In this document: piece after piece, positions 1 through 64,000 of the stretch
How the letters are laid out: each line of letters starts with the position of its first letter
Numbering within the stretch: position 1 is the first letter of the stretch
NCBI GenBank assembly: GCA_943787365.1
Contig: CALSMD010000006.1
Location: forward strand, 137,984-201,983
Source of the DNA: an uncultured Flavobacteriaceae bacterium
GTDB lineage: Bacteria; Bacteroidota; Bacteroidia; Flavobacteriales; Flavobacteriaceae
Length of the DNA stretch: 64,000 nt
Reading direction: 5' to 3'
The notes under the pieces: model-generated
What the model saw: the letters and a program-made list of their open reading frames with translations, nothing else
Database searches by the model: none
Told to the model about the DNA's origin: nothing
Translations under genes and position numbers: made by a program

Positions 1-1
1 G

Positions 2-403
2 CCAAGAGGATATCAATGCTTTGAAACAACTATTAAAGTAGAATTTTATGACGTTGCGGGCCAATTGATACCTAGTTTTGCAGAACATTGCTATGTAACA
101 TCATCTTCAAGTTATTTACAAACAGAGTATTTTTCAGCATCAAATTCTCAAATTTTTAATCTCAATTTGATTAACCCATATAACTCTAACCACTTGATGA
201 ATAAGCTGGTCTTTAATTTGCCAAACAACGCAACAAACTTGAAAATTACATTTGAAGCATTAGAGCCTGATAGTTTTTTAGGTTGCTCAGAAAGTTCTTA
301 CATTAATGTTGTTCCAGCTTCATACAATAATGGTTTTGGAGGTACACCCAGCTATAATTACTTGCATAGAAATATTGGTTATCAAGTTACACGATGGGAG
401 TAA
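2..403 (+). CDS. C-terminal part of an unrecognised protein, cut by the window edge
   Basis: The reading frame is open from the first bases of the window to the TAA at 401-403, so the true start lies outside. The TTG at 65 is in frame but is probably internal. About 133 residues are visible, rich in Ser, Asn, Tyr and Phe, with no recognisable motif and no sorting domain at the C-terminus. The composition and the position just upstream of secreted collagen-like proteins suggest another surface protein; that is inference. The family was not recognised. Confidence 0.6.
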   Translation, partial: PRGYQCFETTIKVEFYDVAGQLIPSFAEHCYVTSSSSYLQTEYFSASNSQIFNLNLINPYNSNHLMNKLVFNLPNNATNLKITFEALEPDSFLGCSESSYINVVPASYNNGFGGTPSYNYLHRNIGYQVTRWE

Positions 404-414
404 AATAAAATTAA

Positions 415-537
415 TTATGTATTAGTTATTTTAGTACGAACACGCCATCCTTGAGAAAAGTGAATATTGAAAATAAAACAATAGCTGTGGTTATTAAAGA
501 AAATGGTAATACTCACATCAAAATAAAGCAATTTTGA
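415..537 (+). other. Short open stretch without a start codon, possible gene remnant
   Basis: Between the two flanking genes one frame stays open for about 40 codons with ordinary coding-like composition (ends VIKENGNTHIKIKQF then TGA). It begins right after a stop and has no ATG and no clear ribosome binding site. It may be the decayed 3' end of a lost gene, or chance. Nothing else is seen in this gap. Confidence 0.2.
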
Positions 538-547
538 ATATAAACCA

Positions 548-919
548 ATGAAAGAAGAAATATTACGCTACTTGACTTTTGATCAACAGTTTATTAAAAA
601 AATGAACTCTTCAACTTATTTAAAGTCAAAGGATGAGCTATACAGCATCTTAAATTGGTGGAACAAACTTTCTAAGTCTGAAACTATTGGAGATTTGGGT
701 CAAATGAATGGCAATACCCCTTTAATCATTATTAAATTAGGTAGTAGTTCGTACTACATCAATGCAGACACTAACAGAGCAGGTGTTGAAGCATTCCTAA
801 AAAACAAAACAAATCCATGGAACTTAATAAGTAACAGGGATGCAAAGAAAAATAAAATTACAAACGACTCTAACCATGATCCAATTGAAGGGTTTTACAT
901 GTATAAAAAATTGAATTAA
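548..919 (+). CDS. Hypothetical protein, 123 aa
   Basis: A soluble-looking, Lys/Asn-rich protein of 123 residues with no signal peptide, membrane segment or recognised motif. Its stop is one base before the ATG of the first collagen-like gene (TAATATGG), so the two are probably co-transcribed. The lack of a signal peptide sets it apart from its secreted neighbours. Function unknown; it could be a small cytoplasmic accessory protein, but nothing in the sequence says so. Confidence 0.6.
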
Positions 920-920
920 T

Positions 921-3053
921 ATGGTCAAAAACATACTATACACTTTATTTCTATTTGGTTCACTAGCTTTTGCACAAAGCAGTGGAATCACTTATCAAGC
1001 GGTTATTTATAATCCAGCAGGCGAAGAGCTTCCTGGCGTAGACAATCCATATGCACCACTAACTAACCAAGACGTATGCTTACAGTTTGGTATTGTAGAT
1101 TCAGATGGCAACCTAGAATACCAAGAGCAAGTGCAGGTGACTACCGATCCTTTCGGTATGGTGAACCTGTTAATTGGCACCAACACACAAACAGGTGGTT
1201 ATGCTGCTGATTTCGCTAACGTACAATGGACAGCTGATGCCAAGTTCTTAGTCGTGGATCTTGATATTAAAGGTACTTGTAATGATTTTGAAGAATTGTC
1301 TAATCAACCGTTTACCTATGTACCGTTCGCATACTACTCCCCTGCATCCGATATACCGGGACCAGAAGGCCCTCCAGGACCAGCAGGTGCACAAGGACCT
1401 CAGGGCGAACCAGGACCCGCAGGAGCTGATGGACAAGACGGCGCAGTTGGAGCTACAGGACCAAGTGGACCAGCAGGGCCCGCAGGCCCACAAGGTATTG
1501 CTGGTGCAGATGGACAAGACGGAGCGGTTGGCGCAACAGGACCACAAGGTCCCCAGGGTGTAGCAGGGACAGATGGTATAGACGGTCAAGACGGTGCTAC
1601 AGGACCCGCAGGACCTCAAGGGATTGCTGGTGCAGATGGACAAGATGGCAATAACGGACAATCCGCATATGAAATATGGCTCGATCTAGGAAATACTGGG
1701 ACAGAACAAGATTTTATTGATTCATTAGTTGGGCCTGAGGGACCTCAGGGAGCTGATGGGTCGAATTCGACTTCATCAAATGGAACAGATCTAAATAACA
1801 TTGAGGGGGGCTTAAAGTTTAAAAGAATAGAGACCTACACAGAGTTCGATATTACAGTGCCTAGTGGTGAACTTTATTTACTCAAGTCAATTTACAGAGT
1901 TTCTTCAAACTCTAATAATCCAGCTTTTCGTGTTGACATTAACGGAAATTCTTTATTGCATTCAGCAAAATATGATAAATTCAATGGTAACACATCATCT
2001 GTAAGGCCAAATTATATGTCGCCAAATATTTATTTAGCTCCAAATACAAGAATTTATGATGCAATTGGAGAGATTACAAATGGAAGCTCAGCCGAGGGGA
2101 TATTTACATTTTTTGTTTATGAGTATCCTGATAATTTTGATGTTTTAAATTTAACAGCCTATGATATTCAAAGTGGTTCAGAATATTCAATTCCACAAGG
2201 AAAATTAGCAAATGTTTATCAAGTAACCCAAGGACATAATTTCTCAGATGATTTAATTTACAATAGTCTTTATTTTTCTGACAATCTATTAAATTCAGCT
2301 ATTATGAATGTTCCAATCCAATGGGGAAATCCATATGACGATAGTTTAACTTTCGAATTAAATGCATTTCTGCCAGAAAATTGGTCAATCTCTTCAGGAT
2401 CAAATCCTGTTGGTCATTTTTATACCATTTTAATTTATGATGAAAGCACAATCTCAAGTACAGAGGCACCCCCTTCTGATTTGGAAATAGGTGGTCTTTT
2501 TGGTGGTGGAATAGTAACGTATATAGCTCAGCCAGGAGACCCAATTTATGTAGAGGGGGAAATACATGGATTAATCGCTCCACTATATTGGTACAACCCA
2601 GGAGGAGGCATTAATCCATTAAATTTATTACTGTACCCTCAAAGACCAACTTATACTGAAAATGCAAATGAAAACATTGGTTATGGTAAATCAAATACTG
2701 AACTTTTTATTTCATTACTTTCAGAAAAATACAATGGAACGATCCCAAGCTCTCTTAATTACGTTGCGTTTTATTATTGTTACTTACTTGAGTTTAATGG
2801 ATATGATGATTGGTTTTTACCCACATATAGTGAATTATCAACATTGTTAGGGTTGCAATATAGCCTCGGGCCAAATGCATCTGATATTGCAGCAGATTAT
2901 GCTAATGATTTAGCTAATGATCATGACTATGAAGGAAACTATGCCCATTCTGGAGGTTTTAATAGTGGTCAAACAAGTCCTGGAAATGTTTTTTATAATA
3001 TGAATTGTTGTTCAAATGGGTGGGAGAGATTTGTTCCAATGCGATATTTTTAA
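921..3053 (+). CDS. Secreted collagen-like protein with Lcl/DUF1566-like C-terminus
   Basis: 710 residues. A signal peptide (about 1-18, ending SLAFA) precedes a beta-rich head (19-146) with a pattern common in Bacteroidota surface proteins ([10 protein letters not shown]...). An uninterrupted run of 34 Gly-X-Y triplets (147-248) follows, then a linker [18 protein letters not shown] and a short second Gly-Pro stretch. The last ~190 residues resemble the Lcl/DUF1566 fold found in bacterial adhesins ([18 protein letters not shown] near 525 and [15 protein letters not shown] near 635). No type IX sorting domain is visible. It is the first of two tandem paralogues, with 4 bases to the next gene. 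Likely a trimeric stalked surface or exported protein; the ligand is unknown. Confidence 0.85.
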
Positions 3054-3057
3054 TTAT

Positions 3058-4815
3058 ATGAAAAAAATACTATACACTTTATTAATATTTAGTTCCATAG
3101 CTTTCTCTCAAAGCAGTGGAATTACATACCAGGCTGTTATTTATAATCCTAATGGAGAGGAGCTTCCAGGTGTCGACAACCCCTATGCACCTCTTGTAAA
3201 CCAAGACATTTGTCTGCAGTTCGGTATTGTAGATGCTGATGGGAACCTAGAATACCAGGAGCAAGTGCAGGTTACTACTGATGCATTCGGGATGGTCAAT
3301 CTTTTAATAGGAACTAATACGCAAACTGGAGGGTATGCCTCTGATTTTGTAGGTGTTCAATGGACAGCTGATGCAAAGTTTTTAGTCGTGGACCTTGACA
3401 TTAAAGGTGCCTGTTCTGACTTTGAAGAGCTTTCTAATCAACCGTTTACTTATGTGCCGTTTGCTTATTACTCCCCTGCATCCGATGTTCCTGGACCAGA
3501 AGGCCCACAGGGCCCTCCAGGACCAGCAGGAGTACAAGGACCTCAAGGTGAACCAGGACCAGCTGGAGCAACAGGACCTCAAGGGCCAAATGGATCAAAT
3601 GGACAAGACGGTGTAAATGGAATGAATGGATTATCGGCATATGAAATATGGCTCGATCTAGGAAATACTGGAACAGAACAAGATTTTATAGATTCCCTAA
3701 CTGGGCCAGAAGGTCCCCAAGGTGCTCAAGGGCCGCAGGGAGATCCAGGAATTACATCTGGTGGAAGTTCTAACTCTAACACTTACTATGAGTATCCGTT
3801 CTTTCATATCACAGATCTTAAGTTGAGTTCTAATGGCAATTTTGTTTTAGTCAATCAAAACAACCCTCAAGGAACTCCTGAATTATCCAGCTCCGTTTAT
3901 AACATAAGCAACGGTTTATTACAAAAAAAAGGACAATCAATTACACCAACTACTAAAATTTATGGTATCGATGATAGTGGAGACAGGGTCTTAATACAAG
4001 ATTCATTTTCATCACAAATCAAACTTTTAGATTTCAATAATAATACTTGGACTGAATCCTTTGATTTTTCCAATATTGTCAACCTCAGTAATTATTTACA
4101 AGCTAATGACTCAGGGTTCTTATCAAATGATGGAAATTCGGTTTTACTTTTTGATAACACAGGCTTTACTAGTTCTTTCCTTAGTTTTAATCAATCATTA
4201 GCTCAATGGGTAGATGAAGGAACAACTAACTACTCCAATATTGCTAGGATAAGTACAACACCAGATCTTAATTATTTTTCTAATTCAAATCCAATTGGGG
4301 GATCACTATACAATGGAAGTGTTGAGGTGTACTCAAAAACACCGACAGGCTTTCAACAAATTGGGCAAACCATCTTTGGTGACAATGACTATGATTTCTT
4401 AGGAGATCACTCTAGTTTAAGCGATAACGGATCGGTGTTGGCCGTGACCCATAGATCCAACAAAGTCAAAGTTTTTGAGTATAACAACACTGAATGGACT
4501 TTAAAAGGACAAGCAATAGAATTATACAATAGACCAAAAAAGGCATTTATCTCGGATGACGGTAATGAGTTGATAGTAATAGTAAATTCTTATTATGAAT
4601 ACCCAATGAGTATTATTAGATATAGATTCACTAACGGTTTCTGGAGTCAAATGGGGAGTATTATTAACACTACAACAGTTGGAGAGACATCTTCAATAGT
4701 AGCTGATTACAAAGGTGGGGCACTTGTAATTGAGAACGAATATGATAATGAACCTGACACAGGGTCTGATTCCCTTCCTGATTTCTACTCATTATTTCTA
4801 AAATTCTATAATTAA
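3058..4815 (+). CDS. Secreted collagen-like protein with propeller-like C-terminus
   Basis: 585 residues from the ATG at 3058 (an earlier in-frame start at 3016 lies inside the upstream gene and is rejected). Residues 1-145 are nearly identical to the upstream paralogue: signal peptide, then the same head domain. A shorter collagen stalk of 16 Gly-X-Y triplets (146-193) and the same [18 protein letters not shown] linker follow. The C-terminal ~350 residues differ completely: repeated blocks of the type 'LSDNGSVLAV...VKVFEYNNTEW' suggest a beta-propeller of the kind seen in flavobacterial surface proteins. No sorting domain was recognised. The pair looks like a duplication followed by exchange of the business end. 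Confidence 0.85.
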   Translation: MKKILYTLLIFSSIAFSQSSGITYQAVIYNPNGEELPGVDNPYAPLVNQDICLQFGIVDADGNLEYQEQVQVTTDAFGMVNLLIGTNTQTGGYASDFVGVQWTADAKFLVVDLDIKGACSDFEELSNQPFTYVPFAYYSPASDVPGPEGPQGPPGPAGVQGPQGEPGPAGATGPQGPNGSNGQDGVNGMNGLSAYEIWLDLGNTGTEQDFIDSLTGPEGPQGAQGPQGDPGITSGGSSNSNTYYEYPFFHITDLKLSSNGNFVLVNQNNPQGTPELSSSVYNISNGLLQKKGQSITPTTKIYGIDDSGDRVLIQDSFSSQIKLLDFNNNTWTESFDFSNIVNLSNYLQANDSGFLSNDGNSVLLFDNTGFTSSFLSFNQSLAQWVDEGTTNYSNIARISTTPDLNYFSNSNPIGGSLYNGSVEVYSKTPTGFQQIGQTIFGDNDYDFLGDHSSLSDNGSVLAVTHRSNKVKVFEYNNTEWTLKGQAIELYNRPKKAFISDDGNELIVIVNSYYEYPMSIIRYRFTNGFWSQMGSIINTTTVGETSSIVADYKGGALVIENEYDNEPDTGSDSLPDFYSLFLKFYN

Positions 4816-4856
4816 AAGAAAAACAAACTATACACCTTACTACCATTAAGTTCCCT

Positions 4857-7205
4857 ATGAAAGGACTCACTCTTGTCACATTATTCATATCATATTTAGG
4901 GTTTGCACAAAACTGTCCAAACATTGGTTTTGAAAACGGTGACCTAAGCGGTTGGGAAGGAGAAACAGGAGCCTGCTGTCCTATAGGTACTTCTAACTCA
5001 GGGATTATCAATGGTAGGCATACCATCACCTCAGGCACTGGAACAGACTCCTTTACCAATAACGTCGTGACCATCGTGGCCCCTGGAAGCAACTACTCCG
5101 CTAGGCTTGGAAACTCCAATGTGGGTGCAGAAGCCGAACGTATGCGCTACACCATGACGGTATCTCCTGACAATGTACTGTTTATATACAAGTACGCTGT
5201 AGTTCTAGAAGATCCAGGCCACCCTTTTGCTGAACAACCTCGCTTTCAACTCCGTGTGCTTGACCTGAACGGGGTTTTAATTGACCCCATATGTGCTGAA
5301 TACACAGTGGTATCGGCACCCACCATCCCTGGATTTGTATCCATTGGAGGGATACGTTATAAGGACTGGACTACAGTTGGTCTTGATTTGACCCCATTCA
5401 TGGGACAAACCATTCAGCTTGAATTTTCAACTGGGGATTGTGCCCAAGGTGGACACTTTGGCTATGCCTATGTAGACGCCTCGTGTGGACCATTAGAGAT
5501 TACCTCCAACTATTGCACCAATGCAATAAATGCGGAGCTGACAGCACCAGAAGGGTTTGAATACGTTTGGAATACTGGAGAGACAACAAGGAGTATTACT
5601 GTTAACAATCCAATCGAGGGAACCACATTTACATGTATGTTAACCTCAGTCACGGGGTGTCAGGTAGAGCTATCCACAGCACTAGAAATCGAAGACCCTA
5701 TTGCTGATTTTGAACTGGACCTAAATTGCTATGATAATGTGGTTATGGCTGACACCTCGTTTATACCACCTTCTGTGGTTATCGAAAACTTTGAATGGGA
5801 CTTTGGAGACGGCACCACTTTTTCAGGAGTTAATGCCACCCACACCTACGCCGCTGCAGGTGATTATACCATAACATTAGACATATATAATTCAACGGGC
5901 TGTGTGAGTAATATCAGCAAAACAGTTACAGTCTACGCACCTCCTACAGCAACGCTGTCCTATGCTAACCCCATTTTTTGTGAATCAAGTGGACCTCAAC
6001 CACCTACCCTCACTGGAACGGGGGCCTTTACAGGCGGTGTATACAGTTCTACTGCTGGATTAGACATCAATCCTTCGTCGGGAATTATTACACCCACAAA
6101 CAGCGTCCCTGGGGTCTATACAGTGGACTATGCCGTACCTCAATATCAAGACTGTCCTTCGTTTACTGTGAGTTTTCCAATAGAAATCACACCCCTACCT
6201 ACAGCTGTTATTGACTATGGTGCCTTGGGTTTTTGTGAGGACGATTCTACAACGATAACGCCAGGTCTTACGGGAACCAATAACTTTTTAGGGGGTAGCT
6301 TTTCTTCATCAACTGAATTATCAATTGATGCGACCACAGGAGCGATTAACCCCTCGATTTCAGAAGTTGGACTCTACACTGTCCAATACACTACTGTAGC
6401 GTTTGGAGGTTGTCCACCTCAAGACTTTACCACCCTGGTTGAGATTTATCCTTTGCCCACATTATTTTTAGATGATGGATTCATATGTATTGATGATATG
6501 GGGAATGTCACCCAAGACTATTTAATACAGGCCCCACTGGATAATGTCAACTACAGCTATAGATGGTTCTTTAACGGCAGCGAAATCGCTGGGGGGACTT
6601 CAAACTTCATAGTCGTAGATCAGGCAGGGACTTACAGTGTTGAAGCGACTGAAAATAGCACCCAATGTAGCTCTGTATTGGAGTCCTGTAGTGTTGTGTC
6701 AGTTGCACCTTTTGATGACTTTACCATGCAGTTCACTAGAGATGGTACCCTTGGGCCAACCCTAGAGGTTACGCCTATTGGTAGTGGCAGTTATTTGTAT
6801 CAGATCGACTCCGAGCCACTGCAAAGCTCTAACATATTTCCAGAGTTACCGTCAGGCATATATGATATCACTGTTTATGATGACAAGCTATGCCACCAAA
6901 TGACTAAGAGAGCTATTGTGATCGACTATCCACGGTTCTTCACGCCTAATGGTGATGGGTACAACGACAGATGGAATCTCAAAAATATTACTACACTTAC
7001 AGGAATTAAAATATCAATCTTCAATCGATATGGTAAGCTCATGGCTGAGATTCGTCCAGAGCAGTTGGGTTGGGACGGTCTACATAAGGGGCATAAACTC
7101 CCTGCAGATGACTATTGGTTTAAAGTGAACTATGATGGTCTAATTGATCCAGCCGACACTGTGGTATGGAAAGAGTTTATAGGACATTTTAGTCTGAGGC
7201 GTTAG
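4857..7205 (+). CDS. Secreted PKD-domain protein with type B T9SS sorting domain
   Basis: 782 residues. Signal peptide 1-17 (YLGFA|QNC); an N-terminal domain (about 18-225) resembling adhesion or MAM-like jelly-roll modules of marine Bacteroidota; a PKD domain near 285-360 (FEWDFGDGTTF, HTYAAAGDYTITL); two or three Ig-like repeats around LPT...IDYGALGFCEDDSTT; and a C-terminal gliding-motility-associated/CHU_C type B sorting domain (FFTPNGDGYNDRWNLKNI, WDGLHKGHKLPADDYWFKV, FSLRR at the end). Such proteins are exported by the Por/T9SS machinery to the cell surface. The gene sits 41 bases after the collagen-like gene on the same strand and may be the end of that transcript. The ligand cannot be read from the sequence. 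Confidence 0.9.
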   Translation: MKGLTLVTLFISYLGFAQNCPNIGFENGDLSGWEGETGACCPIGTSNSGIINGRHTITSGTGTDSFTNNVVTIVAPGSNYSARLGNSNVGAEAERMRYTMTVSPDNVLFIYKYAVVLEDPGHPFAEQPRFQLRVLDLNGVLIDPICAEYTVVSAPTIPGFVSIGGIRYKDWTTVGLDLTPFMGQTIQLEFSTGDCAQGGHFGYAYVDASCGPLEITSNYCTNAINAELTAPEGFEYVWNTGETTRSITVNNPIEGTTFTCMLTSVTGCQVELSTALEIEDPIADFELDLNCYDNVVMADTSFIPPSVVIENFEWDFGDGTTFSGVNATHTYAAAGDYTITLDIYNSTGCVSNISKTVTVYAPPTATLSYANPIFCESSGPQPPTLTGTGAFTGGVYSSTAGLDINPSSGIITPTNSVPGVYTVDYAVPQYQDCPSFTVSFPIEITPLPTAVIDYGALGFCEDDSTTITPGLTGTNNFLGGSFSSSTELSIDATTGAINPSISEVGLYTVQYTTVAFGGCPPQDFTTLVEIYPLPTLFLDDGFICIDDMGNVTQDYLIQAPLDNVNYSYRWFFNGSEIAGGTSNFIVVDQAGTYSVEATENSTQCSSVLESCSVVSVAPFDDFTMQFTRDGTLGPTLEVTPIGSGSYLYQIDSEPLQSSNIFPELPSGIYDITVYDDKLCHQMTKRAIVIDYPRFFTPNGDGYNDRWNLKNITTLTGIKISIFNRYGKLMAEIRPEQLGWDGLHKGHKLPADDYWFKVNYDGLIDPADTVVWKEFIGHFSLRR

Positions 7206-7548
7206 GATACATAGGTAACACATACACCCCCATTGCTCAATTATTGATTTTTAGTGCGTTATAGCAATAGTAATCACCACCTTTAGTTTCGCCTGAAAGG
7301 ACTAGGGAGAGGGGTTATTGTGAATCTAAGGGCTTTAATTAGCTAAAAATAGCGTTTAACAAAGTAGTGTAAGGCGAATAGATAAACTCAAATACACACT
7401 TAAAACAGACAATGAAAGCTATTTAATAGAAACTACTGACTTGCCCTTAGCTATTAGTAGAGTAAAGCATATTGCATACGACTAATGAACCGTTGGATTG
7501 GGGTTAGTTGTTTTTTAATGAAAGAGATCTCAAACATAAAATAAATAA
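7206..7548. other. Intergenic region with a possible gene remnant
   Basis: About 340 bases between convergent genes. The only structure seen is an open stretch at 7360-7485 (plus frame, about 41 codons, reading ...KYTLKTDNESYLIETTDLPL... then TAA) that follows a stop and has no start codon. It looks like the decayed C-terminus of a gene. The rest is AT-rich without recognisable elements. Confidence 0.3.
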
Positions 7549-7578
7549 CAAAAAAAGACCTCCAAATGGAGGCCTTTT
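7549..7578 (-). terminator. Intrinsic terminator of the 7605-8732 gene
   Basis: On the minus strand a 7-bp stem (GGCCTCC / GGAGGTC, one GU pair) with a 4-nt loop is followed by a run of seven T. The A-run on the other side makes it possibly bidirectional. Confidence 0.85.
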
Positions 7579-7604
7579 AAAAATTAAATTGGGTTGGTTA
7601 AACC

Positions 7605-8732
7605 TTATCTTACTACAAGTTTCTTAGTAGAAACCGTAGTTCCTTGAGTCATATTTACAAAATACATTCCAGGGTTTAAGCTCGAAATATTAAGTTGAGA
7701 CTGTACCGCATTTGCACGTAAAACCTCTTTTCCTAATAAATCATACACTGCTACATCTAAATCTGCATTTGAAGCCGATGTAAAGTTTACAACGCCTTTA
7801 GCTGGATTAGGATACATTTTTACTGAGTTAGCAGTTAAATCATCTACACTAGCAGTACTCGCATTTTGAGTAATTTTAGTTTCTAACATTGAAACTTCCA
7901 CATCTCTTGTAACAACATACATTAGCGCAGAATTGTAAGTGTTTGAAGCATCTGCAGGAATATCTACTGTGTAAACTGTTTCAGCTGGATTAGATGCTAA
8001 TAATAGCACGTTAGCTGTAACGATAGCTGGATCAACATCTGGGTAAGGGTTTGCTTCAAATCTGAAGTAAACTTCTGCATCTACAGCTACTGTAGCCTTA
8101 AATGATACTGTTCCGGCATCTGGAAATGTCAATGGGTAAATTCCTGTGTTGTTGTTTGCAAATCCTGCCCAAGCCTGTGCTCCTGTAGGAAATGTAAATG
8201 TTTGAGCGTACGCTGTACCGTCAAAAGTTCCATCATATACTGGAGAAGCAACACTAAGTTCAGTAATTCCATCGGTATCGAATTGAATTAGCTTAATCTC
8301 AGAAGTTACAACATCCACGTCTCTTGTAACAACATACATTAGCGCAGAATTGTAAGTGTTTGAAGCATCTGCAGGAATATCTACTGTGTAAACTGTTTCA
8401 GCTGGATTAGATGCTAATAATAGTACGTTAGCTGTAACGATAGCTGGATCAACATCTGGGTAAGGGTTTGCTTCAAATCTGAAGTAAACTTCTGCATCTA
8501 CAGCTACTGTAGCCTTAAATGATACTTGTCCTCCGTTTGGATAAGACAATGGATAAATACTAGTGTTATTGTTAGCAAATCCTGCCCAAGCCTGTGCTCC
8601 TGTAGGGAACGTAAACGTTTGTGCGTACACTGTACCGTCAAAAGTTCCATCATATACAGGGAAAAAATCTGTTTGTGCCATTGTTAAGTTGAAAGTAATT
8701 AACGAAACAATCAAAAGGTAATAGTTTTTCAT
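7605..8732 (-). CDS. Secreted repeat protein with type A T9SS sorting domain
   Basis: 375 residues. A signal peptide (1-19) is followed by two almost identical 139-residue units (VYDGTFDGT...AQTFTFPTGAQAWAGFANN...VDIPADASNTYNSALMYVV), the first starting near residue 24. A type A sorting domain closes the protein (VKMYPNPAKGVVNFTS, VYDLLGKEV, NPGMYFVNM, KKLVVR), so export and surface attachment by the type IX system is expected. The repeat unit looks like a beta-sandwich module; I do not recognise a named family. The two copies are also near-identical at the DNA level, so the duplication is recent or kept uniform by gene conversion. It has its own promoter and terminator. Confidence 0.85.
   Translation of the reverse strand: MKNYYLLIVSLITFNLTMAQTDFFPVYDGTFDGTVYAQTFTFPTGAQAWAGFANNNTSIYPLSYPNGGQVSFKATVAVDAEVYFRFEANPYPDVDPAIVTANVLLLASNPAETVYTVDIPADASNTYNSALMYVVTRDVDVVTSEIKLIQFDTDGITELSVASPVYDGTFDGTAYAQTFTFPTGAQAWAGFANNNTGIYPLTFPDAGTVSFKATVAVDAEVYFRFEANPYPDVDPAIVTANVLLLASNPAETVYTVDIPADASNTYNSALMYVVTRDVEVSMLETKITQNASTASVDDLTANSVKMYPNPAKGVVNFTSASNADLDVAVYDLLGKEVLRANAVQSQLNISSLNPGMYFVNMTQGTTVSTKKLVVR
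7903..8525 (-). repeat. In-gene tandem duplication, period 417 bp
   Basis: Two in-frame copies inside the same gene. Roughly 7903-8108 and 8320-8525 are aligned with only one or two visible mismatches over about 205 bases; a second block (about 8163-8240 against 8580-8657) is also highly similar. Between them the copies diverge. The period equals 139 codons. Confidence 0.9.
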
Positions 8733-8761
8733 ATAAATTAATTTAAGTTTGTTATTATGTT

Positions 8762-8769
8762 CAAATATA
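8762..8769 (-). promoter_or_regulatory. Promoter -7 element for the 7605-8732 gene
   Basis: TATATTTG on the minus strand matches the Bacteroidetes -7 consensus TAnnTTTG, 30 bases upstream of the start codon. Confidence 0.6.
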
Positions 8770-9130
8770 GTTTAAACTGTTTGTATTATTCTTAAACAAA
8801 ACAATACAAATTATATACACTAACAATTATACTGACATAAATTATAAATATTGATAATTATAACCTGTAAAAATTAGTAATTTAAAAATCCTAAATTTAT
8901 GTTAAATGGGGGTGATAAAATAAAATGTATGGGATTTGTATGGTTAGTTATGATTAATGTTGTGTTGTAATTAATAAACATTTAATAATTAAAATGCTGT
9001 CAATACACCACATTTTCAAAATAAATGGCTATAAATAATGACAATGCAAAAGAAACACTGTAAAGGCACGTAACAAAGGACACGAACACAGCACACACCT
9101 ATTTACAAGAGAACTATAATAACCTCTTAG
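8770..9130. other. Intergenic, AT-rich, nothing recognised
   Basis: About 360 bases between two same-strand secreted-protein genes. Very AT-rich, no open frame of note and no repeat. I see nothing beyond the promoter and terminator listed at its ends. Confidence 0.5.
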
Positions 9131-9131
9131 C

Positions 9132-9171
9132 AAAACAAAAAAAGAAGCTTCCATTGCTGAAAGCTTCTTTG
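9132..9171 (-). terminator. Intrinsic terminator of the 9199-10536 gene
   Basis: A perfect 10-bp stem AAAGAAGCTT / AAGCTTCTTT (9141-9150 and 9161-9170) with a 10-nt loop; on the minus strand it is followed by a T-run. It lies 28 bases after the stop codon. Confidence 0.9.
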
Positions 9172-9198
9172 AAATTAAAGTTGGTGTGTTAGCGTACC

Positions 9199-10536
9199 TT
9201 AATTCACAAGCAATTTTTTAGTAATTGAATTTAAACCTTGATCCATTTTTACAAAATAAACTCCAGGATATAAACTAGAAATATTCAACTCTGACTTTAC
9301 AGTTTGAGCAGGAATGACTTGTTTGCCTAACAAATCATACACAGAAACACTTAAAAGCTCGCTTGAAGTCGTTGAGAATTTTACAATGCCATTGGCAGGG
9401 TTAGGGTGCATATTGACAAAAGTCTGAGCGTTGTCATCCAAACCTGCGGTTGGGGCTTTCCATAGGTAAATATTATCGTACCAAACATTTGTTAAGTTCG
9501 TTGTTGTAATTCCTATTTGTGCAACATCTGATCTGGTTAAATTGTTAGCTACCACGCCACCAAGAGAGGTAATATCGACATCTACAGAGACCCATTGGTT
9601 GGCAACCAATTGTGGGGTAGTGCTACCATTAATATTAACCTCTAAAGCAGAAACCTCCCCACTACCGCCAGCAAAATCAACTAATTTAAAATTAAATACA
9701 TCTCCGGTAAGATCTGTATCATTTGTATAAAAATCAAAATGTACATGTGTAAAACTACTTAAATCTTGTCTATCACTTTTAAAATCGATTCCATGACATG
9801 CAATCCCTGCATTTTTCTTTAGCGTATTGTTACTGGCTATCATTACTTCAGTTGCTGCTGTACTTCCGCACCAACCTGCATCGAAATTATCATATGTTAT
9901 ATTAGAAGAATATGCATCGCTATATATAGAAACAACATCCCCAGCTGTTCTTGCTGGTGGCGTGGGTGCTGCTACTGAAGGAGGTGTTGGACAAGCTGGA
10001 CATACTGAACCACCACAGTCTATACCTGTTTCATCTTGATTTTGAATACCATCGCTGCAGCTTGGAGCCGCGCTAGTAGTTAATGAAACATTATCATAAT
10101 AAACTCCATGAGTGACACCAAAACCTGCCATTAAAAACCCAATCTGAACATTACCATTGCTAGAAGCGGCACTAAACGTTGCAGTGTAGGTAGTCATCGT
10201 AGTCGTAAGACTAAAATCCTGTCTAAATTGATCATCCCATGCTCCTACATTCTGAATCGCTAATGTAATATTTCTAGCTACATCTGCTCGGGCATCGAAA
10301 GAAATGGTATATTGTTGTGCGTTAGTAAATGTTAAACTTCCTTGTACTAACTGATTGTCCCAAGCATTTCCTCCAGATGCGGTGGATGAGAATGCTGCTT
10401 CACCATTTACCACGGAACCTCCTGTGAGAGCCCAATTAGTGTCACCATTGGAAAAATCTCCATTGGTTAGTAATTCTGTTTGTGAAAACCCAATTGACGT
10501 AATCAATAGGGATAATAATAAAGTAATTTTTTTCAT
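9199..10536 (-). CDS. Secreted carbohydrate-binding-like protein with type A T9SS domain
   Basis: 445 residues. Signal peptide 1-18 (ITSIGFS|QTE); a CBM4/9-like jelly-roll module (about 20-152; LLTNGDFSNGDTNWALTGG, YYDNVSL); a cysteine-rich linker of the kind CSDGIQNQDETGIDCGG with CPACP, common in marine flavobacterial glycosidases; a second module (about 187-365) resembling the non-catalytic domain attached to laminarinases and other polysaccharide hydrolases (NVWYDNIYLWKAP); and a type A sorting domain (MHPNPANGIVKFS, VYDLLGKQV, YPGVYFVKM, KKLLVN). No catalytic domain is present, so it is predicted to bind sugar polymers at the surface. The true ligand is not visible. Confidence 0.85.
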   Translation of the reverse strand: MKKITLLLSLLITSIGFSQTELLTNGDFSNGDTNWALTGGSVVNGEAAFSSTASGGNAWDNQLVQGSLTFTNAQQYTISFDARADVARNITLAIQNVGAWDDQFRQDFSLTTTMTTYTATFSAASSNGNVQIGFLMAGFGVTHGVYYDNVSLTTSAAPSCSDGIQNQDETGIDCGGSVCPACPTPPSVAAPTPPARTAGDVVSIYSDAYSSNITYDNFDAGWCGSTAATEVMIASNNTLKKNAGIACHGIDFKSDRQDLSSFTHVHFDFYTNDTDLTGDVFNFKLVDFAGGSGEVSALEVNINGSTTPQLVANQWVSVDVDITSLGGVVANNLTRSDVAQIGITTTNLTNVWYDNIYLWKAPTAGLDDNAQTFVNMHPNPANGIVKFSTTSSELLSVSVYDLLGKQVIPAQTVKSELNISSLYPGVYFVKMDQGLNSITKKLLVN

Positions 10537-10882
10537 AATAAATAAATTTAGGGTTAAGTCTCAATAATAAGAAACAGACCCCTTGATGCACTAATTTTTG
10601 ACCACAACAAAAAATATACATTCTATAATTTTTTGATTAAAAAGGGGTAAAATTCTCATATTAACCTGTAAAAAATGATAATAATTTAAATAAATTGCAT
10701 TTTGCAATAAAAATTATCAAACTAAAAATCAAGGCAGTGTTGTAATTATGTATAGTTAAACAAAAACTTAAAAATTGTTTTTAAATTTGAAATTTCCATG
10801 CATTTCGGAGAATTTGAAAAATATCGAAGAATTTTCATTAGTTTTAAAGCATCTTAAAAAAACAGTCTTAAATAAATAAAAC
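10537..10882. other. Divergent intergenic region upstream of the arsenosugar operon
   Basis: About 345 AT-rich bases between a minus-strand secreted-protein gene and the plus-strand operon. It must hold promoters for both, but no clean TAnnTTTG element was found. A direct repeat AATTTGAAA occurs at 10784-10792 and 10811-10819 (27-base spacing) about 65-100 bases before the operon start and could be a regulator site. No other structure seen. Confidence 0.35.
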
Positions 10883-11218
10883 ATGAGCAATACCTATTAT
10901 GAGCCTTCCGATTTACGGAAATTTGGAACCATCACGGAATGGAGTGAAGAACTCGGAAAAAAATTCTTTGACTATTATGGAAGCGTCTTTGAAGAAGGAG
11001 CGCTAAGCGCCCGCGAGAAATCGCTGATTGCCTTAGCGGTATCGCATGTTGTGAAGTGCCCCTATTGTATAGATGCTTACACACAAGACGGTCTCAAACG
11101 CGGCATCACCAAAGAAGAAATGATGGAAGCAGTCCATGCCGGTGCTGCCATTGAGAGTGGAGCCACCCTCGTACACAGTGTACAAATGATGAATAAGTAC
11201 AAAAAATTATCCATGTAA
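10883..11218 (+). CDS. Arsenosugar biosynthesis-associated peroxidase-like (AhpD/CMD) protein
   Basis: 111 residues of the carboxymuconolactone decarboxylase/AhpD fold. The redox pair is KCPYC (Cys59, Cys62), followed by the usual helical stretch with His-Ala-Gly-Ala (AVHAGAAIESG). AhpD-like proteins reduce peroxides or disulfides with such a CxxC. This small subtype is known to sit next to arsS in arsenosugar clusters, and here arsS starts 3 bases after its stop. It probably keeps arsenic or a protein thiol in the reduced state for ArsS or ArsM; the exact substrate is inference. It is the first gene of the twelve-gene run. Confidence 0.88.
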   Translation: MSNTYYEPSDLRKFGTITEWSEELGKKFFDYYGSVFEEGALSAREKSLIALAVSHVVKCPYCIDAYTQDGLKRGITKEEMMEAVHAGAAIESGATLVHSVQMMNKYKKLSM

Positions 11219-11221
11219 TTT

Positions 11222-12277
11222 ATGCAATTAAAGTCCCTAAAAAAGCGTGACAATGTACTTGCCAATGCAAAACGTCAGTTAGAAGTTTTATCCAATGGAA
11301 TCTTTCAAGATGAGGAGCTTCCTACCTTTCGTTCAAAATTAAAAACTCTAAATCTGTTTCCATTACAACCAAAAACATTAGAAATCCTACAAATTAATGT
11401 AGGGTATATGTGTAATCAAGTCTGTGCACATTGCCATGTCGATGCCGGTCCCGACCGTAAAGAAATCATGACCCGCGAAACCATGCAACAGTGTTTGGAT
11501 GTAATTATAGAAACAGGAGCGCATACCCTCGATCTTACTGGCGGTGCTCCCGAAATGAATCCACATTTTAGATGGTTTGTAGAAGAAGCCACCAAAGTTG
11601 GTGTGAAAGAGATTATCGTACGCTCCAATTTGACCATCATTACCGCCAATAAAAAATACAACGATTTGCCTGAGTTTTTCAAAAAACATAAGGTCCATGT
11701 CATATCGTCTATGCCACACTGGACGGAGGGAAAAACAGATCAACAACGTGGCGATGGTGTTTTCAATGCCTCTATTAAAGCCTTAAAAATGTTAAACGCA
11801 GTCGGCTACGGCATGCCAAATTCTGACCTCAAACTCGATTTGGTTTACAACCCCTCAGGTGCCTTTTTACCAGGAAATCAGGCGGCTCTAGAAATTGATT
11901 TCAAAAAGGCATTGGCGTCAAAGTTTGACATTCAATTTCATCATTTATTTTCAATAACCAACCTCCCAATCAGTCGTTTTTTAGACTACCTCATAGCCTC
12001 TGAAAATTACGAAGATTATATGTATAATCTAGTAGAAGCATTTAATCCCGCCGCTGTGAACAATGTGATGTGCACCAACACCCTTTCGGTAAGTTGGGAT
12101 GGATGGCTCTACGATTGTGATTTTAATCAGATGTTAGAATTAAAAGTTGACAGTCCTGTTCAACACATTCGTGATTTTAACAAGGAAACTCTTAGCAAAC
12201 GTACTATTTGTATTTCGCAACACTGTTATGGCTGTACGGCTGGCGCAGGAAGTAGCTGCCAAGGAACAGTCGTCTAA
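11222..12277 (+). CDS. arsS: Arsenosugar biosynthesis radical SAM protein ArsS
   Basis: 351 residues. The radical SAM cluster motif is CNQVCAHC (Cys64, Cys68, Cys71), with the glycine-rich SAM-binding stretch DLTGGAPEMNPHF near 109-120. The C-terminal region carries further cysteines (TICISQHCYGCTAGAG, Cys330, 335, 338 and 346), expected for an auxiliary iron-sulfur cluster. ArsS family enzymes join the 5'-deoxyadenosyl group of SAM to dimethylarsenic, giving the dimethylarsinoyl-adenosine precursor of arsenosugars. The context fits: a peroxidase-like CxxC protein before it, ArsM four genes later. ATG start, 3-base gap upstream, 4-base gap downstream. Confidence 0.93.
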   Translation: MQLKSLKKRDNVLANAKRQLEVLSNGIFQDEELPTFRSKLKTLNLFPLQPKTLEILQINVGYMCNQVCAHCHVDAGPDRKEIMTRETMQQCLDVIIETGAHTLDLTGGAPEMNPHFRWFVEEATKVGVKEIIVRSNLTIITANKKYNDLPEFFKKHKVHVISSMPHWTEGKTDQQRGDGVFNASIKALKMLNAVGYGMPNSDLKLDLVYNPSGAFLPGNQAALEIDFKKALASKFDIQFHHLFSITNLPISRFLDYLIASENYEDYMYNLVEAFNPAAVNNVMCTNTLSVSWDGWLYDCDFNQMLELKVDSPVQHIRDFNKETLSKRTICISQHCYGCTAGAGSSCQGTVV

Positions 12278-12281
12278 AAAA

Positions 12282-12773
12282 ATGAAAAACTTAATTTTTG
12301 TAGTAATAGGTCTGTTATGCGTCAAGGGGTCTAGTCAAGACGCCATTAAAGAGGTGTTGAATAAATACAATGACCATTCTATCCCTTATATATATGTTAA
12401 TGAACTGAAAGAATTAACAACACAACCCCTCCTTTTTGATACACGTGAACAAGAAGAATATGACATTAGCCATATAAAGGATGCTATCCACCTGGGATTT
12501 AATGCGTTTGATTTTTCAAAAAGCACGAGCTTACCCAGTAATAAAAATACAACGATTGTGGTGTATTGTTCCCTTGGAATCCGCTCCGAAATCATTGGTA
12601 AACAACTCATTGCGCAAGGTTATACGAAAGTTTACAATTTATATGGCGGCATTTTTGAATGGGTCAATAAAGGCGAAAAGGTTTACCACAACAAACAAGA
12701 AACTCAAAAGGTACATGCTTATTCAAAATATTGGGGGAACTACCTATTAAATGGAACTAAAGTATATGAATAA
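12282..12773 (+). CDS. Exported rhodanese-like protein
   Basis: 164 residues from the ATG at 12282, 4 bases after the arsS stop; an upstream in-frame start at 12147 lies inside arsS and is rejected. Residues 1-18 form a signal peptide (FVVIGLLCVKGSSQ). The rhodanese domain spans about 35-140, with LFDTREQEEYDISHI and the active loop CSLGIRS (Cys96). Rhodaneses transfer sulfane sulfur, and related proteins reduce arsenate. A periplasmic or exported location would place it where arsenic enters. Its role in the pathway is inference from the operon. Confidence 0.88.
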   Translation: MKNLIFVVIGLLCVKGSSQDAIKEVLNKYNDHSIPYIYVNELKELTTQPLLFDTREQEEYDISHIKDAIHLGFNAFDFSKSTSLPSNKNTTIVVYCSLGIRSEIIGKQLIAQGYTKVYNLYGGIFEWVNKGEKVYHNKQETQKVHAYSKYWGNYLLNGTKVYE

Positions 12774-13377
12774 AAGTCTGATTCTTGTTTTTGTGAGAAA
12801 CCCTGAGTTAGGGAAGGTCAAAACACGGCTTTCTAGAACTGTTGGTGACAGCGCTGCCTTAAAAATATATAACATTTTACTCAGTCATACTGAATCTGTA
12901 TTAAATTCCATCCCAGTTGATAAAGTCGTATATTACTCGGAAGAAATTCAACAAAACGACTTGTGGAGTGAGACACTTTATCTAAAAAAAGTTCAAAAAG
13001 GATTGGATTTAGGAGCGCGTATGCAAAACGCCTTCGAAACGGCTTTTAAGGAGTTGTATGAAAAGGTGGTGATTGTGGGAAGTGATTTATATGATTTGAA
13101 TACAACTCATATTGAGGACGCTCTCCAGGCTTTAGAAAATCACGAGCTTGTCATAGGACCATCGCTGGATGGAGGCTATTATTTATTAGGAATGAAAGAA
13201 CTACATTCTGCTGTATTTAAAAATAAGCTATGGGGAACTGACTCCGTTTTAGGGGCTACTTTAAATGACTTAAAACAACAAAATGTTAAACTTTTGGAAG
13301 CTTTGAATGACATTGATACATTTGAGGATCTAAAAGCTCATCCAGAACTGTTAAAAACGATTAAAAAAGATGAATAA
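12766..13377 (+). CDS. TIGR04282-type arsenosugar biosynthesis glycosyltransferase (DUF2064)
   Basis: 203 residues from the ATG at 12766, overlapping the rhodanese stop (ATGAATAA); an ATG at 12751 is in frame but overlaps more. The fold is that of CofC/MobA-like nucleotidyltransferases (DUF2064): LILVFVRNPELGKVKTRL at the N-terminus, VIVGSDLYDL and GPSLDGGYYLLGM in the middle, ending DIDTFEDL. The family is named from its constant presence in arsenosugar gene clusters together with the TIGR04283 glycosyltransferase, but its reaction is not firmly established. It may activate or transfer a sugar phosphate to the arsenoriboside. Its stop overlaps the next gene by 8 bases. Confidence 0.88.
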   Translation: MNKSLILVFVRNPELGKVKTRLSRTVGDSAALKIYNILLSHTESVLNSIPVDKVVYYSEEIQQNDLWSETLYLKKVQKGLDLGARMQNAFETAFKELYEKVVIVGSDLYDLNTTHIEDALQALENHELVIGPSLDGGYYLLGMKELHSAVFKNKLWGTDSVLGATLNDLKQQNVKLLEALNDIDTFEDLKAHPELLKTIKKDE

Positions 13378-14182
13378 ATTTATTGAAGACACCTCAAATT
13401 ATCTCAAAGAAAAAGGCTTTGAATCGCCCGAGGTCGGAATCATCCTTGGCACCGGATTGGGGCAGCTTTTAAAGCACGTTGAGATCATTAAAGAAGTGAG
13501 TTACAATCACATTCCTAACTTCCCAACAGCAACGGTTGAGTTTCATAAAGGGAAATTAATCTACGGAATTCTTGAGGGTAAAAAAGTCATCGTCATGCAA
13601 GGGCGGTTTCATTTATATGAAGGCTATACGCTACAAGATGTTACCTATCCTGTACGCATTATGAAACAGTTGGGCATTACAACGCTCTTAGTTTCCAATG
13701 CATCTGGGGCAATAAATTTAGATTACAAAAAAGGAGAATTGATGCTTATTGAGGATCATATTAACTTACAAGGCGGCTCTCCCTTAGCATTTAAAGGCGT
13801 CGAACATTTAGGGGAACGTTTTGTGGATATGAGTGCCCCTTATGATGCCGCTCTCAATACCCATTTTGAGTCCATTGCCCTTAAAAATAACATTACTTTA
13901 CACAAAGGCGTGTATGTGAGTGTGGTTGGACCTCAGCTCGAAACACGTGCCGAATACAAGATGCTAAAACTCATGGGAGCCGATGCCGTAGGCATGAGTA
14001 CGGTTCCAGAAATTATTGTGGCAAATCATCTTAAATTAAAAGTAGCGGCTGTTTCTGTTTTAACCGATGAATGTGATCCTGAAAACTTAAAACCCGTTGA
14101 TATTTCGGAAATTATTGAAATGGCTACAAAAGCCGAACCTGATATGATCACCCTGTTTAAAGAATTAATAAAAATCTTATAA
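13370..14182 (+). CDS. Purine-nucleoside phosphorylase
   Basis: 270 residues, the trimeric type I family: GIILGTGLGQLL (phosphate loop), VMQGRFHLYEGY, VSNASGAINLDYKKGELMLI, GPQLETRAEYKMLKLMGAD and AVGMSTVPEIIVA, then SVLTDECDPENLKP near the base site. The enzyme cleaves purine nucleosides with phosphate to the free base and ribose 1-phosphate. In an arsenosugar operon it is a good candidate for removing adenine from the dimethylarsinoyl-adenosine made by ArsS, leaving an activated arsenoribose for the glycosyltransferases; that role is inference. The start overlaps the previous gene by 8 bases (ATGAATAA); arsM follows after 2 bases. Confidence 0.92.
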   Translation: MNKFIEDTSNYLKEKGFESPEVGIILGTGLGQLLKHVEIIKEVSYNHIPNFPTATVEFHKGKLIYGILEGKKVIVMQGRFHLYEGYTLQDVTYPVRIMKQLGITTLLVSNASGAINLDYKKGELMLIEDHINLQGGSPLAFKGVEHLGERFVDMSAPYDAALNTHFESIALKNNITLHKGVYVSVVGPQLETRAEYKMLKLMGADAVGMSTVPEIIVANHLKLKVAAVSVLTDECDPENLKPVDISEIIEMATKAEPDMITLFKELIKIL

Positions 14183-14184
14183 TA

Positions 14185-15153
14185 ATGAGCTACCTAGACA
14201 CTACCCACGACGTTTACAAAGAAGCTGCTCTCAGTCCTGATATTGGACTCTGCTGTACCACCAACCCCATTTGGGAACTTCCAGGGCTGAAAATCCCGAA
14301 GATTATGCAAGAGATGAATTATGGTTGTGGAAGCACCGTTCATGCCCGTGACCTAACCAATAATCCAAAAATATTATATGTGGGTGTTGGTGGCGGAATG
14401 GAATTGCTCCAATTTGCCTATTTCAGTCGTCAAAAAGACGGCGTGATTGGAGTGGATGTGGTCGATGAAATGTTAGAGGCTTCCAAAAAAAATTTCGCCG
14501 AAGCTGAAGCTCAAAATCCTTGGTTCAGTAATGAGTTTGTGAGTCTCAAAAAAGGAGATGCCCTCAACTTACCTGTTGAAGATAACAGTATTGATGTGGC
14601 CGCACAAAATTGTTTGTTTAATATTTTTAAGGTTGAAGAACTCAAAAAAGCAATTTCTGAAATGTATCGGGTGCTAAAACCACACGGGAAATTGGTAATG
14701 AGCGACCCTACCTGTGAGCAGCCCATGAACGACAGACTTCGTGAGGACGAACGTCTTAGAGCCTTGTGCTTGAGTGGAAGTATTCCAATCGCTGAATATG
14801 TGAAAATGCTCACAGATGCCGGATTTGGAACCATCGAAATAAGAGCTCGAAAACCCTATAGAATCCTAGATCCCCTTCATTATAATACTGAAGAATTAAT
14901 CTACATTGAATCGATTGAAGTTGCTGCCATCAAAGACCCAATGCCTACAGACGGGCCATGTGTTTTTACAGGAAAAGCAGCGATATATTACGGCAAAGAA
15001 GCCTTTTTTGATGATGAAGCAGGGCATGTTTTAGTGAAAAACCAACCCTTAGCGATTTGTGACAAAACCGCTGCTGCCCTGGCAAACTTAAACCGAAACG
15101 ATATCTATATTAGCGACTCCACCTTCCATTATGATGGCGGAGGCTGTTGTTAA
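14185..15153 (+). CDS. arsM: Arsenosugar biosynthesis arsenite methyltransferase ArsM
   Basis: 322 residues. A class I SAM methyltransferase domain (about 60-190; ILYVGVGGGMELLQFA, GVDVVDEML, FNIFKVEELKKAISEMYRVL) with cysteines placed for As(III) binding: Cys23-Cys24 (GLCCTT) and Cys48 (NYGCGS) before the SAM site, and CLSG later. The C-terminus ends in Cys-Cys (DGGGCC), another possible arsenic site. ArsM methylates arsenite to mono- and dimethylarsenic in the cytoplasm, and this subtype is the one paired with ArsS. Starts 2 bases after the phosphorylase. High certainty from motif and context. Confidence 0.94.
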   Translation: MSYLDTTHDVYKEAALSPDIGLCCTTNPIWELPGLKIPKIMQEMNYGCGSTVHARDLTNNPKILYVGVGGGMELLQFAYFSRQKDGVIGVDVVDEMLEASKKNFAEAEAQNPWFSNEFVSLKKGDALNLPVEDNSIDVAAQNCLFNIFKVEELKKAISEMYRVLKPHGKLVMSDPTCEQPMNDRLREDERLRALCLSGSIPIAEYVKMLTDAGFGTIEIRARKPYRILDPLHYNTEELIYIESIEVAAIKDPMPTDGPCVFTGKAAIYYGKEAFFDDEAGHVLVKNQPLAICDKTAAALANLNRNDIYISDSTFHYDGGGCC

Positions 15154-15165
15154 CCTAAACAACTC

Positions 15166-15870
15166 ATGAAACAGATCCACTTTTTAATTTGTAGTTTTCT
15201 TCTGTGCTTTTGTACTGCCAGTGCTCAAACTATCGACCATTCTAAATGGACGGATGTTTTACAAGTTTATGTCGCTAAAAATGGAAATGTAAACTATAGG
15301 GATTTACAAAATAATCGAATAGTCTTGAATGACTACCTAAATGATTTAGCCTCAAATTCTCCCAAAGACAACTGGAGCAATGCCGAAACAAAAGCCTATT
15401 GGATCAATGCTTATAATGCCTATACAATTCAACTAATTCTTGATAATTACCCCCTAAAAAGCATTAAAGATTTAAACGATCCATGGGATCAAACCTTTTT
15501 TAAAATCAACGGGGAAACGATGTCTTTGAATACCATTGAACATAAAATTTTAAGACCTATGGGCGATCCGCGAATTCATTTTGCCATTGTATGTGCCTCT
15601 GAATCTTGTCCAAAACTTCTGAATTATGCTTATGAGCCGGAGACTTTGAACGATCAATTAGATGAAGTCGCAAAGGAATTTATAAACGATGCTTCCAAAA
15701 ATAGTTTAACAGCATCTCAAATTACAATTTCAAAAATCTTCAAATGGTTTAAATCTGATTTTCCAAAAGGAGCTGCTTTTATTAACTACCTGAACAATTA
15801 CAGTACATTGAAAATTCACCCTGAAACAAAAATTAACTATCAAAACTATAATTGGTCTCTGAATGAATAA
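15166..15870 (+). CDS. Exported DUF547 protein
   Basis: 234 residues with a signal peptide (about 1-21; FLLCFCTASAQ) and the DUF547 domain: NYRDLQ, AYWINAYNAYTIQLIL near 75-90, and CASESCPKL with the paired cysteines. DUF547 has no agreed function; distant similarity to papain-like/transglutaminase folds has been suggested. It is a recurrent neighbour of arsenosugar genes. It sits 12 bases after arsM and overlaps the next glycosyltransferase by 8 bases, so it belongs to the operon. A periplasmic location is predicted; its role in arsenic metabolism is unknown. Confidence 0.85.
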   Translation: MKQIHFLICSFLLCFCTASAQTIDHSKWTDVLQVYVAKNGNVNYRDLQNNRIVLNDYLNDLASNSPKDNWSNAETKAYWINAYNAYTIQLILDNYPLKSIKDLNDPWDQTFFKINGETMSLNTIEHKILRPMGDPRIHFAIVCASESCPKLLNYAYEPETLNDQLDEVAKEFINDASKNSLTASQITISKIFKWFKSDFPKGAAFINYLNNYSTLKIHPETKINYQNYNWSLNE

Positions 15871-16567
15871 GATCAGTGTCATTATACCTGTTTTAAATGA
15901 AGCTAAAAACATAGGAGGCTTATTGGACTATTTGGTCCAAAATTCGAACGATCCCTTAATTTCAGAAATACTGGTCGTGGATGGTGGCAGTACAGATGGT
16001 TCTCAAAAAATAGTGTCTGAACTTTCAAAAACACAGCCAAAAATCATTGGATTAAACAGTCCTAAAGGACGTGCAAAACAAATGAATTTTGGAGCATCAC
16101 AATCCAAAGGCAGCGTTTTGTATTTTTTACATGCAGACTCCATACCGCCAAAACACTTTGACCAATACATTGTAGATGCCATGGATAAAGGATCAAAAAC
16201 AGGCTGTTTTAAAATGAAATTTGACAACTCCCATTGGTGGTTACAATTGGCAGGATGGTTTACACAATTTAATTGGAAATCATGCCGTGGAGGCGATCAA
16301 AGTTTATTTATAGAAAAAATAGCCTTTGAAGCTATAGGAGGGTTTAATGAAGATTTCGTTATTTATGAAGATAATGACTTAATTTATAAATTATATAAAC
16401 AATATAATTTTAAGGTACTTCCGTATTGGCTGACAACATCATCAAGAAGGTATCAATCCAATGGTATCTGGAAATTACAATTTCATTTTTGGATGATTCA
16501 CTTAAAAAAAATCTTTGGAGCATCACCCAAAACACTAGAAGCCTATTATGTAAAACATATTCTGTAA
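15863..16567 (+). CDS. TIGR04283-type arsenosugar biosynthesis glycosyltransferase
   Basis: 234 residues of the GT-A, family 2 type. N-terminal ISVIIPVLNEAKNIGGL, nucleotide-binding VVDGGSTDGS, the metal-site equivalent FLHADSIPP, and GGFNEDFVIYEDNDL near 160-175 as the acceptor/base region. This subfamily is found specifically in arsenosugar clusters. It presumably transfers a sugar onto the arsenoriboside or onto the final aglycone carrier; donor and acceptor are not known. The start overlaps the DUF547 stop (ATGAATAA), and the next gene begins 29 bases on. Confidence 0.9.
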   Translation: MNKISVIIPVLNEAKNIGGLLDYLVQNSNDPLISEILVVDGGSTDGSQKIVSELSKTQPKIIGLNSPKGRAKQMNFGASQSKGSVLYFLHADSIPPKHFDQYIVDAMDKGSKTGCFKMKFDNSHWWLQLAGWFTQFNWKSCRGGDQSLFIEKIAFEAIGGFNEDFVIYEDNDLIYKLYKQYNFKVLPYWLTTSSRRYQSNGIWKLQFHFWMIHLKKIFGASPKTLEAYYVKHIL

Positions 16568-16596
16568 CTTTGACTAACCTTAAATATCTATAACTT

Positions 16597-17016
16597 ATGT
16601 TTACCAAAAAGTCACCTAGTCTTTTAAAATGGAGTTTAAAATACTCCTTAAGTGCTGCATTTGCTGGCATAATATGTTGTGTTGCACCAGCAGTTTTGTT
16701 TATGTTTGGTCTTATGGGAGGCGTTTATGCAATCTCATTTGCTGATTTCTTTTACAATGATGATGGAAGTGAAGGAACAGGTTCTTTAATCCTCAAGGGA
16801 GTCGCTATTCTAATTGGAATATATGGCGTATATTCTTTCAGGAAAAAACAAAATCAATGCTCTATAGACCCTAAAAGAAAACGTAAAAATATGCTAATTC
16901 TTATCATAACCATAATTGTATTAGGCTTTGGCATATTTCTTAGTTTAGAGAAATGGTCATCATGGTATTTCGATACTTATATTGTGCCAGCTCAGCAACA
17001 GGAATTAAAGAATTAA
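16597..17016 (+). CDS. Small membrane protein, MerT-like
   Basis: 139 residues with three hydrophobic segments (about 15-45, 63-80 and 94-113). The first holds a vicinal cysteine pair in IICCVAPAVLFMFGLMGG (Cys27-Cys28). This matches the shape of the first helix of MerT-type mercuric transporters (CC..P.VL...G..G), which take up Hg(II) through such a pair. The overall size and three-helix layout fit too. The second MerT cysteine pair is reduced here to one Cys in the loop (QNQCSIDP). Since it lies inside the arsenosugar run, it may move arsenic or another thiophilic metalloid across the inner membrane. This is inference from motif and context; no experimental family is claimed. Confidence 0.7.
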   Translation: MFTKKSPSLLKWSLKYSLSAAFAGIICCVAPAVLFMFGLMGGVYAISFADFFYNDDGSEGTGSLILKGVAILIGIYGVYSFRKKQNQCSIDPKRKRKNMLILIITIIVLGFGIFLSLEKWSSWYFDTYIVPAQQQELKN

Positions 17017-17022
17017 ACTCAT

Positions 17023-17715
17023 TTGACCGAAACTATAACCGTTATAATTCCTGCCTATAATGAAGAAAATTCTATAGGAAACGTCATCCGAGACCTCCCA
17101 GATTTCGTACATGAAATTATCGTAGTCAATAACAACTCAACCGATGCTACAGAAAAAAACGCAAAGGATGCTGGCGCTACTGTGCTAACAGAATTTAAAG
17201 CAGGTTATGGTAATGCGTGTTTAAAAGGAATTGAGCACATAAAACAACAAAAAAAAACTACTGATATCGTGGTGTTTTTGGATGGGGATTATAGTGATTA
17301 CCCTGAAGAACTCACAAAAATTATAGCCCCTATTATTGAAAATGATATTGATTTTGTGGTTGGGAATCGGGTCAAAAACTTTAGAGAAAAAGGCGCGATG
17401 CAGCCTCAACAAATTTTCGGAAATTGGCTGGCAACCTTTTTAATGCGTGTGTTTTTTAAATCAAAATTTACAGATTTGGGGCCGTTTCGTGCGATTAAAT
17501 TTGACACCTTAATGTCCTTAAAAATGGAAGACCCTACTTATGGGTGGACGGTTGAAATGCAATTAAAAATATTAAAACAACAATTTACTTATAGGGAAAT
17601 CCCCGTAAGGTATCGCAATAGAATAGGAGTTTCAAAAGTTTCTGGTACGGTAAAAGGTAGTATATTTGCAGGAATTAAGATATTAACTTGGATAATTAAA
17701 TACAGTTTCAAATAA
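17023..17715 (+). CDS. Family 2 glycosyltransferase, polyprenyl-phosphate type
   Basis: 230 residues starting at TTG 17023, 6 bases after the previous stop; no ATG gives the full N-terminus. Motifs: ITVIIPAYNEENSIGN, VVNNNSTDAT, VVFLDGDYSDYPEEL (the DxD site), GPFRAIKFD and GWTVEMQLKIL, ending in a weakly hydrophobic tail. The layout resembles DPM1/GtrB-like enzymes that load a sugar on a polyprenyl phosphate, although a C-terminal membrane pair is missing. The TAATG overlap with the next gene indicates translational coupling. It could supply the lipid-linked donor for the GT-C protein two genes later. Confidence 0.85.
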   Translation: MTETITVIIPAYNEENSIGNVIRDLPDFVHEIIVVNNNSTDATEKNAKDAGATVLTEFKAGYGNACLKGIEHIKQQKKTTDIVVFLDGDYSDYPEELTKIIAPIIENDIDFVVGNRVKNFREKGAMQPQQIFGNWLATFLMRVFFKSKFTDLGPFRAIKFDTLMSLKMEDPTYGWTVEMQLKILKQQFTYREIPVRYRNRIGVSKVSGTVKGSIFAGIKILTWIIKYSFK

Positions 17716-19205
17716 TGCTATTAGAAATCATCATAATTTGCGTTTACTCTATTGCGCTCATACTTATATTTATGTATGCTTTAGCCCAATTGAATTTGTT
17801 ATTCAATTATATTAAATCTCAAAAAACCTCAAAAAACAGTCCAGAATTTGATTTCTCCAATGCTGACGAAATTCCTTATGTAACCATTCAACTTCCCGTG
17901 TTTAACGAGATTTATGTGATGGATCGCCTGTTAAAAAATATTGTCCTTCTTGATTATCCAAAAGATAAATTAGAAATCCAGGTTCTTGACGATTCCACAG
18001 ATGAATCTGTAGAGTCCACGGCTATTTTGATTGAAACTTTACAAGAAAAAGGTTTTGATATTCAACACATTCAAAGAACAAACCGTGAGGGTTTCAAAGC
18101 TGGAGCCCTTAAAGAAGGTTTAGTAAATGCAAAAGGGGAATATATTGCCATATTTGATGCCGATTTTTTACCACAAACAGACTGGCTAAAACGTACCATT
18201 CCCTTTTTTAGGGATGAAGCCGTTGGGGTTGTACAAACACGTTGGGGTCATATCAATCGAAATTACTCTGTTCTTACGAGAATACAGGCCTTTGCTTTAG
18301 ATGCTCATTTTACACTTGAACAAGTAGGAAGAAATTCAAAAGGACACTTTATTAACTTTAATGGAACAGCAGGCGTTTGGCGTAAAACTTGTATTATAGA
18401 TGCAGGAAACTGGGAGGGTGATACCTTAACTGAAGATCTTGATTTGAGTTACAGAGCTCAGCTTAAAAATTGGAAATTTAAATACTTAGAAGATGTCGAA
18501 ACACCTGCAGAATTGCCTATAGCCATCAGTGCTGCAAGATCGCAACAGTTCAGATGGAATAAAGGAGGTGCTGAAAATTTTCAAAAGATGATGCGGCGCG
18601 TTTTAAAGAGTAAAAACATTTCTGCCAAGACAAAATTACATAGCTTACTTCATTTACTGAACAGTACCATGTTTTTGAACGTTCTAATTGTTGGTATTCT
18701 AAGCATCCCAATGCTGTATATAAAAAATGAATATGCGCATCTAAAAATGTATTTTTATGTGATGAGCTTTTTTGTAATTAGCACCCTTATTTTCTTTATT
18801 TGCTATTGGTTTATGTACAAAAAATCACATGGCTCAAGTTTAAAAAGCTTTGTGCAATATATTGCTTTGTTCTTTACTTTTTTCTCAATTGCAATGGGCT
18901 TCTCTTTACACAATTCGATTGCTGTTTTAGAAGGTCATTTTGGTAAACGCAGTGATTTTGTACGGACTCCAAAATTTAACATCAAAGCACTTTCTGATAA
19001 TTGGAAAACGAATAAATATCTTAGAAAAAACATCTCTGTAAATGTTATATTTGAAGGCTTATTGATGCTCTATTATGGCTTCGGAATGTACAGTGCATTT
19101 ATCGTAGGCGATCAAGGAGGTGATTTTGGATTGTTCCCATTTCATCTGATGCTATTTTTAGGTTTTGGATTTGTGTTTTTCAAATCGCTATCTTCAAAAT
19201 TTTAA
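17715..19205 (+). CDS. Membrane family 2 glycosyltransferase, cellulose/mannan synthase-like
   Basis: 496 residues. An N-terminal membrane helix (about 1-25); a processive-type GT2 domain with VTIQLPVFNE, VLDDSTDES, IFDADFLP, GDTLTEDLDLSYRAQ (TED) and QQFRWNKGG (the QxxRW hallmark); then four or five membrane helices (about 320-495). TED and QxxRW place it with BcsA-like and beta-mannan/glucomannan synthase-like enzymes, which make and move a glycan across the inner membrane. There is no PilZ domain. It starts inside the previous stop codon (TAATG). In this operon it may extend a sugar chain on the arsenosugar or act in a separate envelope glycan; the substrate is unknown. Confidence 0.87.
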   Translation: MLLEIIIICVYSIALILIFMYALAQLNLLFNYIKSQKTSKNSPEFDFSNADEIPYVTIQLPVFNEIYVMDRLLKNIVLLDYPKDKLEIQVLDDSTDESVESTAILIETLQEKGFDIQHIQRTNREGFKAGALKEGLVNAKGEYIAIFDADFLPQTDWLKRTIPFFRDEAVGVVQTRWGHINRNYSVLTRIQAFALDAHFTLEQVGRNSKGHFINFNGTAGVWRKTCIIDAGNWEGDTLTEDLDLSYRAQLKNWKFKYLEDVETPAELPIAISAARSQQFRWNKGGAENFQKMMRRVLKSKNISAKTKLHSLLHLLNSTMFLNVLIVGILSIPMLYIKNEYAHLKMYFYVMSFFVISTLIFFICYWFMYKKSHGSSLKSFVQYIALFFTFFSIAMGFSLHNSIAVLEGHFGKRSDFVRTPKFNIKALSDNWKTNKYLRKNISVNVIFEGLLMLYYGFGMYSAFIVGDQGGDFGLFPFHLMLFLGFGFVFFKSLSSKF

Positions 19206-19223
19206 CTACTTATCCCCTGACTT

Positions 19224-20561
19224 GTGGAGTTTAATAGGTCAATCTTAAATTCAAAATACACCTTACTTTTTTCTAGTAGCTTAAGTCTTGTTTTGTATGT
19301 TGTATGGGCTTACGATTTGGCACGTTTTGAACATTTCAAACTTTTCACACTATACAGTATTCTATTTGGTTGTTATTACTTGATTTTAAAACAAGTCCAA
19401 TTAAAAGTGCAGTATTTAACCTATTTAGCAATCGGTTTGCGTCTGGTTTTTTTATTTGCCATTCCTAATTTATCTCAAGATTTCTATCGGTTTATATGGG
19501 ATGGAAGGCTCGTAGTATCAGGACTCAACCCCTACCTAACAACTCCAAATGATTTAATGGTTTCCCAACCAGATTTATTTCCACAAATGAAACTACTTTT
19601 TGACGGTATGGGGCCGTTAAGTGCAGGGCATTACTCCAATTACCCCCCTCTACATCAACTCCCATTTATAATGGCCGCAATCTTCGCTAAACACAGTATT
19701 ATAGGATCGGTTGTGCTATTGAGACTCTTATTAATTGGTGCAGATTTTGGCATCCTTATTTTTGGTAAAAAACTACTGAAGAAACTACAACTGCCCACAA
19801 AAAATATCTATTGGTTTATATTAAACCCTTTGGTTATTATTGAACTAACTGGCAACCTTCATTTCGAAGGTTTTATGCTGTTCTTTTTTGTCATGGCACT
19901 GTATTTCATACATGTCAAAAAATGGCATTTGGCTGCCTTTACAATGGCACTATCTATTGCGGTAAAATTAGTACCCCTATTGAGCCTTCCTTTGTTTTTG
20001 AATAAATTAGGCTGGAAAAAAAGCATTCAATTTTACCTCACTATTGGAGGTGTTTTTACCCTGCTCTTTGCTCCCTTTATAAACGGTGATTTTTTTGAAA
20101 ACTACAGAGCAACCATTGGACTATGGTTTTCTAATTTTGAGTTTAATGCGAGTTTTTATTACCTTCTAGATTGGGGGTTAGAAACAACCACAAATCTAAA
20201 ATTGATTCATGGCATGGGCATCATCGTAGTGAGTTTTATAGGATTGCAGATCAGCTATCAATTAATCCAAAATAAAACCAAAACAACAGCACTAATTCTC
20301 ACCGTTTTATGGGTCTTTACGGGTTATTATTTAATCTCTACTACCGTGCACCCGTGGTACATTATAAGCCTATTATTACTCTCCATTTTCACACCCTATA
20401 AGTTTGTACAAGTGTGGAGCTATACTTTGATTTTTAGCTATTTCGCTTACAATCAATTTAGTGTTGATGAAAACGGGTATATGCTCTGTTTAGAATACCT
20501 TCCTGTGTTGAGTTTTTTAGTGTGGGAACTAATTAATAAGAGTAAATTAAAGCATCATTAA
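19224..20561 (+). CDS. Multi-spanning GT-C-type mannosyltransferase-like protein
   Basis: 445 residues starting at GTG 19224, with about ten hydrophobic helices. The first outer loop has SQDFYRFIWDGRLVVSGLNP, the acidic Asp/Arg/Asp pattern of GT-C enzymes that use polyprenyl-phosphate sugars, and later YPPLHQLPF, LNPLVIIELTGNLHFEG and TTVHPWY. This resembles DUF2029/mannosyltransferase families. It lies 18 bases after the synthase-like gene and ends the run; its 3' end overlaps the convergent pseudouridine synthase gene by 15 bases. Likely transfers a sugar on the periplasmic side. Donor and acceptor are not visible in the sequence. Confidence 0.82.
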   Translation: MEFNRSILNSKYTLLFSSSLSLVLYVVWAYDLARFEHFKLFTLYSILFGCYYLILKQVQLKVQYLTYLAIGLRLVFLFAIPNLSQDFYRFIWDGRLVVSGLNPYLTTPNDLMVSQPDLFPQMKLLFDGMGPLSAGHYSNYPPLHQLPFIMAAIFAKHSIIGSVVLLRLLLIGADFGILIFGKKLLKKLQLPTKNIYWFILNPLVIIELTGNLHFEGFMLFFFVMALYFIHVKKWHLAAFTMALSIAVKLVPLLSLPLFLNKLGWKKSIQFYLTIGGVFTLLFAPFINGDFFENYRATIGLWFSNFEFNASFYYLLDWGLETTTNLKLIHGMGIIVVSFIGLQISYQLIQNKTKTTALILTVLWVFTGYYLISTTVHPWYIISLLLLSIFTPYKFVQVWSYTLIFSYFAYNQFSVDENGYMLCLEYLPVLSFLVWELINKSKLKHH

Positions 20562-21386
20562 ATTACTTATCTCCTGCTCTGTAAGGTGTTTCCAGTGACC
20601 TCTTGGCAAGTCTTTTTTTGTAAGAGGTCCAATAGATACACAGTCCATTTTAACAATCTCATATTTAAAGTGATCAAAAATCAATCTCAAAATGGTGTTG
20701 CCCGTATTTTTTATTTGAAGCCCAATTTCATTTTTAGACACACCTTCTATATAACTAATGGCCTCAACGGAAACTAGCTTTCCTTGATGTTTAAAACCTT
20801 CTTGAATACTTTTTAGATGTTCAAACTTCAAAGACTTATCTAATTCTATATGGAACAAACGCGTCACCCCATGTTTAGAATTCGTGAACTTGGCATGCAG
20901 TTGTTCATCATTTGTAAATAGAATCAACCCGAGAGAATTTCTTCCAAGACGTCCTATAGGTCTAATTTTTGCATCAGTCGCATTGGCAACTAAGTCCATC
21001 ACCGTTCGGCCTTTACCTTCACTGGTCGTTGTCGCAAAACCTTTGGGTTTATTTAATAGAACATACGCTTTTTTCTCAGGATTGATACGTGCACCATCAA
21101 AACGAACCTCATCTTCCAAACGAACCTTATACCCCATTTCGGTAACAACCTTTCCGTTGACCATGACACTCCCAATACTGATATGCATATCTGCTTCACG
21201 GCGTGAACACATTCCAGAATTTGAAATGTATTTATTTAAACGAATTTCATCGGAATTGGAATTTGCCTTTAGTTTTGGTTTTGAAAGCGTTGTCTTTTTC
21301 TTTGTATAAGACGTTTCAGGCCCCTTCAATTTTGAGGGTCTAGACTTTCCTATACGTTTATCTGAGTTTTTGTTCGCTTTTGCCAT
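20547..21386 (-). CDS. RluB/RluF-type pseudouridine synthase paralogue lacking the catalytic Asp
   Basis: 279 residues from the ATG at 21386, chosen because a TAnnTTTG promoter lies at 21400-21407; an ATG at 21413 would sit upstream of it. A basic N-terminal tail (1-45) precedes an S4 RNA-binding domain (about 48-95; IRLNKYISNSGMCSRREADM) and the RsuA-family fold (LNKPKGFATTT, RPIGRLG, LILFTNDEQL). The invariant catalytic Asp of GRLD is Gly148 (codon GGA at 20943-20945), and the later GRNRxVRR stretch reads NTGNTILRLIF. Fold and RNA-binding parts are intact, but the enzyme is predicted to be inactive as a pseudouridine synthase. It may still bind rRNA. Coding is uninterrupted, so it is not an obvious pseudogene. 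Confidence 0.85.
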   Translation of the reverse strand: MAKANKNSDKRIGKSRPSKLKGPETSYTKKKTTLSKPKLKANSNSDEIRLNKYISNSGMCSRREADMHISIGSVMVNGKVVTEMGYKVRLEDEVRFDGARINPEKKAYVLLNKPKGFATTTSEGKGRTVMDLVANATDAKIRPIGRLGRNSLGLILFTNDEQLHAKFTNSKHGVTRLFHIELDKSLKFEHLKSIQEGFKHQGKLVSVEAISYIEGVSKNEIGLQIKNTGNTILRLIFDHFKYEIVKMDCVSIGPLTKKDLPRGHWKHLTEQEISNLMML

Positions 21387-21399
21387 GATTAATTTTTTG

Positions 21400-21407
21400 C
21401 AAATGTA
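21400..21407 (-). promoter_or_regulatory. Promoter -7 element for the RluF-like gene
   Basis: TACATTTG on the minus strand fits TAnnTTTG and lies 14 bases upstream of the chosen ATG, which supports that start. Confidence 0.6.
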
Positions 21408-21441
21408 ACGCATTCATAGGCAATGTTTGTTATTTTTTTAG

Positions 21442-22350
21442 TTATAATAACTTTGACAGAATGAGCATTGGGTTTAATAAAATAATACTAAAAACCCCTA
21501 ACAAAATAAGCAATTTTAATAGATTATGAATGTGTACGTACTGACGTTGATTTTTTGCTAGAAATACAAGAATAGTAACAATACAAAGCAAGCTCACACT
21601 CCCATAAAAGAAATAGTCCATCCTCCCTAAATCATAGCTTTTCACCAAGTATCCTGTGACTAAAATATTAACCGTAACTAAAACTACGATCATAATTTTA
21701 GCAATTTTTTCTCCGTAAACAACGGGGATTGTTTTATATTCTAAGGAAAAATCACCTTTTAAATTTTCCAAGTCTTTTACCAGTTCTCGCATCGATAAAA
21801 TTAAAAACAAATAAAATCCAAAAATAAATATCAATCCACTGTAGTTTTTATAATACAGAAAGATTGCAAAAAAAGGAGTGATGGTTAAAATTGCTGAAAC
21901 CAAATTCCCGATAATGGGCATTTTCTTTATTTTATGTGAATAAAACCAGATTGCAAAAATATAAATTGAAAAGAATAAAACAGATCGAAATGACACATAA
22001 CTAGCAATGACAACAACAATAAAATTAATTATAAAATAGAGAATTAACTTTGTATTTTGACTTACGTATTGCTCTAAAGTTGATTTATGAGGGCGGTTGA
22101 TACTGTCTTTTTCACTGTCGTAAAAATTATTAATAATATAGCCAGAAGCAATGGCGCCTACTGTTGCTAAAATCAATGCAAAAAGAGAGCGATCCAACAA
22201 AATTTGAGAGAGTGATTGCGAGGGAGGTGCCATAATAAAAATAGCTGTAATGTATTGTGCAATAACTATGAGCACCAGATTAAAACCTCTTACAACTACA
22301 AACATGCTAAATAATTTTAACATCATCTGTTTTTGAGCTGGCGTAAACAT
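21442..22350 (-). CDS. UbiA-family prenyltransferase (geranylgeranylglycerol-phosphate type)
   Basis: 302 residues with about eight or nine membrane helices. The two Asp-rich sites of the UbiA superfamily are NNFYDSEKDSINRP (74-86) and VKDLENLKGDF (191-201), which bind the prenyl diphosphate through Mg. Flavobacterial members are usually annotated as geranylgeranylglycerol-phosphate geranylgeranyltransferase-like; the true acceptor may be a quinone ring or another small molecule. It starts 9 bases after mevalonate kinase, so isoprenoid supply and use are linked. An alternative start at 22326 (MMLKLF) is possible. Confidence 0.88.
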   Translation of the reverse strand: MFTPAQKQMMLKLFSMFVVVRGFNLVLIVIAQYITAIFIMAPPSQSLSQILLDRSLFALILATVGAIASGYIINNFYDSEKDSINRPHKSTLEQYVSQNTKLILYFIINFIVVVIASYVSFRSVLFFSIYIFAIWFYSHKIKKMPIIGNLVSAILTITPFFAIFLYYKNYSGLIFIFGFYLFLILSMRELVKDLENLKGDFSLEYKTIPVVYGEKIAKIMIVVLVTVNILVTGYLVKSYDLGRMDYFFYGSVSLLCIVTILVFLAKNQRQYVHIHNLLKLLILLGVFSIILLNPMLILSKLL

Positions 22351-22359
22351 AATAAGGGT

Positions 22360-23289
22360 TTAGAAGTTATAAACGACTTCTAGTTTGTGATCGATAAGTG
22401 CTTTTTGAGCGGCCTGAAAATCTTCAGTGAACCCAAGAATATACCCGCCACCGCCAGATCCGCAAAGTTTTAAATAATAGGCATTTGATTCAATACCCGC
22501 TTTCCAAATAGAATGAAACTTCTTAGGAATCATGGGTTTAAAATGATTTAAAACGACTTTAGAAAGTTGTTTGGTATTTCTAAAAAGGGAATTAACATCT
22601 CCTTTTAAAAAATCTTCAACACAAGCATCAGTGTGTTTGATGAATTGATTTTTAAGCATTGTTCTGAAACCTTCTTGCTTCATTTTTTCCATAAAAATAC
22701 TTACCATTGGAGCAGTTTCCCCAATAATACCGCTATCTAAAAGAAAGACTGCACCTTTCCCATTGGCATTTTGAGAAGGAATTCCTGTTGCTTCAATATT
22801 GTCTTTGGAATTTATAAGAATCGGAATACTTAAATAGCTGTTTAACGGATCTAAACCTGATGATTTTCCATGAAAAAAAGATTCCATTTTCGAAAAAATA
22901 GCTTTTAGTTTTAATAACTTTTCGCGCGTAAGATTTTCTAAAACGGTGATTTTGTCTTGGGCATATTTATCATACAAGGCAGCAACCAATGCACCACTAC
23001 TTCCTACCCCATACCCTTGGGGTATAGAGGAATCAAAATACATTCCAGCAGTGATGTCTTTTTCAAGCTGAACCAAATCAAACACTACTAATTCAGTATC
23101 AATATCAGAAAGATGCTGATGAAATTTATTTAAATTAAGGTTCGAATCTACTGCGGATGGACTTGTGTTTTCATCCATTTTCAAAGCACCCTTATAAAAA
23201 TTATAAGGAATGGAAAGTCCTTTAGAATCTTTGATGATCCCATACTCCCCAAAGAGTAAAATTTTAGAATAAAAAAGTGGTCCTTTCAT
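22360..23289 (-). CDS. mvk: Mevalonate kinase (GHMP family)
   Basis: 309 residues. N-terminal SKILLFGEYGI, the GHMP ATP loop PQGYGVGSSGALVAAL (90-105), HGKSSGLDPLNSYL (substrate/catalytic Asp region) and the C-terminal glycine motif CGSGGGGYILGF. It phosphorylates mevalonate to 5-phosphomevalonate in the cytoplasm. The divergence from textbook mevalonate kinases is typical of Bacteroidota, and the assignment rests on fold motifs plus adjacency to diphosphomevalonate decarboxylase. The gap to that gene is 27 bases and contains a TAnnTTTG element (23307-23314). Confidence 0.87.
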   Translation of the reverse strand: MKGPLFYSKILLFGEYGIIKDSKGLSIPYNFYKGALKMDENTSPSAVDSNLNLNKFHQHLSDIDTELVVFDLVQLEKDITAGMYFDSSIPQGYGVGSSGALVAALYDKYAQDKITVLENLTREKLLKLKAIFSKMESFFHGKSSGLDPLNSYLSIPILINSKDNIEATGIPSQNANGKGAVFLLDSGIIGETAPMVSIFMEKMKQEGFRTMLKNQFIKHTDACVEDFLKGDVNSLFRNTKQLSKVVLNHFKPMIPKKFHSIWKAGIESNAYYLKLCGSGGGGYILGFTEDFQAAQKALIDHKLEVVYNF

Positions 23290-23306
23290 TGGATTGACTT
23301 AGAGTT

Positions 23307-23314
23307 CAAATATA
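23307..23314 (-). promoter_or_regulatory. Possible internal promoter before mevalonate kinase
   Basis: TATATTTG on the minus strand, in the short gap between the decarboxylase and kinase genes, 18 bases before the kinase start. It matches the Bacteroidetes -7 consensus but may be chance in an AT-rich gap. Confidence 0.45.
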
Positions 23315-23316
23315 CA

Positions 23317-24399
23317 TTAATTTTTTATTGGTTGTGCACCTTGTCCTAACTTGTCTTCAATAAAATGCCCATTTTGACAATGTACTGCCAGTTCTGTTTT
23401 AATAAATTCTTGAATTTCTTTCGCTTCAGCCTCTGGAAATAACACATGAACATTGGCCCCCGCATCAAGAGTAAAACAAATATGAAGTCCTGTTTGTGCT
23501 CTAAATGCCCAAATTTTATTTATGATTTCTAAAGTATTAGGTTTCATTAATATGAAATACGGATCGCTACTCATCATCATGGCATGCAGTGTGAGTGCTT
23601 CACTTTCTACAATGCGAATGAATGTGCTTAAATCTCCCGATTTTAAAACGGAAATTAAGGCGTCTAAATTGGAATGTGCTTGTGTAAAACGTTGCTCTGC
23701 AAAAGGATGGTTGTGCATCAAATTATGACCCACAGTACTGCTTACCTGTTTCTCTCCTTTATCAACTAAAAGAATTGTATCATGATAGTTTGTAAAATTT
23801 TGATGGACTTCATACGGGTATTTAATTCCTAATAAATCTGAGCTGCCCTCAATATTGGCATGCGTACCCCAAACAACTAAATTGCCTTCAATACTTCGGC
23901 AGGCACTTCCAGATCCCAACCGGGCTAAAAAGGAGGCTTTCTTATTGAAAAATTCTTTTGACATATCTGGGTTTAATTGCTGTTCAACTTGCATTAAACA
24001 CAACGCTAAAGCACTCATCCCTGATGCCGAAGAGGCAATCCCTGAACTGTGTGGAAACGTATTTGACGTTTCTATAACAAAATGGTATGTTCGTAAAAAA
24101 GGGAGATACACTTCAATCCGATTAAAAAATTGTTCAATTTTCGGTTTAAAATCTTCCTCTAAGACGCCCTCTAAAAACACCTCAAAAGAGAACCCTTCTG
24201 AAGTCTTTTTTTCAAACTTAAGAGAGGTCGTTGTTTTACAGTTGTCTAACGTAAAACTAATGGATGGGTTGGCGGGGATTTGATGTGCTTTTTTACCCCA
24301 ATACTTGACCAGAGCAATATTACTCGGAGCACTGTAAGCAGCCGCACCACGCTCTAAAAGTTGCTTATAAGGTTTTGGAATGAATTCGTTTACAATCAT
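23317..24399 (-). CDS. mvaD: Diphosphomevalonate decarboxylase
   Basis: 360 residues. SNIALVKYWGKK (26-37) is the characteristic substrate-binding motif, SGIASSASGMSALA (119-132) the ATP loop, then a conserved GSGSACRSIEG and a C-terminal CFTLDAGANVHVLFP. The enzyme converts mevalonate 5-diphosphate to isopentenyl diphosphate with ATP. It is the first gene of the mevalonate operon (mvaD, mvk, UbiA transferase), with a promoter at 24417-24424. Presence of this pathway rather than the DXP route is typical of Flavobacteriia. Confidence 0.94.
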   Translation of the reverse strand: MIVNEFIPKPYKQLLERGAAAYSAPSNIALVKYWGKKAHQIPANPSISFTLDNCKTTTSLKFEKKTSEGFSFEVFLEGVLEEDFKPKIEQFFNRIEVYLPFLRTYHFVIETSNTFPHSSGIASSASGMSALALCLMQVEQQLNPDMSKEFFNKKASFLARLGSGSACRSIEGNLVVWGTHANIEGSSDLLGIKYPYEVHQNFTNYHDTILLVDKGEKQVSSTVGHNLMHNHPFAEQRFTQAHSNLDALISVLKSGDLSTFIRIVESEALTLHAMMMSSDPYFILMKPNTLEIINKIWAFRAQTGLHICFTLDAGANVHVLFPEAEAKEIQEFIKTELAVHCQNGHFIEDKLGQGAQPIKN

Positions 24400-24416
24400 A
24401 AAATTGGCATGAATGA

Positions 24417-24424
24417 CAAAGATA
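24417..24424 (-). promoter_or_regulatory. Promoter -7 element for the mevalonate operon
   Basis: TATCTTTG on the minus strand, 18 bases before the mvaD start, in a 47-base gap. Confidence 0.65.
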
Positions 24425-24446
24425 CTAACTTCCCTTTATTTATTTG

Positions 24447-25658
24447 TTATTTAGATAAGTGTTGTGACGCAATAAAAGCACTTGTCCAAGCATTTTGAAA
24501 ATTAAAACCGCCGGTGACTGCATCTATATTTAAGACTTCTCCAGCAAAAAACAGGTTTTTAAACTGTTTGCTTTCAAAGGTTTTAAAATTGACACCCTTC
24601 AATTCCACACCACCTGCGGTGACAAATTCTTCTTTAAACGTACTTTTTCCATCCACAGTAAATACAGCTTCTGTAAGTTGACTGGCTATTTTTTGCAGTT
24701 GTTGTTTATTGACCTCAGCCCAACGAAGATCGTCAGGAATTTCTGAAGCAATCACCAATTGTTCCCACAAACGTCTTGGAAGCTCAAATTGAGATGTTTT
24801 TAAAATTGTTTTTTTTGGGAATGCTGTTTTAATTTCTAATAAACGTTCCAAACAATCTGAAAATTCTTGTTTGATAAAGTTAACTTTAATCTGAAACTTA
24901 TACTCTCTTTCTGCCAATTCCAAAGCACCATAAGCGGATAGCTTTAGAATGGAAGGCGCACTCAACCCCCCATGAGTTACAAGTAACGGCCCTTCAGATT
25001 GTAACGTGCTATTCACTACTGAGATGTGGACATCTGCCGCGACTACACCTGGAATAGATTTAAGACGCGGATCTTTAATATTAAAGGTAAACAAAGAAGG
25101 AACTGGAGAAATGACTTGGTGGCCAAGCGATTCTAATAGTTTCCAAATTTTTGGATTACTACCCGTCGCAATTAACAGTTTTGGAGCGCTAAAAATTCCT
25201 TTTGTAGTATTTAATTCCCAAGTGTCATTTTCGTGTTTAATTTCTTGTACTGAGTGATTTAACAACACTTCAATATGACGTGTTTTAACTTCTTCTAAGA
25301 AGCAATCGATAATGGTTTGTGAGGAGTTTGAAACAGGAAACACACGCCCATCGTCTTCAATTTTTAAGGGGACACCGCGATCTTCAAACCATTGCATAGT
25401 ATCGCCAGTCATGTAGTTGTGAAAAGGACCTCGTAACTCTTTTTCACCTCTAGGATAATTTAAGACCAATTCATCAGGTATAAATTCGGCATGGGTTACA
25501 TTACAACGTCCACCTCCTGAAATTTTAACTTTAGAAAGCACGTTAGCACCTCGCTCTAAAATAGCTATTTTTAAATTTGGATTCTGAGTTGCTGTATTGA
25601 TTGCCGCAAAAAAACCTGCGGCACCTCCGCCTACAATTAAAACATCGTAATTATTCAC
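24447..25658 (-). CDS. BaiN/YhiN-family flavoprotein (NAD(P)/FAD-dependent oxidoreductase)
   Basis: 403 residues. An N-terminal Rossmann motif VLIVGGGAAGFFAAI (6-20), the family-typical VKISGGGRCNVTH (near 43-55), LIATGSNPKIW in the middle, and the C-terminal FAD motif LFFAGEVLNIDAVTGGFNF (about 370-388). These HI0933-like flavoproteins have mostly unknown physiological substrates; BaiN acts on bile-acid intermediates in gut bacteria, which is unlikely here. A TACTTTTG element at 25663-25670 would give an almost leaderless transcript. It stands alone between the mevalonate operon and a lipoprotein gene. Confidence 0.88.
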   Translation of the reverse strand: MNNYDVLIVGGGAAGFFAAINTATQNPNLKIAILERGANVLSKVKISGGGRCNVTHAEFIPDELVLNYPRGEKELRGPFHNYMTGDTMQWFEDRGVPLKIEDDGRVFPVSNSSQTIIDCFLEEVKTRHIEVLLNHSVQEIKHENDTWELNTTKGIFSAPKLLIATGSNPKIWKLLESLGHQVISPVPSLFTFNIKDPRLKSIPGVVAADVHISVVNSTLQSEGPLLVTHGGLSAPSILKLSAYGALELAEREYKFQIKVNFIKQEFSDCLERLLEIKTAFPKKTILKTSQFELPRRLWEQLVIASEIPDDLRWAEVNKQQLQKIASQLTEAVFTVDGKSTFKEEFVTAGGVELKGVNFKTFESKQFKNLFFAGEVLNIDAVTGGFNFQNAWTSAFIASQHLSK

Positions 25659-25662
25659 ACTG

Positions 25663-25670
25663 CAAAAGTA
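25663..25670 (-). promoter_or_regulatory. Promoter -7 element for the BaiN-like gene
   Basis: TACTTTTG on the minus strand fits TAnnTTTG only 5 bases before the start codon, so the transcript would be nearly leaderless. Confidence 0.45.
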
Positions 25671-25675
25671 TAAAC

Positions 25676-25710
25676 TAAAGCGGGATTTCCATTACAGAAA
25701 GCCCGCTTTA
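25676..25710 (-). terminator. Inverted repeat, probable terminator of the lipoprotein gene
   Basis: A perfect 9-bp stem TAAAGCGGG / CCCGCTTTA with a 17-nt loop, just after the minus-strand lipoprotein gene. It has no strong T-run, so termination activity is uncertain. Confidence 0.45.
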
Positions 25711-25820
25711 TATAAACTTAACAAATACTGATGCTAAACACCACTATTAAAAAATTATCGAAGTAGTTTATGGGAGTGAAAAAGTGATTGATGTACTAGT
25801 ACCAAATTGACCTCCTTGAG

Positions 25821-26483
25821 CTAAGGTTTCCAAACAAACTGGCTTTTAACTATAAACGAACCATCCCCATAACTACAACATATACCGTCTCCCCAAGCAT
25901 CAAATATTGTGAAGGTATAATCACCGTCAGGAAGTGTGTACGATGCATTAAAAGCTGTTTCTCCTGGATAAGGTCCTCCAGACGCAACAATTGTATTGGC
26001 AGAATTCGTGATTTCCCAACTTGTCTCTTCAGGATAACTATCAAAATCTATTGCCAAATGTATATCGTTAGATTCACATATTTTGGTATATGTAATTGTA
26101 ATCTCTTCTGATGTTGACACTAATCTAAGAACAATAGTTTTTGTGACACCTGTTGGTATGTTAAGTAATTCAAAATCAATCATGGTTGAACCACTGAGTT
26201 GACCTGCTCTAATATCTACATTTCCACTAAAACTATATTCAAGTGCACTTCCTGTTGAAGCACTGGTTACCTCAATTGGAATAGAACGGTCTGCAGTATG
26301 TGCTTCTGAAGTTGCAACAACGACTTCAAACGAGTCGGAGAGTGGATTCACGATTATGGATCCTGAGCTTGTTTCAAAAGAATCGACTGGCGAGATAGCT
26401 TGAAATTCTTCAGTATTTATATCACATGAATTAAATACTATTGCCATTAATAATAAGGCTAAAAAGTAGGTTTTTAATTTCAT
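25821..26483 (-). CDS. Lipoprotein with a frameshift at its 3' end
   Basis: 220 residues from the ATG at 26483. The signal ends in a lipobox (MAIVFNSC), so lipidation at Cys20 is expected. The C-terminal part (about 145-210) is a module common in secreted proteins of marine Bacteroidota (TSWEITNSANTIVASGGPYP, FTIFDAWGDGICCSYGDG). The frame ends abruptly at FVWKP, but the next minus-strand frame continues to a stop at 25768-25770 with LAQGGQFGTSTSITFSLP, which is exactly how this module normally ends. One base seems to be missing near 25824-25835. It is either a real 3' mutation costing about 20 residues or a sequencing error. Confidence 0.75.
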   Translation of the reverse strand: MKLKTYFLALLLMAIVFNSCDINTEEFQAISPVDSFETSSGSIIVNPLSDSFEVVVATSEAHTADRSIPIEVTSASTGSALEYSFSGNVDIRAGQLSGSTMIDFELLNIPTGVTKTIVLRLVSTSEEITITYTKICESNDIHLAIDFDSYPEETSWEITNSANTIVASGGPYPGETAFNASYTLPDGDYTFTIFDAWGDGICCSYGDGSFIVKSQFVWKP

Positions 26484-26872
26484 AATCAATTAGGGGTTAA
26501 GTTATAATTCGAGCAATATATAATTTTTTAATTTAAAAAAATAAATTATTCTCAATAAAAAATGGTTTAAATTAAATTATTTATTGTAAAATGCAGTTTA
26601 TATTGTTTATTCTTCATTAATAAAAGTAAAACAATATACGCACATACAAAAAACTACACTATATAGAAAAATAATGAGCAACCCAAACCTCAAATACCTA
26701 ACAAGAATTACAACAAGAATAGACTGTCTCAACAACAGATAAAGAATTTCTTGATACGAACTATCCTCGAAGCAAAGCCTTGGGGAGTTCTTTTCGATTA
26801 AAATTAATCATCTATTCAGAGTGTTATAAAATAATGGATTTTTAAATAGTTTGAAACTTGATAAGTTTAAAC
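26484..26872. other. AT-rich intergenic region, nothing recognised
   Basis: Nearly 390 bases between the lipoprotein start and the tRNA terminator. It must contain the lipoprotein promoter. I see no convincing open frame, repeat or RNA element in it. Confidence 0.4.
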
Positions 26873-26902
26873 AAAAAAGCCTCTCAAGATGAGAGGCTTT
26901 TT
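26873..26902 (-). terminator. Terminator after tRNA-Leu
   Basis: A 7-bp GC-rich stem GCCTCTC / GAGAGGC with a 5-nt loop, flanked by A6 and T5, so it can act on the minus strand after the tRNA. Confidence 0.9.
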
Positions 26903-26911
26903 GTTGTTTAG

Positions 26912-26993
26912 TGCGGGCGGGGAGACTCGAACTCCCACACCTCGCGGCACTAGATCCTAAGTCTAGCGTGTCTACCAATTCCACCACGCCCGC
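26912..26993 (-). tRNA. tRNA-Leu (anticodon UAG)
   Basis: 82 nt on the minus strand. The acceptor stem GCGGGCG pairs with CGCCCGC, with discriminator A. The anticodon arm is CTAGA-CTTAGGA-TCTAG, giving anticodon TAG. The long variable arm (TGCCGCGAGGTG) is the class II form expected for leucine, and the T arm is GGGAG-TTCGAGT-CTCCC. CCA is not encoded. A TATATTTG promoter lies upstream and a strong terminator downstream, so it is a single-gene unit. Confidence 0.96.
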
Positions 26994-27016
26994 TAAACAT
27001 CCCTTAAATAGGGACG

Positions 27017-27024
27017 CAAATATA
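27017..27024 (-). promoter_or_regulatory. Promoter -7 element for tRNA-Leu
   Basis: TATATTTG on the minus strand, 24 bases upstream of the tRNA 5' end. Confidence 0.65.
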
Positions 27025-27109
27025 AACAATAGTTTATAAATACAAATAGTAGATAGAACTATTTCTTTAATGGTATTTTCGTAAATTTACATTTACAAAT
27101 TTTCAAACT

Positions 27110-28498
27110 ATGAACTCATTACAATCTTATCTCAAATCAAACAAAGAGCGCTTCGTTCAAGAGCTTTTTGATCTTCTTAAAATTCCGTCCGTTAGTGCCG
27201 ATTCAGCCTACGCAAAGGATGTGTATAACGCTGCCGATTTTGTGGCCGATAGTTTAAAGACTGCCGGGTGTGATACCGTAGAAATTTGTCAAACAAAAGG
27301 ATTTCCTATCGTCTATGGAGAAAAACTAATAGACCCTAAACTCCCAACGATTTTAGTATATGGTCATTATGATGTGCAACCTGCAGATCCAATTGAATTA
27401 TGGGACGCTCCTGCTTTTGAACCTATCATTAAAAAAACTGAACTCCACCCTGAAGGTGCCATCTTTGCTAGGGGGGCTTGTGATGATAAAGGACAAATGT
27501 ATATGCATGTGAAAGCCCTGGAGTTTATGACCTCAACGGATCAATTGCCGTGTAACGTTAAATTTATGATTGAAGGTGAAGAAGAAGTCGGTAGTGAAAA
27601 TCTAGCTGATTTTGTCAAAAATAACACAACCAAACTAAAAAATGATGTCATCTTAATTTCAGATACAGGCATGATTGCTAAGGACATACCATCCATAACA
27701 ACAGGACTTCGAGGCTTGAGTTATGTAGAGGTCGAAGTGACAGGGCCAAATAGAGACTTGCACTCTGGTATTTACGGAGGAGCAGTCGCTAATCCAATAA
27801 ATGTATTGGCTAAAATGATCGCCTCCTTACATGATGAAAACAATCACATTACCATCCCTGGGTTTTATGATAAGGTCGAGGAATTATCGGATGAAGAACG
27901 TGCAGAAATGGCAAAAGCACCGTTTTCGTTAGAAGACTATAAAGATTCTTTAAAAATCAATGCGGTCTATGGCGAAAAAGGGTACTCAACCAACGAACGT
28001 AATTCCATTCGTCCAACCCTCGATGTAAACGGTATTTGGGGTGGCTACACGGGTGAAGGTGCTAAAACTGTTATTGCTAGTAAAGCGTATGCGAAAATCT
28101 CAATGCGTTTAGTGCCTAATCAGGATTGTGAAAAAATTACATTGCTTTTTAAAGCGCATTTTGAAAGCATTGCCCCAGAAGGAGTGACTGTGAAAGTGAC
28201 GCCACATCATGGAGGTCAAGGTTATGTAACTCCGATAGACACTATCGGATACAAAGCTGCTGCAATGGCTTATAAAGACACGTTTGGAACTGCTCCCATT
28301 CCACAACGCGGTGGAGGAAGTATTCCAATTGTGGCCTTATTTGAAAAAGAATTAAAGAGTAAAACCATTTTAATGGGCTTTGGGTTGGACAGTGACGCCA
28401 TCCACTCGCCTAATGAACATTTTGGGCTTTTTAATTACTTTAAAGGGATTGAAACAATTCCACTGTTTTATAAATATTTTACAGCACTTCAATCTTAA
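27110..28498 (+). CDS. M20 family metallo-dipeptidase
   Basis: 462 residues of the carnosinase/CNDP-like branch of M20. Metal ligands are visible: His86 in VYGHYDVQP, Asp125 in RGACDDKGQ, the catalytic Glu in EGEEEVGS (near 157), Asp in ISDTGM, and His in DAIHSPNEHFGL near the C-terminus. The lid domain starts around TGLRGLSYVEVEVTG. No signal peptide, so it is cytoplasmic and likely hydrolyses di- or small peptides using two zinc or manganese ions. It is alone on its strand; a convergent M28 peptidase gene follows after 19 bases. Confidence 0.92.
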   Translation: MNSLQSYLKSNKERFVQELFDLLKIPSVSADSAYAKDVYNAADFVADSLKTAGCDTVEICQTKGFPIVYGEKLIDPKLPTILVYGHYDVQPADPIELWDAPAFEPIIKKTELHPEGAIFARGACDDKGQMYMHVKALEFMTSTDQLPCNVKFMIEGEEEVGSENLADFVKNNTTKLKNDVILISDTGMIAKDIPSITTGLRGLSYVEVEVTGPNRDLHSGIYGGAVANPINVLAKMIASLHDENNHITIPGFYDKVEELSDEERAEMAKAPFSLEDYKDSLKINAVYGEKGYSTNERNSIRPTLDVNGIWGGYTGEGAKTVIASKAYAKISMRLVPNQDCEKITLLFKAHFESIAPEGVTVKVTPHHGGQGYVTPIDTIGYKAAAMAYKDTFGTAPIPQRGGGSIPIVALFEKELKSKTILMGFGLDSDAIHSPNEHFGLFNYFKGIETIPLFYKYFTALQS

Positions 28499-28517
28499 AT
28501 TTTATATCAATTACAAG

Positions 28518-29879
28518 CTATTTACCAATCACTATTTGTTGTGAAAATACCTTTTTGTTTTGAGTCATACGGACAAAATACGTTCCTTTAGCGAGTTGAC
28601 TCATATTTAATTTTGAACGTTTTTCAGTTAACACTTTTTGAAGCACCTGCTTACCTTCTATTGAAAATAACTCAAACATCAAATCGTCATTTAAAGAATG
28701 TTCAATCGTTAGTATTGATGAAGTTGGGTTCGGATATATATTAATCGTATTTAATTTGAATGTATGAGTTCCTAAGGATGTAAAATCAACGCAAGCGCTC
28801 AATTCCGTACATGAACCCACGGTCACTTCAACAGCATAACTACCGCTTATTGTAGGAGAAAAGGATTGATTAACTTCGGAAGGTATTGGAAGGTTTGTAC
28901 TACAATCCACCCATTGATAGCTGGCATTATCCATGTTAGAGGTCAAAGTCGAGGAACTGACTGTTAGCGAATTATCTACAGAAACCAAACTTCCTTTAGT
29001 TACCATATAAGACATAATTAATTTTGCTAATTCATGAAAATAGGGCAAATCCAAGGAGCTAAACCGATCACTAGAAGAATGGTAGTAAGGGGTCTGATCG
29101 TCATTGTCCCAAGACTCTCCAACCAACACAGCAGAATATCCTTGATCCCAAAAACGAGCGTGATCACTCGCTGTAGTACCTGGGTTGACAACATTCACAT
29201 TTAAGTTAAAGTTATAGGTTGCTAATAATGCAACTAAATCATCTTTCATTTCTATAGAATTTGCAATAGGACGCACATCGATATCAAAATCATCGTCATC
29301 ATCGCCATCATACCCCATCATATCGATATTTAAAACACCCAATATGTTGTCCCCATTGTTATTGGCTTGGCTTGCATAAAAATTTGCACCTCTAAGCCCA
29401 ATTTCTTCTTCATCCCACAAGGCATAAACAAGGGTATTGTCCATACATTGAGTCGATAAAATTCGAGCAACCTCTAAGACAGTTGCAGTTCCAGAAGCAT
29501 TGTCATCTGCACAATAGTCTGCTACTGAATCATAATGTGCACAAATAATATAGATGTCGTTTGGATTGGTTTTTCCTAGCTGTGTCGCAATAATATTGCG
29601 TCCGTTGGTATTAAAGGGCTGATCGGTTACAGTGAGGTTGTTCATTGCATTAAATTTTTCAACCAAATAATCTCCGGCAAGGTCATTATTGGATTGTTCT
29701 CTATTTAATATTGTCACGGAATTACCCCCAACATTTGTTGCAACTTCTCCAGTAAACTCTTGAAGGGTTTGACTTAAAGAATCTAAACTTACAGCATTAA
29801 TAAGATCTAATTCTGTTTGCGCAGAGAGTGCTCCTATTAGGGAAAAGCTAAGACTAAAAAGTAAAAATACTTTTTTCAT
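28518..29879 (-). CDS. Secreted M28 metallopeptidase with type A T9SS domain
   Basis: 453 residues. Signal peptide 1-20 (LIGALSA|QTE). The M28 aminopeptidase domain shows the usual zinc ligands: CAHYDSVA, ADDNASGTATVLE, WDEEEIGLRGA (catalytic Glu), NIDMMGYDGD and DHARFWDQGYSA. An aspartate run (GDDDDDFDID) lies in the middle. An Ig-like segment (about 325-370) and a type A sorting domain (IYPNPTSSILTIEHS, FSIEGKQV, AKGTYFVRM) end the protein. It is an extracellular or surface peptidase that trims peptides outside the cell. Promoter element TAGTTTTG at 29902-29909. Confidence 0.93.
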   Translation of the reverse strand: MKKVFLLFSLSFSLIGALSAQTELDLINAVSLDSLSQTLQEFTGEVATNVGGNSVTILNREQSNNDLAGDYLVEKFNAMNNLTVTDQPFNTNGRNIIATQLGKTNPNDIYIICAHYDSVADYCADDNASGTATVLEVARILSTQCMDNTLVYALWDEEEIGLRGANFYASQANNNGDNILGVLNIDMMGYDGDDDDDFDIDVRPIANSIEMKDDLVALLATYNFNLNVNVVNPGTTASDHARFWDQGYSAVLVGESWDNDDQTPYYHSSSDRFSSLDLPYFHELAKLIMSYMVTKGSLVSVDNSLTVSSSTLTSNMDNASYQWVDCSTNLPIPSEVNQSFSPTISGSYAVEVTVGSCTELSACVDFTSLGTHTFKLNTINIYPNPTSSILTIEHSLNDDLMFELFSIEGKQVLQKVLTEKRSKLNMSQLAKGTYFVRMTQNKKVFSQQIVIGK

Positions 29880-29901
29880 AATGTTAAGTTGATCGTTTCT
29901 C

Positions 29902-29909
29902 CAAAACTA
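29902..29909 (-). promoter_or_regulatory. Promoter -7 element for the M28 peptidase
   Basis: TAGTTTTG on the minus strand fits TAnnTTTG, 23 bases before the start codon in the 38-base gap after the MmcQ/YjbR gene. Confidence 0.5.
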
Positions 29910-29917
29910 CATAAAGT

Positions 29918-30283
29918 TTATTCAAGTTGAGCTCTTAATTTTTTAGGCATATTTTTAACTACCATGGCATAGCTATGGTCAATGAGTTCAAAAAGAAATT
30001 GAGGCGAAAACCCACAGTTATTTAAATAAATAGTATTCCAATGTTTTTTATTGGCGTGAAATCCAGGGTGAATAGAATCATAATCGTTGCGGAGTTCCTC
30101 GGCATAATCCGGATCACATTTCAAGGTAATGGAGGGGGTTCCTTGCTCCCATGCCTCGAGTGGACAAAGCGCAAATATTTTTCCTAAAACCTTATACACT
30201 AAAGTACTCTCATCAAAAGGAAATTCTTCAGTGGTTTGTTCTTTTTTTAAACAAAAAGATTGAATGGCATCAATTGGAATCAT
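29918..30283 (-). CDS. MmcQ/YjbR family protein
   Basis: 121 residues matching the small YjbR/MmcQ (CyaY-like fold) family: ESTLVYKVLGKIFALCPL, SITLKCDPDYAEELR, HPGFHANKKHWNTIYL and LFELIDHSYAMVVKNMPKK. These proteins are often called DNA-binding, but their role is unresolved. The gene starts at the last base of the upstream cyclase gene's stop (TAATG overlap), so the two are translated together. No special feature links it to the cyclase. Confidence 0.88.
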   Translation of the reverse strand: MIPIDAIQSFCLKKEQTTEEFPFDESTLVYKVLGKIFALCPLEAWEQGTPSITLKCDPDYAEELRNDYDSIHPGFHANKKHWNTIYLNNCGFSPQFLFELIDHSYAMVVKNMPKKLRAQLE

Positions 30284-31050
30284 TAGGGTTTTGAGGTTTC
30301 TTTGTCGTATAATTTATACAATATTGGCTTGCTCGGGGAAGCATCGTTTTCAAAAGGTGCAATTAAAATATTTAAAATATACTTTCCGTCGAGCACTGAG
30401 TTAGGAACATAAACAAGTTCTGTAATCGTTGCATCCATACGCATTTCACCTCCTACATTCCAAAAAGCTTTGTGTGCTAAAAGTTGTCCATCATCCTTTT
30501 CTTTATCGACACTTGGTGTATCGACTAACAAGTGCTTCACCCCTTTTTCACGAAGGTAAATGGCAGCCGCTTCCGTAAGGTAGGGCGGATTTGTATGGGC
30601 GTATTGTCGGTTCAATTTATCGGTTGTATTGGGAAGCGTTCTAATCACAACAGCTTCTCTTTTTTTATTACCTATCGCATAACGCAGTTGTTTTTCGGAG
30701 ATAATAAAATCCCCATTTAAAGCTTCTGGAACAACCGTGATGACTTCCGCTACAAACAAAAACTGTGTCAAACACTTGTTGATGGAATGGACTTCTTTAG
30801 TAATGTGTCCCACACATTCTGTGTGTGTTCCGTGTGCGTGGGGGTTAAATTCGATTGTATTAAAATTAACCGAAGCCCCCTCTTTGACACTTCCAGTCCA
30901 TCCTTTTACTTTGGCAGGAACTATTTTTGGTGGAGGCAAATACCATGCATTTACATTCTCTTCTGAAGCACGAAATGAAATTGAAATATCCAAAGGTTGA
31001 TCTATATAGATCGTATAAGTTCGACTGTTGGCTTGAATAATTGCTTTCAT
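30283..31050 (-). CDS. Cyclase family protein (kynurenine formamidase-like fold)
   Basis: 255 residues. The metal-binding signature of the family is FNPHAHGTHTECVGHI (near 70-85), with a later LLVDTPSVDKEKDDGQ region. Family members hydrolyse amides or esters, such as N-formylkynurenine, with zinc or manganese. Here the HGTHxE form differs from the HxGTHxDxP of KynB, so the substrate is uncertain. No other kynurenine genes are close. It has its own upstream gap of about 120 bases and is coupled to the MmcQ/YjbR gene. Confidence 0.83.
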   Translation of the reverse strand: MKAIIQANSRTYTIYIDQPLDISISFRASEENVNAWYLPPPKIVPAKVKGWTGSVKEGASVNFNTIEFNPHAHGTHTECVGHITKEVHSINKCLTQFLFVAEVITVVPEALNGDFIISEKQLRYAIGNKKREAVVIRTLPNTTDKLNRQYAHTNPPYLTEAAAIYLREKGVKHLLVDTPSVDKEKDDGQLLAHKAFWNVGGEMRMDATITELVYVPNSVLDGKYILNILIAPFENDASPSKPILYKLYDKETSKP

Positions 31051-31171
31051 AGTTGTGTGTGTTTAACGGTCACATGAATTATCTAAAGCAGAAAGATTCA
31101 CTATGAATCACTGTTATAAAAAAAACCTGTTTTGAACGTGCTTGGTTCGTATGTAAATTTAATAAATTTGA

Positions 31172-32296
31172 TCAAATTAAAAACAAATCAGAAGCAATTC
31201 CGTCCGAAAGAAATTTGCCTGTCTTTGTGATTTTTAAATGATTTTCCTCTAAAAAAAGCAATTCAGAAGCTCTAAATTTTTCTGAGTTCTCAAGCAATTT
31301 ATTTTTAATTTCAAGACCAAAATCCGTTTCAATTTTTTTGAGTGAAATACCCCAAATGGTTCGTAAACCGGTCATGATGTATTCGTTGAATCTGTTTTCT
31401 ACAGACAACACTTCCGATTCAAACGGTCGTACATTGGCTTCTAATGATTTGATATACTTCGTATTGTTTGATATGTTCCAACTTCTACTTTTACCGTCAA
31501 ATGAATGTGCCGAAGGTCCCACACCCATATAGGGTTTCCCCAGCCAATAACTTGTATTGTGTCTTGAAAAATATTCGGGATGTCCAAAACTACAGGTTTC
31601 ATAATGCGTCAAGCCTTGTTTGGATGTTTCCTCTAGCAATACCTCAAAATGTTTTGCTGATACTTCATCATCCATTGGCGGGTGACTTCCTTTATTTATA
31701 AAATGCTCTAGTGCTGTTTTTGGCTCGACTGTGAGCGCATAACAAGAGAGGTGTTTGATGCCAAACCCAAAAGCAGTTTGCAAATTTTCACGCCACTGTT
31801 CTACAGACATCGTCGGCATTCCAAACATTAAATCGATGGTAATATTATCAAAATAGGATGTGGCAATTTCCAAACATTTTTTTGCTTCATTGGCGTTATG
31901 AACTCTATTCATTACCTTTAAATCAGATTCACTAAAAGACTGAATTCCAATGCTTAATCGATTTATTTTGGTGTTTGAAAGGGCTTTTATATATTCAACA
32001 TCCAAATCATCTGGATTGGCTTCAAGGGTGATTTCAGGAGTGTCGGACACCGTATAGTGTTCAAATACAGTTTTAAGAACCGTGTTTAGCTCCGAAACTT
32101 CTAGCACAGTAGGCGTGCCTCCTCCAAAGTAAATCGATTGAATTTCTTCATTCTGGTATTCCGATTTTCTAAGGATTAGTTCTTTATAAACCGCTTTAAT
32201 AAATGCCGATTTAGAATTTTGGTTTGTCGAAAAGTGAAAGTTACAGTAGTGACAAGCTTTTTTACAAAATGGAATGTGGATATAAATACCTGACAC
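31172..32296 (-). CDS. hemW: HemW, radical SAM heme chaperone family
   Basis: 374 residues from GTG 32296. The open frame extends further upstream but runs through the DinB gene, and flavobacterial HemW proteins start at this SGIYIHIPFC point. The radical SAM motif is CKKACHYC (Cys11, 15, 18); SIYFGGGTPTVL follows, and SRHNTSYWLGKPYMGVG holds the HNxxYW motif typical of HemW and absent from coproporphyrinogen dehydrogenase HemN. HemW binds heme and is thought to deliver it to membrane enzymes. It begins 17 bases after the DinB stop and is probably in one transcript with DinB and ruvC. Confidence 0.9.
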   Translation of the reverse strand: MSGIYIHIPFCKKACHYCNFHFSTNQNSKSAFIKAVYKELILRKSEYQNEEIQSIYFGGGTPTVLEVSELNTVLKTVFEHYTVSDTPEITLEANPDDLDVEYIKALSNTKINRLSIGIQSFSESDLKVMNRVHNANEAKKCLEIATSYFDNITIDLMFGMPTMSVEQWRENLQTAFGFGIKHLSCYALTVEPKTALEHFINKGSHPPMDDEVSAKHFEVLLEETSKQGLTHYETCSFGHPEYFSRHNTSYWLGKPYMGVGPSAHSFDGKSRSWNISNNTKYIKSLEANVRPFESEVLSVENRFNEYIMTGLRTIWGISLKKIETDFGLEIKNKLLENSEKFRASELLFLEENHLKITKTGKFLSDGIASDLFLI

Positions 32297-32313
32297 TGAA
32301 ATGGAGTTTTTGA

Positions 32314-32844
32314 TTAATATTTGAACACTTTCGCATTGATAATGTGCTGTAAGTGATGGTTGCAATGCCAAGCATAAATGGCCAAACTCTCTTGCAAAGA
32401 AATACATTCATTTCCTTCTGGATGGATATAGGTTCTTTGAAATTGTACGGTCTCTAATTGATCTAATAAAAACACCCAACGTTGATGAATTCCAGCTAAG
32501 AGCTTCGTTGAGCTTTGAATGCTATAATCTACCGTGTCATTCAGCGTTGCCCACTGTGCCTCCTTATAAGGTTTGATGATAGGATTGTCTTCCGTGAGTG
32601 CCAATTTAAAACGAGTGATACTATTCATGTGGCTGTCAATACAATGACCAACCACTTGTTGAATTGTCCAACCCTCGGGACGGTATTTATAATGAAGTTC
32701 CTTATCTGTAAGAGGGATTACTTCTTTTGTCACAAGCGAAGGAAACTGTCTGATGGATTGTATCCAACTTTCAATATGGGTGGGTTCAATTTTGGTAGGA
32801 ATTTTAGGTTTCCCTATTGGATATTTGAGGGTTTCTATGTCCAT
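32314..32844 (-). CDS. DinB/YfiT-family protein (bacillithiol transferase-like)
   Basis: 176 residues of the four-helix DinB fold. The three metal-binding histidines fit VVGHCIDSHMN (near 65-72) and AWHCNHHLQHI (near 158-167), with PEGWTIQQVV and YIHPEGNE typical of the YfiT/BstA branch. Such proteins are metal-dependent thiol transferases or hydrolases; in Firmicutes some use bacillithiol. Substrate here unknown. Spacing to ruvC upstream (9 bases) and hemW downstream (17 bases) suggests a shared transcript. Confidence 0.88.
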   Translation of the reverse strand: MDIETLKYPIGKPKIPTKIEPTHIESWIQSIRQFPSLVTKEVIPLTDKELHYKYRPEGWTIQQVVGHCIDSHMNSITRFKLALTEDNPIIKPYKEAQWATLNDTVDYSIQSSTKLLAGIHQRWVFLLDQLETVQFQRTYIHPEGNECISLQESLAIYAWHCNHHLQHIINAKVFKY

Positions 32845-32853
32845 AGGGATCGT

Positions 32854-33408
32854 TTATTTTTTAACTCTGCTTTCATTTTGCTTTACAAAGGCACTCCAGC
32901 CCGTATAACTTTTGCCACCAGTAACTTTTCCTTGGTTATAAAAATGGCAAACTGCCGCTGCCAACCCATCTGTTGAATCGAGGTTTTTGGGTAATTCTTT
33001 TAACTCTAAAAGACTTTGCAACATTTTAGCGACTTGTTCTTTACTGGCATTTCCATTTCCTGTGATGGCCATTTTAATTTTTTTTGGAGAATACTCTGTA
33101 ATTGGAATTTCTCTGGAAAGTCCAGCAGCCATCGCAACCCCTTGAGCCCTTCCGAGTTTTAACATACTTTGCACATTTTTACCAAAAAAAGGGGCTTCAA
33201 TCGCAATTTCGTCAGGATGAAAAGTGTCTATCAGCTCAATGGTACGCTCAAAAATAAGTTTGAGTTTTAAGTAATGGTCGTCATATTTTTTTAGTAACAA
33301 TTCATTCAATTGTAAAAACTCCATAGTTTTTCCCTTGACTTTTATCAATCCAAAGCCCATGATAGTGGTTCCGGGATCAATCCCTAATATAATTTTTTCT
33401 TCAGCCAT
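32854..33408 (-). CDS. ruvC: Crossover junction endodeoxyribonuclease RuvC
   Basis: 184 residues, the usual RuvC length. The RNase H-like active site residues are visible: Asp in ILGIDPGTTIMGFGLI, Glu in DEIAIEAPFFGKN, and the C-terminal Asp pair in NLDSTDGLAAAVCH. RuvC dimers cut Holliday junctions together with RuvAB during recombinational repair. Start ATG at 33408, overlapping the stop of the upstream lipoprotein gene by one base. Confidence 0.96.
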   Translation of the reverse strand: MAEEKIILGIDPGTTIMGFGLIKVKGKTMEFLQLNELLLKKYDDHYLKLKLIFERTIELIDTFHPDEIAIEAPFFGKNVQSMLKLGRAQGVAMAAGLSREIPITEYSPKKIKMAITGNGNASKEQVAKMLQSLLELKELPKNLDSTDGLAAAVCHFYNQGKVTGGKSYTGWSAFVKQNESRVKK

Positions 33409-33884
33409 TAATCTACCCTTAGAATTATTGGCAATTGAAATGCCGTTTGCACTTGCTGACTTCTTTTAATCGCAGGATATAATTTAGGAAGCCCCTCTAA
33501 ACTACGTGTTAAAATGGAGTCCAACAAGGGGAGTTGTTCTCTAGTCAGTTCCTGTGTTTGTATTTTAGAAATTTGAAGCTCTCCGCTATTGGAAACCAAT
33601 AAATCGATACGAATTGTATCCTTCACCGTTTGTGAGACGATAATGTTTTGTGTTCCAAAATATTCAGAAATATGTGTTGTAATGGTTTGTTCAAAACAAT
33701 TTTTACTGTCTTGAAAGTCAATAGAATTTTCACAATTTTCAAAATTGGGATAGCGATCGACTTCATTCCAATTAAACGTCTTTAACTCTTCCATTAAAAT
33801 CGTATCAGAATCGAGTTTCTTTTTTTCATAATAATTACATGAATAAAAAAAACAGAAAAGTAAGACAAAAGCTAAATATCTCAT
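33408..33884 (-). CDS. Hypothetical lipoprotein
   Basis: 158 residues. The N-terminus has a lipobox-like end (LLFCFFYSC, Cys16), so it is predicted to be lipidated. The rest has a pattern reminiscent of TonB C-terminal-like domains (DTIRIDLLVSNSGELQISKIQT, LDSILTRSLEGLPKLYPA), which are common in flavobacterial envelope proteins. Function unknown. It is translationally coupled to ruvC (one-base overlap), an unusual partner that probably reflects operon layout rather than shared function. Confidence 0.75.
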   Translation of the reverse strand: MRYLAFVLLFCFFYSCNYYEKKKLDSDTILMEELKTFNWNEVDRYPNFENCENSIDFQDSKNCFEQTITTHISEYFGTQNIIVSQTVKDTIRIDLLVSNSGELQISKIQTQELTREQLPLLDSILTRSLEGLPKLYPAIKRSQQVQTAFQLPIILRVD

Positions 33885-33946
33885 TGGTTCATTGTGAACC
33901 CTAAAATTACAATTTTTATTTTTAAATAGGTGAAAACTAAATTAGA

Positions 33947-35554
33947 TTAGACTTTTGGACCTCCAGCCATAATTTCTTCATTGGCATAGCTTTCAAACTT
34001 CTTGAAATTTGTTTTAAATGAGGCTGCTAATTTATGAGCTGTTTTATAAAAGCCTTCATCATTTTTCCATGATTTTCGAGGACTTAAAAATTCTGTCGGC
34101 ACATTTGGGCACAATCTTGGTTGAAGCACTCCAAAAACAGAGTGAATATGGTAATTATCTTTATTGGCGGCCTCTAAGGATCCATCCATTGCTGCATTGA
34201 TCATTGCGCGCGTGTACTCCAATTTCATACGCGATCCTATTCCATATGGCCCACCAGTCCAGCCTGTATTTACCAACCAAACAATGACGCCAGTAGCCTT
34301 CATTTTAGCACTCAGCATTTCGGCGTATTTTGTGGGGTGTAAGGGCATAAAAGGCGCGCCAAAACAAGCTGAAAAACTAGGAACAGGTTCTGTAATCCCT
34401 GCCTCTGTACCGGCAACTTTTGCGGTATATCCAGAGATAAAATGATAGGCGGCTTGACCAGGCGTTAGTTTTGAAATGGGAGGCAATACACCAAAAGCAT
34501 CTGCAGTGAGGAAAAAAATATTTTTTGGGTTCTTTCCAATTGAGTTGGGTTGAATATTATCTATAAAGTGGATCGGATAACTCACTCGCGTATTTTGTGT
34601 GATGGTCGTATCTGAATAATCAACCACCCCTTTAGAATCCATGATTACATTTTCTAGAATTGCCCCCTTTTTTATGGCCTCAAAGATTTCAGGCTCTTTA
34701 TCTCTCGATAAATTTATGACCTTCGCATAACAGCCTCCTTCAAAATTAAAAATGGTGTTTTCACTGGTCCAACCATGTTCGTCGTCTCCAATCAAATGGC
34801 GGTGATGGTCGGTAGAAAGTGTTGTTTTTCCAGTTCCTGAAAGCCCAAAAAAGATAGACGTATCACCATCATTTCCAATATTGGCACTGCAATGCATCGG
34901 TAGGGTGTTTTTAAATACTGGAAGTATAAAGTTTAAAGCAGAAAAAATACCTTTTTTGATTTCGCCTGTATATCCAGTACCTCCAATAAGAGCTATTTTT
35001 TTAGTGAAGTTTAAAATCGCAAAATTATGCTGACGAGTACCATCTTTGGTTGGATCGGCCATAAAACCAGGTGCATTGATTACTGTCCACTCTGGGTCAA
35101 AGTTTTTTAGTTCAGACTTCGTAGGTCTTAAAAACATATTATAAGCAAAGTAATTACTCCAAGGATATTCATTAATCACACGGATATTGGTACGGTAAGC
35201 AGGGTCAGAACAGGCATAACAATCACGTACAAATATTTCTTTTTCATAAAGGTAGGAAGTCACTTTATTATAGAGTGCGTCAAAGTCATTCGGTGCAAAT
35301 GGGATGTTTACATCTCCCCACCAAACGCGATCTTTGGTAATGGCATCTTTGACTATAAATCGGTCTTTTGGAGAGCGACCCGTAAACTCGCCTGTTTGAA
35401 TGACCAAGGCGCCTGAACTTGATTCTAGGCCTTGATTATTGTCAATTGTCAGTTGATGAAGCTCATTTGGAGAAAGTTGATAATGTACTTTTTGAGACGC
35501 TATACCGTAAGGGTGTAACGAAATCGTTTTCGTGATAGGTTTAGTTTGTGGCAT
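33947..35554 (-). CDS. pckA: Phosphoenolpyruvate carboxykinase (ATP)
   Basis: 535 residues from ATG 35554 (MPQTKP); an ATG nine bases earlier is also possible. The ATP-type signature is present: FFGLSGTGKTTLSTD (kinase-1a), HLIGDDEHGW, GGCYAKVINLS, and TGEFTGRSPKDRF near the N-terminus for oxaloacetate binding. The enzyme makes phosphoenolpyruvate from oxaloacetate, the first step of gluconeogenesis, fitting a cell that lives on peptides and polysaccharides. A TACTTTTG promoter element is at 35579-35586. Monocistronic as far as can be seen. Confidence 0.97.
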   Translation of the reverse strand: MPQTKPITKTISLHPYGIASQKVHYQLSPNELHQLTIDNNQGLESSSGALVIQTGEFTGRSPKDRFIVKDAITKDRVWWGDVNIPFAPNDFDALYNKVTSYLYEKEIFVRDCYACSDPAYRTNIRVINEYPWSNYFAYNMFLRPTKSELKNFDPEWTVINAPGFMADPTKDGTRQHNFAILNFTKKIALIGGTGYTGEIKKGIFSALNFILPVFKNTLPMHCSANIGNDGDTSIFFGLSGTGKTTLSTDHHRHLIGDDEHGWTSENTIFNFEGGCYAKVINLSRDKEPEIFEAIKKGAILENVIMDSKGVVDYSDTTITQNTRVSYPIHFIDNIQPNSIGKNPKNIFFLTADAFGVLPPISKLTPGQAAYHFISGYTAKVAGTEAGITEPVPSFSACFGAPFMPLHPTKYAEMLSAKMKATGVIVWLVNTGWTGGPYGIGSRMKLEYTRAMINAAMDGSLEAANKDNYHIHSVFGVLQPRLCPNVPTEFLSPRKSWKNDEGFYKTAHKLAASFKTNFKKFESYANEEIMAGGPKV

Positions 35555-35578
35555 AATTATCAAGTTAGTTTAATTCTA

Positions 35579-35586
35579 CAAAAGTA
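35579..35586 (-). promoter_or_regulatory. Promoter -7 element for pckA
   Basis: TACTTTTG on the minus strand fits TAnnTTTG, 25 bases before the chosen ATG. Confidence 0.65.
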
Positions 35587-35612
35587 TTGAATAATATTAA
35601 ATGTGTCCTATT

Positions 35613-35999
35613 TTACTGTTTTTTCTTAAAAAAATATGTAAATAATAGAAGCCATGAGGCTATCAAAATCAAGCCTCCAACAGGTGTAATGAATCCAATA
35701 ACTTTAAAATTAAGAGGAGTCAAATCATTGGTCGCTAAAAAGTATATAGAACCCGAAAATAATAAAACCCCTGTGGGTATAAGTTTAAATAAAATCGATT
35801 TTTGATTGGGTTTAATGTCTGTTGAGAGCCCTATAAAGAATAACAAAAAAGAATGATACATTTGATAACGGATTCCAGTATTAAAACTCTCAAATGCTGA
35901 AATACTAAGCAACGGCTTCAAACCGTGTGCCGCAAAGGCTCCTAAAACAACGCCAAGTGCTCCTGTAACACATGCTAAGAGAAATATTTTTCGATCCAT
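35613..35999 (-). CDS. DUF423 membrane protein
   Basis: 128 residues with four hydrophobic segments. The N-terminus LLACVTGALGVVLGAFAAHGLKP and FNTGIRYQMYHSFLLF are the family signatures, and SGSIYFLATNDLTPLNF and FITPVGGLILIASWLLL follow. DUF423 proteins (YgdD-like) are inner-membrane proteins without a known function. The gene is divergent from the saccharopine dehydrogenase-like gene with 73 bases between starts. Nothing unusual seen. Confidence 0.9.
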   Translation of the reverse strand: MDRKIFLLACVTGALGVVLGAFAAHGLKPLLSISAFESFNTGIRYQMYHSFLLFFIGLSTDIKPNQKSILFKLIPTGVLLFSGSIYFLATNDLTPLNFKVIGFITPVGGLILIASWLLLFTYFFKKKQ

Positions 36000-36072
36000 T
36001 TTCTATTTCAAAGTATTAAATTTTCTACATTAGTAGTCAAACTAAACACAAAAGTAAGAATCTCACAGCACT

Positions 36073-37437
36073 ATGCGAAACATTTTAATTATCGGAGCAG
36101 GGAAATCTGCATCATACCTCATAAAGTACTTTTTGGATAAATCTGTTACAGAGCACTTAAACATAACCATTGGAGATTTAGAGACTTCAAACGCAAAAAA
36201 GTGGATTGGGAACCATCCGAATGCAAACGCGCTAAAACTTGATATTTTTGATAAATCTGCACGTGAACAGGCCGTTCAAAATGCAGACATCGTTGTATCG
36301 ATGCTTCCAGCTCGATTTCATATTGAGGTTGCCAAAGATTGCTTGAAATTTGGGAAACATTTGGTGACTGCTTCCTATGTAAGTGAAGAAATGAAAGTAC
36401 TGGATTCGGAAGCAAAAGCCAAAAATCTGATCTTTTTAAATGAGATTGGATTGGATCCTGGAGTGGATCATATGAGTGCCATGCAGGTCATCGATCGGAT
36501 TAGGGCAGCGGGCGGAAAGATGTTACTTTTTGAATCGTTCACAGGGGGATTGATGGCGCCTGAAAGCGATACAAACCTTTGGAATTATAAATTTACTTGG
36601 AATCCTCGCAATGTGGTTTTGGCAGGACAAGGTGGAGCTGCAAAGTTCCTACAAGAAAATAAATTTAAATATATTCCTTACCACCGCTTGTTTAGACGTA
36701 CAGAGTTTTTAGAAGTTGATGGCTATGGTCGGTTTGAGGCATATGCGAACAGAGATTCACTTAAATATCAAGAGGTTTATGGACTAGCAGACATCCAAAC
36801 ATTGTATCGAGGAACAATTCGAAGAGTGGGGTTTAGTAGAGCGTGGCAAATTTTTGTCTTGCTTGGAATGACTGACGATAGCTATACAATTGCAGATAGC
36901 GAAAACATGAGCTATCGTAGTTTTGTCAATTCGTTTTTACCCTACAGTCCTACAGATTCGGTAGAATTAAAATTGAGATACCAATTAAAGATTGATCAAG
37001 ATGATATTGTATGGGAGAAGCTCGAAGAACTCAATATTTTTAGCGATGATAAAAAAGTGGAATTGAAAAATGCCACGCCCGCACAAATACTTCAAAAAAT
37101 ATTGTTAGACAGTTGGACTTTGAGCCCTGAGGATAAGGACATGATTGTGATGTATCATAAATTTGGGTATGAATTGAATGGCAAAAAACATCAAATTGAT
37201 GCCACAATGGTGTGTACTGGCGAAGATCAAACCTTTACTGCAATGTCAAAAACTGTAGGATTACCCGTTGCAATTGCCACTTTAGCGATACTAAACAACA
37301 AAATACAAAGCTATGGTGTTCAAATTCCAACTAAAACAGAGTTATACACCACTGTATTAAATGAATTAAAAGATTTTGGTATCATATTTAATGAAAAAGA
37401 AACTGAATACTTAGGATATAATGCCCTAAATGAATAA
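36073..37437 (+). CDS. Saccharopine dehydrogenase family protein
   Basis: 454 residues. A Rossmann N-terminus ILIIGAGKSASYLIKYFLD (3-21), VSMLPARFHIEVAKDCL, EIGLDPGVDHMSAMQVID, and the C-terminal saccharopine dehydrogenase domain (FTGGLMAPES, NPWNY-like LWNYKFTWNPRNVVLAGQGG, VCTGEDQTFTAMSKTVGLP). The length fits the L-glutamate-forming saccharopine dehydrogenase of lysine metabolism, but this clade is not well characterised in Bacteroidota. An Lrp/AsnC regulator follows after 64 bases on the same strand, which supports an amino-acid role. Confidence 0.88.
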   Translation: MRNILIIGAGKSASYLIKYFLDKSVTEHLNITIGDLETSNAKKWIGNHPNANALKLDIFDKSAREQAVQNADIVVSMLPARFHIEVAKDCLKFGKHLVTASYVSEEMKVLDSEAKAKNLIFLNEIGLDPGVDHMSAMQVIDRIRAAGGKMLLFESFTGGLMAPESDTNLWNYKFTWNPRNVVLAGQGGAAKFLQENKFKYIPYHRLFRRTEFLEVDGYGRFEAYANRDSLKYQEVYGLADIQTLYRGTIRRVGFSRAWQIFVLLGMTDDSYTIADSENMSYRSFVNSFLPYSPTDSVELKLRYQLKIDQDDIVWEKLEELNIFSDDKKVELKNATPAQILQKILLDSWTLSPEDKDMIVMYHKFGYELNGKKHQIDATMVCTGEDQTFTAMSKTVGLPVAIATLAILNNKIQSYGVQIPTKTELYTTVLNELKDFGIIFNEKETEYLGYNALNE

Positions 37438-37464
37438 TTTAGTTATAAATTGAAATTATTTTAA

Positions 37465-37472
37465 TACTTTTG
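37465..37472 (+). promoter_or_regulatory. Promoter -7 element for the Lrp/AsnC gene
   Basis: TACTTTTG fits TAnnTTTG, 29 bases upstream of the ATG, so the regulator has its own promoter after the saccharopine dehydrogenase gene. Confidence 0.6.
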
Positions 37473-37501
37473 CTTTGTAAATTAGAAGATTTTATTAAAA
37501 A

Positions 37502-37963
37502 ATGAACAAAACTATAGAAATTGACGGTATTGATAAGACAATTCTAAGGGCTCTTATGAAAGATGCAAGAACTCCAGTACTAGAAATTGCCCGTACTGTC
37601 GGAATTTCTGGGGCTGCTATTCATCAACGGCTTCGTAAATTAGAAAACTCTGGGCTTATCGCAGGCTCTAAGTTTGTAATAAATCCAAAGATTTTGGGAT
37701 ATACAACCATGGCATTTGTAGGCGTGTATTTGGATAAAGCAAAAAATAATTCAGATGCTGTCAAACAGCTCAAGAGAATTCCTGAAGTCTTAGAATGTCA
37801 TTACACCACTGGAAACTGGAGTGTCTTAATCAAAATACTTTGTAAAGACAACGAACACTTGATGTCTGTTTTAAATAAACAGATTCAACCGATTTCAGGT
37901 GTTTCAAGAACTGAAACATTTATTTCTTTGGACCAACAAATTGATCGCCAAATTAAAATCTAA
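37502..37963 (+). CDS. Lrp/AsnC family transcriptional regulator
   Basis: 153 residues. N-terminal winged helix-turn-helix (about 8-60; IDKTILRALMKDARTPVLEIARTVGISGAAIHQRLRKL is split here as ILRALMKDARTPVLEIA and VGISGAAIHQRL) and a C-terminal RAM/AsnC ligand domain (about 68-150; AFVGVYLDKAKNN, VLECHYTTGNWSVLIKI). These regulators form octamers and sense amino acids. It is most likely linked to the adjacent saccharopine dehydrogenase-like gene. Its stop abuts the stop of the convergent peptidase gene. Confidence 0.93.
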   Translation: MNKTIEIDGIDKTILRALMKDARTPVLEIARTVGISGAAIHQRLRKLENSGLIAGSKFVINPKILGYTTMAFVGVYLDKAKNNSDAVKQLKRIPEVLECHYTTGNWSVLIKILCKDNEHLMSVLNKQIQPISGVSRTETFISLDQQIDRQIKI

Positions 37964-38656
37964 TTAATCTCTTCCAAAAATTTGAAGACCCCAATACACT
38001 AAGGTCGCTAAAGATCCCAGAGCAGCTACCAAATACGTTCGTGCCGCCCATTTGAGTGCATCTTCGGCGCCTTTAAATTCTTCTTGAGACACCATATGCT
38101 TGTTTTTTAACCACGCTAATGCACGGTTACTCGCATCGTACTCTACAGGCAAGGTGATAAAACTGAAGGAAGTGGCAACCGCCATCAATACAAACCCCAA
38201 AACAACCACCCAATAACCCAAGCCAACACCCGCTCCAAACCCTAAAATTAAGCCTCCAACAATTAACCACATGGATAATTTTGAAGAAATATTTACCGCT
38301 GGCACTAGTGTTGAGCGCAACTGCAACCAACTGTAAGCTTGAGCATGCTGTACCGCATGTCCACATTCGTGTGCCGCAACAGCCGCAGCAGCGGCGTTTC
38401 GCTCGTTATAAACCGCTTCACTTAGGTTTACTGTTTTATCTTTAGGATTGTAATGGTCTGTAAGACGACCCGCCGTTGACACGACTTTTACATCTCTAAT
38501 GCCATGATCGGATAGCATTTTTTCAGCAATTTCAGCTCCACTCATTCCATTCCGTAAATGAATTTTTGAGTAGGTTTCAAATTTACGTTTTAAGGTTGAA
38601 CTCACAAGCCAGCTTACCAAAGCGATGGCTCCTAGAATAAAATAATATGTTCCCAT
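37964..38656 (-). CDS. YugP-type neutral zinc metallopeptidase
   Basis: 230 residues. The zinc motif is AAAVAAHECGHAVQHA (HExxH form HECGH, near 92-96), with an N-terminal membrane helix (GAIALVSWLVSS) and hydrophobic helices around 125-165. A third ligand is probable in LPVEYDASNRALAWL. This membrane-bound family (YugP/DUF2268-unrelated) is widespread and without a known substrate. Convergent with the Lrp-family gene, sharing no bases with it but with no gap. Monocistronic in appearance. Confidence 0.88.
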   Translation of the reverse strand: MGTYYFILGAIALVSWLVSSTLKRKFETYSKIHLRNGMSGAEIAEKMLSDHGIRDVKVVSTAGRLTDHYNPKDKTVNLSEAVYNERNAAAAAVAAHECGHAVQHAQAYSWLQLRSTLVPAVNISSKLSMWLIVGGLILGFGAGVGLGYWVVVLGFVLMAVATSFSFITLPVEYDASNRALAWLKNKHMVSQEEFKGAEDALKWAARTYLVAALGSLATLVYWGLQIFGRD

Positions 38657-38734
38657 AACAATTGTTTTAAATTTAGTTTAATATGTTATCAAAAATAGCA
38701 CCAATTTTTAAAACTGAAAAAATGACAGTACATT

Positions 38735-39007
38735 TTAGCGTTTCCTATATTTAAAAATAAATACTAGTAATGTAAACGAGGACACCAAAGTAATCGTATT
38801 TGCCAAAATCATGGACAGGCTTTCTTTTAAAATCCCATAGACCAACCAAAACACAATCCCCACAAAAAACAAAGAAAAGGTTGGCAATGAAAATGCTGAC
38901 ACATCTTTTGTTTTCCAAGTTTTATACACTTGAGGTAAAAACGCATAGGTTGTCAAGCAAGCAGCAATAAGCCCTAAGACTTCGATAGAATCTATATTAT
39001 CCAACAA
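38735..39007 (-). CDS. SemiSWEET family transporter
   Basis: 90 residues with three membrane helices, the SemiSWEET size. The PQ-loop is in AACLTTYAFLPQVYKTWKTKD (shown by FLPQVYKTW) followed by VSAFSLPTFSLFFVG. SemiSWEETs dimerise to make a sugar pore. The start is TTG at 39007 (or TTG 39004), overlapping the leuS stop codon region by 11 bases, so translation is probably coupled to leuS. The substrate cannot be read from the sequence. Confidence 0.88.
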   Translation of the reverse strand: MLDNIDSIEVLGLIAACLTTYAFLPQVYKTWKTKDVSAFSLPTFSLFFVGIVFWLVYGILKESLSMILANTITLVSSFTLLVFIFKYRKR

Positions 39008-41813
39008 TGTTTACAATTTTACCTGGTACAACAATCACTTTTTTCGGAACACGTCCATCCAGTTGTGCAACCGTTTTTTCATCTCCCATCACGGCTGCTT
39101 CGATTTCTTCTTTACTTAAATCCAATGATAATTCAATCGTAAATCGCATTTTACCATTGAATGATATTGGATAGGCTTTGGTGCTTTCGATCAGGTGACT
39201 GGCATCAAATTCTGGAAACTCAGCTGTTGTGATTGAATTTTCATGACCTAGCTGCTCCCATAATTCTTCTGCTATATGTGGTGCATACGGAGAAATCAAT
39301 ATCAATAGTGGTTCTAAAATAGTTTTAGAAATACACCTTTGAGCAGTCAGTTGATTCACAGCAATCATAAAGGTAGAAACAGAGGTATTAAACGAAAAAT
39401 TCTCGATGTCTTCTGTGACTTTCTTAATGGTTTTATGAAGCGTTTTTAATTGGTCTTTTGAAGGCTCATCATCAGTAACCTTAAGCCCATCTTGTCCAAT
39501 ATATAACTTCCATAATTTTTTAAGAAAATTATGAACCCCTGTAATTCCGGAGGTATTCCACGGTTTGTATTGTTCTAAAGGCCCTAAAAACATTTCGTAT
39601 AAACGCAATGAATCGGCACCATACTGTTTGCAAATTGCATCTGGATTTACGACGTTGTATTTGGATTTGGACATTTTTTCAACCTCGCGTTTCACTTTAA
39701 ATAGACCCTCGTTATCTGTAATAAATTCTGCATTTTTAAACTCTTCCCTCCAAGACTTAAAGGCTTCAATATCCAACTCATCAGAAGCATTTACAAAAGA
39801 TACATCCGCATGAATCCACTGAATAGACTCCGTGGTAATCGTATCTGCAGACATAAAAGTTTGGGTTCCTTCAACTCGTCCTACAAACGCACTCGTTCCC
39901 AGAATCATTCCTTGATTGATCAGTTTTTTTGCAAACTCATCTACAGGGACAAGCCCTAAATCAAATAAGAATTTTTGCCAGAAACGTGCATAGAGCAAAT
40001 GCCCTGTGGCATGCTCGCTTCCACCAATATACAAATCCACTTCTTTCCAATAATTCAAGGCTTCGGAACTAGCAAATTCATTTTGGTTATGTGCATCCAT
40101 GTATCTGTTAAAATACCATGAACTCCCCGCCCATCCAGGCATTGTATTGAGCTCTAAAGGAAATATGGTTTGATGGTCTATTTTATGGTTTTCAACAACC
40201 GTATTTTGAGTGGTATCCCATGCCCAGACCTCAGCACGACCCAATGGTGGCTCGCCTTCTTCGGTTGGTAAATATTTTTCAACTTCTGGCAAACTAATTG
40301 GCAAGTGTTCCGCCGCAATCATTTGTGGCAATCCATTTACATAATATACCGGGAACGGTTCGCCCCAATACCGCTGTCTTGAAAACACAGCATCTCGAAG
40401 TCGGTAATTTGTTTTTCCTAAACCATATCCCTTTTCTTCTAGGATTTCAATGGCTTTTTTTGATGCTTGTTTATAGTCTAAGTCATTTAAAAAATCGCTG
40501 TTGGCGATGATGGTATTGGTTTTATCTGTATAGGCTTCTTCACTAATATCGATGCCTTTAAAAATATTCGGAATTTCAATGTTAAAGTGTTTTGCAAAAT
40601 CATAATCACGCTGGTCTCCACATGGCACTGACATTACGGCACCAGTTCCATACCCAGCCAATACATAATCCCCCACCCAAACAGGAACGGGTTTTTTTGT
40701 TAAGGGATGTTCAGCATAGGCACCTGTAAACACGCCTGAAATGGTTTTTACATCCGCCATTCGGTCGCGCTCACTCCGTTTTGCAGTTGCCAAAACATAG
40801 GCCTCTACTGCTGATTTTTGAGCTGGAGTGGTAATCTGGCTTACCAATTCATGCTCGGGAGCAAGGGTCATAAAAGACACGCCAAAAATTGTATCAGGTC
40901 TGGTGGTAAATACTTCAATGGTTGAGGCATGGTCTTTAAGTTTAAACACCACAGAAGCCCCTACTGATTTTCCAATCCAATTGCGTTGACTTTCTTTAAG
41001 GGCATCTGTCCAATCTATCGTGTTAAGCCCTTGTAAAAGACGTTCGGCATAGGCAGATATCCGCATGCTCCATTGCGTCATTTTCTTTCGAATTACTGGA
41101 TACCCCCCACGTTCGGAAACGCCGTTGACAATTTCATCATTCGCTAAAACAGTTCCCAACTCGGGACACCAATTGACTTCGGTTTCTGCTAGGTATGTCA
41201 ATCTGTATTGTATTAAAATTTGTTGTTGACGCTCCGAAGACATGGCATTCCATTCCTCAGCAGTAAACACTTCAATGGCTTCATCACAGATTGCATCTAC
41301 CGTTGCATTTCCTTGATTAGAAAATAATTTTATAAGCTCATCAATAGACGCTGCTTTGTTAGAAGCGTTGTTATACCAAGAGTTAAATAGTTGGATAAAA
41401 ATCCATTGTGTCCATTTGTAATATTCGGGTGAAGAGGTGCGCACTTCTCTAGACCAATCAAATGAAAACCCCATTTGATCGAGTTGGCGGCGGTAAGTTT
41501 TTATGTTTGCTTCGGTCGTAACTGCTGGGTGCTGTCCCGTTTGGATGGCATACTGTTCTGCAGGCAATCCAAAACTATCATAGCCTTGTGGATGTAATAC
41601 ATTAAACCCTTTATGGCGCTTGTAACGTGCGTAAATATCGGATGCAATATAACCAAGAGGGTGTCCAACATGAAGCCCTGCTCCACTAGGATAGGGAAAC
41701 ATGTCTAAAACATAATATTTGGGTTTGGTAGAATTATTATCAGCTTTAAACGTTTGTTGTTCTGCCCACTTTTTTTGCCATTTGGCTTCAATTTCATTGA
41801 AATTGTACATCAT
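38997..41813 (-). CDS. leuS: Leucyl-tRNA synthetase
   Basis: 938 residues. The class I HIGH motif is PYPSGAGLHVGHPLGY (near 37-52), the KMSKS motif is EKMSKSKYNVVNPD (near 700), and the editing domain has TTRPDTIFGVSFM and GTGAVMSVPCGD. The region around SIDELIKLFSNQGNATVDAI is an insertion usual in Bacteroidota LeuRS. It charges tRNA-Leu in the cytoplasm. Start ATG 41813 or the next ATG 41810. A TAAATTTG promoter element is at 41834-41841, and the downstream SemiSWEET gene is coupled to it. Confidence 0.97.
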   Translation of the reverse strand: MMYNFNEIEAKWQKKWAEQQTFKADNNSTKPKYYVLDMFPYPSGAGLHVGHPLGYIASDIYARYKRHKGFNVLHPQGYDSFGLPAEQYAIQTGQHPAVTTEANIKTYRRQLDQMGFSFDWSREVRTSSPEYYKWTQWIFIQLFNSWYNNASNKAASIDELIKLFSNQGNATVDAICDEAIEVFTAEEWNAMSSERQQQILIQYRLTYLAETEVNWCPELGTVLANDEIVNGVSERGGYPVIRKKMTQWSMRISAYAERLLQGLNTIDWTDALKESQRNWIGKSVGASVVFKLKDHASTIEVFTTRPDTIFGVSFMTLAPEHELVSQITTPAQKSAVEAYVLATAKRSERDRMADVKTISGVFTGAYAEHPLTKKPVPVWVGDYVLAGYGTGAVMSVPCGDQRDYDFAKHFNIEIPNIFKGIDISEEAYTDKTNTIIANSDFLNDLDYKQASKKAIEILEEKGYGLGKTNYRLRDAVFSRQRYWGEPFPVYYVNGLPQMIAAEHLPISLPEVEKYLPTEEGEPPLGRAEVWAWDTTQNTVVENHKIDHQTIFPLELNTMPGWAGSSWYFNRYMDAHNQNEFASSEALNYWKEVDLYIGGSEHATGHLLYARFWQKFLFDLGLVPVDEFAKKLINQGMILGTSAFVGRVEGTQTFMSADTITTESIQWIHADVSFVNASDELDIEAFKSWREEFKNAEFITDNEGLFKVKREVEKMSKSKYNVVNPDAICKQYGADSLRLYEMFLGPLEQYKPWNTSGITGVHNFLKKLWKLYIGQDGLKVTDDEPSKDQLKTLHKTIKKVTEDIENFSFNTSVSTFMIAVNQLTAQRCISKTILEPLLILISPYAPHIAEELWEQLGHENSITTAEFPEFDASHLIESTKAYPISFNGKMRFTIELSLDLSKEEIEAAVMGDEKTVAQLDGRVPKKVIVVPGKIVNIVG

Positions 41814-41833
41814 ATTGCTATCATTAACAGCTG

Positions 41834-41841
41834 CAAATTTA
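41834..41841 (-). promoter_or_regulatory. Promoter -7 element for leuS
   Basis: TAAATTTG on the minus strand fits TAnnTTTG, 21 bases before the first ATG. Confidence 0.6.
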
Positions 41842-41971
41842 CGCTTTATTTAGCAAGTAAAAAACTCTGTATGACGAAACAACACGACTATGAAATGTTA
41901 ATTTGTTTTCAGGGAATTACTAGCCATTTAAGTAAGTTTTTTTATACTTTTACATTCGTTAGACAATTACT

Positions 41972-42850
41972 ATGAGTTCATCATTTGAAAAACATCAAAA
42001 ACGCCGTTTAATTTCGTCCTATTTTTCGGTCGTCCTCAGTATCGCTTTGGTTCTTTTTTTGTTAGGGATTTTAGGGCTATTGGTTCTCAATGCCAAATCA
42101 ATTTCTGATAATTTTAAAGAACAGGTTATTCTTACCATCTATTTGGAAGACACTTCCAAAGAAGTTGAAATAAAACAACTCGAAAAAAGCTTGGCATTTT
42201 CGGACTATGTAAAACAGACAAAATTTATTTCTAAAGAGTCTGCTGCCGATTTTATGAAGTTAGAATATGGAGAGGATTTCTTAGACGATATTGGCTATAA
42301 TCCTTTAAAAAATTCGATTGAAGTGAATCTCAAAGCGGACTATGTGACTGCACGTCGTTTGGATAGCATCACAGAAAGTACGATGAAAAAGAACTTTGTG
42401 GAGGACATTAAATATGATAAGGATCTTGTATCTTTAATGAACAGCAATGTAAAACGTCTCAGTTTATGGATTTTAATTATCAGTGGAATTTTTACGGGAA
42501 TCGCGGTTCTTTTAATAAATAGTTCCATCCGTCTGGCAGTGAACTCCAAACGCTTTTCAATCAAAACCATGCAGATGGTAGGAGCGACCAAAAAATTTAT
42601 TCGTAAACCTTTTATTTGGCGTAGTATTCGACTTGGAATTATCGGTTCGATTTTAGCTCTTGTTGGCATGGGGGTAGTCGTATATTATGTCGATAAATCA
42701 TTTCCAGAATTCAATTTGATTCAAAATCAATTGTCTATTGGAGCCTTGTTTGGCTGTATTTTTGTTGTAGGAGTTTTAATTACTTGGTGGAGCACTTTTT
42801 TCGCAACTCAACGTTTTTTAAACCTAAAAACCGATCAACTTTATTATTAA
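41972..42850 (+). CDS. ftsX: Cell division protein FtsX
   Basis: 292 residues, with a cytoplasmic N-terminus, a first membrane helix (about 18-42), a periplasmic domain (45-160; ILTIYLEDTSKEVEI, FISKESAADFM, NPLKNSIEV) and three C-terminal helices with RLAVNSKRFSIKTMQMVGATKKFI, the FtsX/permease loop. FtsX with FtsE controls peptidoglycan hydrolases at the septum. It is followed by DUF3098, uppP and truB on the same strand, a gene order common in Flavobacteriia. ftsE is not next to it here. Confidence 0.94.
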   Translation: MSSSFEKHQKRRLISSYFSVVLSIALVLFLLGILGLLVLNAKSISDNFKEQVILTIYLEDTSKEVEIKQLEKSLAFSDYVKQTKFISKESAADFMKLEYGEDFLDDIGYNPLKNSIEVNLKADYVTARRLDSITESTMKKNFVEDIKYDKDLVSLMNSNVKRLSLWILIISGIFTGIAVLLINSSIRLAVNSKRFSIKTMQMVGATKKFIRKPFIWRSIRLGIIGSILALVGMGVVVYYVDKSFPEFNLIQNQLSIGALFGCIFVVGVLITWWSTFFATQRFLNLKTDQLYY

Positions 42851-42929
42851 AAACCCAACTACTAGAAGTACTTTAAAATACAATTTTAGATTCAATGAAC
42901 CCTTTTACATTCACACAATTTAATTAATT

Positions 42930-43181
42930 ATGGGAGAACAGAAACGCAAAGAAAACGCAAAGAAAAATTTTATTTTTGGAAGGCAAAATTACAAATGGAT
43001 GTTTGTGGGCCTTTTGCTTATCGCTTTAGGATTTATCCTGATGGCGGGTGGCGGTTCCGACGACCCTAATGTCTTTAACCCTAAAATCTTTAATGCTCAA
43101 AGAATTCGCGTCGCACCAACCCTTATTTTAATTGGGTTTGGAATTCAGGTTTATGCTATTCTTAAAAATTTCAAAAAATAG
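42930..43181 (+). CDS. DUF3098 membrane protein
   Basis: 83 residues. A short basic N-terminus, then NFIFGRQNYKWMFVGLLLI and FILMAGGGSDDPNVFNPKIF, then a second helix (VAPTLILIGFGIQVYAIL). Two membrane segments joined by a conserved loop define DUF3098, a Bacteroidota-specific family found beside ftsX and uppP. Likely linked to cell envelope growth; mechanism unknown. Its stop is directly followed by the uppP ATG, so translation is coupled. Confidence 0.92.
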   Translation: MGEQKRKENAKKNFIFGRQNYKWMFVGLLLIALGFILMAGGGSDDPNVFNPKIFNAQRIRVAPTLILIGFGIQVYAILKNFKK

Positions 43182-43980
43182 ATGGATTTTTTTGACAGTA
43201 TTTTATTAGGAATTATACAAGGACTTACTGAGTTTTTACCAGTCTCTTCTAGTGGGCATTTGGAAATTGGTAAAGCCCTGTTGGGGGATGAATCAATCCC
43301 TGAGAATAGTTTGATTTTCACGGTAGTTCTCCACTTCGCAACAGCTCTAAGCACCTTAATTATTTTCAGAAAAGATATCGTTACACTCTTTGCTGCTTTA
43401 TTCAAGTTTGAATGGAATGAGGATACCCAGTTTATTGTCAAAATAATGATTTCTATGCTGCCTGCTGGATTTGTAGGCATCCTATTTGAAGCAGAATTAG
43501 AGGCTCTTTTTGGAAATAATATCTTACTCGTTGGGTTCATGCTCATTGTGACCGCTTTGTTATTTATTTTTGGCAGACCGTGCAAAAGCAACAAATAAAA
43601 AAGTGGGGTTTTGGGATGCTTTTGTCATTGGAATCTCACAAGCTATTGCCATGCTCCCTGGGATTTCTCGCTCAGGAGCTACTATTTCAACCTCTGTATT
43701 ATTGGGAAATGACAAATCAAAAGCGGCACGCTTTTCTTTTTTAATGGTTATTCCTCTCATTTTAGGAAAAATTGCTAAAGATGTTATTAGTGGAGACTTG
43801 AGCTATAATGCTGATAATTTTAATAGCTTGGTTGCAGGATTTATAGCAGCCTTTGTTGCTGGACTTTTTGCTTGTACCCTTATGATTCGTTTGGTTAAAA
43901 ATAGTCGATTAAAATACTTTGCTTATTACTGTTGTGTCGTTGGAATTTTAGCAATCATCACAACTTTTTATTTCAAATGA
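43182..43980 (+). pseudogene. uppP: Undecaprenyl-diphosphatase UppP, single-base frame disruption
   Basis: The first 129 residues (43182-43571) match UppP/BacA from the start: GIIQGLTEFLPVSSSGHLE, VVLHFATALSTL, MISMLPAGFVG. The frame then runs into a premature stop (GRPCKSNK). The second half continues without loss in the +1 frame from GCA 43573: ADRAKATNKKVGFWDAF, AIAMLPGISRSGATIS, FSFLMVIPLILGKI. The junction lies in ATTTTTGG at 43566-43573, so one extra T or G explains it. UppP recycles the undecaprenyl carrier for peptidoglycan and is usually important. A homopolymer sequencing error, a real mutation with a back-up phosphatase elsewhere, or recoding are all possible. Both halves are otherwise well conserved, which favours error or recent change. 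Confidence 0.9.
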
Positions 43981-44666
43981 AAACAGCTCAAGATTATTTA
44001 GATGGTCAGCTTGTATTGATTGACAAACCTTTAGAATGGACGTCTTTTCAAGTGGTTAATAAATTGCGTTGGCACATTCGTCAAGCTTTCAATTTAAAAA
44101 AAATTAAAGTAGGTCATGCAGGTACTTTAGACCCCTTAGCAACGGGACTTTTAATAATTTGTACTGGAAAGATGACTAAGCAAATCGACACGTTTCAAGG
44201 GCAAATAAAAACCTATACGGGGACATTTGTTTTGGGCAGCACTACACCTTCCTATGATCTTGAAACAGCCATCGATCAGGAGTTTCCAACGGCCCATATT
44301 ACTCCGGCATTAATTCATAAAACTACGGCTCAATTTATTGGTGAAATTGATCAGTTTCCACCCGTATTTTCCGCCTTAAAAATAGAAGGCAAACGTTTAT
44401 ATGAGTTTGCCCGTGCTGGAGAATCTGTAAAAATCAACTCTAGAAAAGTGACCATTGAGGAATTTAAAATTACCAAAATAGAAGGACTAAAAGTTAATTT
44501 TAGTGTCACTTGTAGCAAAGGAACTTACATACGTTCGTTGGCTCATGATTTTGGAAAAGCATTAGAATCAGGCGCCCATTTATCTGCACTTCGACGTACA
44601 AAAATCGGTGACTTTTCTGTAGAGAAAGCCATTTCAATTGATACTTTTATTTCTGAGCTAAACTAA
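43977..44666 (+). CDS. truB: tRNA pseudouridine(55) synthase TruB
   Basis: 229 residues from ATG 43977, overlapping the uppP stop as ATGA (an earlier frame start at 43932 is inside uppP). The catalytic motif is VGHAGTLDPLATGLL (Asp in GTLDP), preceded by IDKPLEWTSFQVVNK, and followed by YDLETAID, FPPVFSALKIEGKRLYEFAR and CSKGTYIRSLAHDFG. It converts U55 in the T-loop of tRNAs. The ATGA coupling keeps it in one unit with uppP, so the uppP frame disruption could lower its translation unless corrected. Confidence 0.95.
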   Translation: MKTAQDYLDGQLVLIDKPLEWTSFQVVNKLRWHIRQAFNLKKIKVGHAGTLDPLATGLLIICTGKMTKQIDTFQGQIKTYTGTFVLGSTTPSYDLETAIDQEFPTAHITPALIHKTTAQFIGEIDQFPPVFSALKIEGKRLYEFARAGESVKINSRKVTIEEFKITKIEGLKVNFSVTCSKGTYIRSLAHDFGKALESGAHLSALRRTKIGDFSVEKAISIDTFISELN

Positions 44667-44739
44667 AACAACATCGTTTCGGATTTAAAGAAATTTAGTT
44701 TTAATTTTTATAAAGTTGAATTTTTTTTAAATTGAGGTC

Positions 44740-45309
44740 ATGATAACTCAAAAACAACGTTGTGGATGGTGTGTGGGCGACCCGCTCTATGAAGCTTATC
44801 ACGATGAGGAATGGGGCGTTCCTTTGTATGACGACTTAAAGTTGTTTGAGTTTTTAATTTTAGAAACTTTTCAGGCGGGTTTAAGTTGGATTACCATTTT
44901 AAGAAAACGCGAAAATTTCAGAGCTGCTTTTGACGGGTTCGACTACAATAAAGTGGCGCAATACGATGCGACTAAATTTGACTCTTTAATCCTTGATAAG
45001 GGCATTATTCGAAATAAATTAAAAATCAAAGCGGCGATATCGAATGCTAAAGCCTTTCTTGAAATTAAAAAAGAGTTTGGCAGTTTTAGTAATTATATTT
45101 GGGCATTCGTAGATGGGAAGCCTATAAAAAATAAGATTGAAAATTATAAGAAAGCACCTCCAAACACGCCCTTGAGTGATCAAATAAGCAAAGACCTAAA
45201 AAGTCGTGGGTTTAAATTTGTTGGCAGCACTGTTGTATATGCACACATGCAAGCAACAGGAATGGTTAACGATCACGAGATTGAGTGCTTTAGGTATGAT
45301 GAAGTTTAA
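44740..45309 (+). CDS. tag: DNA-3-methyladenine glycosylase I
   Basis: 189 residues, usual for Tag. N-terminal KQRCGWCVGDPLYEAYHDEEWG carries the zinc-binding Cys and His and is the family signature (shown by CGWCVGDPLYEAYHDEEWG); then FEFLILETFQAGLSWITIL and RNKLKIKAAISNAKAFL, ending VNDHEIECFRY with a late His/Cys pair. It excises 3-methyladenine from alkylated DNA. Plus strand, convergent with the PPK2 genes, and its 3' end overlaps the first of them by 4 bases. Confidence 0.94.
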   Translation: MITQKQRCGWCVGDPLYEAYHDEEWGVPLYDDLKLFEFLILETFQAGLSWITILRKRENFRAAFDGFDYNKVAQYDATKFDSLILDKGIIRNKLKIKAAISNAKAFLEIKKEFGSFSNYIWAFVDGKPIKNKIENYKKAPPNTPLSDQISKDLKSRGFKFVGSTVVYAHMQATGMVNDHEIECFRYDEV

Positions 45310-46076
45310 TTCTTATACGGAACTAATTCCAAAAGTTTTTCAATAACCTCTACTCTTGCCTTACTTTTTTTGTTGGCTTTAATAATGATCCATGGAGCAA
45401 TTTCAGTATTGGTTTTATCAAACATTTTAGTTTTATACTGAGTATAATCTTCCCATAGCTCTAAAGCTGCTTCGTCAACCTTACTGAATTTCCACTTTTT
45501 GACTGGACTCGATTTAATGTCTTCAAAACGTCGAGATTGTTCATCTTTGGAGATAGAGAAATAAAACTTCACAACCCGAATTCCCGAATCAATAATCATT
45601 TTTTCAAATTCGTTCACCTGATTCATAAACACTTCATAGTCATTTTGTGTACAAAACCCATTGACAGGCTCTACAACCGCTCGGTTATACCAACTTCTAT
45701 CAAAAAAAGTTATTTGACCGTTGCGAGGTAAGTTTTTAATATAGCGTTGAAAATACCATTGATTTTTTTCTTCGTCTGTTGGTTTTGAAAGAGCTACAAC
45801 ATTAAATTCTCTTGGATTTAAATGTTGGGTAATTCTTCGGATTGCTCCGCCCTTGCCAGCCGCATCTCTGCCTTCAAAAATAACAACTAATTTCTCACCT
45901 TCAACCTCAACCCATTGTTGGAGTTTGATCAATTCTTCTTGGAGTCGTTCCAGTTTTGATTCGTGACTCAAAATGCGTAACGCTTTAGGAATTGTCATAT
46001 CGTCATGACTCAAAAACAATTGAAGACCTCGTTTGCTGTTAAGTTTTTTTAAATTTTTTGGTGATAATTTTTCCAT
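45306..46076 (-). CDS. Polyphosphate kinase 2 family protein (second copy)
   Basis: 256 residues. Walker A-like VIFEGRDAAGKGGAIRRI (near 67-84), NPREFNVVALSKPTDEEK, and the Walker B-like motif FFDRSWYNRAVVEPV, then VKFYFSISKDEQSRRF. PPK2 enzymes use inorganic polyphosphate to phosphorylate nucleotides, mostly GDP or ADP; the subtype cannot be set with certainty. It follows the other PPK2 gene with a 2-base gap, so both are expressed together. The two proteins are clear paralogues and may have different nucleotide choices or form mixed oligomers. Confidence 0.92.
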   Translation of the reverse strand: MEKLSPKNLKKLNSKRGLQLFLSHDDMTIPKALRILSHESKLERLQEELIKLQQWVEVEGEKLVVIFEGRDAAGKGGAIRRITQHLNPREFNVVALSKPTDEEKNQWYFQRYIKNLPRNGQITFFDRSWYNRAVVEPVNGFCTQNDYEVFMNQVNEFEKMIIDSGIRVVKFYFSISKDEQSRRFEDIKSSPVKKWKFSKVDEAALELWEDYTQYKTKMFDKTNTEIAPWIIIKANKKSKARVEVIEKLLELVPYKN

Positions 46077-46078
46077 AA

Positions 46079-46933
46079 CTAATCGATTTGAGTAATCATC
46101 CTGTGATAACGCTGTACAACATTTGGGTCGGGAAGAATTGTTGTATTAGAGCTTCCTTTTCGGTCGTAATCAAATTGCGATAAAACGTGGCGGATGCTTT
46201 CTAAACGTGCTTGTTTTTTGTTGTTTGTTTTTATAATAATCCAAGGACTTATAGAGGTGTGTGTTTTACTAAACATCTGTTCTTTGTAAAATGTGTATTT
46301 GTCCCATCTATTTTGACCTTCCTTATCAACGGGGCTAAACTTCCACTGTTTTAAAGGGTTTTTCAGTCTAGAATTGAAGCGTTTTTCTTGCTCTTTTTTT
46401 GAAATTGAAAACCAAAACTTAATAATTATCACACCGTCTTCATAGAGCATATGTTCAAACTCAGGAACTTGTAACATGAATTTTTTATATTGTTCTTCAG
46501 AACAAAATTCCATTACAGGTTCTACCACAGCACGATTGTACCAGCTTCGATCAAAAAACACCAATTCACCAGGTTCTGGAAGTTCTTTAATATAACGTCT
46601 AAAATACCATTGTCCTTTTTCAATTTCTGTGGGTTTGGGAAGCGCTACAACGCGCATGGACCTTGGGTTTAAGTGCTCTGTAAAACGACGAATTGCGCCA
46701 CCTTTTCCAGCAGCATCCCGACCTTCAAATAACACACAAACACGTTTTTTATGTCTGGCAGTCCATTGTTGTAAGTCCACTAATTCAGCCTGAAGTTTTA
46801 CAAGCTCTGACTCATAGTCGATTGTATTAATTAGCGACTCATATTTTGTCTTAGGAATTTTAGACTTTAATGTATTTTTAAACGATTCGATTCCAGAATA
46901 CGATTCAAAATCTTCTTGAGTGAACATAGGCAA
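46079..46933 (-). CDS. ppk2: Polyphosphate kinase 2 family protein (first copy)
   Basis: 284 residues, with a longer N-terminus and C-terminus than its paralogue downstream. CVLFEGRDAAGKGGAIRR, NPRSMRVVALPKPTEIEKG, FFDRSWYNRAVVEPVMEFC and IKFWFSISKKEQEKRF are the PPK2 hallmarks. The enzyme moves phosphate between polyphosphate and nucleoside diphosphates. It lies 11 bases downstream of the aat stop, so aat, ppk2 and ppk2-like form a compact minus-strand unit. Confidence 0.94.
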   Translation of the reverse strand: MPMFTQEDFESYSGIESFKNTLKSKIPKTKYESLINTIDYESELVKLQAELVDLQQWTARHKKRVCVLFEGRDAAGKGGAIRRFTEHLNPRSMRVVALPKPTEIEKGQWYFRRYIKELPEPGELVFFDRSWYNRAVVEPVMEFCSEEQYKKFMLQVPEFEHMLYEDGVIIIKFWFSISKKEQEKRFNSRLKNPLKQWKFSPVDKEGQNRWDKYTFYKEQMFSKTHTSISPWIIIKTNNKKQARLESIRHVLSQFDYDRKGSSNTTILPDPNVVQRYHRMITQID

Positions 46934-46944
46934 TTAAATTAATA

Positions 46945-47595
46945 TCAATTATTTATATTTTGATTTTGAGGTTTTAAATATTCCATAAATTTTAATCTTG
47001 AAATTGGCTCCGCACCTAAACTTTCAAGGTGATTTGTGTGCAACTGACAATCTATAATTTTATAGTTTGAGTTTTGAACAAAACTTATAAAACCAATTTT
47101 ACTGGCATTACTCACATAACTAAACATACTTTCCCCACAAAAAATTGTGTCATCCAACTCAATACCATACAATCCTCCGACTAATTTCTTGTTTTTCCAT
47201 ACCTCAACAGATTTTGCAATCCCTCTTTGGTGCAATTCACAATAGGTTTCAATCATTTCATCGGTAATCCAAGTGCCTGATTGTGCTTCTCGTTTTACGT
47301 TTGCACAAGCTTTAATAACGTCTCTAAAATTACGATTTATAGTAATTTCAAAGGATTGATTTTTCAAAATCTGTTTTGTACTTTTTGAAACCTTCAACTT
47401 ATGAGGGTATAACACAAAACGAGGATCAGGGGTCCACCATAAGATGGGTTGATCGGAATCATACCAAGGAAAAATCCCATTTTGATAGGCGTACAGGACA
47501 CGTTCTGGAGACAAATCACCTCCAGCTGCCAAAAGACCTTCTGGGGTTGCTTCTGTCAATGGCGGAAATTCGATGGTTTCATTTAGCCACTTCAT
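46945..47595 (-). CDS. aat: Leucyl/phenylalanyl-tRNA-protein transferase
   Basis: 216 residues. Characteristic motifs: FPPLTEATPEGLLAAGGDLS, GIFPWYDSDQPILWWTPDPR, AQSGTWITDEMIETYCELH, GGLYGIELDDTIFCGESMF and QLHTNHLESLGAEPISR. Aat adds Leu or Phe to proteins with N-terminal Lys or Arg, marking them for ClpAP/ClpS degradation. Full length. It precedes the PPK2 genes on the same strand and follows the DUF3127 gene with a gap of 38 bases. Confidence 0.96.
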   Translation of the reverse strand: MKWLNETIEFPPLTEATPEGLLAAGGDLSPERVLYAYQNGIFPWYDSDQPILWWTPDPRFVLYPHKLKVSKSTKQILKNQSFEITINRNFRDVIKACANVKREAQSGTWITDEMIETYCELHQRGIAKSVEVWKNKKLVGGLYGIELDDTIFCGESMFSYVSNASKIGFISFVQNSNYKIIDCQLHTNHLESLGAEPISRLKFMEYLKPQNQNINN

Positions 47596-47633
47596 CTATT
47601 TTTATATTGAAGTGTTGCTTGTTTTAACGCTGG

Positions 47634-48008
47634 TTAAAATGGCAAGTCATTTGGCTCGTCTTCGGACAAGTCTGTTGCAGGCTCAAAAGCTTGTGCAGGG
47701 GCTACTGGTGCAGCACTGGCAGGTGCAGCTTGCTGTAAATTCTCGATACGCCATCCTTGTATTGCATTAAAATACTTTGCCTCTCCTTGTGGGTTGATCC
47801 ACTCTCTCCCTCGTAAATTAATACCAACCTTGATTTGTTGTCCAACCTGGTAGTTATTTAAAAGATCTGTTTTGTCCTGAATAAACTCCACCATAATATG
47901 TTGTGGATATTGCTCTTCTGTAGTCAAAACTAATTCACGTTTTCTAAATCCATTAGAACCAATAGATTGTGTTTCGCCGATAAGTTTGATTTTTCCTTGT
48001 ATTTCCAT
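47634..48008 (-). CDS. DUF3127 OB-fold protein with SSB-like acidic tail
   Basis: 124 residues. The N-terminal 95 residues form the DUF3127 domain, with the length and beta-rich pattern of an OB fold (GKIKLIGETQSIGSNGFRKR, ELVLTTEEQYPQHIMVEF, GREWINPQGEAKYFNAIQG). A low-complexity Ala/Pro linker (about 97-112) leads to an acidic end, ATDLSEDEPNDLPF. The last residues DLPF closely resemble the DDDIPF tip of single-stranded DNA-binding proteins, which recruits repair and replication proteins. A role in binding nucleic acid and recruiting partners is therefore a reasonable inference; function is not known. Confidence 0.85.
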   Translation of the reverse strand: MEIQGKIKLIGETQSIGSNGFRKRELVLTTEEQYPQHIMVEFIQDKTDLLNNYQVGQQIKVGINLRGREWINPQGEAKYFNAIQGWRIENLQQAAPASAAPVAPAQAFEPATDLSEDEPNDLPF

Positions 48009-48160
48009 TTTTATTTTTAAAATTGACTATTAAACTAAAGAATTTTCTAAATATATACAAACTTAACAAATTATGAGTCCAACTAAAAGAAGAAAGCGAT
48101 AATATAAAACAATATATTCACCATAAATACATTATATTTAGAATTGAAAAAAATATACCA

Positions 48161-49312
48161 ATGAAAATTTTATCAAAACAACATGTTTTACGCTGGGTGA
48201 TGATTGCCGTTTCATTCCTTATTATTTCATTGATTTTATGGAATACCTATCGTTTTTTTCAGAAGTTTAAAGAAGAAGAACGTATCAAAATGGAAAATTT
48301 TTCTCAGGCTCAAATTGAGCTTGGAAAAATTATTGACCTCAACGGGAATATTAGTGATTTTCCATTAAAAATAATTCAAAGCAATACCACTACCCCAATG
48401 ATTATTGAAAATTCTGAAGGGAGTTTTCAATCTAAAAATATTGAGCAACACTCAGAAAATAATCAAGAGTATCTCCGAAAATTAAGTTTAAAATTTAGTG
48501 ATGAAAACACCCCAATTGAAATAATTTATGAAGGTAAAACACTTTCAACAATCTATTATGGAAATTCCGATTTACTGAATAAGCTAAAATATTACCCCTT
48601 TACACTTGTCTTGATTTTTTTGTTGTTTAGTGGAATTGTCTATTTTTATTACAAGAGTTCCAAAACTGCTTCCCAAAATAAGCTTTGGACTGGAATGGCT
48701 AAAGAAACCGCTCATCAAATTGGAACTCCGCTTTCATCGCTTATAGGTTGGACTGAACTTTTAAAAAAAGAGGCTGTAAATCCTTCCTTTATAACTGAGA
48801 TCGAAAAAGACATTCACCGTTTAGAAACCATTACAGAACGCTTTAGTAAAATTGGAGCTGTTCCTTTGCTAAAGAGTACAAATATTGTAACAGCGACTCA
48901 AGAATCTTTCGACTATTTAAAATCTAGAAGTAGTAATTTAATTAGCTTTAAAATGAATGCTCCAGAAGGAGAAGTCCTGGTCGACTTGAACCCTGAACTT
49001 TATAGTTGGACTATTGAAAATTTGGTTAAAAATGGAATTGATGCCATGAAAGGGGAAGGTCATATTGAGTTGTTTATTCAAACTACAGATGCAATGGTTT
49101 TAATTGATATTAGTGACACCGGCAAAGGACTTTCAAAAAAATTATTCAATAGAGTTTTTGAAACAGGATATACGTCTAAAAAACGTGGTTGGGGATTAGG
49201 GCTGACTCTTTCCAAACGAATTATTGAGGAATATCACAAAGGAAAAATTAAAGTATTACACTCTGAAGTTGGAGAAGGAACGACGCTGCGAATTAGTTTA
49301 AAACGCTTATAA
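48161..49312 (+). CDS. Membrane sensor histidine kinase, no adjacent regulator
   Basis: 383 residues. Two membrane helices (about 10-30 and 146-164) flank a periplasmic sensor region. The H-box is KETAHQIGTPLSSLIGW (His185), the N-box ENLVKNGIDAMKGEGHIEL, the G1 box DISDTGKGLSKKLF, and the G2 box RGWGLGLTLSKRII. There is no HAMP linker, and the periplasmic part belongs to no domain that I recognise. No response regulator gene lies next to it. The 3' end overlaps the convergent HIT gene by 6 bases. Confidence 0.92.
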   Translation: MKILSKQHVLRWVMIAVSFLIISLILWNTYRFFQKFKEEERIKMENFSQAQIELGKIIDLNGNISDFPLKIIQSNTTTPMIIENSEGSFQSKNIEQHSENNQEYLRKLSLKFSDENTPIEIIYEGKTLSTIYYGNSDLLNKLKYYPFTLVLIFLLFSGIVYFYYKSSKTASQNKLWTGMAKETAHQIGTPLSSLIGWTELLKKEAVNPSFITEIEKDIHRLETITERFSKIGAVPLLKSTNIVTATQESFDYLKSRSSNLISFKMNAPEGEVLVDLNPELYSWTIENLVKNGIDAMKGEGHIELFIQTTDAMVLIDISDTGKGLSKKLFNRVFETGYTSKKRGWGLGLTLSKRIIEEYHKGKIKVLHSEVGEGTTLRISLKRL

Positions 49313-49696
49313 GAAAGAAGTGATTTTTTTAGCGAGTGCTTCAAATTCTTCTGGAAGCAGTGCTTCTTTTTTAATAAATTGAGCGTCTTCCATAGAATTT
49401 AATGGGATCAAATGCACATGTACATGTGGCACTTCGAGTCCAATCACTGTCATCCCTATACGCTTGCAGTCAACTGCTTTTTCTAAACCGAGGGCAACTG
49501 TTCTTGAGAACTCCATTAATTCTAAATAGGCTGCTGAATCTAAATCAAAAATTTTGTTGACTTCTTTTTTTGGAATACAAAGGGTATGACCTTTAGCATT
49601 CGGATTGATATCCAAAAATGCTAAGAATTTTTCGGTTTCGGCGACTTTATAACAGGGAATTTCTTTATTAACTATTTTAGTGAAAATCGAACTCAT
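49307..49696 (-). CDS. HIT family protein
   Basis: 129 residues. The histidine triad is VPHVHVHLIPL (HxHxH) near 92-102, and the N-terminal SSIFTKIVNKEIPCYKVAE and FLDINPNAKGHTLCIPKKE are typical of Hint-like enzymes. They hydrolyse nucleotide phosphoramidates or dinucleotides in the cytoplasm. It sits 21 bases downstream of greA, a common pairing in Flavobacteriia, and probably shares its transcript. Confidence 0.94.
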   Translation of the reverse strand: MSSIFTKIVNKEIPCYKVAETEKFLAFLDINPNAKGHTLCIPKKEVNKIFDLDSAAYLELMEFSRTVALGLEKAVDCKRIGMTVIGLEVPHVHVHLIPLNSMEDAQFIKKEALLPEEFEALAKKITSFL

Positions 49697-49717
49697 GATT
49701 TGGATGTAAGAATTAAT

Positions 49718-50191
49718 TTATCTAGAGATGTTCATGATTTCAAATTTCAAAATACCATTAGGGACTTGTATCTCCGCTACATCTCCAACACTTTTTCCCA
49801 ACAATCCTTTTCCGATAGGTGAATTTACAGAGATTTTTCCTGCGGCTAAATCCGCTTCTCCGTCGGCCACAAGAAGGTAGTCTAATTCCATTCCATTGGA
49901 CTGATTTTTTATTTTTACTTTAGACAGCACTAATACCTTAGAAGTATCGAGTTGAGATTCGTCGATCAAACGAGCACCAGCCATGGTGTCTTCTAGCTTT
50001 GCAATACGCATTTCCAACATTCCTTGTGCCTCTTTGGCAGCATCGTATTCGGCATTTTCACTTAAATCACCTTTATCTCTTGCTTCGGCAATTGCTCTTG
50101 AAGCCTTGATGCGTTCCACGTCTTTGAGTTGCTTTAACTCGTCTCTCAATTTTTTTAAGCCTTCGGCTGTGTAATAAGATACATTACTCAT
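49718..50191 (-). CDS. greA: Transcription elongation factor GreA
   Basis: 157 residues. The N-terminal coiled-coil with the acidic tip (ARDKGDLSENAEYDAAKEAQ, DxxE pair) and the C-terminal FKBP-like domain (ISVNSPIGKGLLGKSVGDVAEIQVPNG) are complete. GreA binds the secondary channel of RNA polymerase and triggers cleavage of backtracked RNA. The leader has a TATATTTG promoter at 50292-50299 and a 7-bp hairpin at the expected transcript start (50266-50285). Confidence 0.97.
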   Translation of the reverse strand: MSNVSYYTAEGLKKLRDELKQLKDVERIKASRAIAEARDKGDLSENAEYDAAKEAQGMLEMRIAKLEDTMAGARLIDESQLDTSKVLVLSKVKIKNQSNGMELDYLLVADGEADLAAGKISVNSPIGKGLLGKSVGDVAEIQVPNGILKFEIMNISR

Positions 50192-50262
50192 AACTTATAG
50201 TTTTTAAAGTAGTCGTTTATTTGGTGACTGTGTCGTCTAATTCTCTATTTAGAACTAAACGC

Positions 50263-50285
50263 AAAAATCTCGTTTTCACGAGATT
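50263..50285 (-). promoter_or_regulatory. Hairpin at the 5' end of the greA leader
   Basis: Perfect 7-bp stem AATCTCG / CGAGATT, 6-nt loop, followed on the minus strand by five T in all. It lies within a few bases of the predicted transcription start and about 75 bases before the ATG. It could stabilise the mRNA 5' end or act as a weak attenuator. Confidence 0.5.
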
Positions 50286-50291
50286 GCACCA

Positions 50292-50299
50292 CAAATATA
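50292..50299 (-). promoter_or_regulatory. Promoter -7 element for greA
   Basis: TATATTTG on the minus strand fits TAnnTTTG; transcription would start a few bases downstream at the leader hairpin. Confidence 0.6.
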
Positions 50300-50393
50300 C
50301 AAAATATTTATCTTAGTGTAGTTTTTATCGTAAATTGAGCACTTAAATTATATGAATTTTAGACCTATTTAAATGCACTATACATCTGCAAAA

Positions 50394-50825
50394 ATGAAAA
50401 CATTGAAATTCTACGCTTTAGTATTTTTTGTTTGTGTGGGCTGCACAAAAGATAATAATTCCGATCCCAATTGTAATTTTTTAGCCAATCTTAATGTAGC
50501 TGCTTCCTTAAACCTCAATCTTTCGCAGTACAATCAACTGACATTCCCTAACAATCCTGTGTATGTTCCTAATGAAGGAAATGGCGGTATTATTGTCAAT
50601 AATACGGGTACTGGCTTTGTAGCCTTTGACGCTGCAGATCCCAATCATGTTTTTAGCAATTGCTCGGTGCTTTCTATCAGTGGACTTGAGGGCGTTTGTG
50701 GATGTAACGAGGCTAATAAATACAGCCTTTTTACGGGTCAGCCTTTGGAGAATTCTGAATTACGGTGTGGACTTAAAGCCTATTTTGTAGAAATAAATGG
50801 CAATACACTTTTTGTGTCTAATTAA
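50394..50825 (+). CDS. Lipoprotein, Rieske-like fold suspected but ligands lost
   Basis: 143 residues from ATG 50394 (an ATG at 50373 gives seven more residues and is less likely before a signal peptide). The lipobox is FVCVGC, so Cys18 is probably lipidated. The middle and end (VYVPNEGNGGIIVNNTGTGF, AFDAADPNHVF, NCSVLSISGLEGVCGC, NKYSLFTGQPLENSEL) follow the spacing of flavobacterial Rieske-like lipoproteins, but the Cys-His pairs for an iron-sulfur cluster are not complete. I infer a Rieske-derived protein without cluster. Single gene with its own terminator. Confidence 0.7.
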   Translation: MKTLKFYALVFFVCVGCTKDNNSDPNCNFLANLNVAASLNLNLSQYNQLTFPNNPVYVPNEGNGGIIVNNTGTGFVAFDAADPNHVFSNCSVLSISGLEGVCGCNEANKYSLFTGQPLENSELRCGLKAYFVEINGNTLFVSN

Positions 50826-50851
50826 AAAAAGCGTACCGAAGCACGCTTTTT
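50826..50851. terminator. Bidirectional terminator between convergent genes
   Basis: Stem AAAAAGCGT / ACGCTTTTT with an 8-nt loop, A-run on one side and T-run on the other. It can serve the plus-strand lipoprotein gene and the minus-strand TonB receptor gene. Confidence 0.88.
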
Positions 50852-50870
50852 ATAATCAATAAAATTCTTC

Positions 50871-52994
50871 CTAAAACATCAATGTCATTCCAACTAAGAA
50901 ATTACGGGTGGCTTGTGGGTAGTAACCCTGTACCTCAGAAGCTATTGGACCACTCCACGTGTCCAAATAAGTGTAACCTCGGTCTACGTATTCTGCATTA
51001 AACAGGTTGTTAATCATACCGCTTAACACAACAGACTTAAAGACCTTATTCAGTTTTAACTCATAATTCAAATTAAGATCTCCAACAAAATAGCCTTCTA
51101 ACTTGGAGGCCGCAGTGTCCGTATTACTTAGGTATTGCTCGCCTACATATTTTCCAATCAATGCGGCTCTAAACTGGCTGTTTGGTGCATATTCAATGGC
51201 ATGGGTTGTAATCAGATTTGGTGATAATGCAATGTTGGTATTCCCTAAGTTTTGCAATTGACCATCGCGATCAATGATTAATTCTTCGATTTTATTTTGA
51301 CTTAAGGCTAGGTTTGAATTTAAAGCCATTTGATTACTTATAGCAATTCGCGCATCCAATTCCAATCCCAAGCGGTAGCTGTTATCAACATTTTCTCTTA
51401 GATATTCTCCAACATTATCTAGGGCTCCCGTGAGTACCAATTGATTTTTATACTGCATATAATACACATTGGCATTCAAGCTGAAACGCTTTCCTTGGTG
51501 CCGCCATCCCAATTCAAAATCATTTAAACTTTCAGGTTTTACAGCTGCTCCATTACTTTCAAAATCGTTTCTGTTGGGTTCTTTATTTGCGCGTGCATAA
51601 GAAACATACATACTATTGTTTGAGTTGAACGTATAAGTGAGTCCTAGTTTTGGATTGAAAAAGCTATAGTTTTCATCAATAGTAATAGGCACTCTGTTCG
51701 AGGTTAACCCAGTTGTGGAGTAGCTGACAAATCGCCCTTGTACATCTAAGAAGGCTTGTAAGGATTCAGACATTCTAAAGGTTGCTTTAGAAAAGACACT
51801 AAAATCAGACTTATCCGAAACACTCAAATAATAACGATCTCTGATACTTGTTCCTGCGGCCAAATCGCTTCCCCAAATTAGTTCGCCATAGTGGTCATTA
51901 GTGTAGTCGCTATACGATAATCCAGATGTGATTTCAAGTCCGTTTTTTTGGTAGGTTGCATTGGCATTTACCACATAAAAATGATTGTCCAACCAACGGC
52001 GTACAATCACATCGCTGTCATCAATAATCAAGTTATTATAATCCATAGCACTTCTACCTTCTTTATATTGCTCAAAATATCCTTTTCCTCTCGTATAATT
52101 CAACCCAAGATTTGTGGACCAATTCGAGTTTAGAGTTTCATTCCAATGCAACTGGTAATGGTCTTGCCAATAATTATCCGTTTCATTGTCATACGTATAT
52201 GGATTTTGTGTTCTGTCTTCTTCTAATTCGTCTTTACTTAATCCATACCATGCTTGGTAGGTTTTTTCTTTTCCTCCAAACATCAGAGCTTTTACTAAGG
52301 TGTTTTCATCCACATAGTTTCCTTGAAGAAAATAGGATTTAATATCTGTAGAAGCACGATCGACATATCCATCAGAATAAATTTTTGATAAGCGTCCAGC
52401 AAACTCAAAATGATCATTGAGCAACCCGGTTGTAAATTTCAGGCTGTGTTTTCTTGTACCATATGAGCCAAATGAATTAGAAATTTGTCCTCCCGCATTT
52501 TGAGAAATAGCATCTGTTAAAATATTTAGACTTGCTCCAAAAGCAGCAGATCCGTTGGTCGATGTTCCAACCCCACGCTGCAACTGTATGTTTTCTACCG
52601 AAGACGCAAAATCACCAAGATTAACCCAAAATGTTCCTTGACTTTCAGCATCATTGTAAGGAATTCCATTAATGGTTACATTGACACGGGTCGCGTCTGA
52701 CCCTCTAACTCTTAAGTAGGTATAGCCAACTCCTGCCCCCGCATCTGATGAGGAAACTACTGAAGGTAAATAGTTTAATAGAATTGGAATATCCTGTCCA
52801 AGATTGCGTCGTTGTAATTCTTTTTTTGAGATATTGGAATGCGTAATGGGCGCATTGGGTTTTACTCTAATAGACTGAACCAAAACCTCATCTAAGGTTT
52901 GTATTTTGGTAGAATCTCTTTCTACTGGAGATTGTTGTGCAGCTATTACGGATGTTGCCAATAACAGTGCAATTAAAAAGATAGAATTTTTCAT
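50871..52994 (-). CDS. TonB-dependent outer-membrane receptor under TPP riboswitch control
   Basis: 707 residues. Signal peptide 1-19; a plug domain with VLVQSIRVKPNAPITHSNI, the TonB-box region near LDEVLV, GYTYLRVRGSDATRVNVTI and GSAAFGASLNILTD; then a 22-strand-type barrel ending in an aromatic residue (NFLVGMTLMF), as required for outer-membrane insertion. The layout is that of FecA/siderophore-like receptors. A TPP riboswitch sits about 80-150 bases upstream and makes it the likely uptake channel for thiamin or a thiamin-related compound rather than iron. No adjacent SusD-like protein. Confidence 0.92.
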   Translation of the reverse strand: MKNSIFLIALLLATSVIAAQQSPVERDSTKIQTLDEVLVQSIRVKPNAPITHSNISKKELQRRNLGQDIPILLNYLPSVVSSSDAGAGVGYTYLRVRGSDATRVNVTINGIPYNDAESQGTFWVNLGDFASSVENIQLQRGVGTSTNGSAAFGASLNILTDAISQNAGGQISNSFGSYGTRKHSLKFTTGLLNDHFEFAGRLSKIYSDGYVDRASTDIKSYFLQGNYVDENTLVKALMFGGKEKTYQAWYGLSKDELEEDRTQNPYTYDNETDNYWQDHYQLHWNETLNSNWSTNLGLNYTRGKGYFEQYKEGRSAMDYNNLIIDDSDVIVRRWLDNHFYVVNANATYQKNGLEITSGLSYSDYTNDHYGELIWGSDLAAGTSIRDRYYLSVSDKSDFSVFSKATFRMSESLQAFLDVQGRFVSYSTTGLTSNRVPITIDENYSFFNPKLGLTYTFNSNNSMYVSYARANKEPNRNDFESNGAAVKPESLNDFELGWRHQGKRFSLNANVYYMQYKNQLVLTGALDNVGEYLRENVDNSYRLGLELDARIAISNQMALNSNLALSQNKIEELIIDRDGQLQNLGNTNIALSPNLITTHAIEYAPNSQFRAALIGKYVGEQYLSNTDTAASKLEGYFVGDLNLNYELKLNKVFKSVVLSGMINNLFNAEYVDRGYTYLDTWSGPIASEVQGYYPQATRNFLVGMTLMF

Positions 52995-53057
52995 ACGATA
53001 AAAAAATATCGAATAAAAAGAGGTCCTTATTCTTTGTTATAAATTAATTAATAAAGT

Positions 53058-53074
53058 CTGAAGCATCGCTTCAG
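53058..53074 (-). promoter_or_regulatory. Hairpin between the TPP aptamer and the receptor gene
   Basis: Inverted repeat CTGAAGC / GCTTCAG with a 3-nt loop, directly after the aptamer on the minus strand. It has no strong T-run. It is a candidate part of the expression platform. Confidence 0.5.
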
Positions 53075-53148
53075 CAGTTTCCCTAAACAGCATTACCTGT
53101 TCTAGGTTCAATGGGTATGATCTCAGCCGATATCGGCACCCCTTTTTT
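53071..53148 (-). ncRNA. TPP (thiamin pyrophosphate) riboswitch
   Basis: On the minus strand the conserved blocks of the THI element appear in order and spacing: GGGGTGCC, GGCTGAGATCATACCC, TTGAACCTAGAACAGG, TAATGCTG and TAGGGAAAC. Each matches the TPP aptamer core (P2/P3 with CUGAGA, P4/P5 with the UAAU/GG loop). The aptamer starts about 10 bases after the predicted transcription start and ends about 80 bases before the TonB receptor ATG. When TPP is plentiful the receptor gene should be switched off. Confidence 0.97.
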
Positions 53149-53158
53149 GAGAACAGGG

Positions 53159-53166
53159 CAAATATA
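53159..53166 (-). promoter_or_regulatory. Promoter -7 element for the riboswitch-receptor transcript
   Basis: TATATTTG on the minus strand fits TAnnTTTG just upstream of the TPP aptamer, so the receptor has its own transcript separate from the DUF4301 operon. Confidence 0.65.
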
Positions 53167-53201
53167 GTTTAGATTTAAAAAATTGGAAAGAATTTTTAAA
53201 A

Positions 53202-54752
53202 TTATTTCACTTGATGTGTAAACTTTAAAAGATCATTCACCGTTTTAACAGGGTTGAATGTAATAATTGGAACCTCTACAAATATTGTATTCCAATTGGC
53301 CATGCTGCCATTCCATAATCCGGGTCTTTCTAGAGTTTTGAGTTTTCGCCCATATTTTGTTTTGGTCGTCACATAGTAGGTATTAGAATCTACAAACTTC
53401 TCTAAATCGAAAGCTTCTCCTTTATGATTTTTAACACCACAAACAATATCAACTGGATTAAAGTGGGTTGCATTCGTTAAAATAGCTTTCTGATTTTTTA
53501 AACTTACATCAACTTGACTAGATTCTACTATTTGTAACGACACTTCGCCATTATCATGTTTTATCCAAAAGGGGCCGCCCCCTGGTTCACTTTCATTTTT
53601 CACCATTCCACAAACACGAATTGGACGGTTAATTTTTGATTGTAAATATTCAATTTTATGCTTTTTGGCATATTTTTCAAACTGAGGGTTGATTATAATA
53701 TTTAATTTTTGGACTAAAAAGTCTGTAATTTCGTCTAATTTACCTTTAGAGATGTTACTTGACTCTAAATCTTTCGCATAGATAAATACCTGCCGTTGCG
53801 TATCCAACAACATGCCTGCAAGAGCTTTTTTATAGCGCGCAATCTCATCCAAATATTTATTAACAACTACATTATCAACGTTTTTTATAAAAAATATATC
53901 CGCATCAATTTGGTTTAGATTTTTTATTAGAGCACCATGACCCGACGGTCTAAACAACAGTTTATCTTTTAACCTGAAGGGCTTATTTTTTAAATCGACT
54001 GCTAAGACATCTGTAATCGATTCTTGATTGGAAAATTTGATTTCGAATGTAGTATTGGTCTTAGATTCTACCAATTTTTGAATCGCTTTTAATTTACTTT
54101 TAAATTGCTTCAAATGTGTTTTTGAAATCGTAAAGTGTAACATGGCTTTGCCGTTAACAGAAGCATATTTTGCCGCTTCAAACAAGTGTTCTTCAAAAGC
54201 GGCCGATATATGATTTTTGTACTTATGGAAAGGCAATAATCCTTTGGGAATGTTTGAATAGTTTAAAGACGTTTCTTCCAAGATGGTTTTTACAAATAAT
54301 AACCGTTTTTGATCTAAAGTAAGTAAGTCATAATCGGGAGTGTTGTTACGCATTAAAGTGACTGCATCGTCATGAAACGGCAGCTTCTCTATGGTTACAA
54401 AAAACAAAAACAGTTCTGTGATTTTATTTTTATTTATATATGAATTGATGGACTCTTTTTGAGGGTCATAATCAGATAAAAATTCATGCAGCATTTTAAA
54501 CATTCGTGAAGCAGCTCCAGAAGATGGAGTGAATTTAACAACAGAAAGAGAATTCTTTTGTTGTTCATAGTAATCAATTAACCCATTGAGCTCTGACTTA
54601 GAAAGTTTTACAATTCCGTTGTCTATGGTTGCAAATGCTTTTAAAGTTACAGAACTTGGAGGGAACTCGTAGTGCTCTAATTGCTTCTCAATTTCAGACA
54701 AGCTAAGTCCTAAACTTTCTATGTATTGGATATCTAAAGTTGAAAAAATCAA
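53202..54752 (-). CDS. DUF4301 family protein
   Basis: 516 residues, full family length, no signal peptide. The N-terminal VVKFTPSSGAASRMFKMLHE resembles the PxxGxxxRM loop of sugar-nucleotide transferases; later LKDKLLFRPSGHGALIKNL and ADIFFIKNVDNVV also recall a UDP-sugar pyrophosphorylase-like fold. DUF4301 has no known function; it is found mostly in Bacteroidota. It overlaps the NadR-like kinase by 4 bases (ATGA) and is the last gene of the PnuC operon, followed by the TonB receptor with its riboswitch. A nucleotide-handling role is inference. Confidence 0.88.
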   Translation of the reverse strand: MIFSTLDIQYIESLGLSLSEIEKQLEHYEFPPSSVTLKAFATIDNGIVKLSKSELNGLIDYYEQQKNSLSVVKFTPSSGAASRMFKMLHEFLSDYDPQKESINSYINKNKITELFLFFVTIEKLPFHDDAVTLMRNNTPDYDLLTLDQKRLLFVKTILEETSLNYSNIPKGLLPFHKYKNHISAAFEEHLFEAAKYASVNGKAMLHFTISKTHLKQFKSKLKAIQKLVESKTNTTFEIKFSNQESITDVLAVDLKNKPFRLKDKLLFRPSGHGALIKNLNQIDADIFFIKNVDNVVVNKYLDEIARYKKALAGMLLDTQRQVFIYAKDLESSNISKGKLDEITDFLVQKLNIIINPQFEKYAKKHKIEYLQSKINRPIRVCGMVKNESEPGGGPFWIKHDNGEVSLQIVESSQVDVSLKNQKAILTNATHFNPVDIVCGVKNHKGEAFDLEKFVDSNTYYVTTKTKYGRKLKTLERPGLWNGSMANWNTIFVEVPIITFNPVKTVNDLLKFTHQVK

Positions 54753-55318
54753 ATTTTCGGTATTAAAAGTTCATTAATATGATGAATCGCATTTTTCAAA
54801 CGCTCTTCTTTGGAACCGCTTAAAATCACATATGGGAGTTCCTGTTTTTGTAAAGCCCTTTCAAATGCTGAAAACATTTTTGTGCGTTCATTGGGTTTGT
54901 CTCTTAAATCATCTGCCACCCAAGGAATATCAATGTCACATAAAAAGTACAAGTTATAACAATTTTTTTTAGCATAGTGATCAATCAAAGGGTCACAATA
55001 TCCGTTATAGTACACTTCAGAATAAACTTTTGTTACTAATAGATTTGTATCACAAAACAGGAGTTCGTTTGTTTTGGCTGCAGCCGCATTCTCTAACTGC
55101 ATTTGCCCGATCGCTATGGGTAATAAATCAGAAGGCTCGCAGGTTTTTTGTTCTAAATCCCATTTTTTTTGAAGGTATTCACGCGCATATTCAGCAACCC
55201 AATAGGTGCCAAAATAATCTGCCAAGGCTTTAGACATAGTTGTCTTGCCTGTAGATTCTGGGCCAAATAAAACTACTTTTATGCAGTTTGATTGCTGTTG
55301 ACTAAGTGTTTTTTCCAT
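54749..55318 (-). CDS. NadR-like P-loop kinase
   Basis: 189 residues. The P-loop is VVLFGPESTGKTTMSKAL near 16-33, then YWVAEYAREYL, LFCDTNLLVTKVYSEVYY and WVADDLRDKPNERTKMF. It corresponds to the kinase half of NadR (nicotinamide riboside kinase) without the adenylyltransferase half. PnuC lies directly upstream with a 40-base overlap, the classical pair of uptake and trapping by phosphorylation. With the TPP riboswitch near, a thiamin-related substrate is a second possibility. The substrate is not decided by the sequence. Confidence 0.88.
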   Translation of the reverse strand: MEKTLSQQQSNCIKVVLFGPESTGKTTMSKALADYFGTYWVAEYAREYLQKKWDLEQKTCEPSDLLPIAIGQMQLENAAAAKTNELLFCDTNLLVTKVYSEVYYNGYCDPLIDHYAKKNCYNLYFLCDIDIPWVADDLRDKPNERTKMFSAFERALQKQELPYVILSGSKEERLKNAIHHINELLIPKI

Positions 55319-55911
55319 GATCTATATCCTTGAAACGCTAAAAAAGTAAAAATAATATATTGAAAGGACAACATCCCTAATCCTCGATATGCGTACAAAG
55401 GAACTGTGATAAGATTCGCAATGATCCAAAGTGTCCAGTTTTGAAGTTTTTTATTGGCCATATACCACATGGCTGTAAAAAACAAACCAGAAGTAAAAAT
55501 ATCTATATAGTTAGGGATCAAAAGAGTATAATTAAAAAGGGTATATACAAAAAAGGTAATACCCATTGTTAGCATACATAGAATAAATCCTATTTTTTTA
55601 TCTTTTGAACTAGCATAAGTTATTTTTAACACGCTGTTATTATTCGATGTTCCAGACCAATTCCACCAGCCATATAAACTCATAATAGTGTAGTAGCCGT
55701 TCATCATCATATCTCCAAAGTACTGATTTACATATAACAAATAAACCGTAATAATGGTACAAATAATTCCAGTAGGATACACTAAAATATGTGCTTTTTG
55801 TGCAAAATAAACACTCACTACTCCAAATACAAAAGCGATGGCTTCTAACAAAATTAGATGGATTGACGTATCGCTATAAGCCTCGAGAAAAAAATTAGTT
55901 ATATCATTCAT
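55279..55911 (-). CDS. pnuC: PnuC-family vitamin precursor transporter
   Basis: 210 residues from ATG 55911, which overlaps the upstream stop (ATGA). Seven membrane helices are plausible (VFGVVSVYFAQKAHILVY, LLYVNQYFGDMMMNGYYTI, SLYGWWNWSG, GLFFTAMWYMANKKLQNW). The YGWWNW motif is typical of PnuC-type facilitators. PnuC takes up nicotinamide riboside; close relatives in Bacteroidota (PnuT) take up thiamin. It is followed by a NadR-like kinase and, after DUF4301, by a TPP-controlled receptor. Which vitamin is used is open. Confidence 0.9.
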   Translation of the reverse strand: MNDITNFFLEAYSDTSIHLILLEAIAFVFGVVSVYFAQKAHILVYPTGIICTIITVYLLYVNQYFGDMMMNGYYTIMSLYGWWNWSGTSNNNSVLKITYASSKDKKIGFILCMLTMGITFFVYTLFNYTLLIPNYIDIFTSGLFFTAMWYMANKKLQNWTLWIIANLITVPLYAYRGLGMLSFQYIIFTFLAFQGYRSWKKHLVNSNQTA

Positions 55912-56540
55912 ATTTCTGGGGTAGTAACTGCACATCCAAACCCTTCAAATTCCATGAAAATTGCTTTGTATTTTGACCTTTGATTGTCTTTAATAATCCA
56001 AGCCGAGGTACTGTTAGACTCTGTCCCAAAAGGCAAAACTAAAAAATGTTTTTTAAATCCCATCCCTGGAGTTGAACATAATTTATAAAGCGATTCTTTT
56101 ATACACCATACCCATGTTAATTTCTGAATCAAATTAGGGTCGGTTTTAATTAGATAAGCTGTTTCATAGCCAATAAATTTTGATGCTATTTTGATGATTT
56201 TATCTCGATTTTTTTCAATATCAACCCCAACCTTTTTGGAGCTTACTACCACTGCAGAAAATGTATAAGAATGGGTAATAGAGATGTGTTTTCCGTCTTT
56301 CAAATGAGGTTTTCCAAAGGCATCATATACTAAATCTTCATCTGCATATCCAAATTCAGCAAGTAACATTCGTACGCTTAGAAAGCCACGTTGATGCAAT
56401 TCACTTTTCATGCTATTGACACGTTCTAAACTCTCAGTTTTCAGCACAAGTTGACCAGAGAAAAAATCTTTGGATTCGGTAATCTTCCAGATTTTAACAA
56501 TAGTTTGTGAGTTTAAAACTAGTGATTTATAAAGTGGCAT
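55908..56540 (-). CDS. 4'-phosphopantetheinyl transferase superfamily protein
   Basis: 210 residues, the Sfp-like length. Motifs: KVGVDIEKNRDKI (Mg-binding Asp and Glu near 120), WCIKESLYKLCSTPG (KExxYK) and LAEFGYADEDLVYDAFGKPHL, HISITHSYTFSAVV. It moves the phosphopantetheine arm from CoA to acyl-carrier proteins. It precedes pnuC with an ATGA overlap. Divergent from ahcY with 110 bases between starts. No carrier protein gene lies nearby. Confidence 0.9.
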   Translation of the reverse strand: MPLYKSLVLNSQTIVKIWKITESKDFFSGQLVLKTESLERVNSMKSELHQRGFLSVRMLLAEFGYADEDLVYDAFGKPHLKDGKHISITHSYTFSAVVVSSKKVGVDIEKNRDKIIKIASKFIGYETAYLIKTDPNLIQKLTWVWCIKESLYKLCSTPGMGFKKHFLVLPFGTESNSTSAWIIKDNQRSKYKAIFMEFEGFGCAVTTPEI

Positions 56541-56563
56541 TTATTTTTTAAATAGTTAATAGT

Positions 56564-56571
56564 TATCTTTG
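56564..56571 (+). promoter_or_regulatory. Promoter -7 element for ahcY
   Basis: TATCTTTG fits TAnnTTTG, about 80 bases upstream of the ahcY ATG in the divergent gap. Confidence 0.65.
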
Positions 56572-56650
56572 CAGGGTATATTAATTTAAAAACGAAAATA
56601 CGCTAATTTATAGGTTTAAACCAAACTAGAGTATTTAAAAAAACTGCCTT

Positions 56651-57967
56651 ATGACTGTAAAAACCATTCCCTACACTCCTTACAAAGTAAAAGACATGTC
56701 CCTTGCAGATTGGGGACGCAAAGAAATTGAACTCGCTGAAGCTGAAATGCCAGGTTTAATGAGTCTTAGAGAAGAATATAAAGACAGTCAACCGCTCAAA
56801 GGTGCTAGAATTGCAGGTTGTTTACACATGACCATACAAACTGCTGTTCTTATTGAGACACTCGTCGCCCTAGGAGCAGATGTAACTTGGAGTTCCTGTA
56901 ATATTTTTTCAACGCAAGATCAAGCCGCCGCAGCGATTGCAGCAGCTGGAATCCCTGTGTATGCATGGAAAGGTCTTAATGAAGAAGAATTTGACTGGTG
57001 TATCGAACAAACATTATTTTTTGGGAAAGACCGCCAACCTTTAAATATGATTTTAGATGATGGTGGTGATCTTACCAACTTAGTATTTGATCATTATCCA
57101 GAATTGATAGAAGGTATCAATGGATTAAGTGAAGAAACTACTACAGGTGTTCACCGTTTATATGAACGTATGAAAAATGGCACTTTAGCAATGCCTGCAA
57201 TCAACGTAAATGACTCCGTAACGAAAAGTAAATTTGACAATAAATATGGTTGTAAAGAAAGTGCCGTAGATGCGGTACGTCGTGCAACAGATGTCATGCT
57301 TGCGGGGAAGAGAGTTGTTGTTTGTGGCTATGGAGATGTAGGAAAAGGAACTGCCGCTTCTTTTCAAGGCGCTGGAAGTATTGTTACAGTAACCGAGGTC
57401 GATCCTATTTGTGCTTTACAAGCAGCAATGGACGGATTTGAAGTAAAAAAATTAGAAACTGTATTGCCTAACGCTGATATCGTAGTCACAGCAACAGGAA
57501 ATAAAGACATTGTACAAAACGTTCATTTTGAAGCAATGAAAGACAAAACAATCGTTTGTAATATTGGTCACTTTGACAATGAGATTGACATGACATGGTT
57601 AAACGATACGCACGGAGCGAGTAAAGTTGAAATCAAAGCACAAGTAGATAAATATACTATTGATGGCAAAGATATTATTGTATTAGCAGAAGGGCGTTTA
57701 GTAAATTTAGGATGTGCTACAGGGCATCCTAGTTTTGTAATGAGTAACTCCTTTACAAATCAAGTATTAGCGCAGATTGAACTGTGGACAAATAGTGACG
57801 CTTATTCCAACGAAGTGTATATGCTACCAAAACATTTAGATGAAAAAGTAGCGAAGCTACACCTTGCCAAAATTGGTGTTGAACTCACAGAACTTCGTAA
57901 GGATCAAGCGAGTTATATAGGGGTTAAGCCCGAAGGTCCATTCAAACCTGAGTATTACCGCTACTAA
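56651..57967 (+). CDS. ahcY: Adenosylhomocysteinase
   Basis: 438 residues. N-terminal [47 protein letters not shown], the NAD-binding [20 protein letters not shown] and the C-terminal [28 protein letters not shown] (Lys-Tyr pair). The enzyme splits S-adenosylhomocysteine to adenosine and homocysteine and so relieves inhibition of SAM-dependent methyltransferases; this is also needed when ArsM and other methylations are active. Single gene with a strong terminator after it. Confidence 0.97.
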
Positions 57968-57980
57968 CATCTAGACTTAT

Positions 57981-58013
57981 AAAAAGCCAAAGCAATTGCT
58001 TTGGCTTTTTTTT
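57981..58013 (+). terminator. Intrinsic terminator of ahcY
   Basis: A 13-bp near-perfect stem AAAAAGCCAAAGC / GCTTTGGCTTTTT with an AATT loop and a run of eight T. Confidence 0.95.
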
Positions 58014-58047
58014 GATTAAAATTCATCGCATGAATAAAACATAAATG

Positions 58048-58560
58048 ATGAAATTGCTAAAGGCTAAAAAAGAAGATTTATTTACAATAATGCAAATCAT
58101 TGAGCAAGCTCAGACCTACTTGGCTACACAAGATATTGAGCAGTGGCAAAATGGATATCCCAACGAAAAAGCAATCTTAAAGGATCTAAAAAACAATGAA
58201 AGCTATGTTGTGAAATCAGAAGACTCTACCCTATTAGCAACTGCTATGTTTACCACAAAAAATGAGCCAACTTACAAAACGATTCAAGGCGGTTGGATTA
58301 CTGAAGCTGATGCCACATATGGTGTAATTCATCGCATGGCCGTTAACGAAAACTTTAGGGGAACTGGTATTGCACAATTTATTTTTAATCAGTGTGAACA
58401 TATCCTAAAACAAAATACAATTCATTCGATGCGAATCGACACACACGAAGATAACCTAGGCATGCAAGCGTTACTCAAAAAATTAGGCTACAACTATTGT
58501 GGAATTATTTATTTAGAAAATAACGACAAACGACTCGCCTTTGAAAAATTAATCTCCTAA
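58048..58560 (+). CDS. GNAT family N-acetyltransferase
   Basis: 170 residues from ATG 58048 (ATG 58045 is also in frame). The acetyl-CoA loop region is HRMAVNENFRGTGIAQFIF (R/QxxGxG/A), then HSMRIDTHEDNLGMQALLKKLGY. It transfers an acetyl group to an amine; the substrate cannot be told. It stands alone between two terminators. Confidence 0.88.
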   Translation: MKLLKAKKEDLFTIMQIIEQAQTYLATQDIEQWQNGYPNEKAILKDLKNNESYVVKSEDSTLLATAMFTTKNEPTYKTIQGGWITEADATYGVIHRMAVNENFRGTGIAQFIFNQCEHILKQNTIHSMRIDTHEDNLGMQALLKKLGYNYCGIIYLENNDKRLAFEKLIS

Positions 58561-58570
58561 TTTTTGACAT

Positions 58571-58602
58571 AAAAAAAGCCCCGCTAATTGCGAGGCTTTT
58601 TT
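58571..58602. terminator. Bidirectional terminator between GNAT and rpmA genes
   Basis: Stem AAAAAAGCC(C)CGC / GCG(A)GGCTTTTTT with A and T runs on both sides. Confidence 0.9.
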
Positions 58603-58619
58603 ATAAAATTATTAGAAAA

Positions 58620-58880
58620 TTATGCATCAAAAGGAACAACAGACACATAGGACTTATTGTCTTTCTTTCTTGAGAATTTTACTAAACCGTCCACTTTAGC
58701 GTGAAGGGTATGATCTTTTCCAGCATACACATTCTCACCAGGATTATGTGCAGTACCACGTTGTCTTACGATAATGTTACCAGCAATTGCTGCTTGTCCA
58801 CCAAAGATCTTTACGCCTAGACGTTTTGATTCTGATTCTCTACCGTTTTTCGAACTTCCGACTCCTTTTTTATGTGCCAT
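58620..58880 (-). CDS. rpmA: 50S ribosomal protein L27
   Basis: 86 residues, the normal L27. N-terminal [24 protein letters not shown] is the conserved tail that reaches the peptidyl transferase centre (shown by [18 protein letters not shown]). No extra N-terminal extension needing Prp cleavage. It follows rplU with a 29-base gap, the standard L21-L27 pair. Confidence 0.98.
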
Positions 58881-58909
58881 TTTATTTCGATTTTAATATG
58901 TTATAAATT

Positions 58910-59431
58910 CTAACTTAAAGCTGAAATTAAATCTGATTTTTTCATTGCTGAAATTCCAGTAATTCCCTTAGCTTTTGCTATTTCTTTTAATTGTGCAACA
59001 GTCATTGCTGATAAATCTTGAGCAGCTTCTGCCTTTGGTGCAGCAGCTTTTGCTACAGGCTTAGAAACTTCTTTTTTGGCCGCTGGTTTTGATTTTGGTG
59101 CAGCAGCTTTTTTAGCTCCAGAAGCAGCGATGCTTTCAATTTGAATCTCAGTTAAAGATTGGCGATGACCATTTTTAACTCTATATCCTTTACGTCGTTT
59201 CTTTTTGAATACGATTACTTTATCACCTTTAAGGTGCTTCAGGACTTTGGCTCCTACTTGAGCTCCGTCTATAGCCGGGGCGCCAACAGTAACTTTGCTG
59301 CCATCTGCTAAAAGAAGTACATTGTCAAAAGTGACTTTTTTTCCTTCTTCAGTTTGCAAACGATTCACAAAGACTTTTTGGTCTTTTTCAACTTTGAATT
59401 GATGCCCTGCTATCTCTACAATTGCGTACAT
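58910..59431 (-). CDS. rplU: 50S ribosomal protein L21 with C-terminal extension
   Basis: 173 residues. Residues 1-104 are the usual L21 (MYAIVEIAGHQFKVEKDQK, VIVFKKKRRKGYRVKNGHRQ). The rest is an Ala/Lys/Pro linker (AAAPKSKPAAKKEVSKPVAK) and a compact helical tail SAMTVAQLKEIAKAKGITG, MKKSDLISALS, which resembles a Rho_N/SAP/HeH-type nucleic-acid-binding module. Extensions like this occur in Flavobacteriia. L21 binds 23S rRNA near domain II; the added tail may contact rRNA or assembly RNA. Promoter TATATTTG at 59494-59501. Confidence 0.96.
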   Translation of the reverse strand: MYAIVEIAGHQFKVEKDQKVFVNRLQTEEGKKVTFDNVLLLADGSKVTVGAPAIDGAQVGAKVLKHLKGDKVIVFKKKRRKGYRVKNGHRQSLTEIQIESIAASGAKKAAAPKSKPAAKKEVSKPVAKAAAPKAEAAQDLSAMTVAQLKEIAKAKGITGISAMKKSDLISALS

Positions 59432-59493
59432 AGCGTAACGTTTTTATTAAATTAGTTTAAATTAAACACACTACACCTAAAAGTATAGCGGCT

Positions 59494-59501
59494 GCAAATA
59501 T
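59494..59501 (-). promoter_or_regulatory. Promoter -7 element for rplU-rpmA
   Basis: TATATTTG on the minus strand fits TAnnTTTG, about 63 bases before the rplU ATG. Confidence 0.65.
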
Positions 59502-59584
59502 AATTCTATTATCTTAATCTGCAAATAATTTTCAGCTTATCCTCCAAATTACTTAGTTTAAAATTTAACTTTAAAAAAAAATGT

Positions 59585-59592
59585 TATTTTTG
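59585..59592 (+). promoter_or_regulatory. Promoter -7 element for the M16 pair
   Basis: TATTTTTG fits TAnnTTTG, about 70 bases before the first M16 gene. Confidence 0.55.
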
Positions 59593-59661
59593 ATGGCATA
59601 AAATGTAACAAAATAAGAACTCAAACGTCTTATTTATTAATTATTAATTAAAAACTAACTC

Positions 59662-60981
59662 ATGAAAAAATGCTTATGTTCTTTAGCTACTTTGCTTATG
59701 ATGACCTTGACGATCTCAGCACAAGAAGTTAAATTTGAAGAGTACGATTTAAGTAACGGAATGCATGTTATTTTGCATCAAGACAATACCGCTCCTGTTG
59801 TGACAACTTCTGTCATGTACCATGTTGGTGCAAAAGACGAAAATCCAGAACGCACTGGATTTGCACACTTTTTTGAACACTTATTATTTGAAGGAACTAA
59901 AAATATCCCTAAAGGAGAATGGTTTACAATTGTAACTTCCAATGGAGGAAGCAACAATGCCAACACTACCGATGATCGAACTTATTACTATGAAGTATTT
60001 CCTTCAAACAATGTAGAGCTAGGACTGTGGATGGAATCGGAACGTTTACTACACCCTGTCATTAATCAGGATGGTGTTGACACACAAAACGAGGTTGTAA
60101 AAGAGGAAAAAAGATTAAGAGTTGACAACAGTCCTTATGGAAAATTCCTTGAAATGATTAAAGTTAACATGTTTAAAAAACACCCTTATAAAGGAACTAC
60201 GATTGGAAAAATGGCGCATTTAGATGCAGCAACTCTAGAAGAGTTTCAAGCGTTTAACAAAAAGTTCTATATCCCTAACAATGCTGTTTTAGTGGTTGCT
60301 GGTGATATTGATGTTGCAGCGGTTAAAGTAATGATTGAGGATTATTTTGGACCAATCCCAAGAGGTGAAGACATCGTAAGAAACTTCCCAAAAGAAGATC
60401 CAATTACAGAACCAATGCGTGCAAAAGCATATGATCCAAACATTCAAATTCCTGCTGTAATGGCAGCTTACAGAACGCCTTCATTTAAAGAAAGAGATTC
60501 TTATGTACTCAGTATGATTTCAACTTATTTGAGTGATGGAAAAACATCAAAACTTTACAAAAAAATAGTTGATGACAAAAAAATGGCACTTCAAGTAGGT
60601 GCTATTGATTTTAGCCAAGAAGACTATGGGACTTATATATTATATGGATTGCCTTTAGGAGATGTTTCATTGGACGATCTTGTTGTAGAAATGGATGAAG
60701 AAATTGCAAAACTTCAAAGCGAACTCATTTCTGAGAGAGACTACCAAAAAATTCAAAATAAATTTGAAAACAACTTTGTTAGCTCAAACTCTAGTATTGA
60801 AGGAATTGCAAATTCATTGGCACGTTACTACATGCTGTATGGCGATGTAAATTTAATCAATAATGAAATTGATATTTACCGCTCGATAACTCGTGAAGAA
60901 ATCAAAATGGTTGCAAACAAATATTTGAATGCAAACCAACGATTGGTATTAGAATACTTACCAGAATCCGATAAGGAATAA
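59662..60981 (+). CDS. Exported M16 zinc peptidase, active subunit
   Basis: 439 residues. Signal peptide 1-20 (LTISA|QEV). The inverted zinc motif HFFEH is at 69-73, with the downstream Glu in EVVKEEKRLRVDNSP (near 150), and the second half of the M16 fold (VAGDIDVAAVKVMIEDYFG). The enzyme is predicted to cut peptides in the periplasm. It is followed by a second M16 gene 19 bases on that lacks the zinc motif, so the two likely form a heterodimer like mitochondrial processing peptidase. Confidence 0.93.
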   Translation: MKKCLCSLATLLMMTLTISAQEVKFEEYDLSNGMHVILHQDNTAPVVTTSVMYHVGAKDENPERTGFAHFFEHLLFEGTKNIPKGEWFTIVTSNGGSNNANTTDDRTYYYEVFPSNNVELGLWMESERLLHPVINQDGVDTQNEVVKEEKRLRVDNSPYGKFLEMIKVNMFKKHPYKGTTIGKMAHLDAATLEEFQAFNKKFYIPNNAVLVVAGDIDVAAVKVMIEDYFGPIPRGEDIVRNFPKEDPITEPMRAKAYDPNIQIPAVMAAYRTPSFKERDSYVLSMISTYLSDGKTSKLYKKIVDDKKMALQVGAIDFSQEDYGTYILYGLPLGDVSLDDLVVEMDEEIAKLQSELISERDYQKIQNKFENNFVSSNSSIEGIANSLARYYMLYGDVNLINNEIDIYRSITREEIKMVANKYLNANQRLVLEYLPESDKE

Positions 60982-61000
60982 CAACTAAAAAGATTTAAAA

Positions 61001-63067
61001 ATGAAAACTAAATTATATATATTAATTGCCGTGTTTTTTATGTCTCTAGGAGTGAATGCTCAGATTGACCGCTCACAGCAACCAAAACCAGGGCCTGCTC
61101 CAAAGATTTCATTGGAAAAGCCACAAGAATTTGAATTAAAAAATGGTCTCAAAATATTGGTTGTCGAAAACCATAAACTGCCAAGAGTTTCTTTTAACAT
61201 CGCTTTTGACAGAGAACCTGTATTGGAAGGCGAAAAAGCAGGGGTTACAGCGCTTTTGGGAGCCATGCTAGCAAACGGCACCACTACTATTTCAAAAGAT
61301 GATTTTAATGAAGAAATTGACTTTTTAGGGGCACGTTTGAATATTGGTTTTGGAGGAGGTTCCGCAAATTCATTAACAAAATACAGCAATCGTATGCTAG
61401 AGTTATTAGCGGATGCAACTATGAATCCTTTACTAACTGAAGAAGAATTTCAAAAAGAAAAAGAAAAACTTATCGAAGGAATCAAATCAGATGCCAAAAG
61501 TGTCGATGCAATTGCAGGACGTGCTGGAGGGGCATTAGCCTACGGGAAACACCATCCTTATGGAGAATTTGTGACTGAAGAATCTGTGGAAGCAGTAACG
61601 CTTGCTGACGTAAAAGCATATTTCGAAAAATACTTTACACCCAACAATACCTATTTGGTAATAATTGGGGACGTCAATACAAAATCCGTAGTTAAACTTG
61701 CAAAAAAGCATTTCAAAAATTGGGAGAAAGCAGCGACTATGACTACTGAGATTGTTGAGCCGAATACAAATCCTGAAGCCTTAGAAATCAACTTTATTGA
61801 CATGCCAAATGCGGTACAATCAAATATTTCTTTGACGAGTAATGTCAAATTAAAAATGAGTGATCCAGATTACCACGCAGTGCTGATTGCCAATAAAATA
61901 CTAGGTGGTGGATTTAATAGTTACTTAAACATGAACCTTCGTGAAGAACATGGTTACACATACGGAGCACGATCTTCAGTTGGAACAGACAAGTACATCT
62001 CTCGTTTTAGAGCAGGAGCAGCGGTAAGAAATGCCGTGACAGACAGTGCAGTTGTTGAAACCATAAAAGAAATCAAACGCTTTCAAAACGAGCCTGTAGA
62101 AGCCGATGCCTTGGCAAACGCTAAAGCAAAGTATGTGGGTGATTTTGTATTGGCTCTTGAAAGACCAAGTACAATCGCTCAATATGCAATCAATACAAAA
62201 GTAAACGAATTACCAGAAGATTTTTATGCAACTTATTTAGAAAAAATAAACGCAGTAACTATTGAAGATGTGAACCGTGTTGCAAACCTTTATTTTACTG
62301 CAGATAAAGCCCGAATTGTGGTGGTTGGTAAAGGAAGTGAAGTGGTCGAAAACCTTGAAAAAACAGGGATTCCAATCAATTACTTTGATACCTTCGCAAA
62401 CCCTGTTGAAAAACCTGAATTCTCAAAACCAATTCCAGAAGGAGTTACTGCTGCAACGATACTTGAAAGCTATATTGTAGCTATTGGAGGTCTTGAAGCC
62501 GTCAATGCAGTAAACTCTGTAAGGACAGCTGCAGATGTCACAATCGAAGGCATGCCATTTAAACCTACTGCAGTCATGAAAACCATGGCACCAAATATGT
62601 CATCAATGGAAATGTCTATTGAAGGAATGGGAACCGTTATGAAACAAAAATTTGATGGTTCTGAAGGGTATGCAGAACAACAAGGGATGCAACGACCAAT
62701 GTCTGAAGAAGAACTTGCTGAAAAAGCAAAAGAAAAAGGTTTATTCCCAGAAACGTATTTGGATGCGAGTACTCTAACACTCGTAAGCTTAACAGCTATT
62801 GACGGAGTCGATGTTTACAAACTAAACGTTGATGAAGACTCCTATCGTTATTATGATGCTGCCACTGGGCTTTTGGTGAGAACTGAAAAATCAGAAGAAG
62901 CACAAGGTCAAACCATAACCTCTGTTCAGGATTTATCAGATTACAGAGAAGTAAATGGGGTATTATTCCCATTTGTACAGAAAATAACAGCTGGACCTCA
63001 AGTCATTGGTTTGACTGCAAGCGAAATTATCGTTAATGAGGGCGTCTCCGCAGAAGATTTTAAATAA
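61001..63067 (+). CDS. Exported M16-like inactive subunit with C-terminal extension
   Basis: 688 residues. Signal peptide 1-20 (SLGVNA|QID). The M16 fold is clear (FELKNGLKILVVENHKLPRV, MLANGTTTISKDDFNEEID, MLELLADATMNPLLTEEEF, NMNLREEHGYTYGARS) but the position of HxxEH reads GVTALLGAML, so it cannot bind zinc there. About 220 residues after 460 form an extra domain (ILESYIVAIGGLEAVNAV, SYRYYDAATGLLVRTEKS, VNGVLFPF) that resembles the LolA/outer-membrane lipoprotein-sorting-like fold. It probably helps the active partner bind substrate. The pair shares one transcript. Confidence 0.92.
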   Translation: MKTKLYILIAVFFMSLGVNAQIDRSQQPKPGPAPKISLEKPQEFELKNGLKILVVENHKLPRVSFNIAFDREPVLEGEKAGVTALLGAMLANGTTTISKDDFNEEIDFLGARLNIGFGGGSANSLTKYSNRMLELLADATMNPLLTEEEFQKEKEKLIEGIKSDAKSVDAIAGRAGGALAYGKHHPYGEFVTEESVEAVTLADVKAYFEKYFTPNNTYLVIIGDVNTKSVVKLAKKHFKNWEKAATMTTEIVEPNTNPEALEINFIDMPNAVQSNISLTSNVKLKMSDPDYHAVLIANKILGGGFNSYLNMNLREEHGYTYGARSSVGTDKYISRFRAGAAVRNAVTDSAVVETIKEIKRFQNEPVEADALANAKAKYVGDFVLALERPSTIAQYAINTKVNELPEDFYATYLEKINAVTIEDVNRVANLYFTADKARIVVVGKGSEVVENLEKTGIPINYFDTFANPVEKPEFSKPIPEGVTAATILESYIVAIGGLEAVNAVNSVRTAADVTIEGMPFKPTAVMKTMAPNMSSMEMSIEGMGTVMKQKFDGSEGYAEQQGMQRPMSEEELAEKAKEKGLFPETYLDASTLTLVSLTAIDGVDVYKLNVDEDSYRYYDAATGLLVRTEKSEEAQGQTITSVQDLSDYREVNGVLFPFVQKITAGPQVIGLTASEIIVNEGVSAEDFK

Positions 63068-63088
63068 TCTAACCTTTATAAATTCTAA

Positions 63089-63120
63089 AAAAACCGAGGC
63101 ATTAGCTTCGGTTTTTTTTT
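63089..63120. terminator. Terminator shared by the M16 pair and the EamA gene end
   Basis: Stem AAAAACCGAGGC / GCTTCGGTTTTT with a 4-nt loop, T-run to 63120 on the plus strand. The last codons and stop of the minus-strand EamA gene lie inside it. Confidence 0.9.
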
Positions 63121-63992
63121 GCTTTTTTATTGGCTAAATAAATACCGCCTAAAATAAGTAAGGAAGCAAGTCCTTGATCTAATCCAAAAAGCTCTCCATC
63201 AAACAACCCCCAGAGTAGTGCTACAAGCGGCATTAAATAAGTGACAGAGGAAGCAAACACAGGACTTGAAATTTGTATTAAATTATTGAAGATAATTTTT
63301 GCCATAACAGTACCAAACACAGCCAGTATAGCGACAAATCCAATAGAAGAATATATGGATTGTTGCTCAAAAGTTTGAGCAGTGAAAAATCCAGAGAAAA
63401 TTAGAACTATAAGAGCAGGAATCACAATTGCTATAAAATTCCCCGTCGCTATGGCAATCGGTTTCACTTCTTGAAGGTAATGTTTAATTATATTCACATT
63501 GAAACCATACATAACAGTTGCCAAGACCACAAAACCAGCGTATAAATAATTCTGATCAGGGTTGAGTTCCATACTGTTAAAAATAAGCATTGAAGCTCCT
63601 ATAAACCCCAGAATCACCCCAAAGATTTGAGTTTTTGTAGATGCAATTTTAAAAATAGCTAACCCTATGAGCGTCGCATTTAATGGCACTAAAGCATTTA
63701 AAATAGAGACTATTCCACTATCCACTTCCGTTTCTGCAAACGCAAACAAAAAAGCTGGTAAAAACGTGCCAATAAATCCCGATAAAATCACCCATTTCCA
63801 TTGAGGATTGAGAATTGTTTTAAGCGACTTATATCCAATCATAAAAATAAAAAGTGACGATATCACAGTTCGCAAACTCCCAAGCTGCAAAGGAGTTAAA
63901 CCTACTAGACCCTTTTTAATAAGAATAAATGAACTTCCCCATACAATAGCTAATGTAAAAAGGTAAGCCCATTTTTTTTGTTCTTGATTCAT
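63102..63992 (-). CDS. EamA/DMT family transporter
   Basis: 296 residues with ten membrane helices in two repeated halves, the EamA layout. N-terminal WAYLFTLAIVWGSSFILIKKGL, SLRTVISSLFIFMIG, VSILNALVPLNATLIGLAIF (first repeat) and SSPVFASSVTYLMPLVALLWGLFDGE (second repeat). These carriers export metabolites or move small solutes; the substrate is unknown. The gene start is 8 bases from the window end and its 3' end lies in the terminator. Confidence 0.92.
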   Translation of the reverse strand: MNQEQKKWAYLFTLAIVWGSSFILIKKGLVGLTPLQLGSLRTVISSLFIFMIGYKSLKTILNPQWKWVILSGFIGTFLPAFLFAFAETEVDSGIVSILNALVPLNATLIGLAIFKIASTKTQIFGVILGFIGASMLIFNSMELNPDQNYLYAGFVVLATVMYGFNVNIIKHYLQEVKPIAIATGNFIAIVIPALIVLIFSGFFTAQTFEQQSIYSSIGFVAILAVFGTVMAKIIFNNLIQISSPVFASSVTYLMPLVALLWGLFDGELFGLDQGLASLLILGGIYLANKKAKKNRS

Positions 63993-64000
63993 TTACAGCT

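Follow-up and report, generated by a model that had tools for sequence, protein, structure and literature searches.

A twelve-gene run in Flavobacteriaceae joins an arsenosugar cassette to a predicted envelope-glycan glycosyltransferase tail

Introduction

In known arsenosugar chemistry, ArsM turns arsenite into dimethylarsenic by methylation, and ArsS then attaches a 5'-deoxyadenosyl group to give dimethylarsinoyl-adenosine. ArsS was reportedly studied by Cheng et al. in 2021, as cited in PMC12159101. A literature search, for which subscription papers were mostly out of reach, turned up nothing on the steps that follow ArsS or on the final location of the arsenosugar in bacteria, which does not prove that no such account exists, and no description of a gene arrangement such as the one presented here was found.

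Two described systems are among the closest. According to the accessible parts of PMC11127046 and PMC8780516, the methylthioxylose capping of lipoarabinomannan starts from a 5'-modified adenosine and proceeds through a polyprenyl-phosphate-linked donor to a GT-C transferase; in M. tuberculosis the donor derives from 5'-methylthioadenosine and is linked to decaprenyl phosphate (PMC11127046), and MtxS and MtxT are named (PMC8780516). The accessible part of PMC11127046 also describes a three-component extracytoplasmic addition of pentofuranose, in which a lipid-linked donor is combined with a GT-C enzyme.

The locus described below names candidate genes for the steps after ArsS in culturable bacteria and leads to the tentative prediction of an envelope glycan or glycolipid that carries arsenic. 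The culturable flavobacteria Flaviramulus basaltis DSM 18180 and Gaetbulibacter sp. S0825 have most of the run, and Flavobacterium frigoris PS1 is a carrier at whose locus no arsenic genes were seen. The same glycan locus is present in relatives that have the arsenic cassette and in relatives that lack it, so that a comparison is on offer.

Results

Layout of the run

The window, a stretch of 64,000 nucleotides from an uncultured Flavobacteriaceae bacterium, carries twelve co-directional ORFs on the + strand between positions 10883 and 20561 (Table 1). Successive genes are spaced by 3, 4, -8, -8, 2, 12, -8, 29, 6, -1 and 18 bases, with 29 bases as the largest gap, and the ORF coordinates thus bear out the packed run with overlaps that the initial annotation had described. 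The spacings rest on starts chosen by hand for gene 3 (12282) and gene 4 (12766); with the listed start of gene 4 at 12751, its overlap with gene 3 becomes 23 bases instead of 8. Judged by the families of its genes, the run is composed of three modules, an arsenic cassette (genes 1, 2 and 6), a head (genes 3, 4, 5, 7 and 8) and a tail (genes 9 to 12).

Table 1. Genes of the run, their positions in the window and the matches behind each assignment
Gene	Predicted product	Module	Position	Strand	Basis
1	AhpD/carboxymuconolactone-decarboxylase-like CxxC protein	arsenic cassette	10883..11218	+	TIGR04169 196 bits, cut-off 120
2	ArsS radical SAM enzyme	arsenic cassette	11222..12277	+	TIGR04167 444 bits, cut-off 300
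3	rhodanese-domain protein	head	12282..12773	+	NF045521 189 bits, cut-off 145; hand-chosen start
4	DUF2064/CofC-like protein	head	12766..13377	+	TIGR04282 209 bits; PF09837, PF01983; PDB 3cgx; hand-chosen start
5	purine nucleoside phosphorylase (PNP)	head	13370..14182	+	NF006054 337 bits; PDB PNPs
6	arsenosugar-type ArsM	arsenic cassette	14185..15153	+	NF038099 (AsSugarArsM) 570 bits, cut-off 400
7	DUF547 protein, signal-like N-terminus judged by eye	head	15166..15870	+	PF04784 103 bits
8	GT2 TIGR04283	head	15863..16567	+	TIGR04283 230 bits, cut-off 182
9	small membrane protein, remotely MerT-like	tail	16597..17016	+	weak profile matches, CCxxP motif
10	DPM1-like GT2, predicted polyprenyl-phosphate sugar synthase	tail	17023..17715	+	PF00535 86 bits; AglJ TIGR04182 126 bits, cut-off 325; PDB 5mlz 1.5e-5
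11	processive membrane GT2	tail	17715..19205	+	PF13641 76 bits; PgaC/CelA below cut-off; PDB cellulose synthase 4.9e-17; Q..RW motif
12	GT-C transferase, predicted user of polyprenyl-phosphate sugar	tail	19224..20561	+	model pLDDT 90; Foldseek; PF09594 below cut-off

The source assembly is 88.8% complete and 7.5% contaminated. An assembly artefact was rejected because the identical order of all twelve genes is repeated in three relatives (G014, G015 and G017 in our numbering), which argues against misassembly. In a promoter and terminator scan, promoter-like sites were not enriched (28 versus 37.2 in shuffles) and terminator-like sites were no commoner than in shuffles (9 versus 7.6). The right-flank gene (20547-21413) was sought in eight genomes of the genus, and no empty site was readable in them, because the ArsS-free G003 and G009 offered only a 32-33% paralogue and G001 only a 46-residue match at 76%.

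Arsenic cassette and head

The NCBIfam matches of genes 1 to 6 and 8 lie above the curated cut-offs, and genes 1, 2, 4, 6 and 8 pass NCBI arsenosugar models, the family of gene 4 bearing the NCBI name 'arsenosugar biosynthesis glycosyltransferase'. Together, the NCBIfam and Pfam matches agree with the identities given earlier to ArsS, ArsM, the CxxC protein, both TIGR-type glycosyltransferases, PNP, the rhodanese and the DUF547 protein. With the arsenosugar biosynthesis cluster the run shares ArsM, ArsS, TIGR04169, TIGR04282 and TIGR04283, all over cut-off. It differs from that cluster in that gene 9 and a GT2/GT2/GT-C tail are attached, and in that head and tail genes are also found without ArsS and AsSugarArsM.

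In the PNP alignment, an Asp is present in the purine site and Ile or Val replaces the His of the 5' site (human numbering). These residues were dropped as a sign of a 5'-modified substrate and are not used as evidence, since they are alike in all 53 aligned cluster sequences, with and without ArsS, and since PDB 4lna and 4m1e have the same Asp.

Glycosyltransferase tail

Genes 10, 11 and 12, predicted to encode a DPM1-like GT2, a processive membrane GT2 and a GT-C transferase, form a conserved tail. For gene 10, membership of the GT2 family PF00535 stands, whereas the likeness to DPM1 comes from an AglJ match below cut-off and from a lower-ranked PDB match, glucosyl-3-phosphoglycerate synthases (5.8e-9) ranking above dolichol-phosphate mannose synthase (1.5e-5). 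The description of gene 11 as a cellulose-synthase-like membrane GT2 agrees with its PDB match; the protein has a Q..RW motif at residue 277, and its PgaC and cellulose-synthase profile matches remain below their cut-offs. The GT-C-like character of gene 12 was confirmed by a fold match to solved GT-C enzymes: Foldseek placed the predicted model near PimE (8.8e-5), GPI mannosyltransferase I, ALG3 (TMq 0.61) and ALG6, which it resembles in fold but to which it has 12-16% identity in those alignments. Gene 12 did not reach the gathering score of the GT87 profile PF09594 (22.6 bits, cut-off 25).

The initial annotation had the extra genes export or polymerise a lipid-linked arsenosugar or arsenoglycan. 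A processive GT2 with Q..RW in the run and the remote likeness of gene 9 to MerT and to an NMN transporter would fit such a role, but no exporter family was found at cut-off among the twelve genes with NCBIfam and Pfam profiles, gene 11 occurs without ArsS in 111 of its 176 carriers in a phylum sample, and G040 and G060 possess gene 11 without genes 10 and 12. Nothing was found that points to export or to an arsenosugar polymer, and we consider it very improbable that the tail exports the arsenosugar itself or polymerises it into an arsenoglycan. The processive GT2 frequently occurs in genomes that have no ArsS, which makes an ordinary sugar its more likely monomer.

Gene 9 and its NapH-like alternative

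MerT carries a vicinal CC in its first hydrophobic stretch, and a vicinal CC of this type is present in the first hydrophobic stretch of gene 9. The CCxxP motif is conserved, with C27 and C28 invariant in eight sequences. Gene 9 does not reach the cut-off of the MerT profile PF02411 (14.6 bits, cut-off 32.9), which is matched by 8 of 8 homologues (best E 0.0049), as is NF033556 (8 of 8, best E 5.7e-5). In Pfam, NMN_transporter ranks above MerT for the protein of the window (22.3 bits, cut-off 27.3) and is matched by 7 of 8 homologues. Of the MerT-like protein proposed earlier, the motif and the remote profile likeness remain, whereas the protein stays below every curated cut-off, scores higher against NMN_transporter in Pfam and differs from MerT in having one conserved loop Cys. 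Structure prediction gave no usable fold for it (pLDDT 59.7).

The position of gene 9 is taken in relatives by a pair of an FAD-oxidoreductase and a NapH-like protein. Among 54 genomes with gene 10, ten have gene 9 and the 44 others have the NapH-like iron-sulfur membrane protein, never both and never neither (54/54). The FAD-oxidoreductase adjoins the NapH-like protein in all 51 genomes with a fetched NapH-like locus. That each genome has one or the other, the small membrane protein or the NapH-like redox protein, is a new observation. Gene 9 is no constant part of the tail, and it was rejected as an essential arsenosugar exporter because it is missing from 39 of the 46 ArsS relatives.

ArsS and the tail among relatives

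Among 119 relatives, which include many incomplete MAGs, gene 10 was present in all 46 genomes with an over-cut-off ArsS versus 8 of the 73 others (Fisher p 4.6e-25, kinship ignored), and within the family in 45/45 versus 6/27 (p 3.8e-13, kinship again ignored). Near the window the tail accordingly accompanies the arsenosugar genes, as had been proposed, and genomes having gene 10 without an over-cut-off ArsS are the minority (8 of 54). Two of these eight (G011 and G016) are on broken contigs and still have arsM. G010, a 73%-complete MAG without gene 10, has a truncated ArsS match at a contig edge (294 bits) and was counted as ArsS-free. ArsS and gene 10 lie within 20 kb of each other in 30 and within 30 kb in 34 of the 46 genomes; in the remaining 12, the distance exceeds 30 kb (5) or the two genes are on separate contigs (7). 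Of the 41 family genomes whose fetched loci contain both TIGR04283 and gene 10, 38 have them at most 20 kb apart, a count that is favoured by the fetching of loci around arsS and the tail.

Head and tail without arsenic genes

The claim that the tail is specific to arsenic could not be upheld. G018, G035 and G054 lack AsSugarArsM and an intact ArsS but have head and tail genes; the same holds for G257 and G269, where a fatty-acid-hydroxylase gene takes the place of PNP; the tails of G094, G459 and G431 have neither head nor arsenic genes nearby. In the phylum sample (ArsS matches taken at E <= 1e-50, gene-11 matches at 1e-60, three gene-11 candidates scored per genome), only 65 of the 176 gene-11 carriers have ArsS. 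The reverse, ArsS without gene 11, was found in G331 of the window's own family, in 1 of 11 genomes from the remainder of the class and in 89 of 127 from the other parts of the sample. Among relatives, the arsenic part is variable and the glycan part is kept, a hint that the arsenic sugar may be attached to the cell surface.

Several genomes of the family, order, class and phylum have the tail or gene 11 but no arsenic genes, which also agrees with a different explanation, to which we give a substantial chance, though one well below even: the tail may be a separate envelope-glycan operon acting on ordinary hexoses, the arsenosugar being soluble or phospholipid-type and made for detoxification, and the two may be mere neighbours through shared regulation or ancestry. 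A GH113 gene (PF22612) within 10 kb in 56 of 80 named loci (the best 80 of 590 pattern matches, where absence of arsS means none within 10 kb) points the same way, as does the closeness of the GT-C model to mannosyl- and glucosyltransferases. On a 66-row gene-11 tree the ArsS label changes 10-11 times, no tighter than in shuffles (255 of 500 as low), and it changes 5 times on a 57-row tree that omits nine rows; these trees, whose branches are long, do not represent a species phylogeny, rows without gene 9 are labelled NapH-like in them, and G170 is out of the change count but in the group table. A separate operon is harder to reconcile with the fact that none of the 46 ArsS genomes is without gene 10, even where the two are 160-590 kb apart (four relatives), and with rhodanese, TIGR04282, DUF547 and TIGR04283 genes near the tail in the ArsS-free G018, G035, G257 and G269; the latter point is countered by the ArsS-free G069, G084 and G094, which have no TIGR04283 over cut-off.

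Discussion

The reading that we tentatively prefer, with a confidence a little short of even, is that an arsenic cassette has been combined with a head that would convert nucleoside to sugar and with a tail that would build an envelope glycan, and that the arsenosugar would be attached to a glycan or glycolipid built by the tail. In the cassette, ArsM would provide dimethylarsenic and ArsS, by adding the 5'-deoxyadenosyl group, dimethylarsinoyl-adenosine, which is known chemistry. All chemistry after ArsS, and the product, are what we infer from the predicted enzyme classes. In the head, PNP would cleave dimethylarsinoyl-adenosine to arsenoribose-1-phosphate, from which the DUF2064/CofC-like protein may form an NDP-arsenosugar to be transferred by the TIGR04283 GT2. 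In the tail, the processive GT2 would make the glycan, and the DPM1-like GT2 and the GT-C would use a polyprenyl-phosphate donor to add a sugar on the outer side of the membrane, with membrane redox help possibly coming from the FAD-oxidoreductase/NapH-like pair or, in the window, from gene 9. The arsenosugar would finally be joined to this glycan or glycolipid. In favour of this route are the family assignments, the counts and distances of ArsS, TIGR04283 and gene 10 among relatives, the either-or of gene 9 and the NapH-like protein, and the fold of gene 12, whose closest matches act on polyprenyl- or dolichyl-phosphate sugars. Counting against it are the 12 ArsS relatives with a distant or unlinked gene 10, the genomes of the phylum sample with ArsS but no gene 11, the split clusters in which GTA and PNP lie with arsS in one genome and with head or tail in five, the three genomes with the tail but neither head nor arsenic genes nearby, the presence of TIGR04283 above cut-off in only 7 of 11 ArsS genomes checked, and the sameness of the PNP residues in clusters with and without ArsS.

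The enzyme classes of the run resemble those of mycobacterial methylthioxylose capping, with arsenic for sulfur. The likeness, which is by predicted class, covers the 5'-modified adenosine source, the polyprenyl-phosphate-linked donor and the GT-C; PNP is over cut-off and the GT-C is assigned by fold, while the polyprenyl-phosphate synthase class of gene 10 comes from weak matches. The run differs in that arsenic replaces sulfur and in its extra TIGR04283 GT2, processive GT2 and redox or MerT-like membrane protein. With three-component pentofuranose addition it shares a predicted lipid-linked donor and a GT-C, and differs in that neither a PRPP-dependent, phosphoribosyl-type charging enzyme nor a flippase was recognised among the families found for genes 1 to 12.

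It is conceivable, though unlikely, that the run is a direct arsenic analogue of this capping, in which PNP and the DUF2064 protein would yield an NDP-arsenopentose, gene 10 would pass it to polyprenyl phosphate and gene 12 would cap an extracellular glycan, and that ArsS-free relatives cap with a 5-thio sugar from methylthioadenosine. The required enzyme classes all occur in one run, the M. tuberculosis donor and the named MtxS and MtxT provide a precedent, a methylthioadenosine phosphorylase and a DUF2064 gene presumably lie near MtxS, and head and tail genes persist in G018, G035 and G054, where ArsM and an intact ArsS are missing, as such an analogue would have it. However, the clusters of G257 and G269 have no PNP, and the tail loci of G094, G459 and G431, as viewed, have no GTA or PNP nearby, which suggests another donor sugar. 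Similarly doubtful is the wider proposal that Flavobacteriaceae place a pentose carrying arsenic on a surface glycan by a methylthioxylose-type route with arsenic for sulfur, that the locus of arsenic-free relatives uses a sulfur sugar, and that gene 9 and the FAD-oxidoreductase/NapH-like pair, though unrelated, would serve the same redox or metalloid-handling step of the route.

Two further observations concern naming and gene order. The name 'arsenosugar biosynthesis glycosyltransferase' also lands on TIGR04283 genes in genomes where neither ArsS nor AsSugarArsM was found. In cluster maps restricted to matches of at least 26% identity and 30% coverage, in which some distant TIGR04282-like matches (29-38%) were labelled GTA, several clusters are split, GTA and PNP lying with arsS in G071 and with head or tail in G028, G043, G049, G067 and G246.

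Gene organization of the run

The initial annotation had described a packed run of twelve genes, and this was borne out by the window ORF calls: twelve ORFs on the forward strand are separated by at most 29 bases, with four short overlaps. Genes 1 to 6 and 8 passed curated NCBIfam cut-offs; genes 9 to 12 matched no arsenosugar model over cut-off. The source assembly comprises 2.3 Mb in 8 contigs (completeness 88.8%, contamination 7.5%). A pattern scan of named genomes led to Flavobacteriaceae and similar records among the best 80 of 590 matches (the named loci). The best match was a Formosa MAG (L150), whose 8.3 kb contig carries gene 1 to gene 11 in the same order as the window.

Beyond the run, a convergent pseudouridine-synthase-like gene shares 15 bases with the end of gene 12 and is followed by prenyltransferase-, mevalonate-kinase- and decarboxylase-like genes (named by eye), an order that also adjoins a lone gene 11 in the genome G060 (L079). 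By eye, the window also encodes two adjacent, probably secreted proteins with almost identical first parts and collagen-like G-P repeats, and a further protein, likewise probably secreted, whose C-terminus is sorting-like and which contains two almost identical internal repeats.

Assignments and coordinates of the genes discussed (window positions, or positions in the fetched loci, L)
Feature	Location	Strand	Assignment	Basis
Twelve-ORF run	window 10883-20561	+		ORF calls
Gene 1		+	TIGR04169	NCBIfam over cut-off
Gene 2		+	ArsS TIGR04167	NCBIfam over cut-off
Gene 3		+	rhodanese NF045521	NCBIfam over cut-off
Gene 4		+	TIGR04282	NCBIfam over cut-off
Gene 5		+	PNP NF006054	NCBIfam over cut-off
Gene 6		+	AsSugarArsM NF038099	NCBIfam over cut-off
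Gene 7		+	PF04784 (DUF547)	Pfam family
Gene 8		+	TIGR04283	NCBIfam over cut-off
Convergent gene and followers	window 20547-24399		pseudouridine-synthase-like and others	followers by eye
Protein pair	window 921-4815		probably secreted	by eye
Repeat protein	window 7605-8732		probably secreted	by eye
Fatty-acid-hydroxylase gene	L112:6227-7099, L113:15403-16275, L047:4832-5731		PF04116
ArsS remnant (G035)	L084 near 9725-10043
PiT-like protein (G049)	L116:11133-12251			by eye
Carboxylase-like protein (G055)	L047:7253-10705			by eye
GH113 gene and accompanying genes	L039:7244-9504, L075:17476-19901, L123, L124		GH113 and others

Co-occurrence of ArsS with the tail

Among 119 relatives, ArsS exceeded its cut-off in 46, and genes 10, 11 and 12 were found in 54, 56 and 53, respectively. 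Gene 10 was present in 46/46 ArsS genomes and in 8 of the other 73 (G011, G016, G018, G035, G054, G069, G084 and G094; the contigs of G011 and G016 are broken, with arsM still visible). In G010, the ArsS match is truncated and below cut-off, and gene 10 is absent. ArsS lay within 10 kb of gene 10 in 17, within 20 kb in 30 and within 30 kb in 34 of the 46 genomes; the two were 37 to 589 kb apart in five and on separate contigs in seven. In the phylum sample of 395 genomes, ArsS was found in 156, gene 11 in 176 and both in 65. Gene 11 accompanied ArsS in 17/18 own-family, 10/11 'same class' and 38/127 'same phylum' ArsS genomes, so the association is strong among close relatives of the window and weakens with distance; the own-family genome G331 has ArsS and lacks gene 11.

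In 31 chosen genomes, AsSugarArsM was detected in 10 of 11 with ArsS and in none of 20 without. The exception, G067, has ArsS and gene 1, yet no AsSugarArsM genome-wide at E <= 1e-30. TIGR04283 exceeded its cut-off in 7/11 and 5/20 of these genomes, respectively. Because the latter five (G018, G035, G054, G257, G269) have neither AsSugarArsM nor intact ArsS, the NCBI name 'arsenosugar' for this family may be too narrow.

Three separable blocks

Across 69 genomes, the gene orders of the fetched loci resolve into three blocks. The arsenic cassette consists of gene 1, ArsS and ArsM; the head of rhodanese, TIGR04282, PNP, DUF547 and TIGR04283, often with a fatty-acid-hydroxylase gene as well; and the tail of the FAD-oxidoreductase, the NapH-like protein and genes 10 to 12. 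Both head and tail persist in G018 and G035, and most of their genes in G054, there spread over three contigs; AsSugarArsM and intact ArsS are absent from all three genomes. G035 has a broken, two-frame C-terminal remnant of ArsS away from head and tail. G257 and G269 carry rhodanese-TIGR04282-hydroxylase-DUF547-TIGR04283-tail without ArsS or AsSugarArsM. This order recurs in Flavobacterium frigoris PS1 (L169), and that of F. flabelliforme (L189) is similar except for a missing TIGR04283 match; no arsenic genes are in view in either. A tail with no head nearby was found in the fetched loci of G094, G459 and G431, the last with ArsS on another contig. In G028, G043, G049, G067 and G246, arsS and gene 1 are separated from the remaining genes; in G071 the split follows arsM, and hydroxylase-DUF547-TIGR04283 remain with the tail. 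On a gene-11 tree of 66 rows the ArsS label changes 10-11 times, at least eight of them forced by well supported branches, and 255 of 500 shuffles were as low; on a careful 57-row tree it changes five times.

The initial annotation had proposed that the extra genes export or polymerise a lipid-linked arsenosugar or arsenoglycan. Its observation is right, but only half of its interpretation holds. In this family the tail is linked to the arsenosugar genes, with gene 10 in every ArsS relative; it is nevertheless part of a broader glycan module for which arsenic is not required, as the ArsS-free head-and-tail loci and the tail-only loci indicate. The most likely single reading, though tentative, is that the arsenosugar is attached to a glycan or glycolipid of the envelope. 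That tail and arsenosugar genes are mere neighbours is nearly as likely; the consistent pairing in the family weighs towards attachment and the arsenic-free loci towards neighbourhood.

The fatty-acid-hydroxylase gene of the head, which in G257 and G269 occupies the place of PNP elsewhere, hints at a lipid product; the L112 copy is OlsE-like, below cut-off. In G049, a PiT phosphate transporter-like protein, of a kind through which arsenate could enter, lies between arsM and DUF547, and in G055 a 1150-aa pyruvate carboxylase-like protein lies between TIGR04283 and gene 9.

Proposed exchange of gene 9 with a redox pair

The NapH-like protein occurred in 44 and gene 9 in 10 of the 119 relatives, with a 28% match in G007 not counted; the two sets share no genome and together make up exactly the 54 gene-10 genomes. 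Within the fetched stretches of the 69 genomes, NapH-like and FAD-oxidoreductase occurred together in 51, gene 9 without FAD-oxidoreductase in eight, and neither gene 9 nor the pair in ten. Among the best 80 of 590 matches, 67 named loci had NapH-like, seven gene 9, none both, and six neither within 10 kb. G004, the genome placed closest to the window in the tree, makes the opposite choice (support 100/97), and the tree requires five exchanges, at least four. From this mutual exclusion and repeated exchange, we read gene 9 as a stand-in for the pair. Both the remote MerT likeness of gene 9 and the pair's reductase and ferredoxin domains point to a possible redox or metalloid-thiol step at the membrane.

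Tail glycosyltransferases and proposed function

Gene 10, a GT2 of 230 residues, is DPM1-like by its below-cut-off match to AglJ (126 bits, cut-off 325) and by a match to dolichol-phosphate mannose synthase in the PDB (1.5e-5), outranked by glucosyl-3-phosphoglycerate synthases (5.8e-9). Gene 11 is similar to PgaC and cellulose synthase, with scores under the cut-offs, and has a Q..RW motif at residue 277. The structure model of gene 12 is good (pLDDT 90, built with 36 sequences), and its top solved matches were PimE (8.8e-5), Candida GPI mannosyltransferase I, ALG3 (TMq 0.61) and ALG6; the gene 12 sequence profile also found GPI mannosyltransferase 1 in the PDB (8.2e-5). According to their PDB entry titles, or as is well established, the donors of PimE, GPI mannosyltransferase I, ALG3 and ALG6 are polyprenyl- or dolichyl-phosphate sugars. 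Because tail-only loci exist, genes 10 to 12 can probably use another sugar.

ArsM, going by the title of a cited paper, reportedly supplies dimethylarsenic. PNP, the CofC-like protein and the transferases would form a natural path to an NDP-arsenosugar and onward. For oxo-arsenosugar formation, a review citing the ArsS paper describes adenosylation of arsenic by a radical SAM enzyme (PMC12159101). A possible parallel in the literature is the methylthioxylose capping of lipoarabinomannan, for which PMC11127046 gives 5'-methylthioadenosine as the source and a GT-C with a decaprenyl-phosphate-linked donor, and leaves open whether the same chemistry occurs anywhere but in the assembly of lipoarabinomannan; PMC8780516 names the proteins MtxS and MtxT. 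The ArsS product is the arsenic counterpart of methylthioadenosine.

In many relatives, a GH113 gene lies between head and tail, together with a second DUF547 gene, a gene for a 295-aa protein and one for an outer-membrane-like protein whose POTRA likeness is below cut-off; the GH113 gene was present in 56 of the 80 named loci (best 80 of 590 matches).
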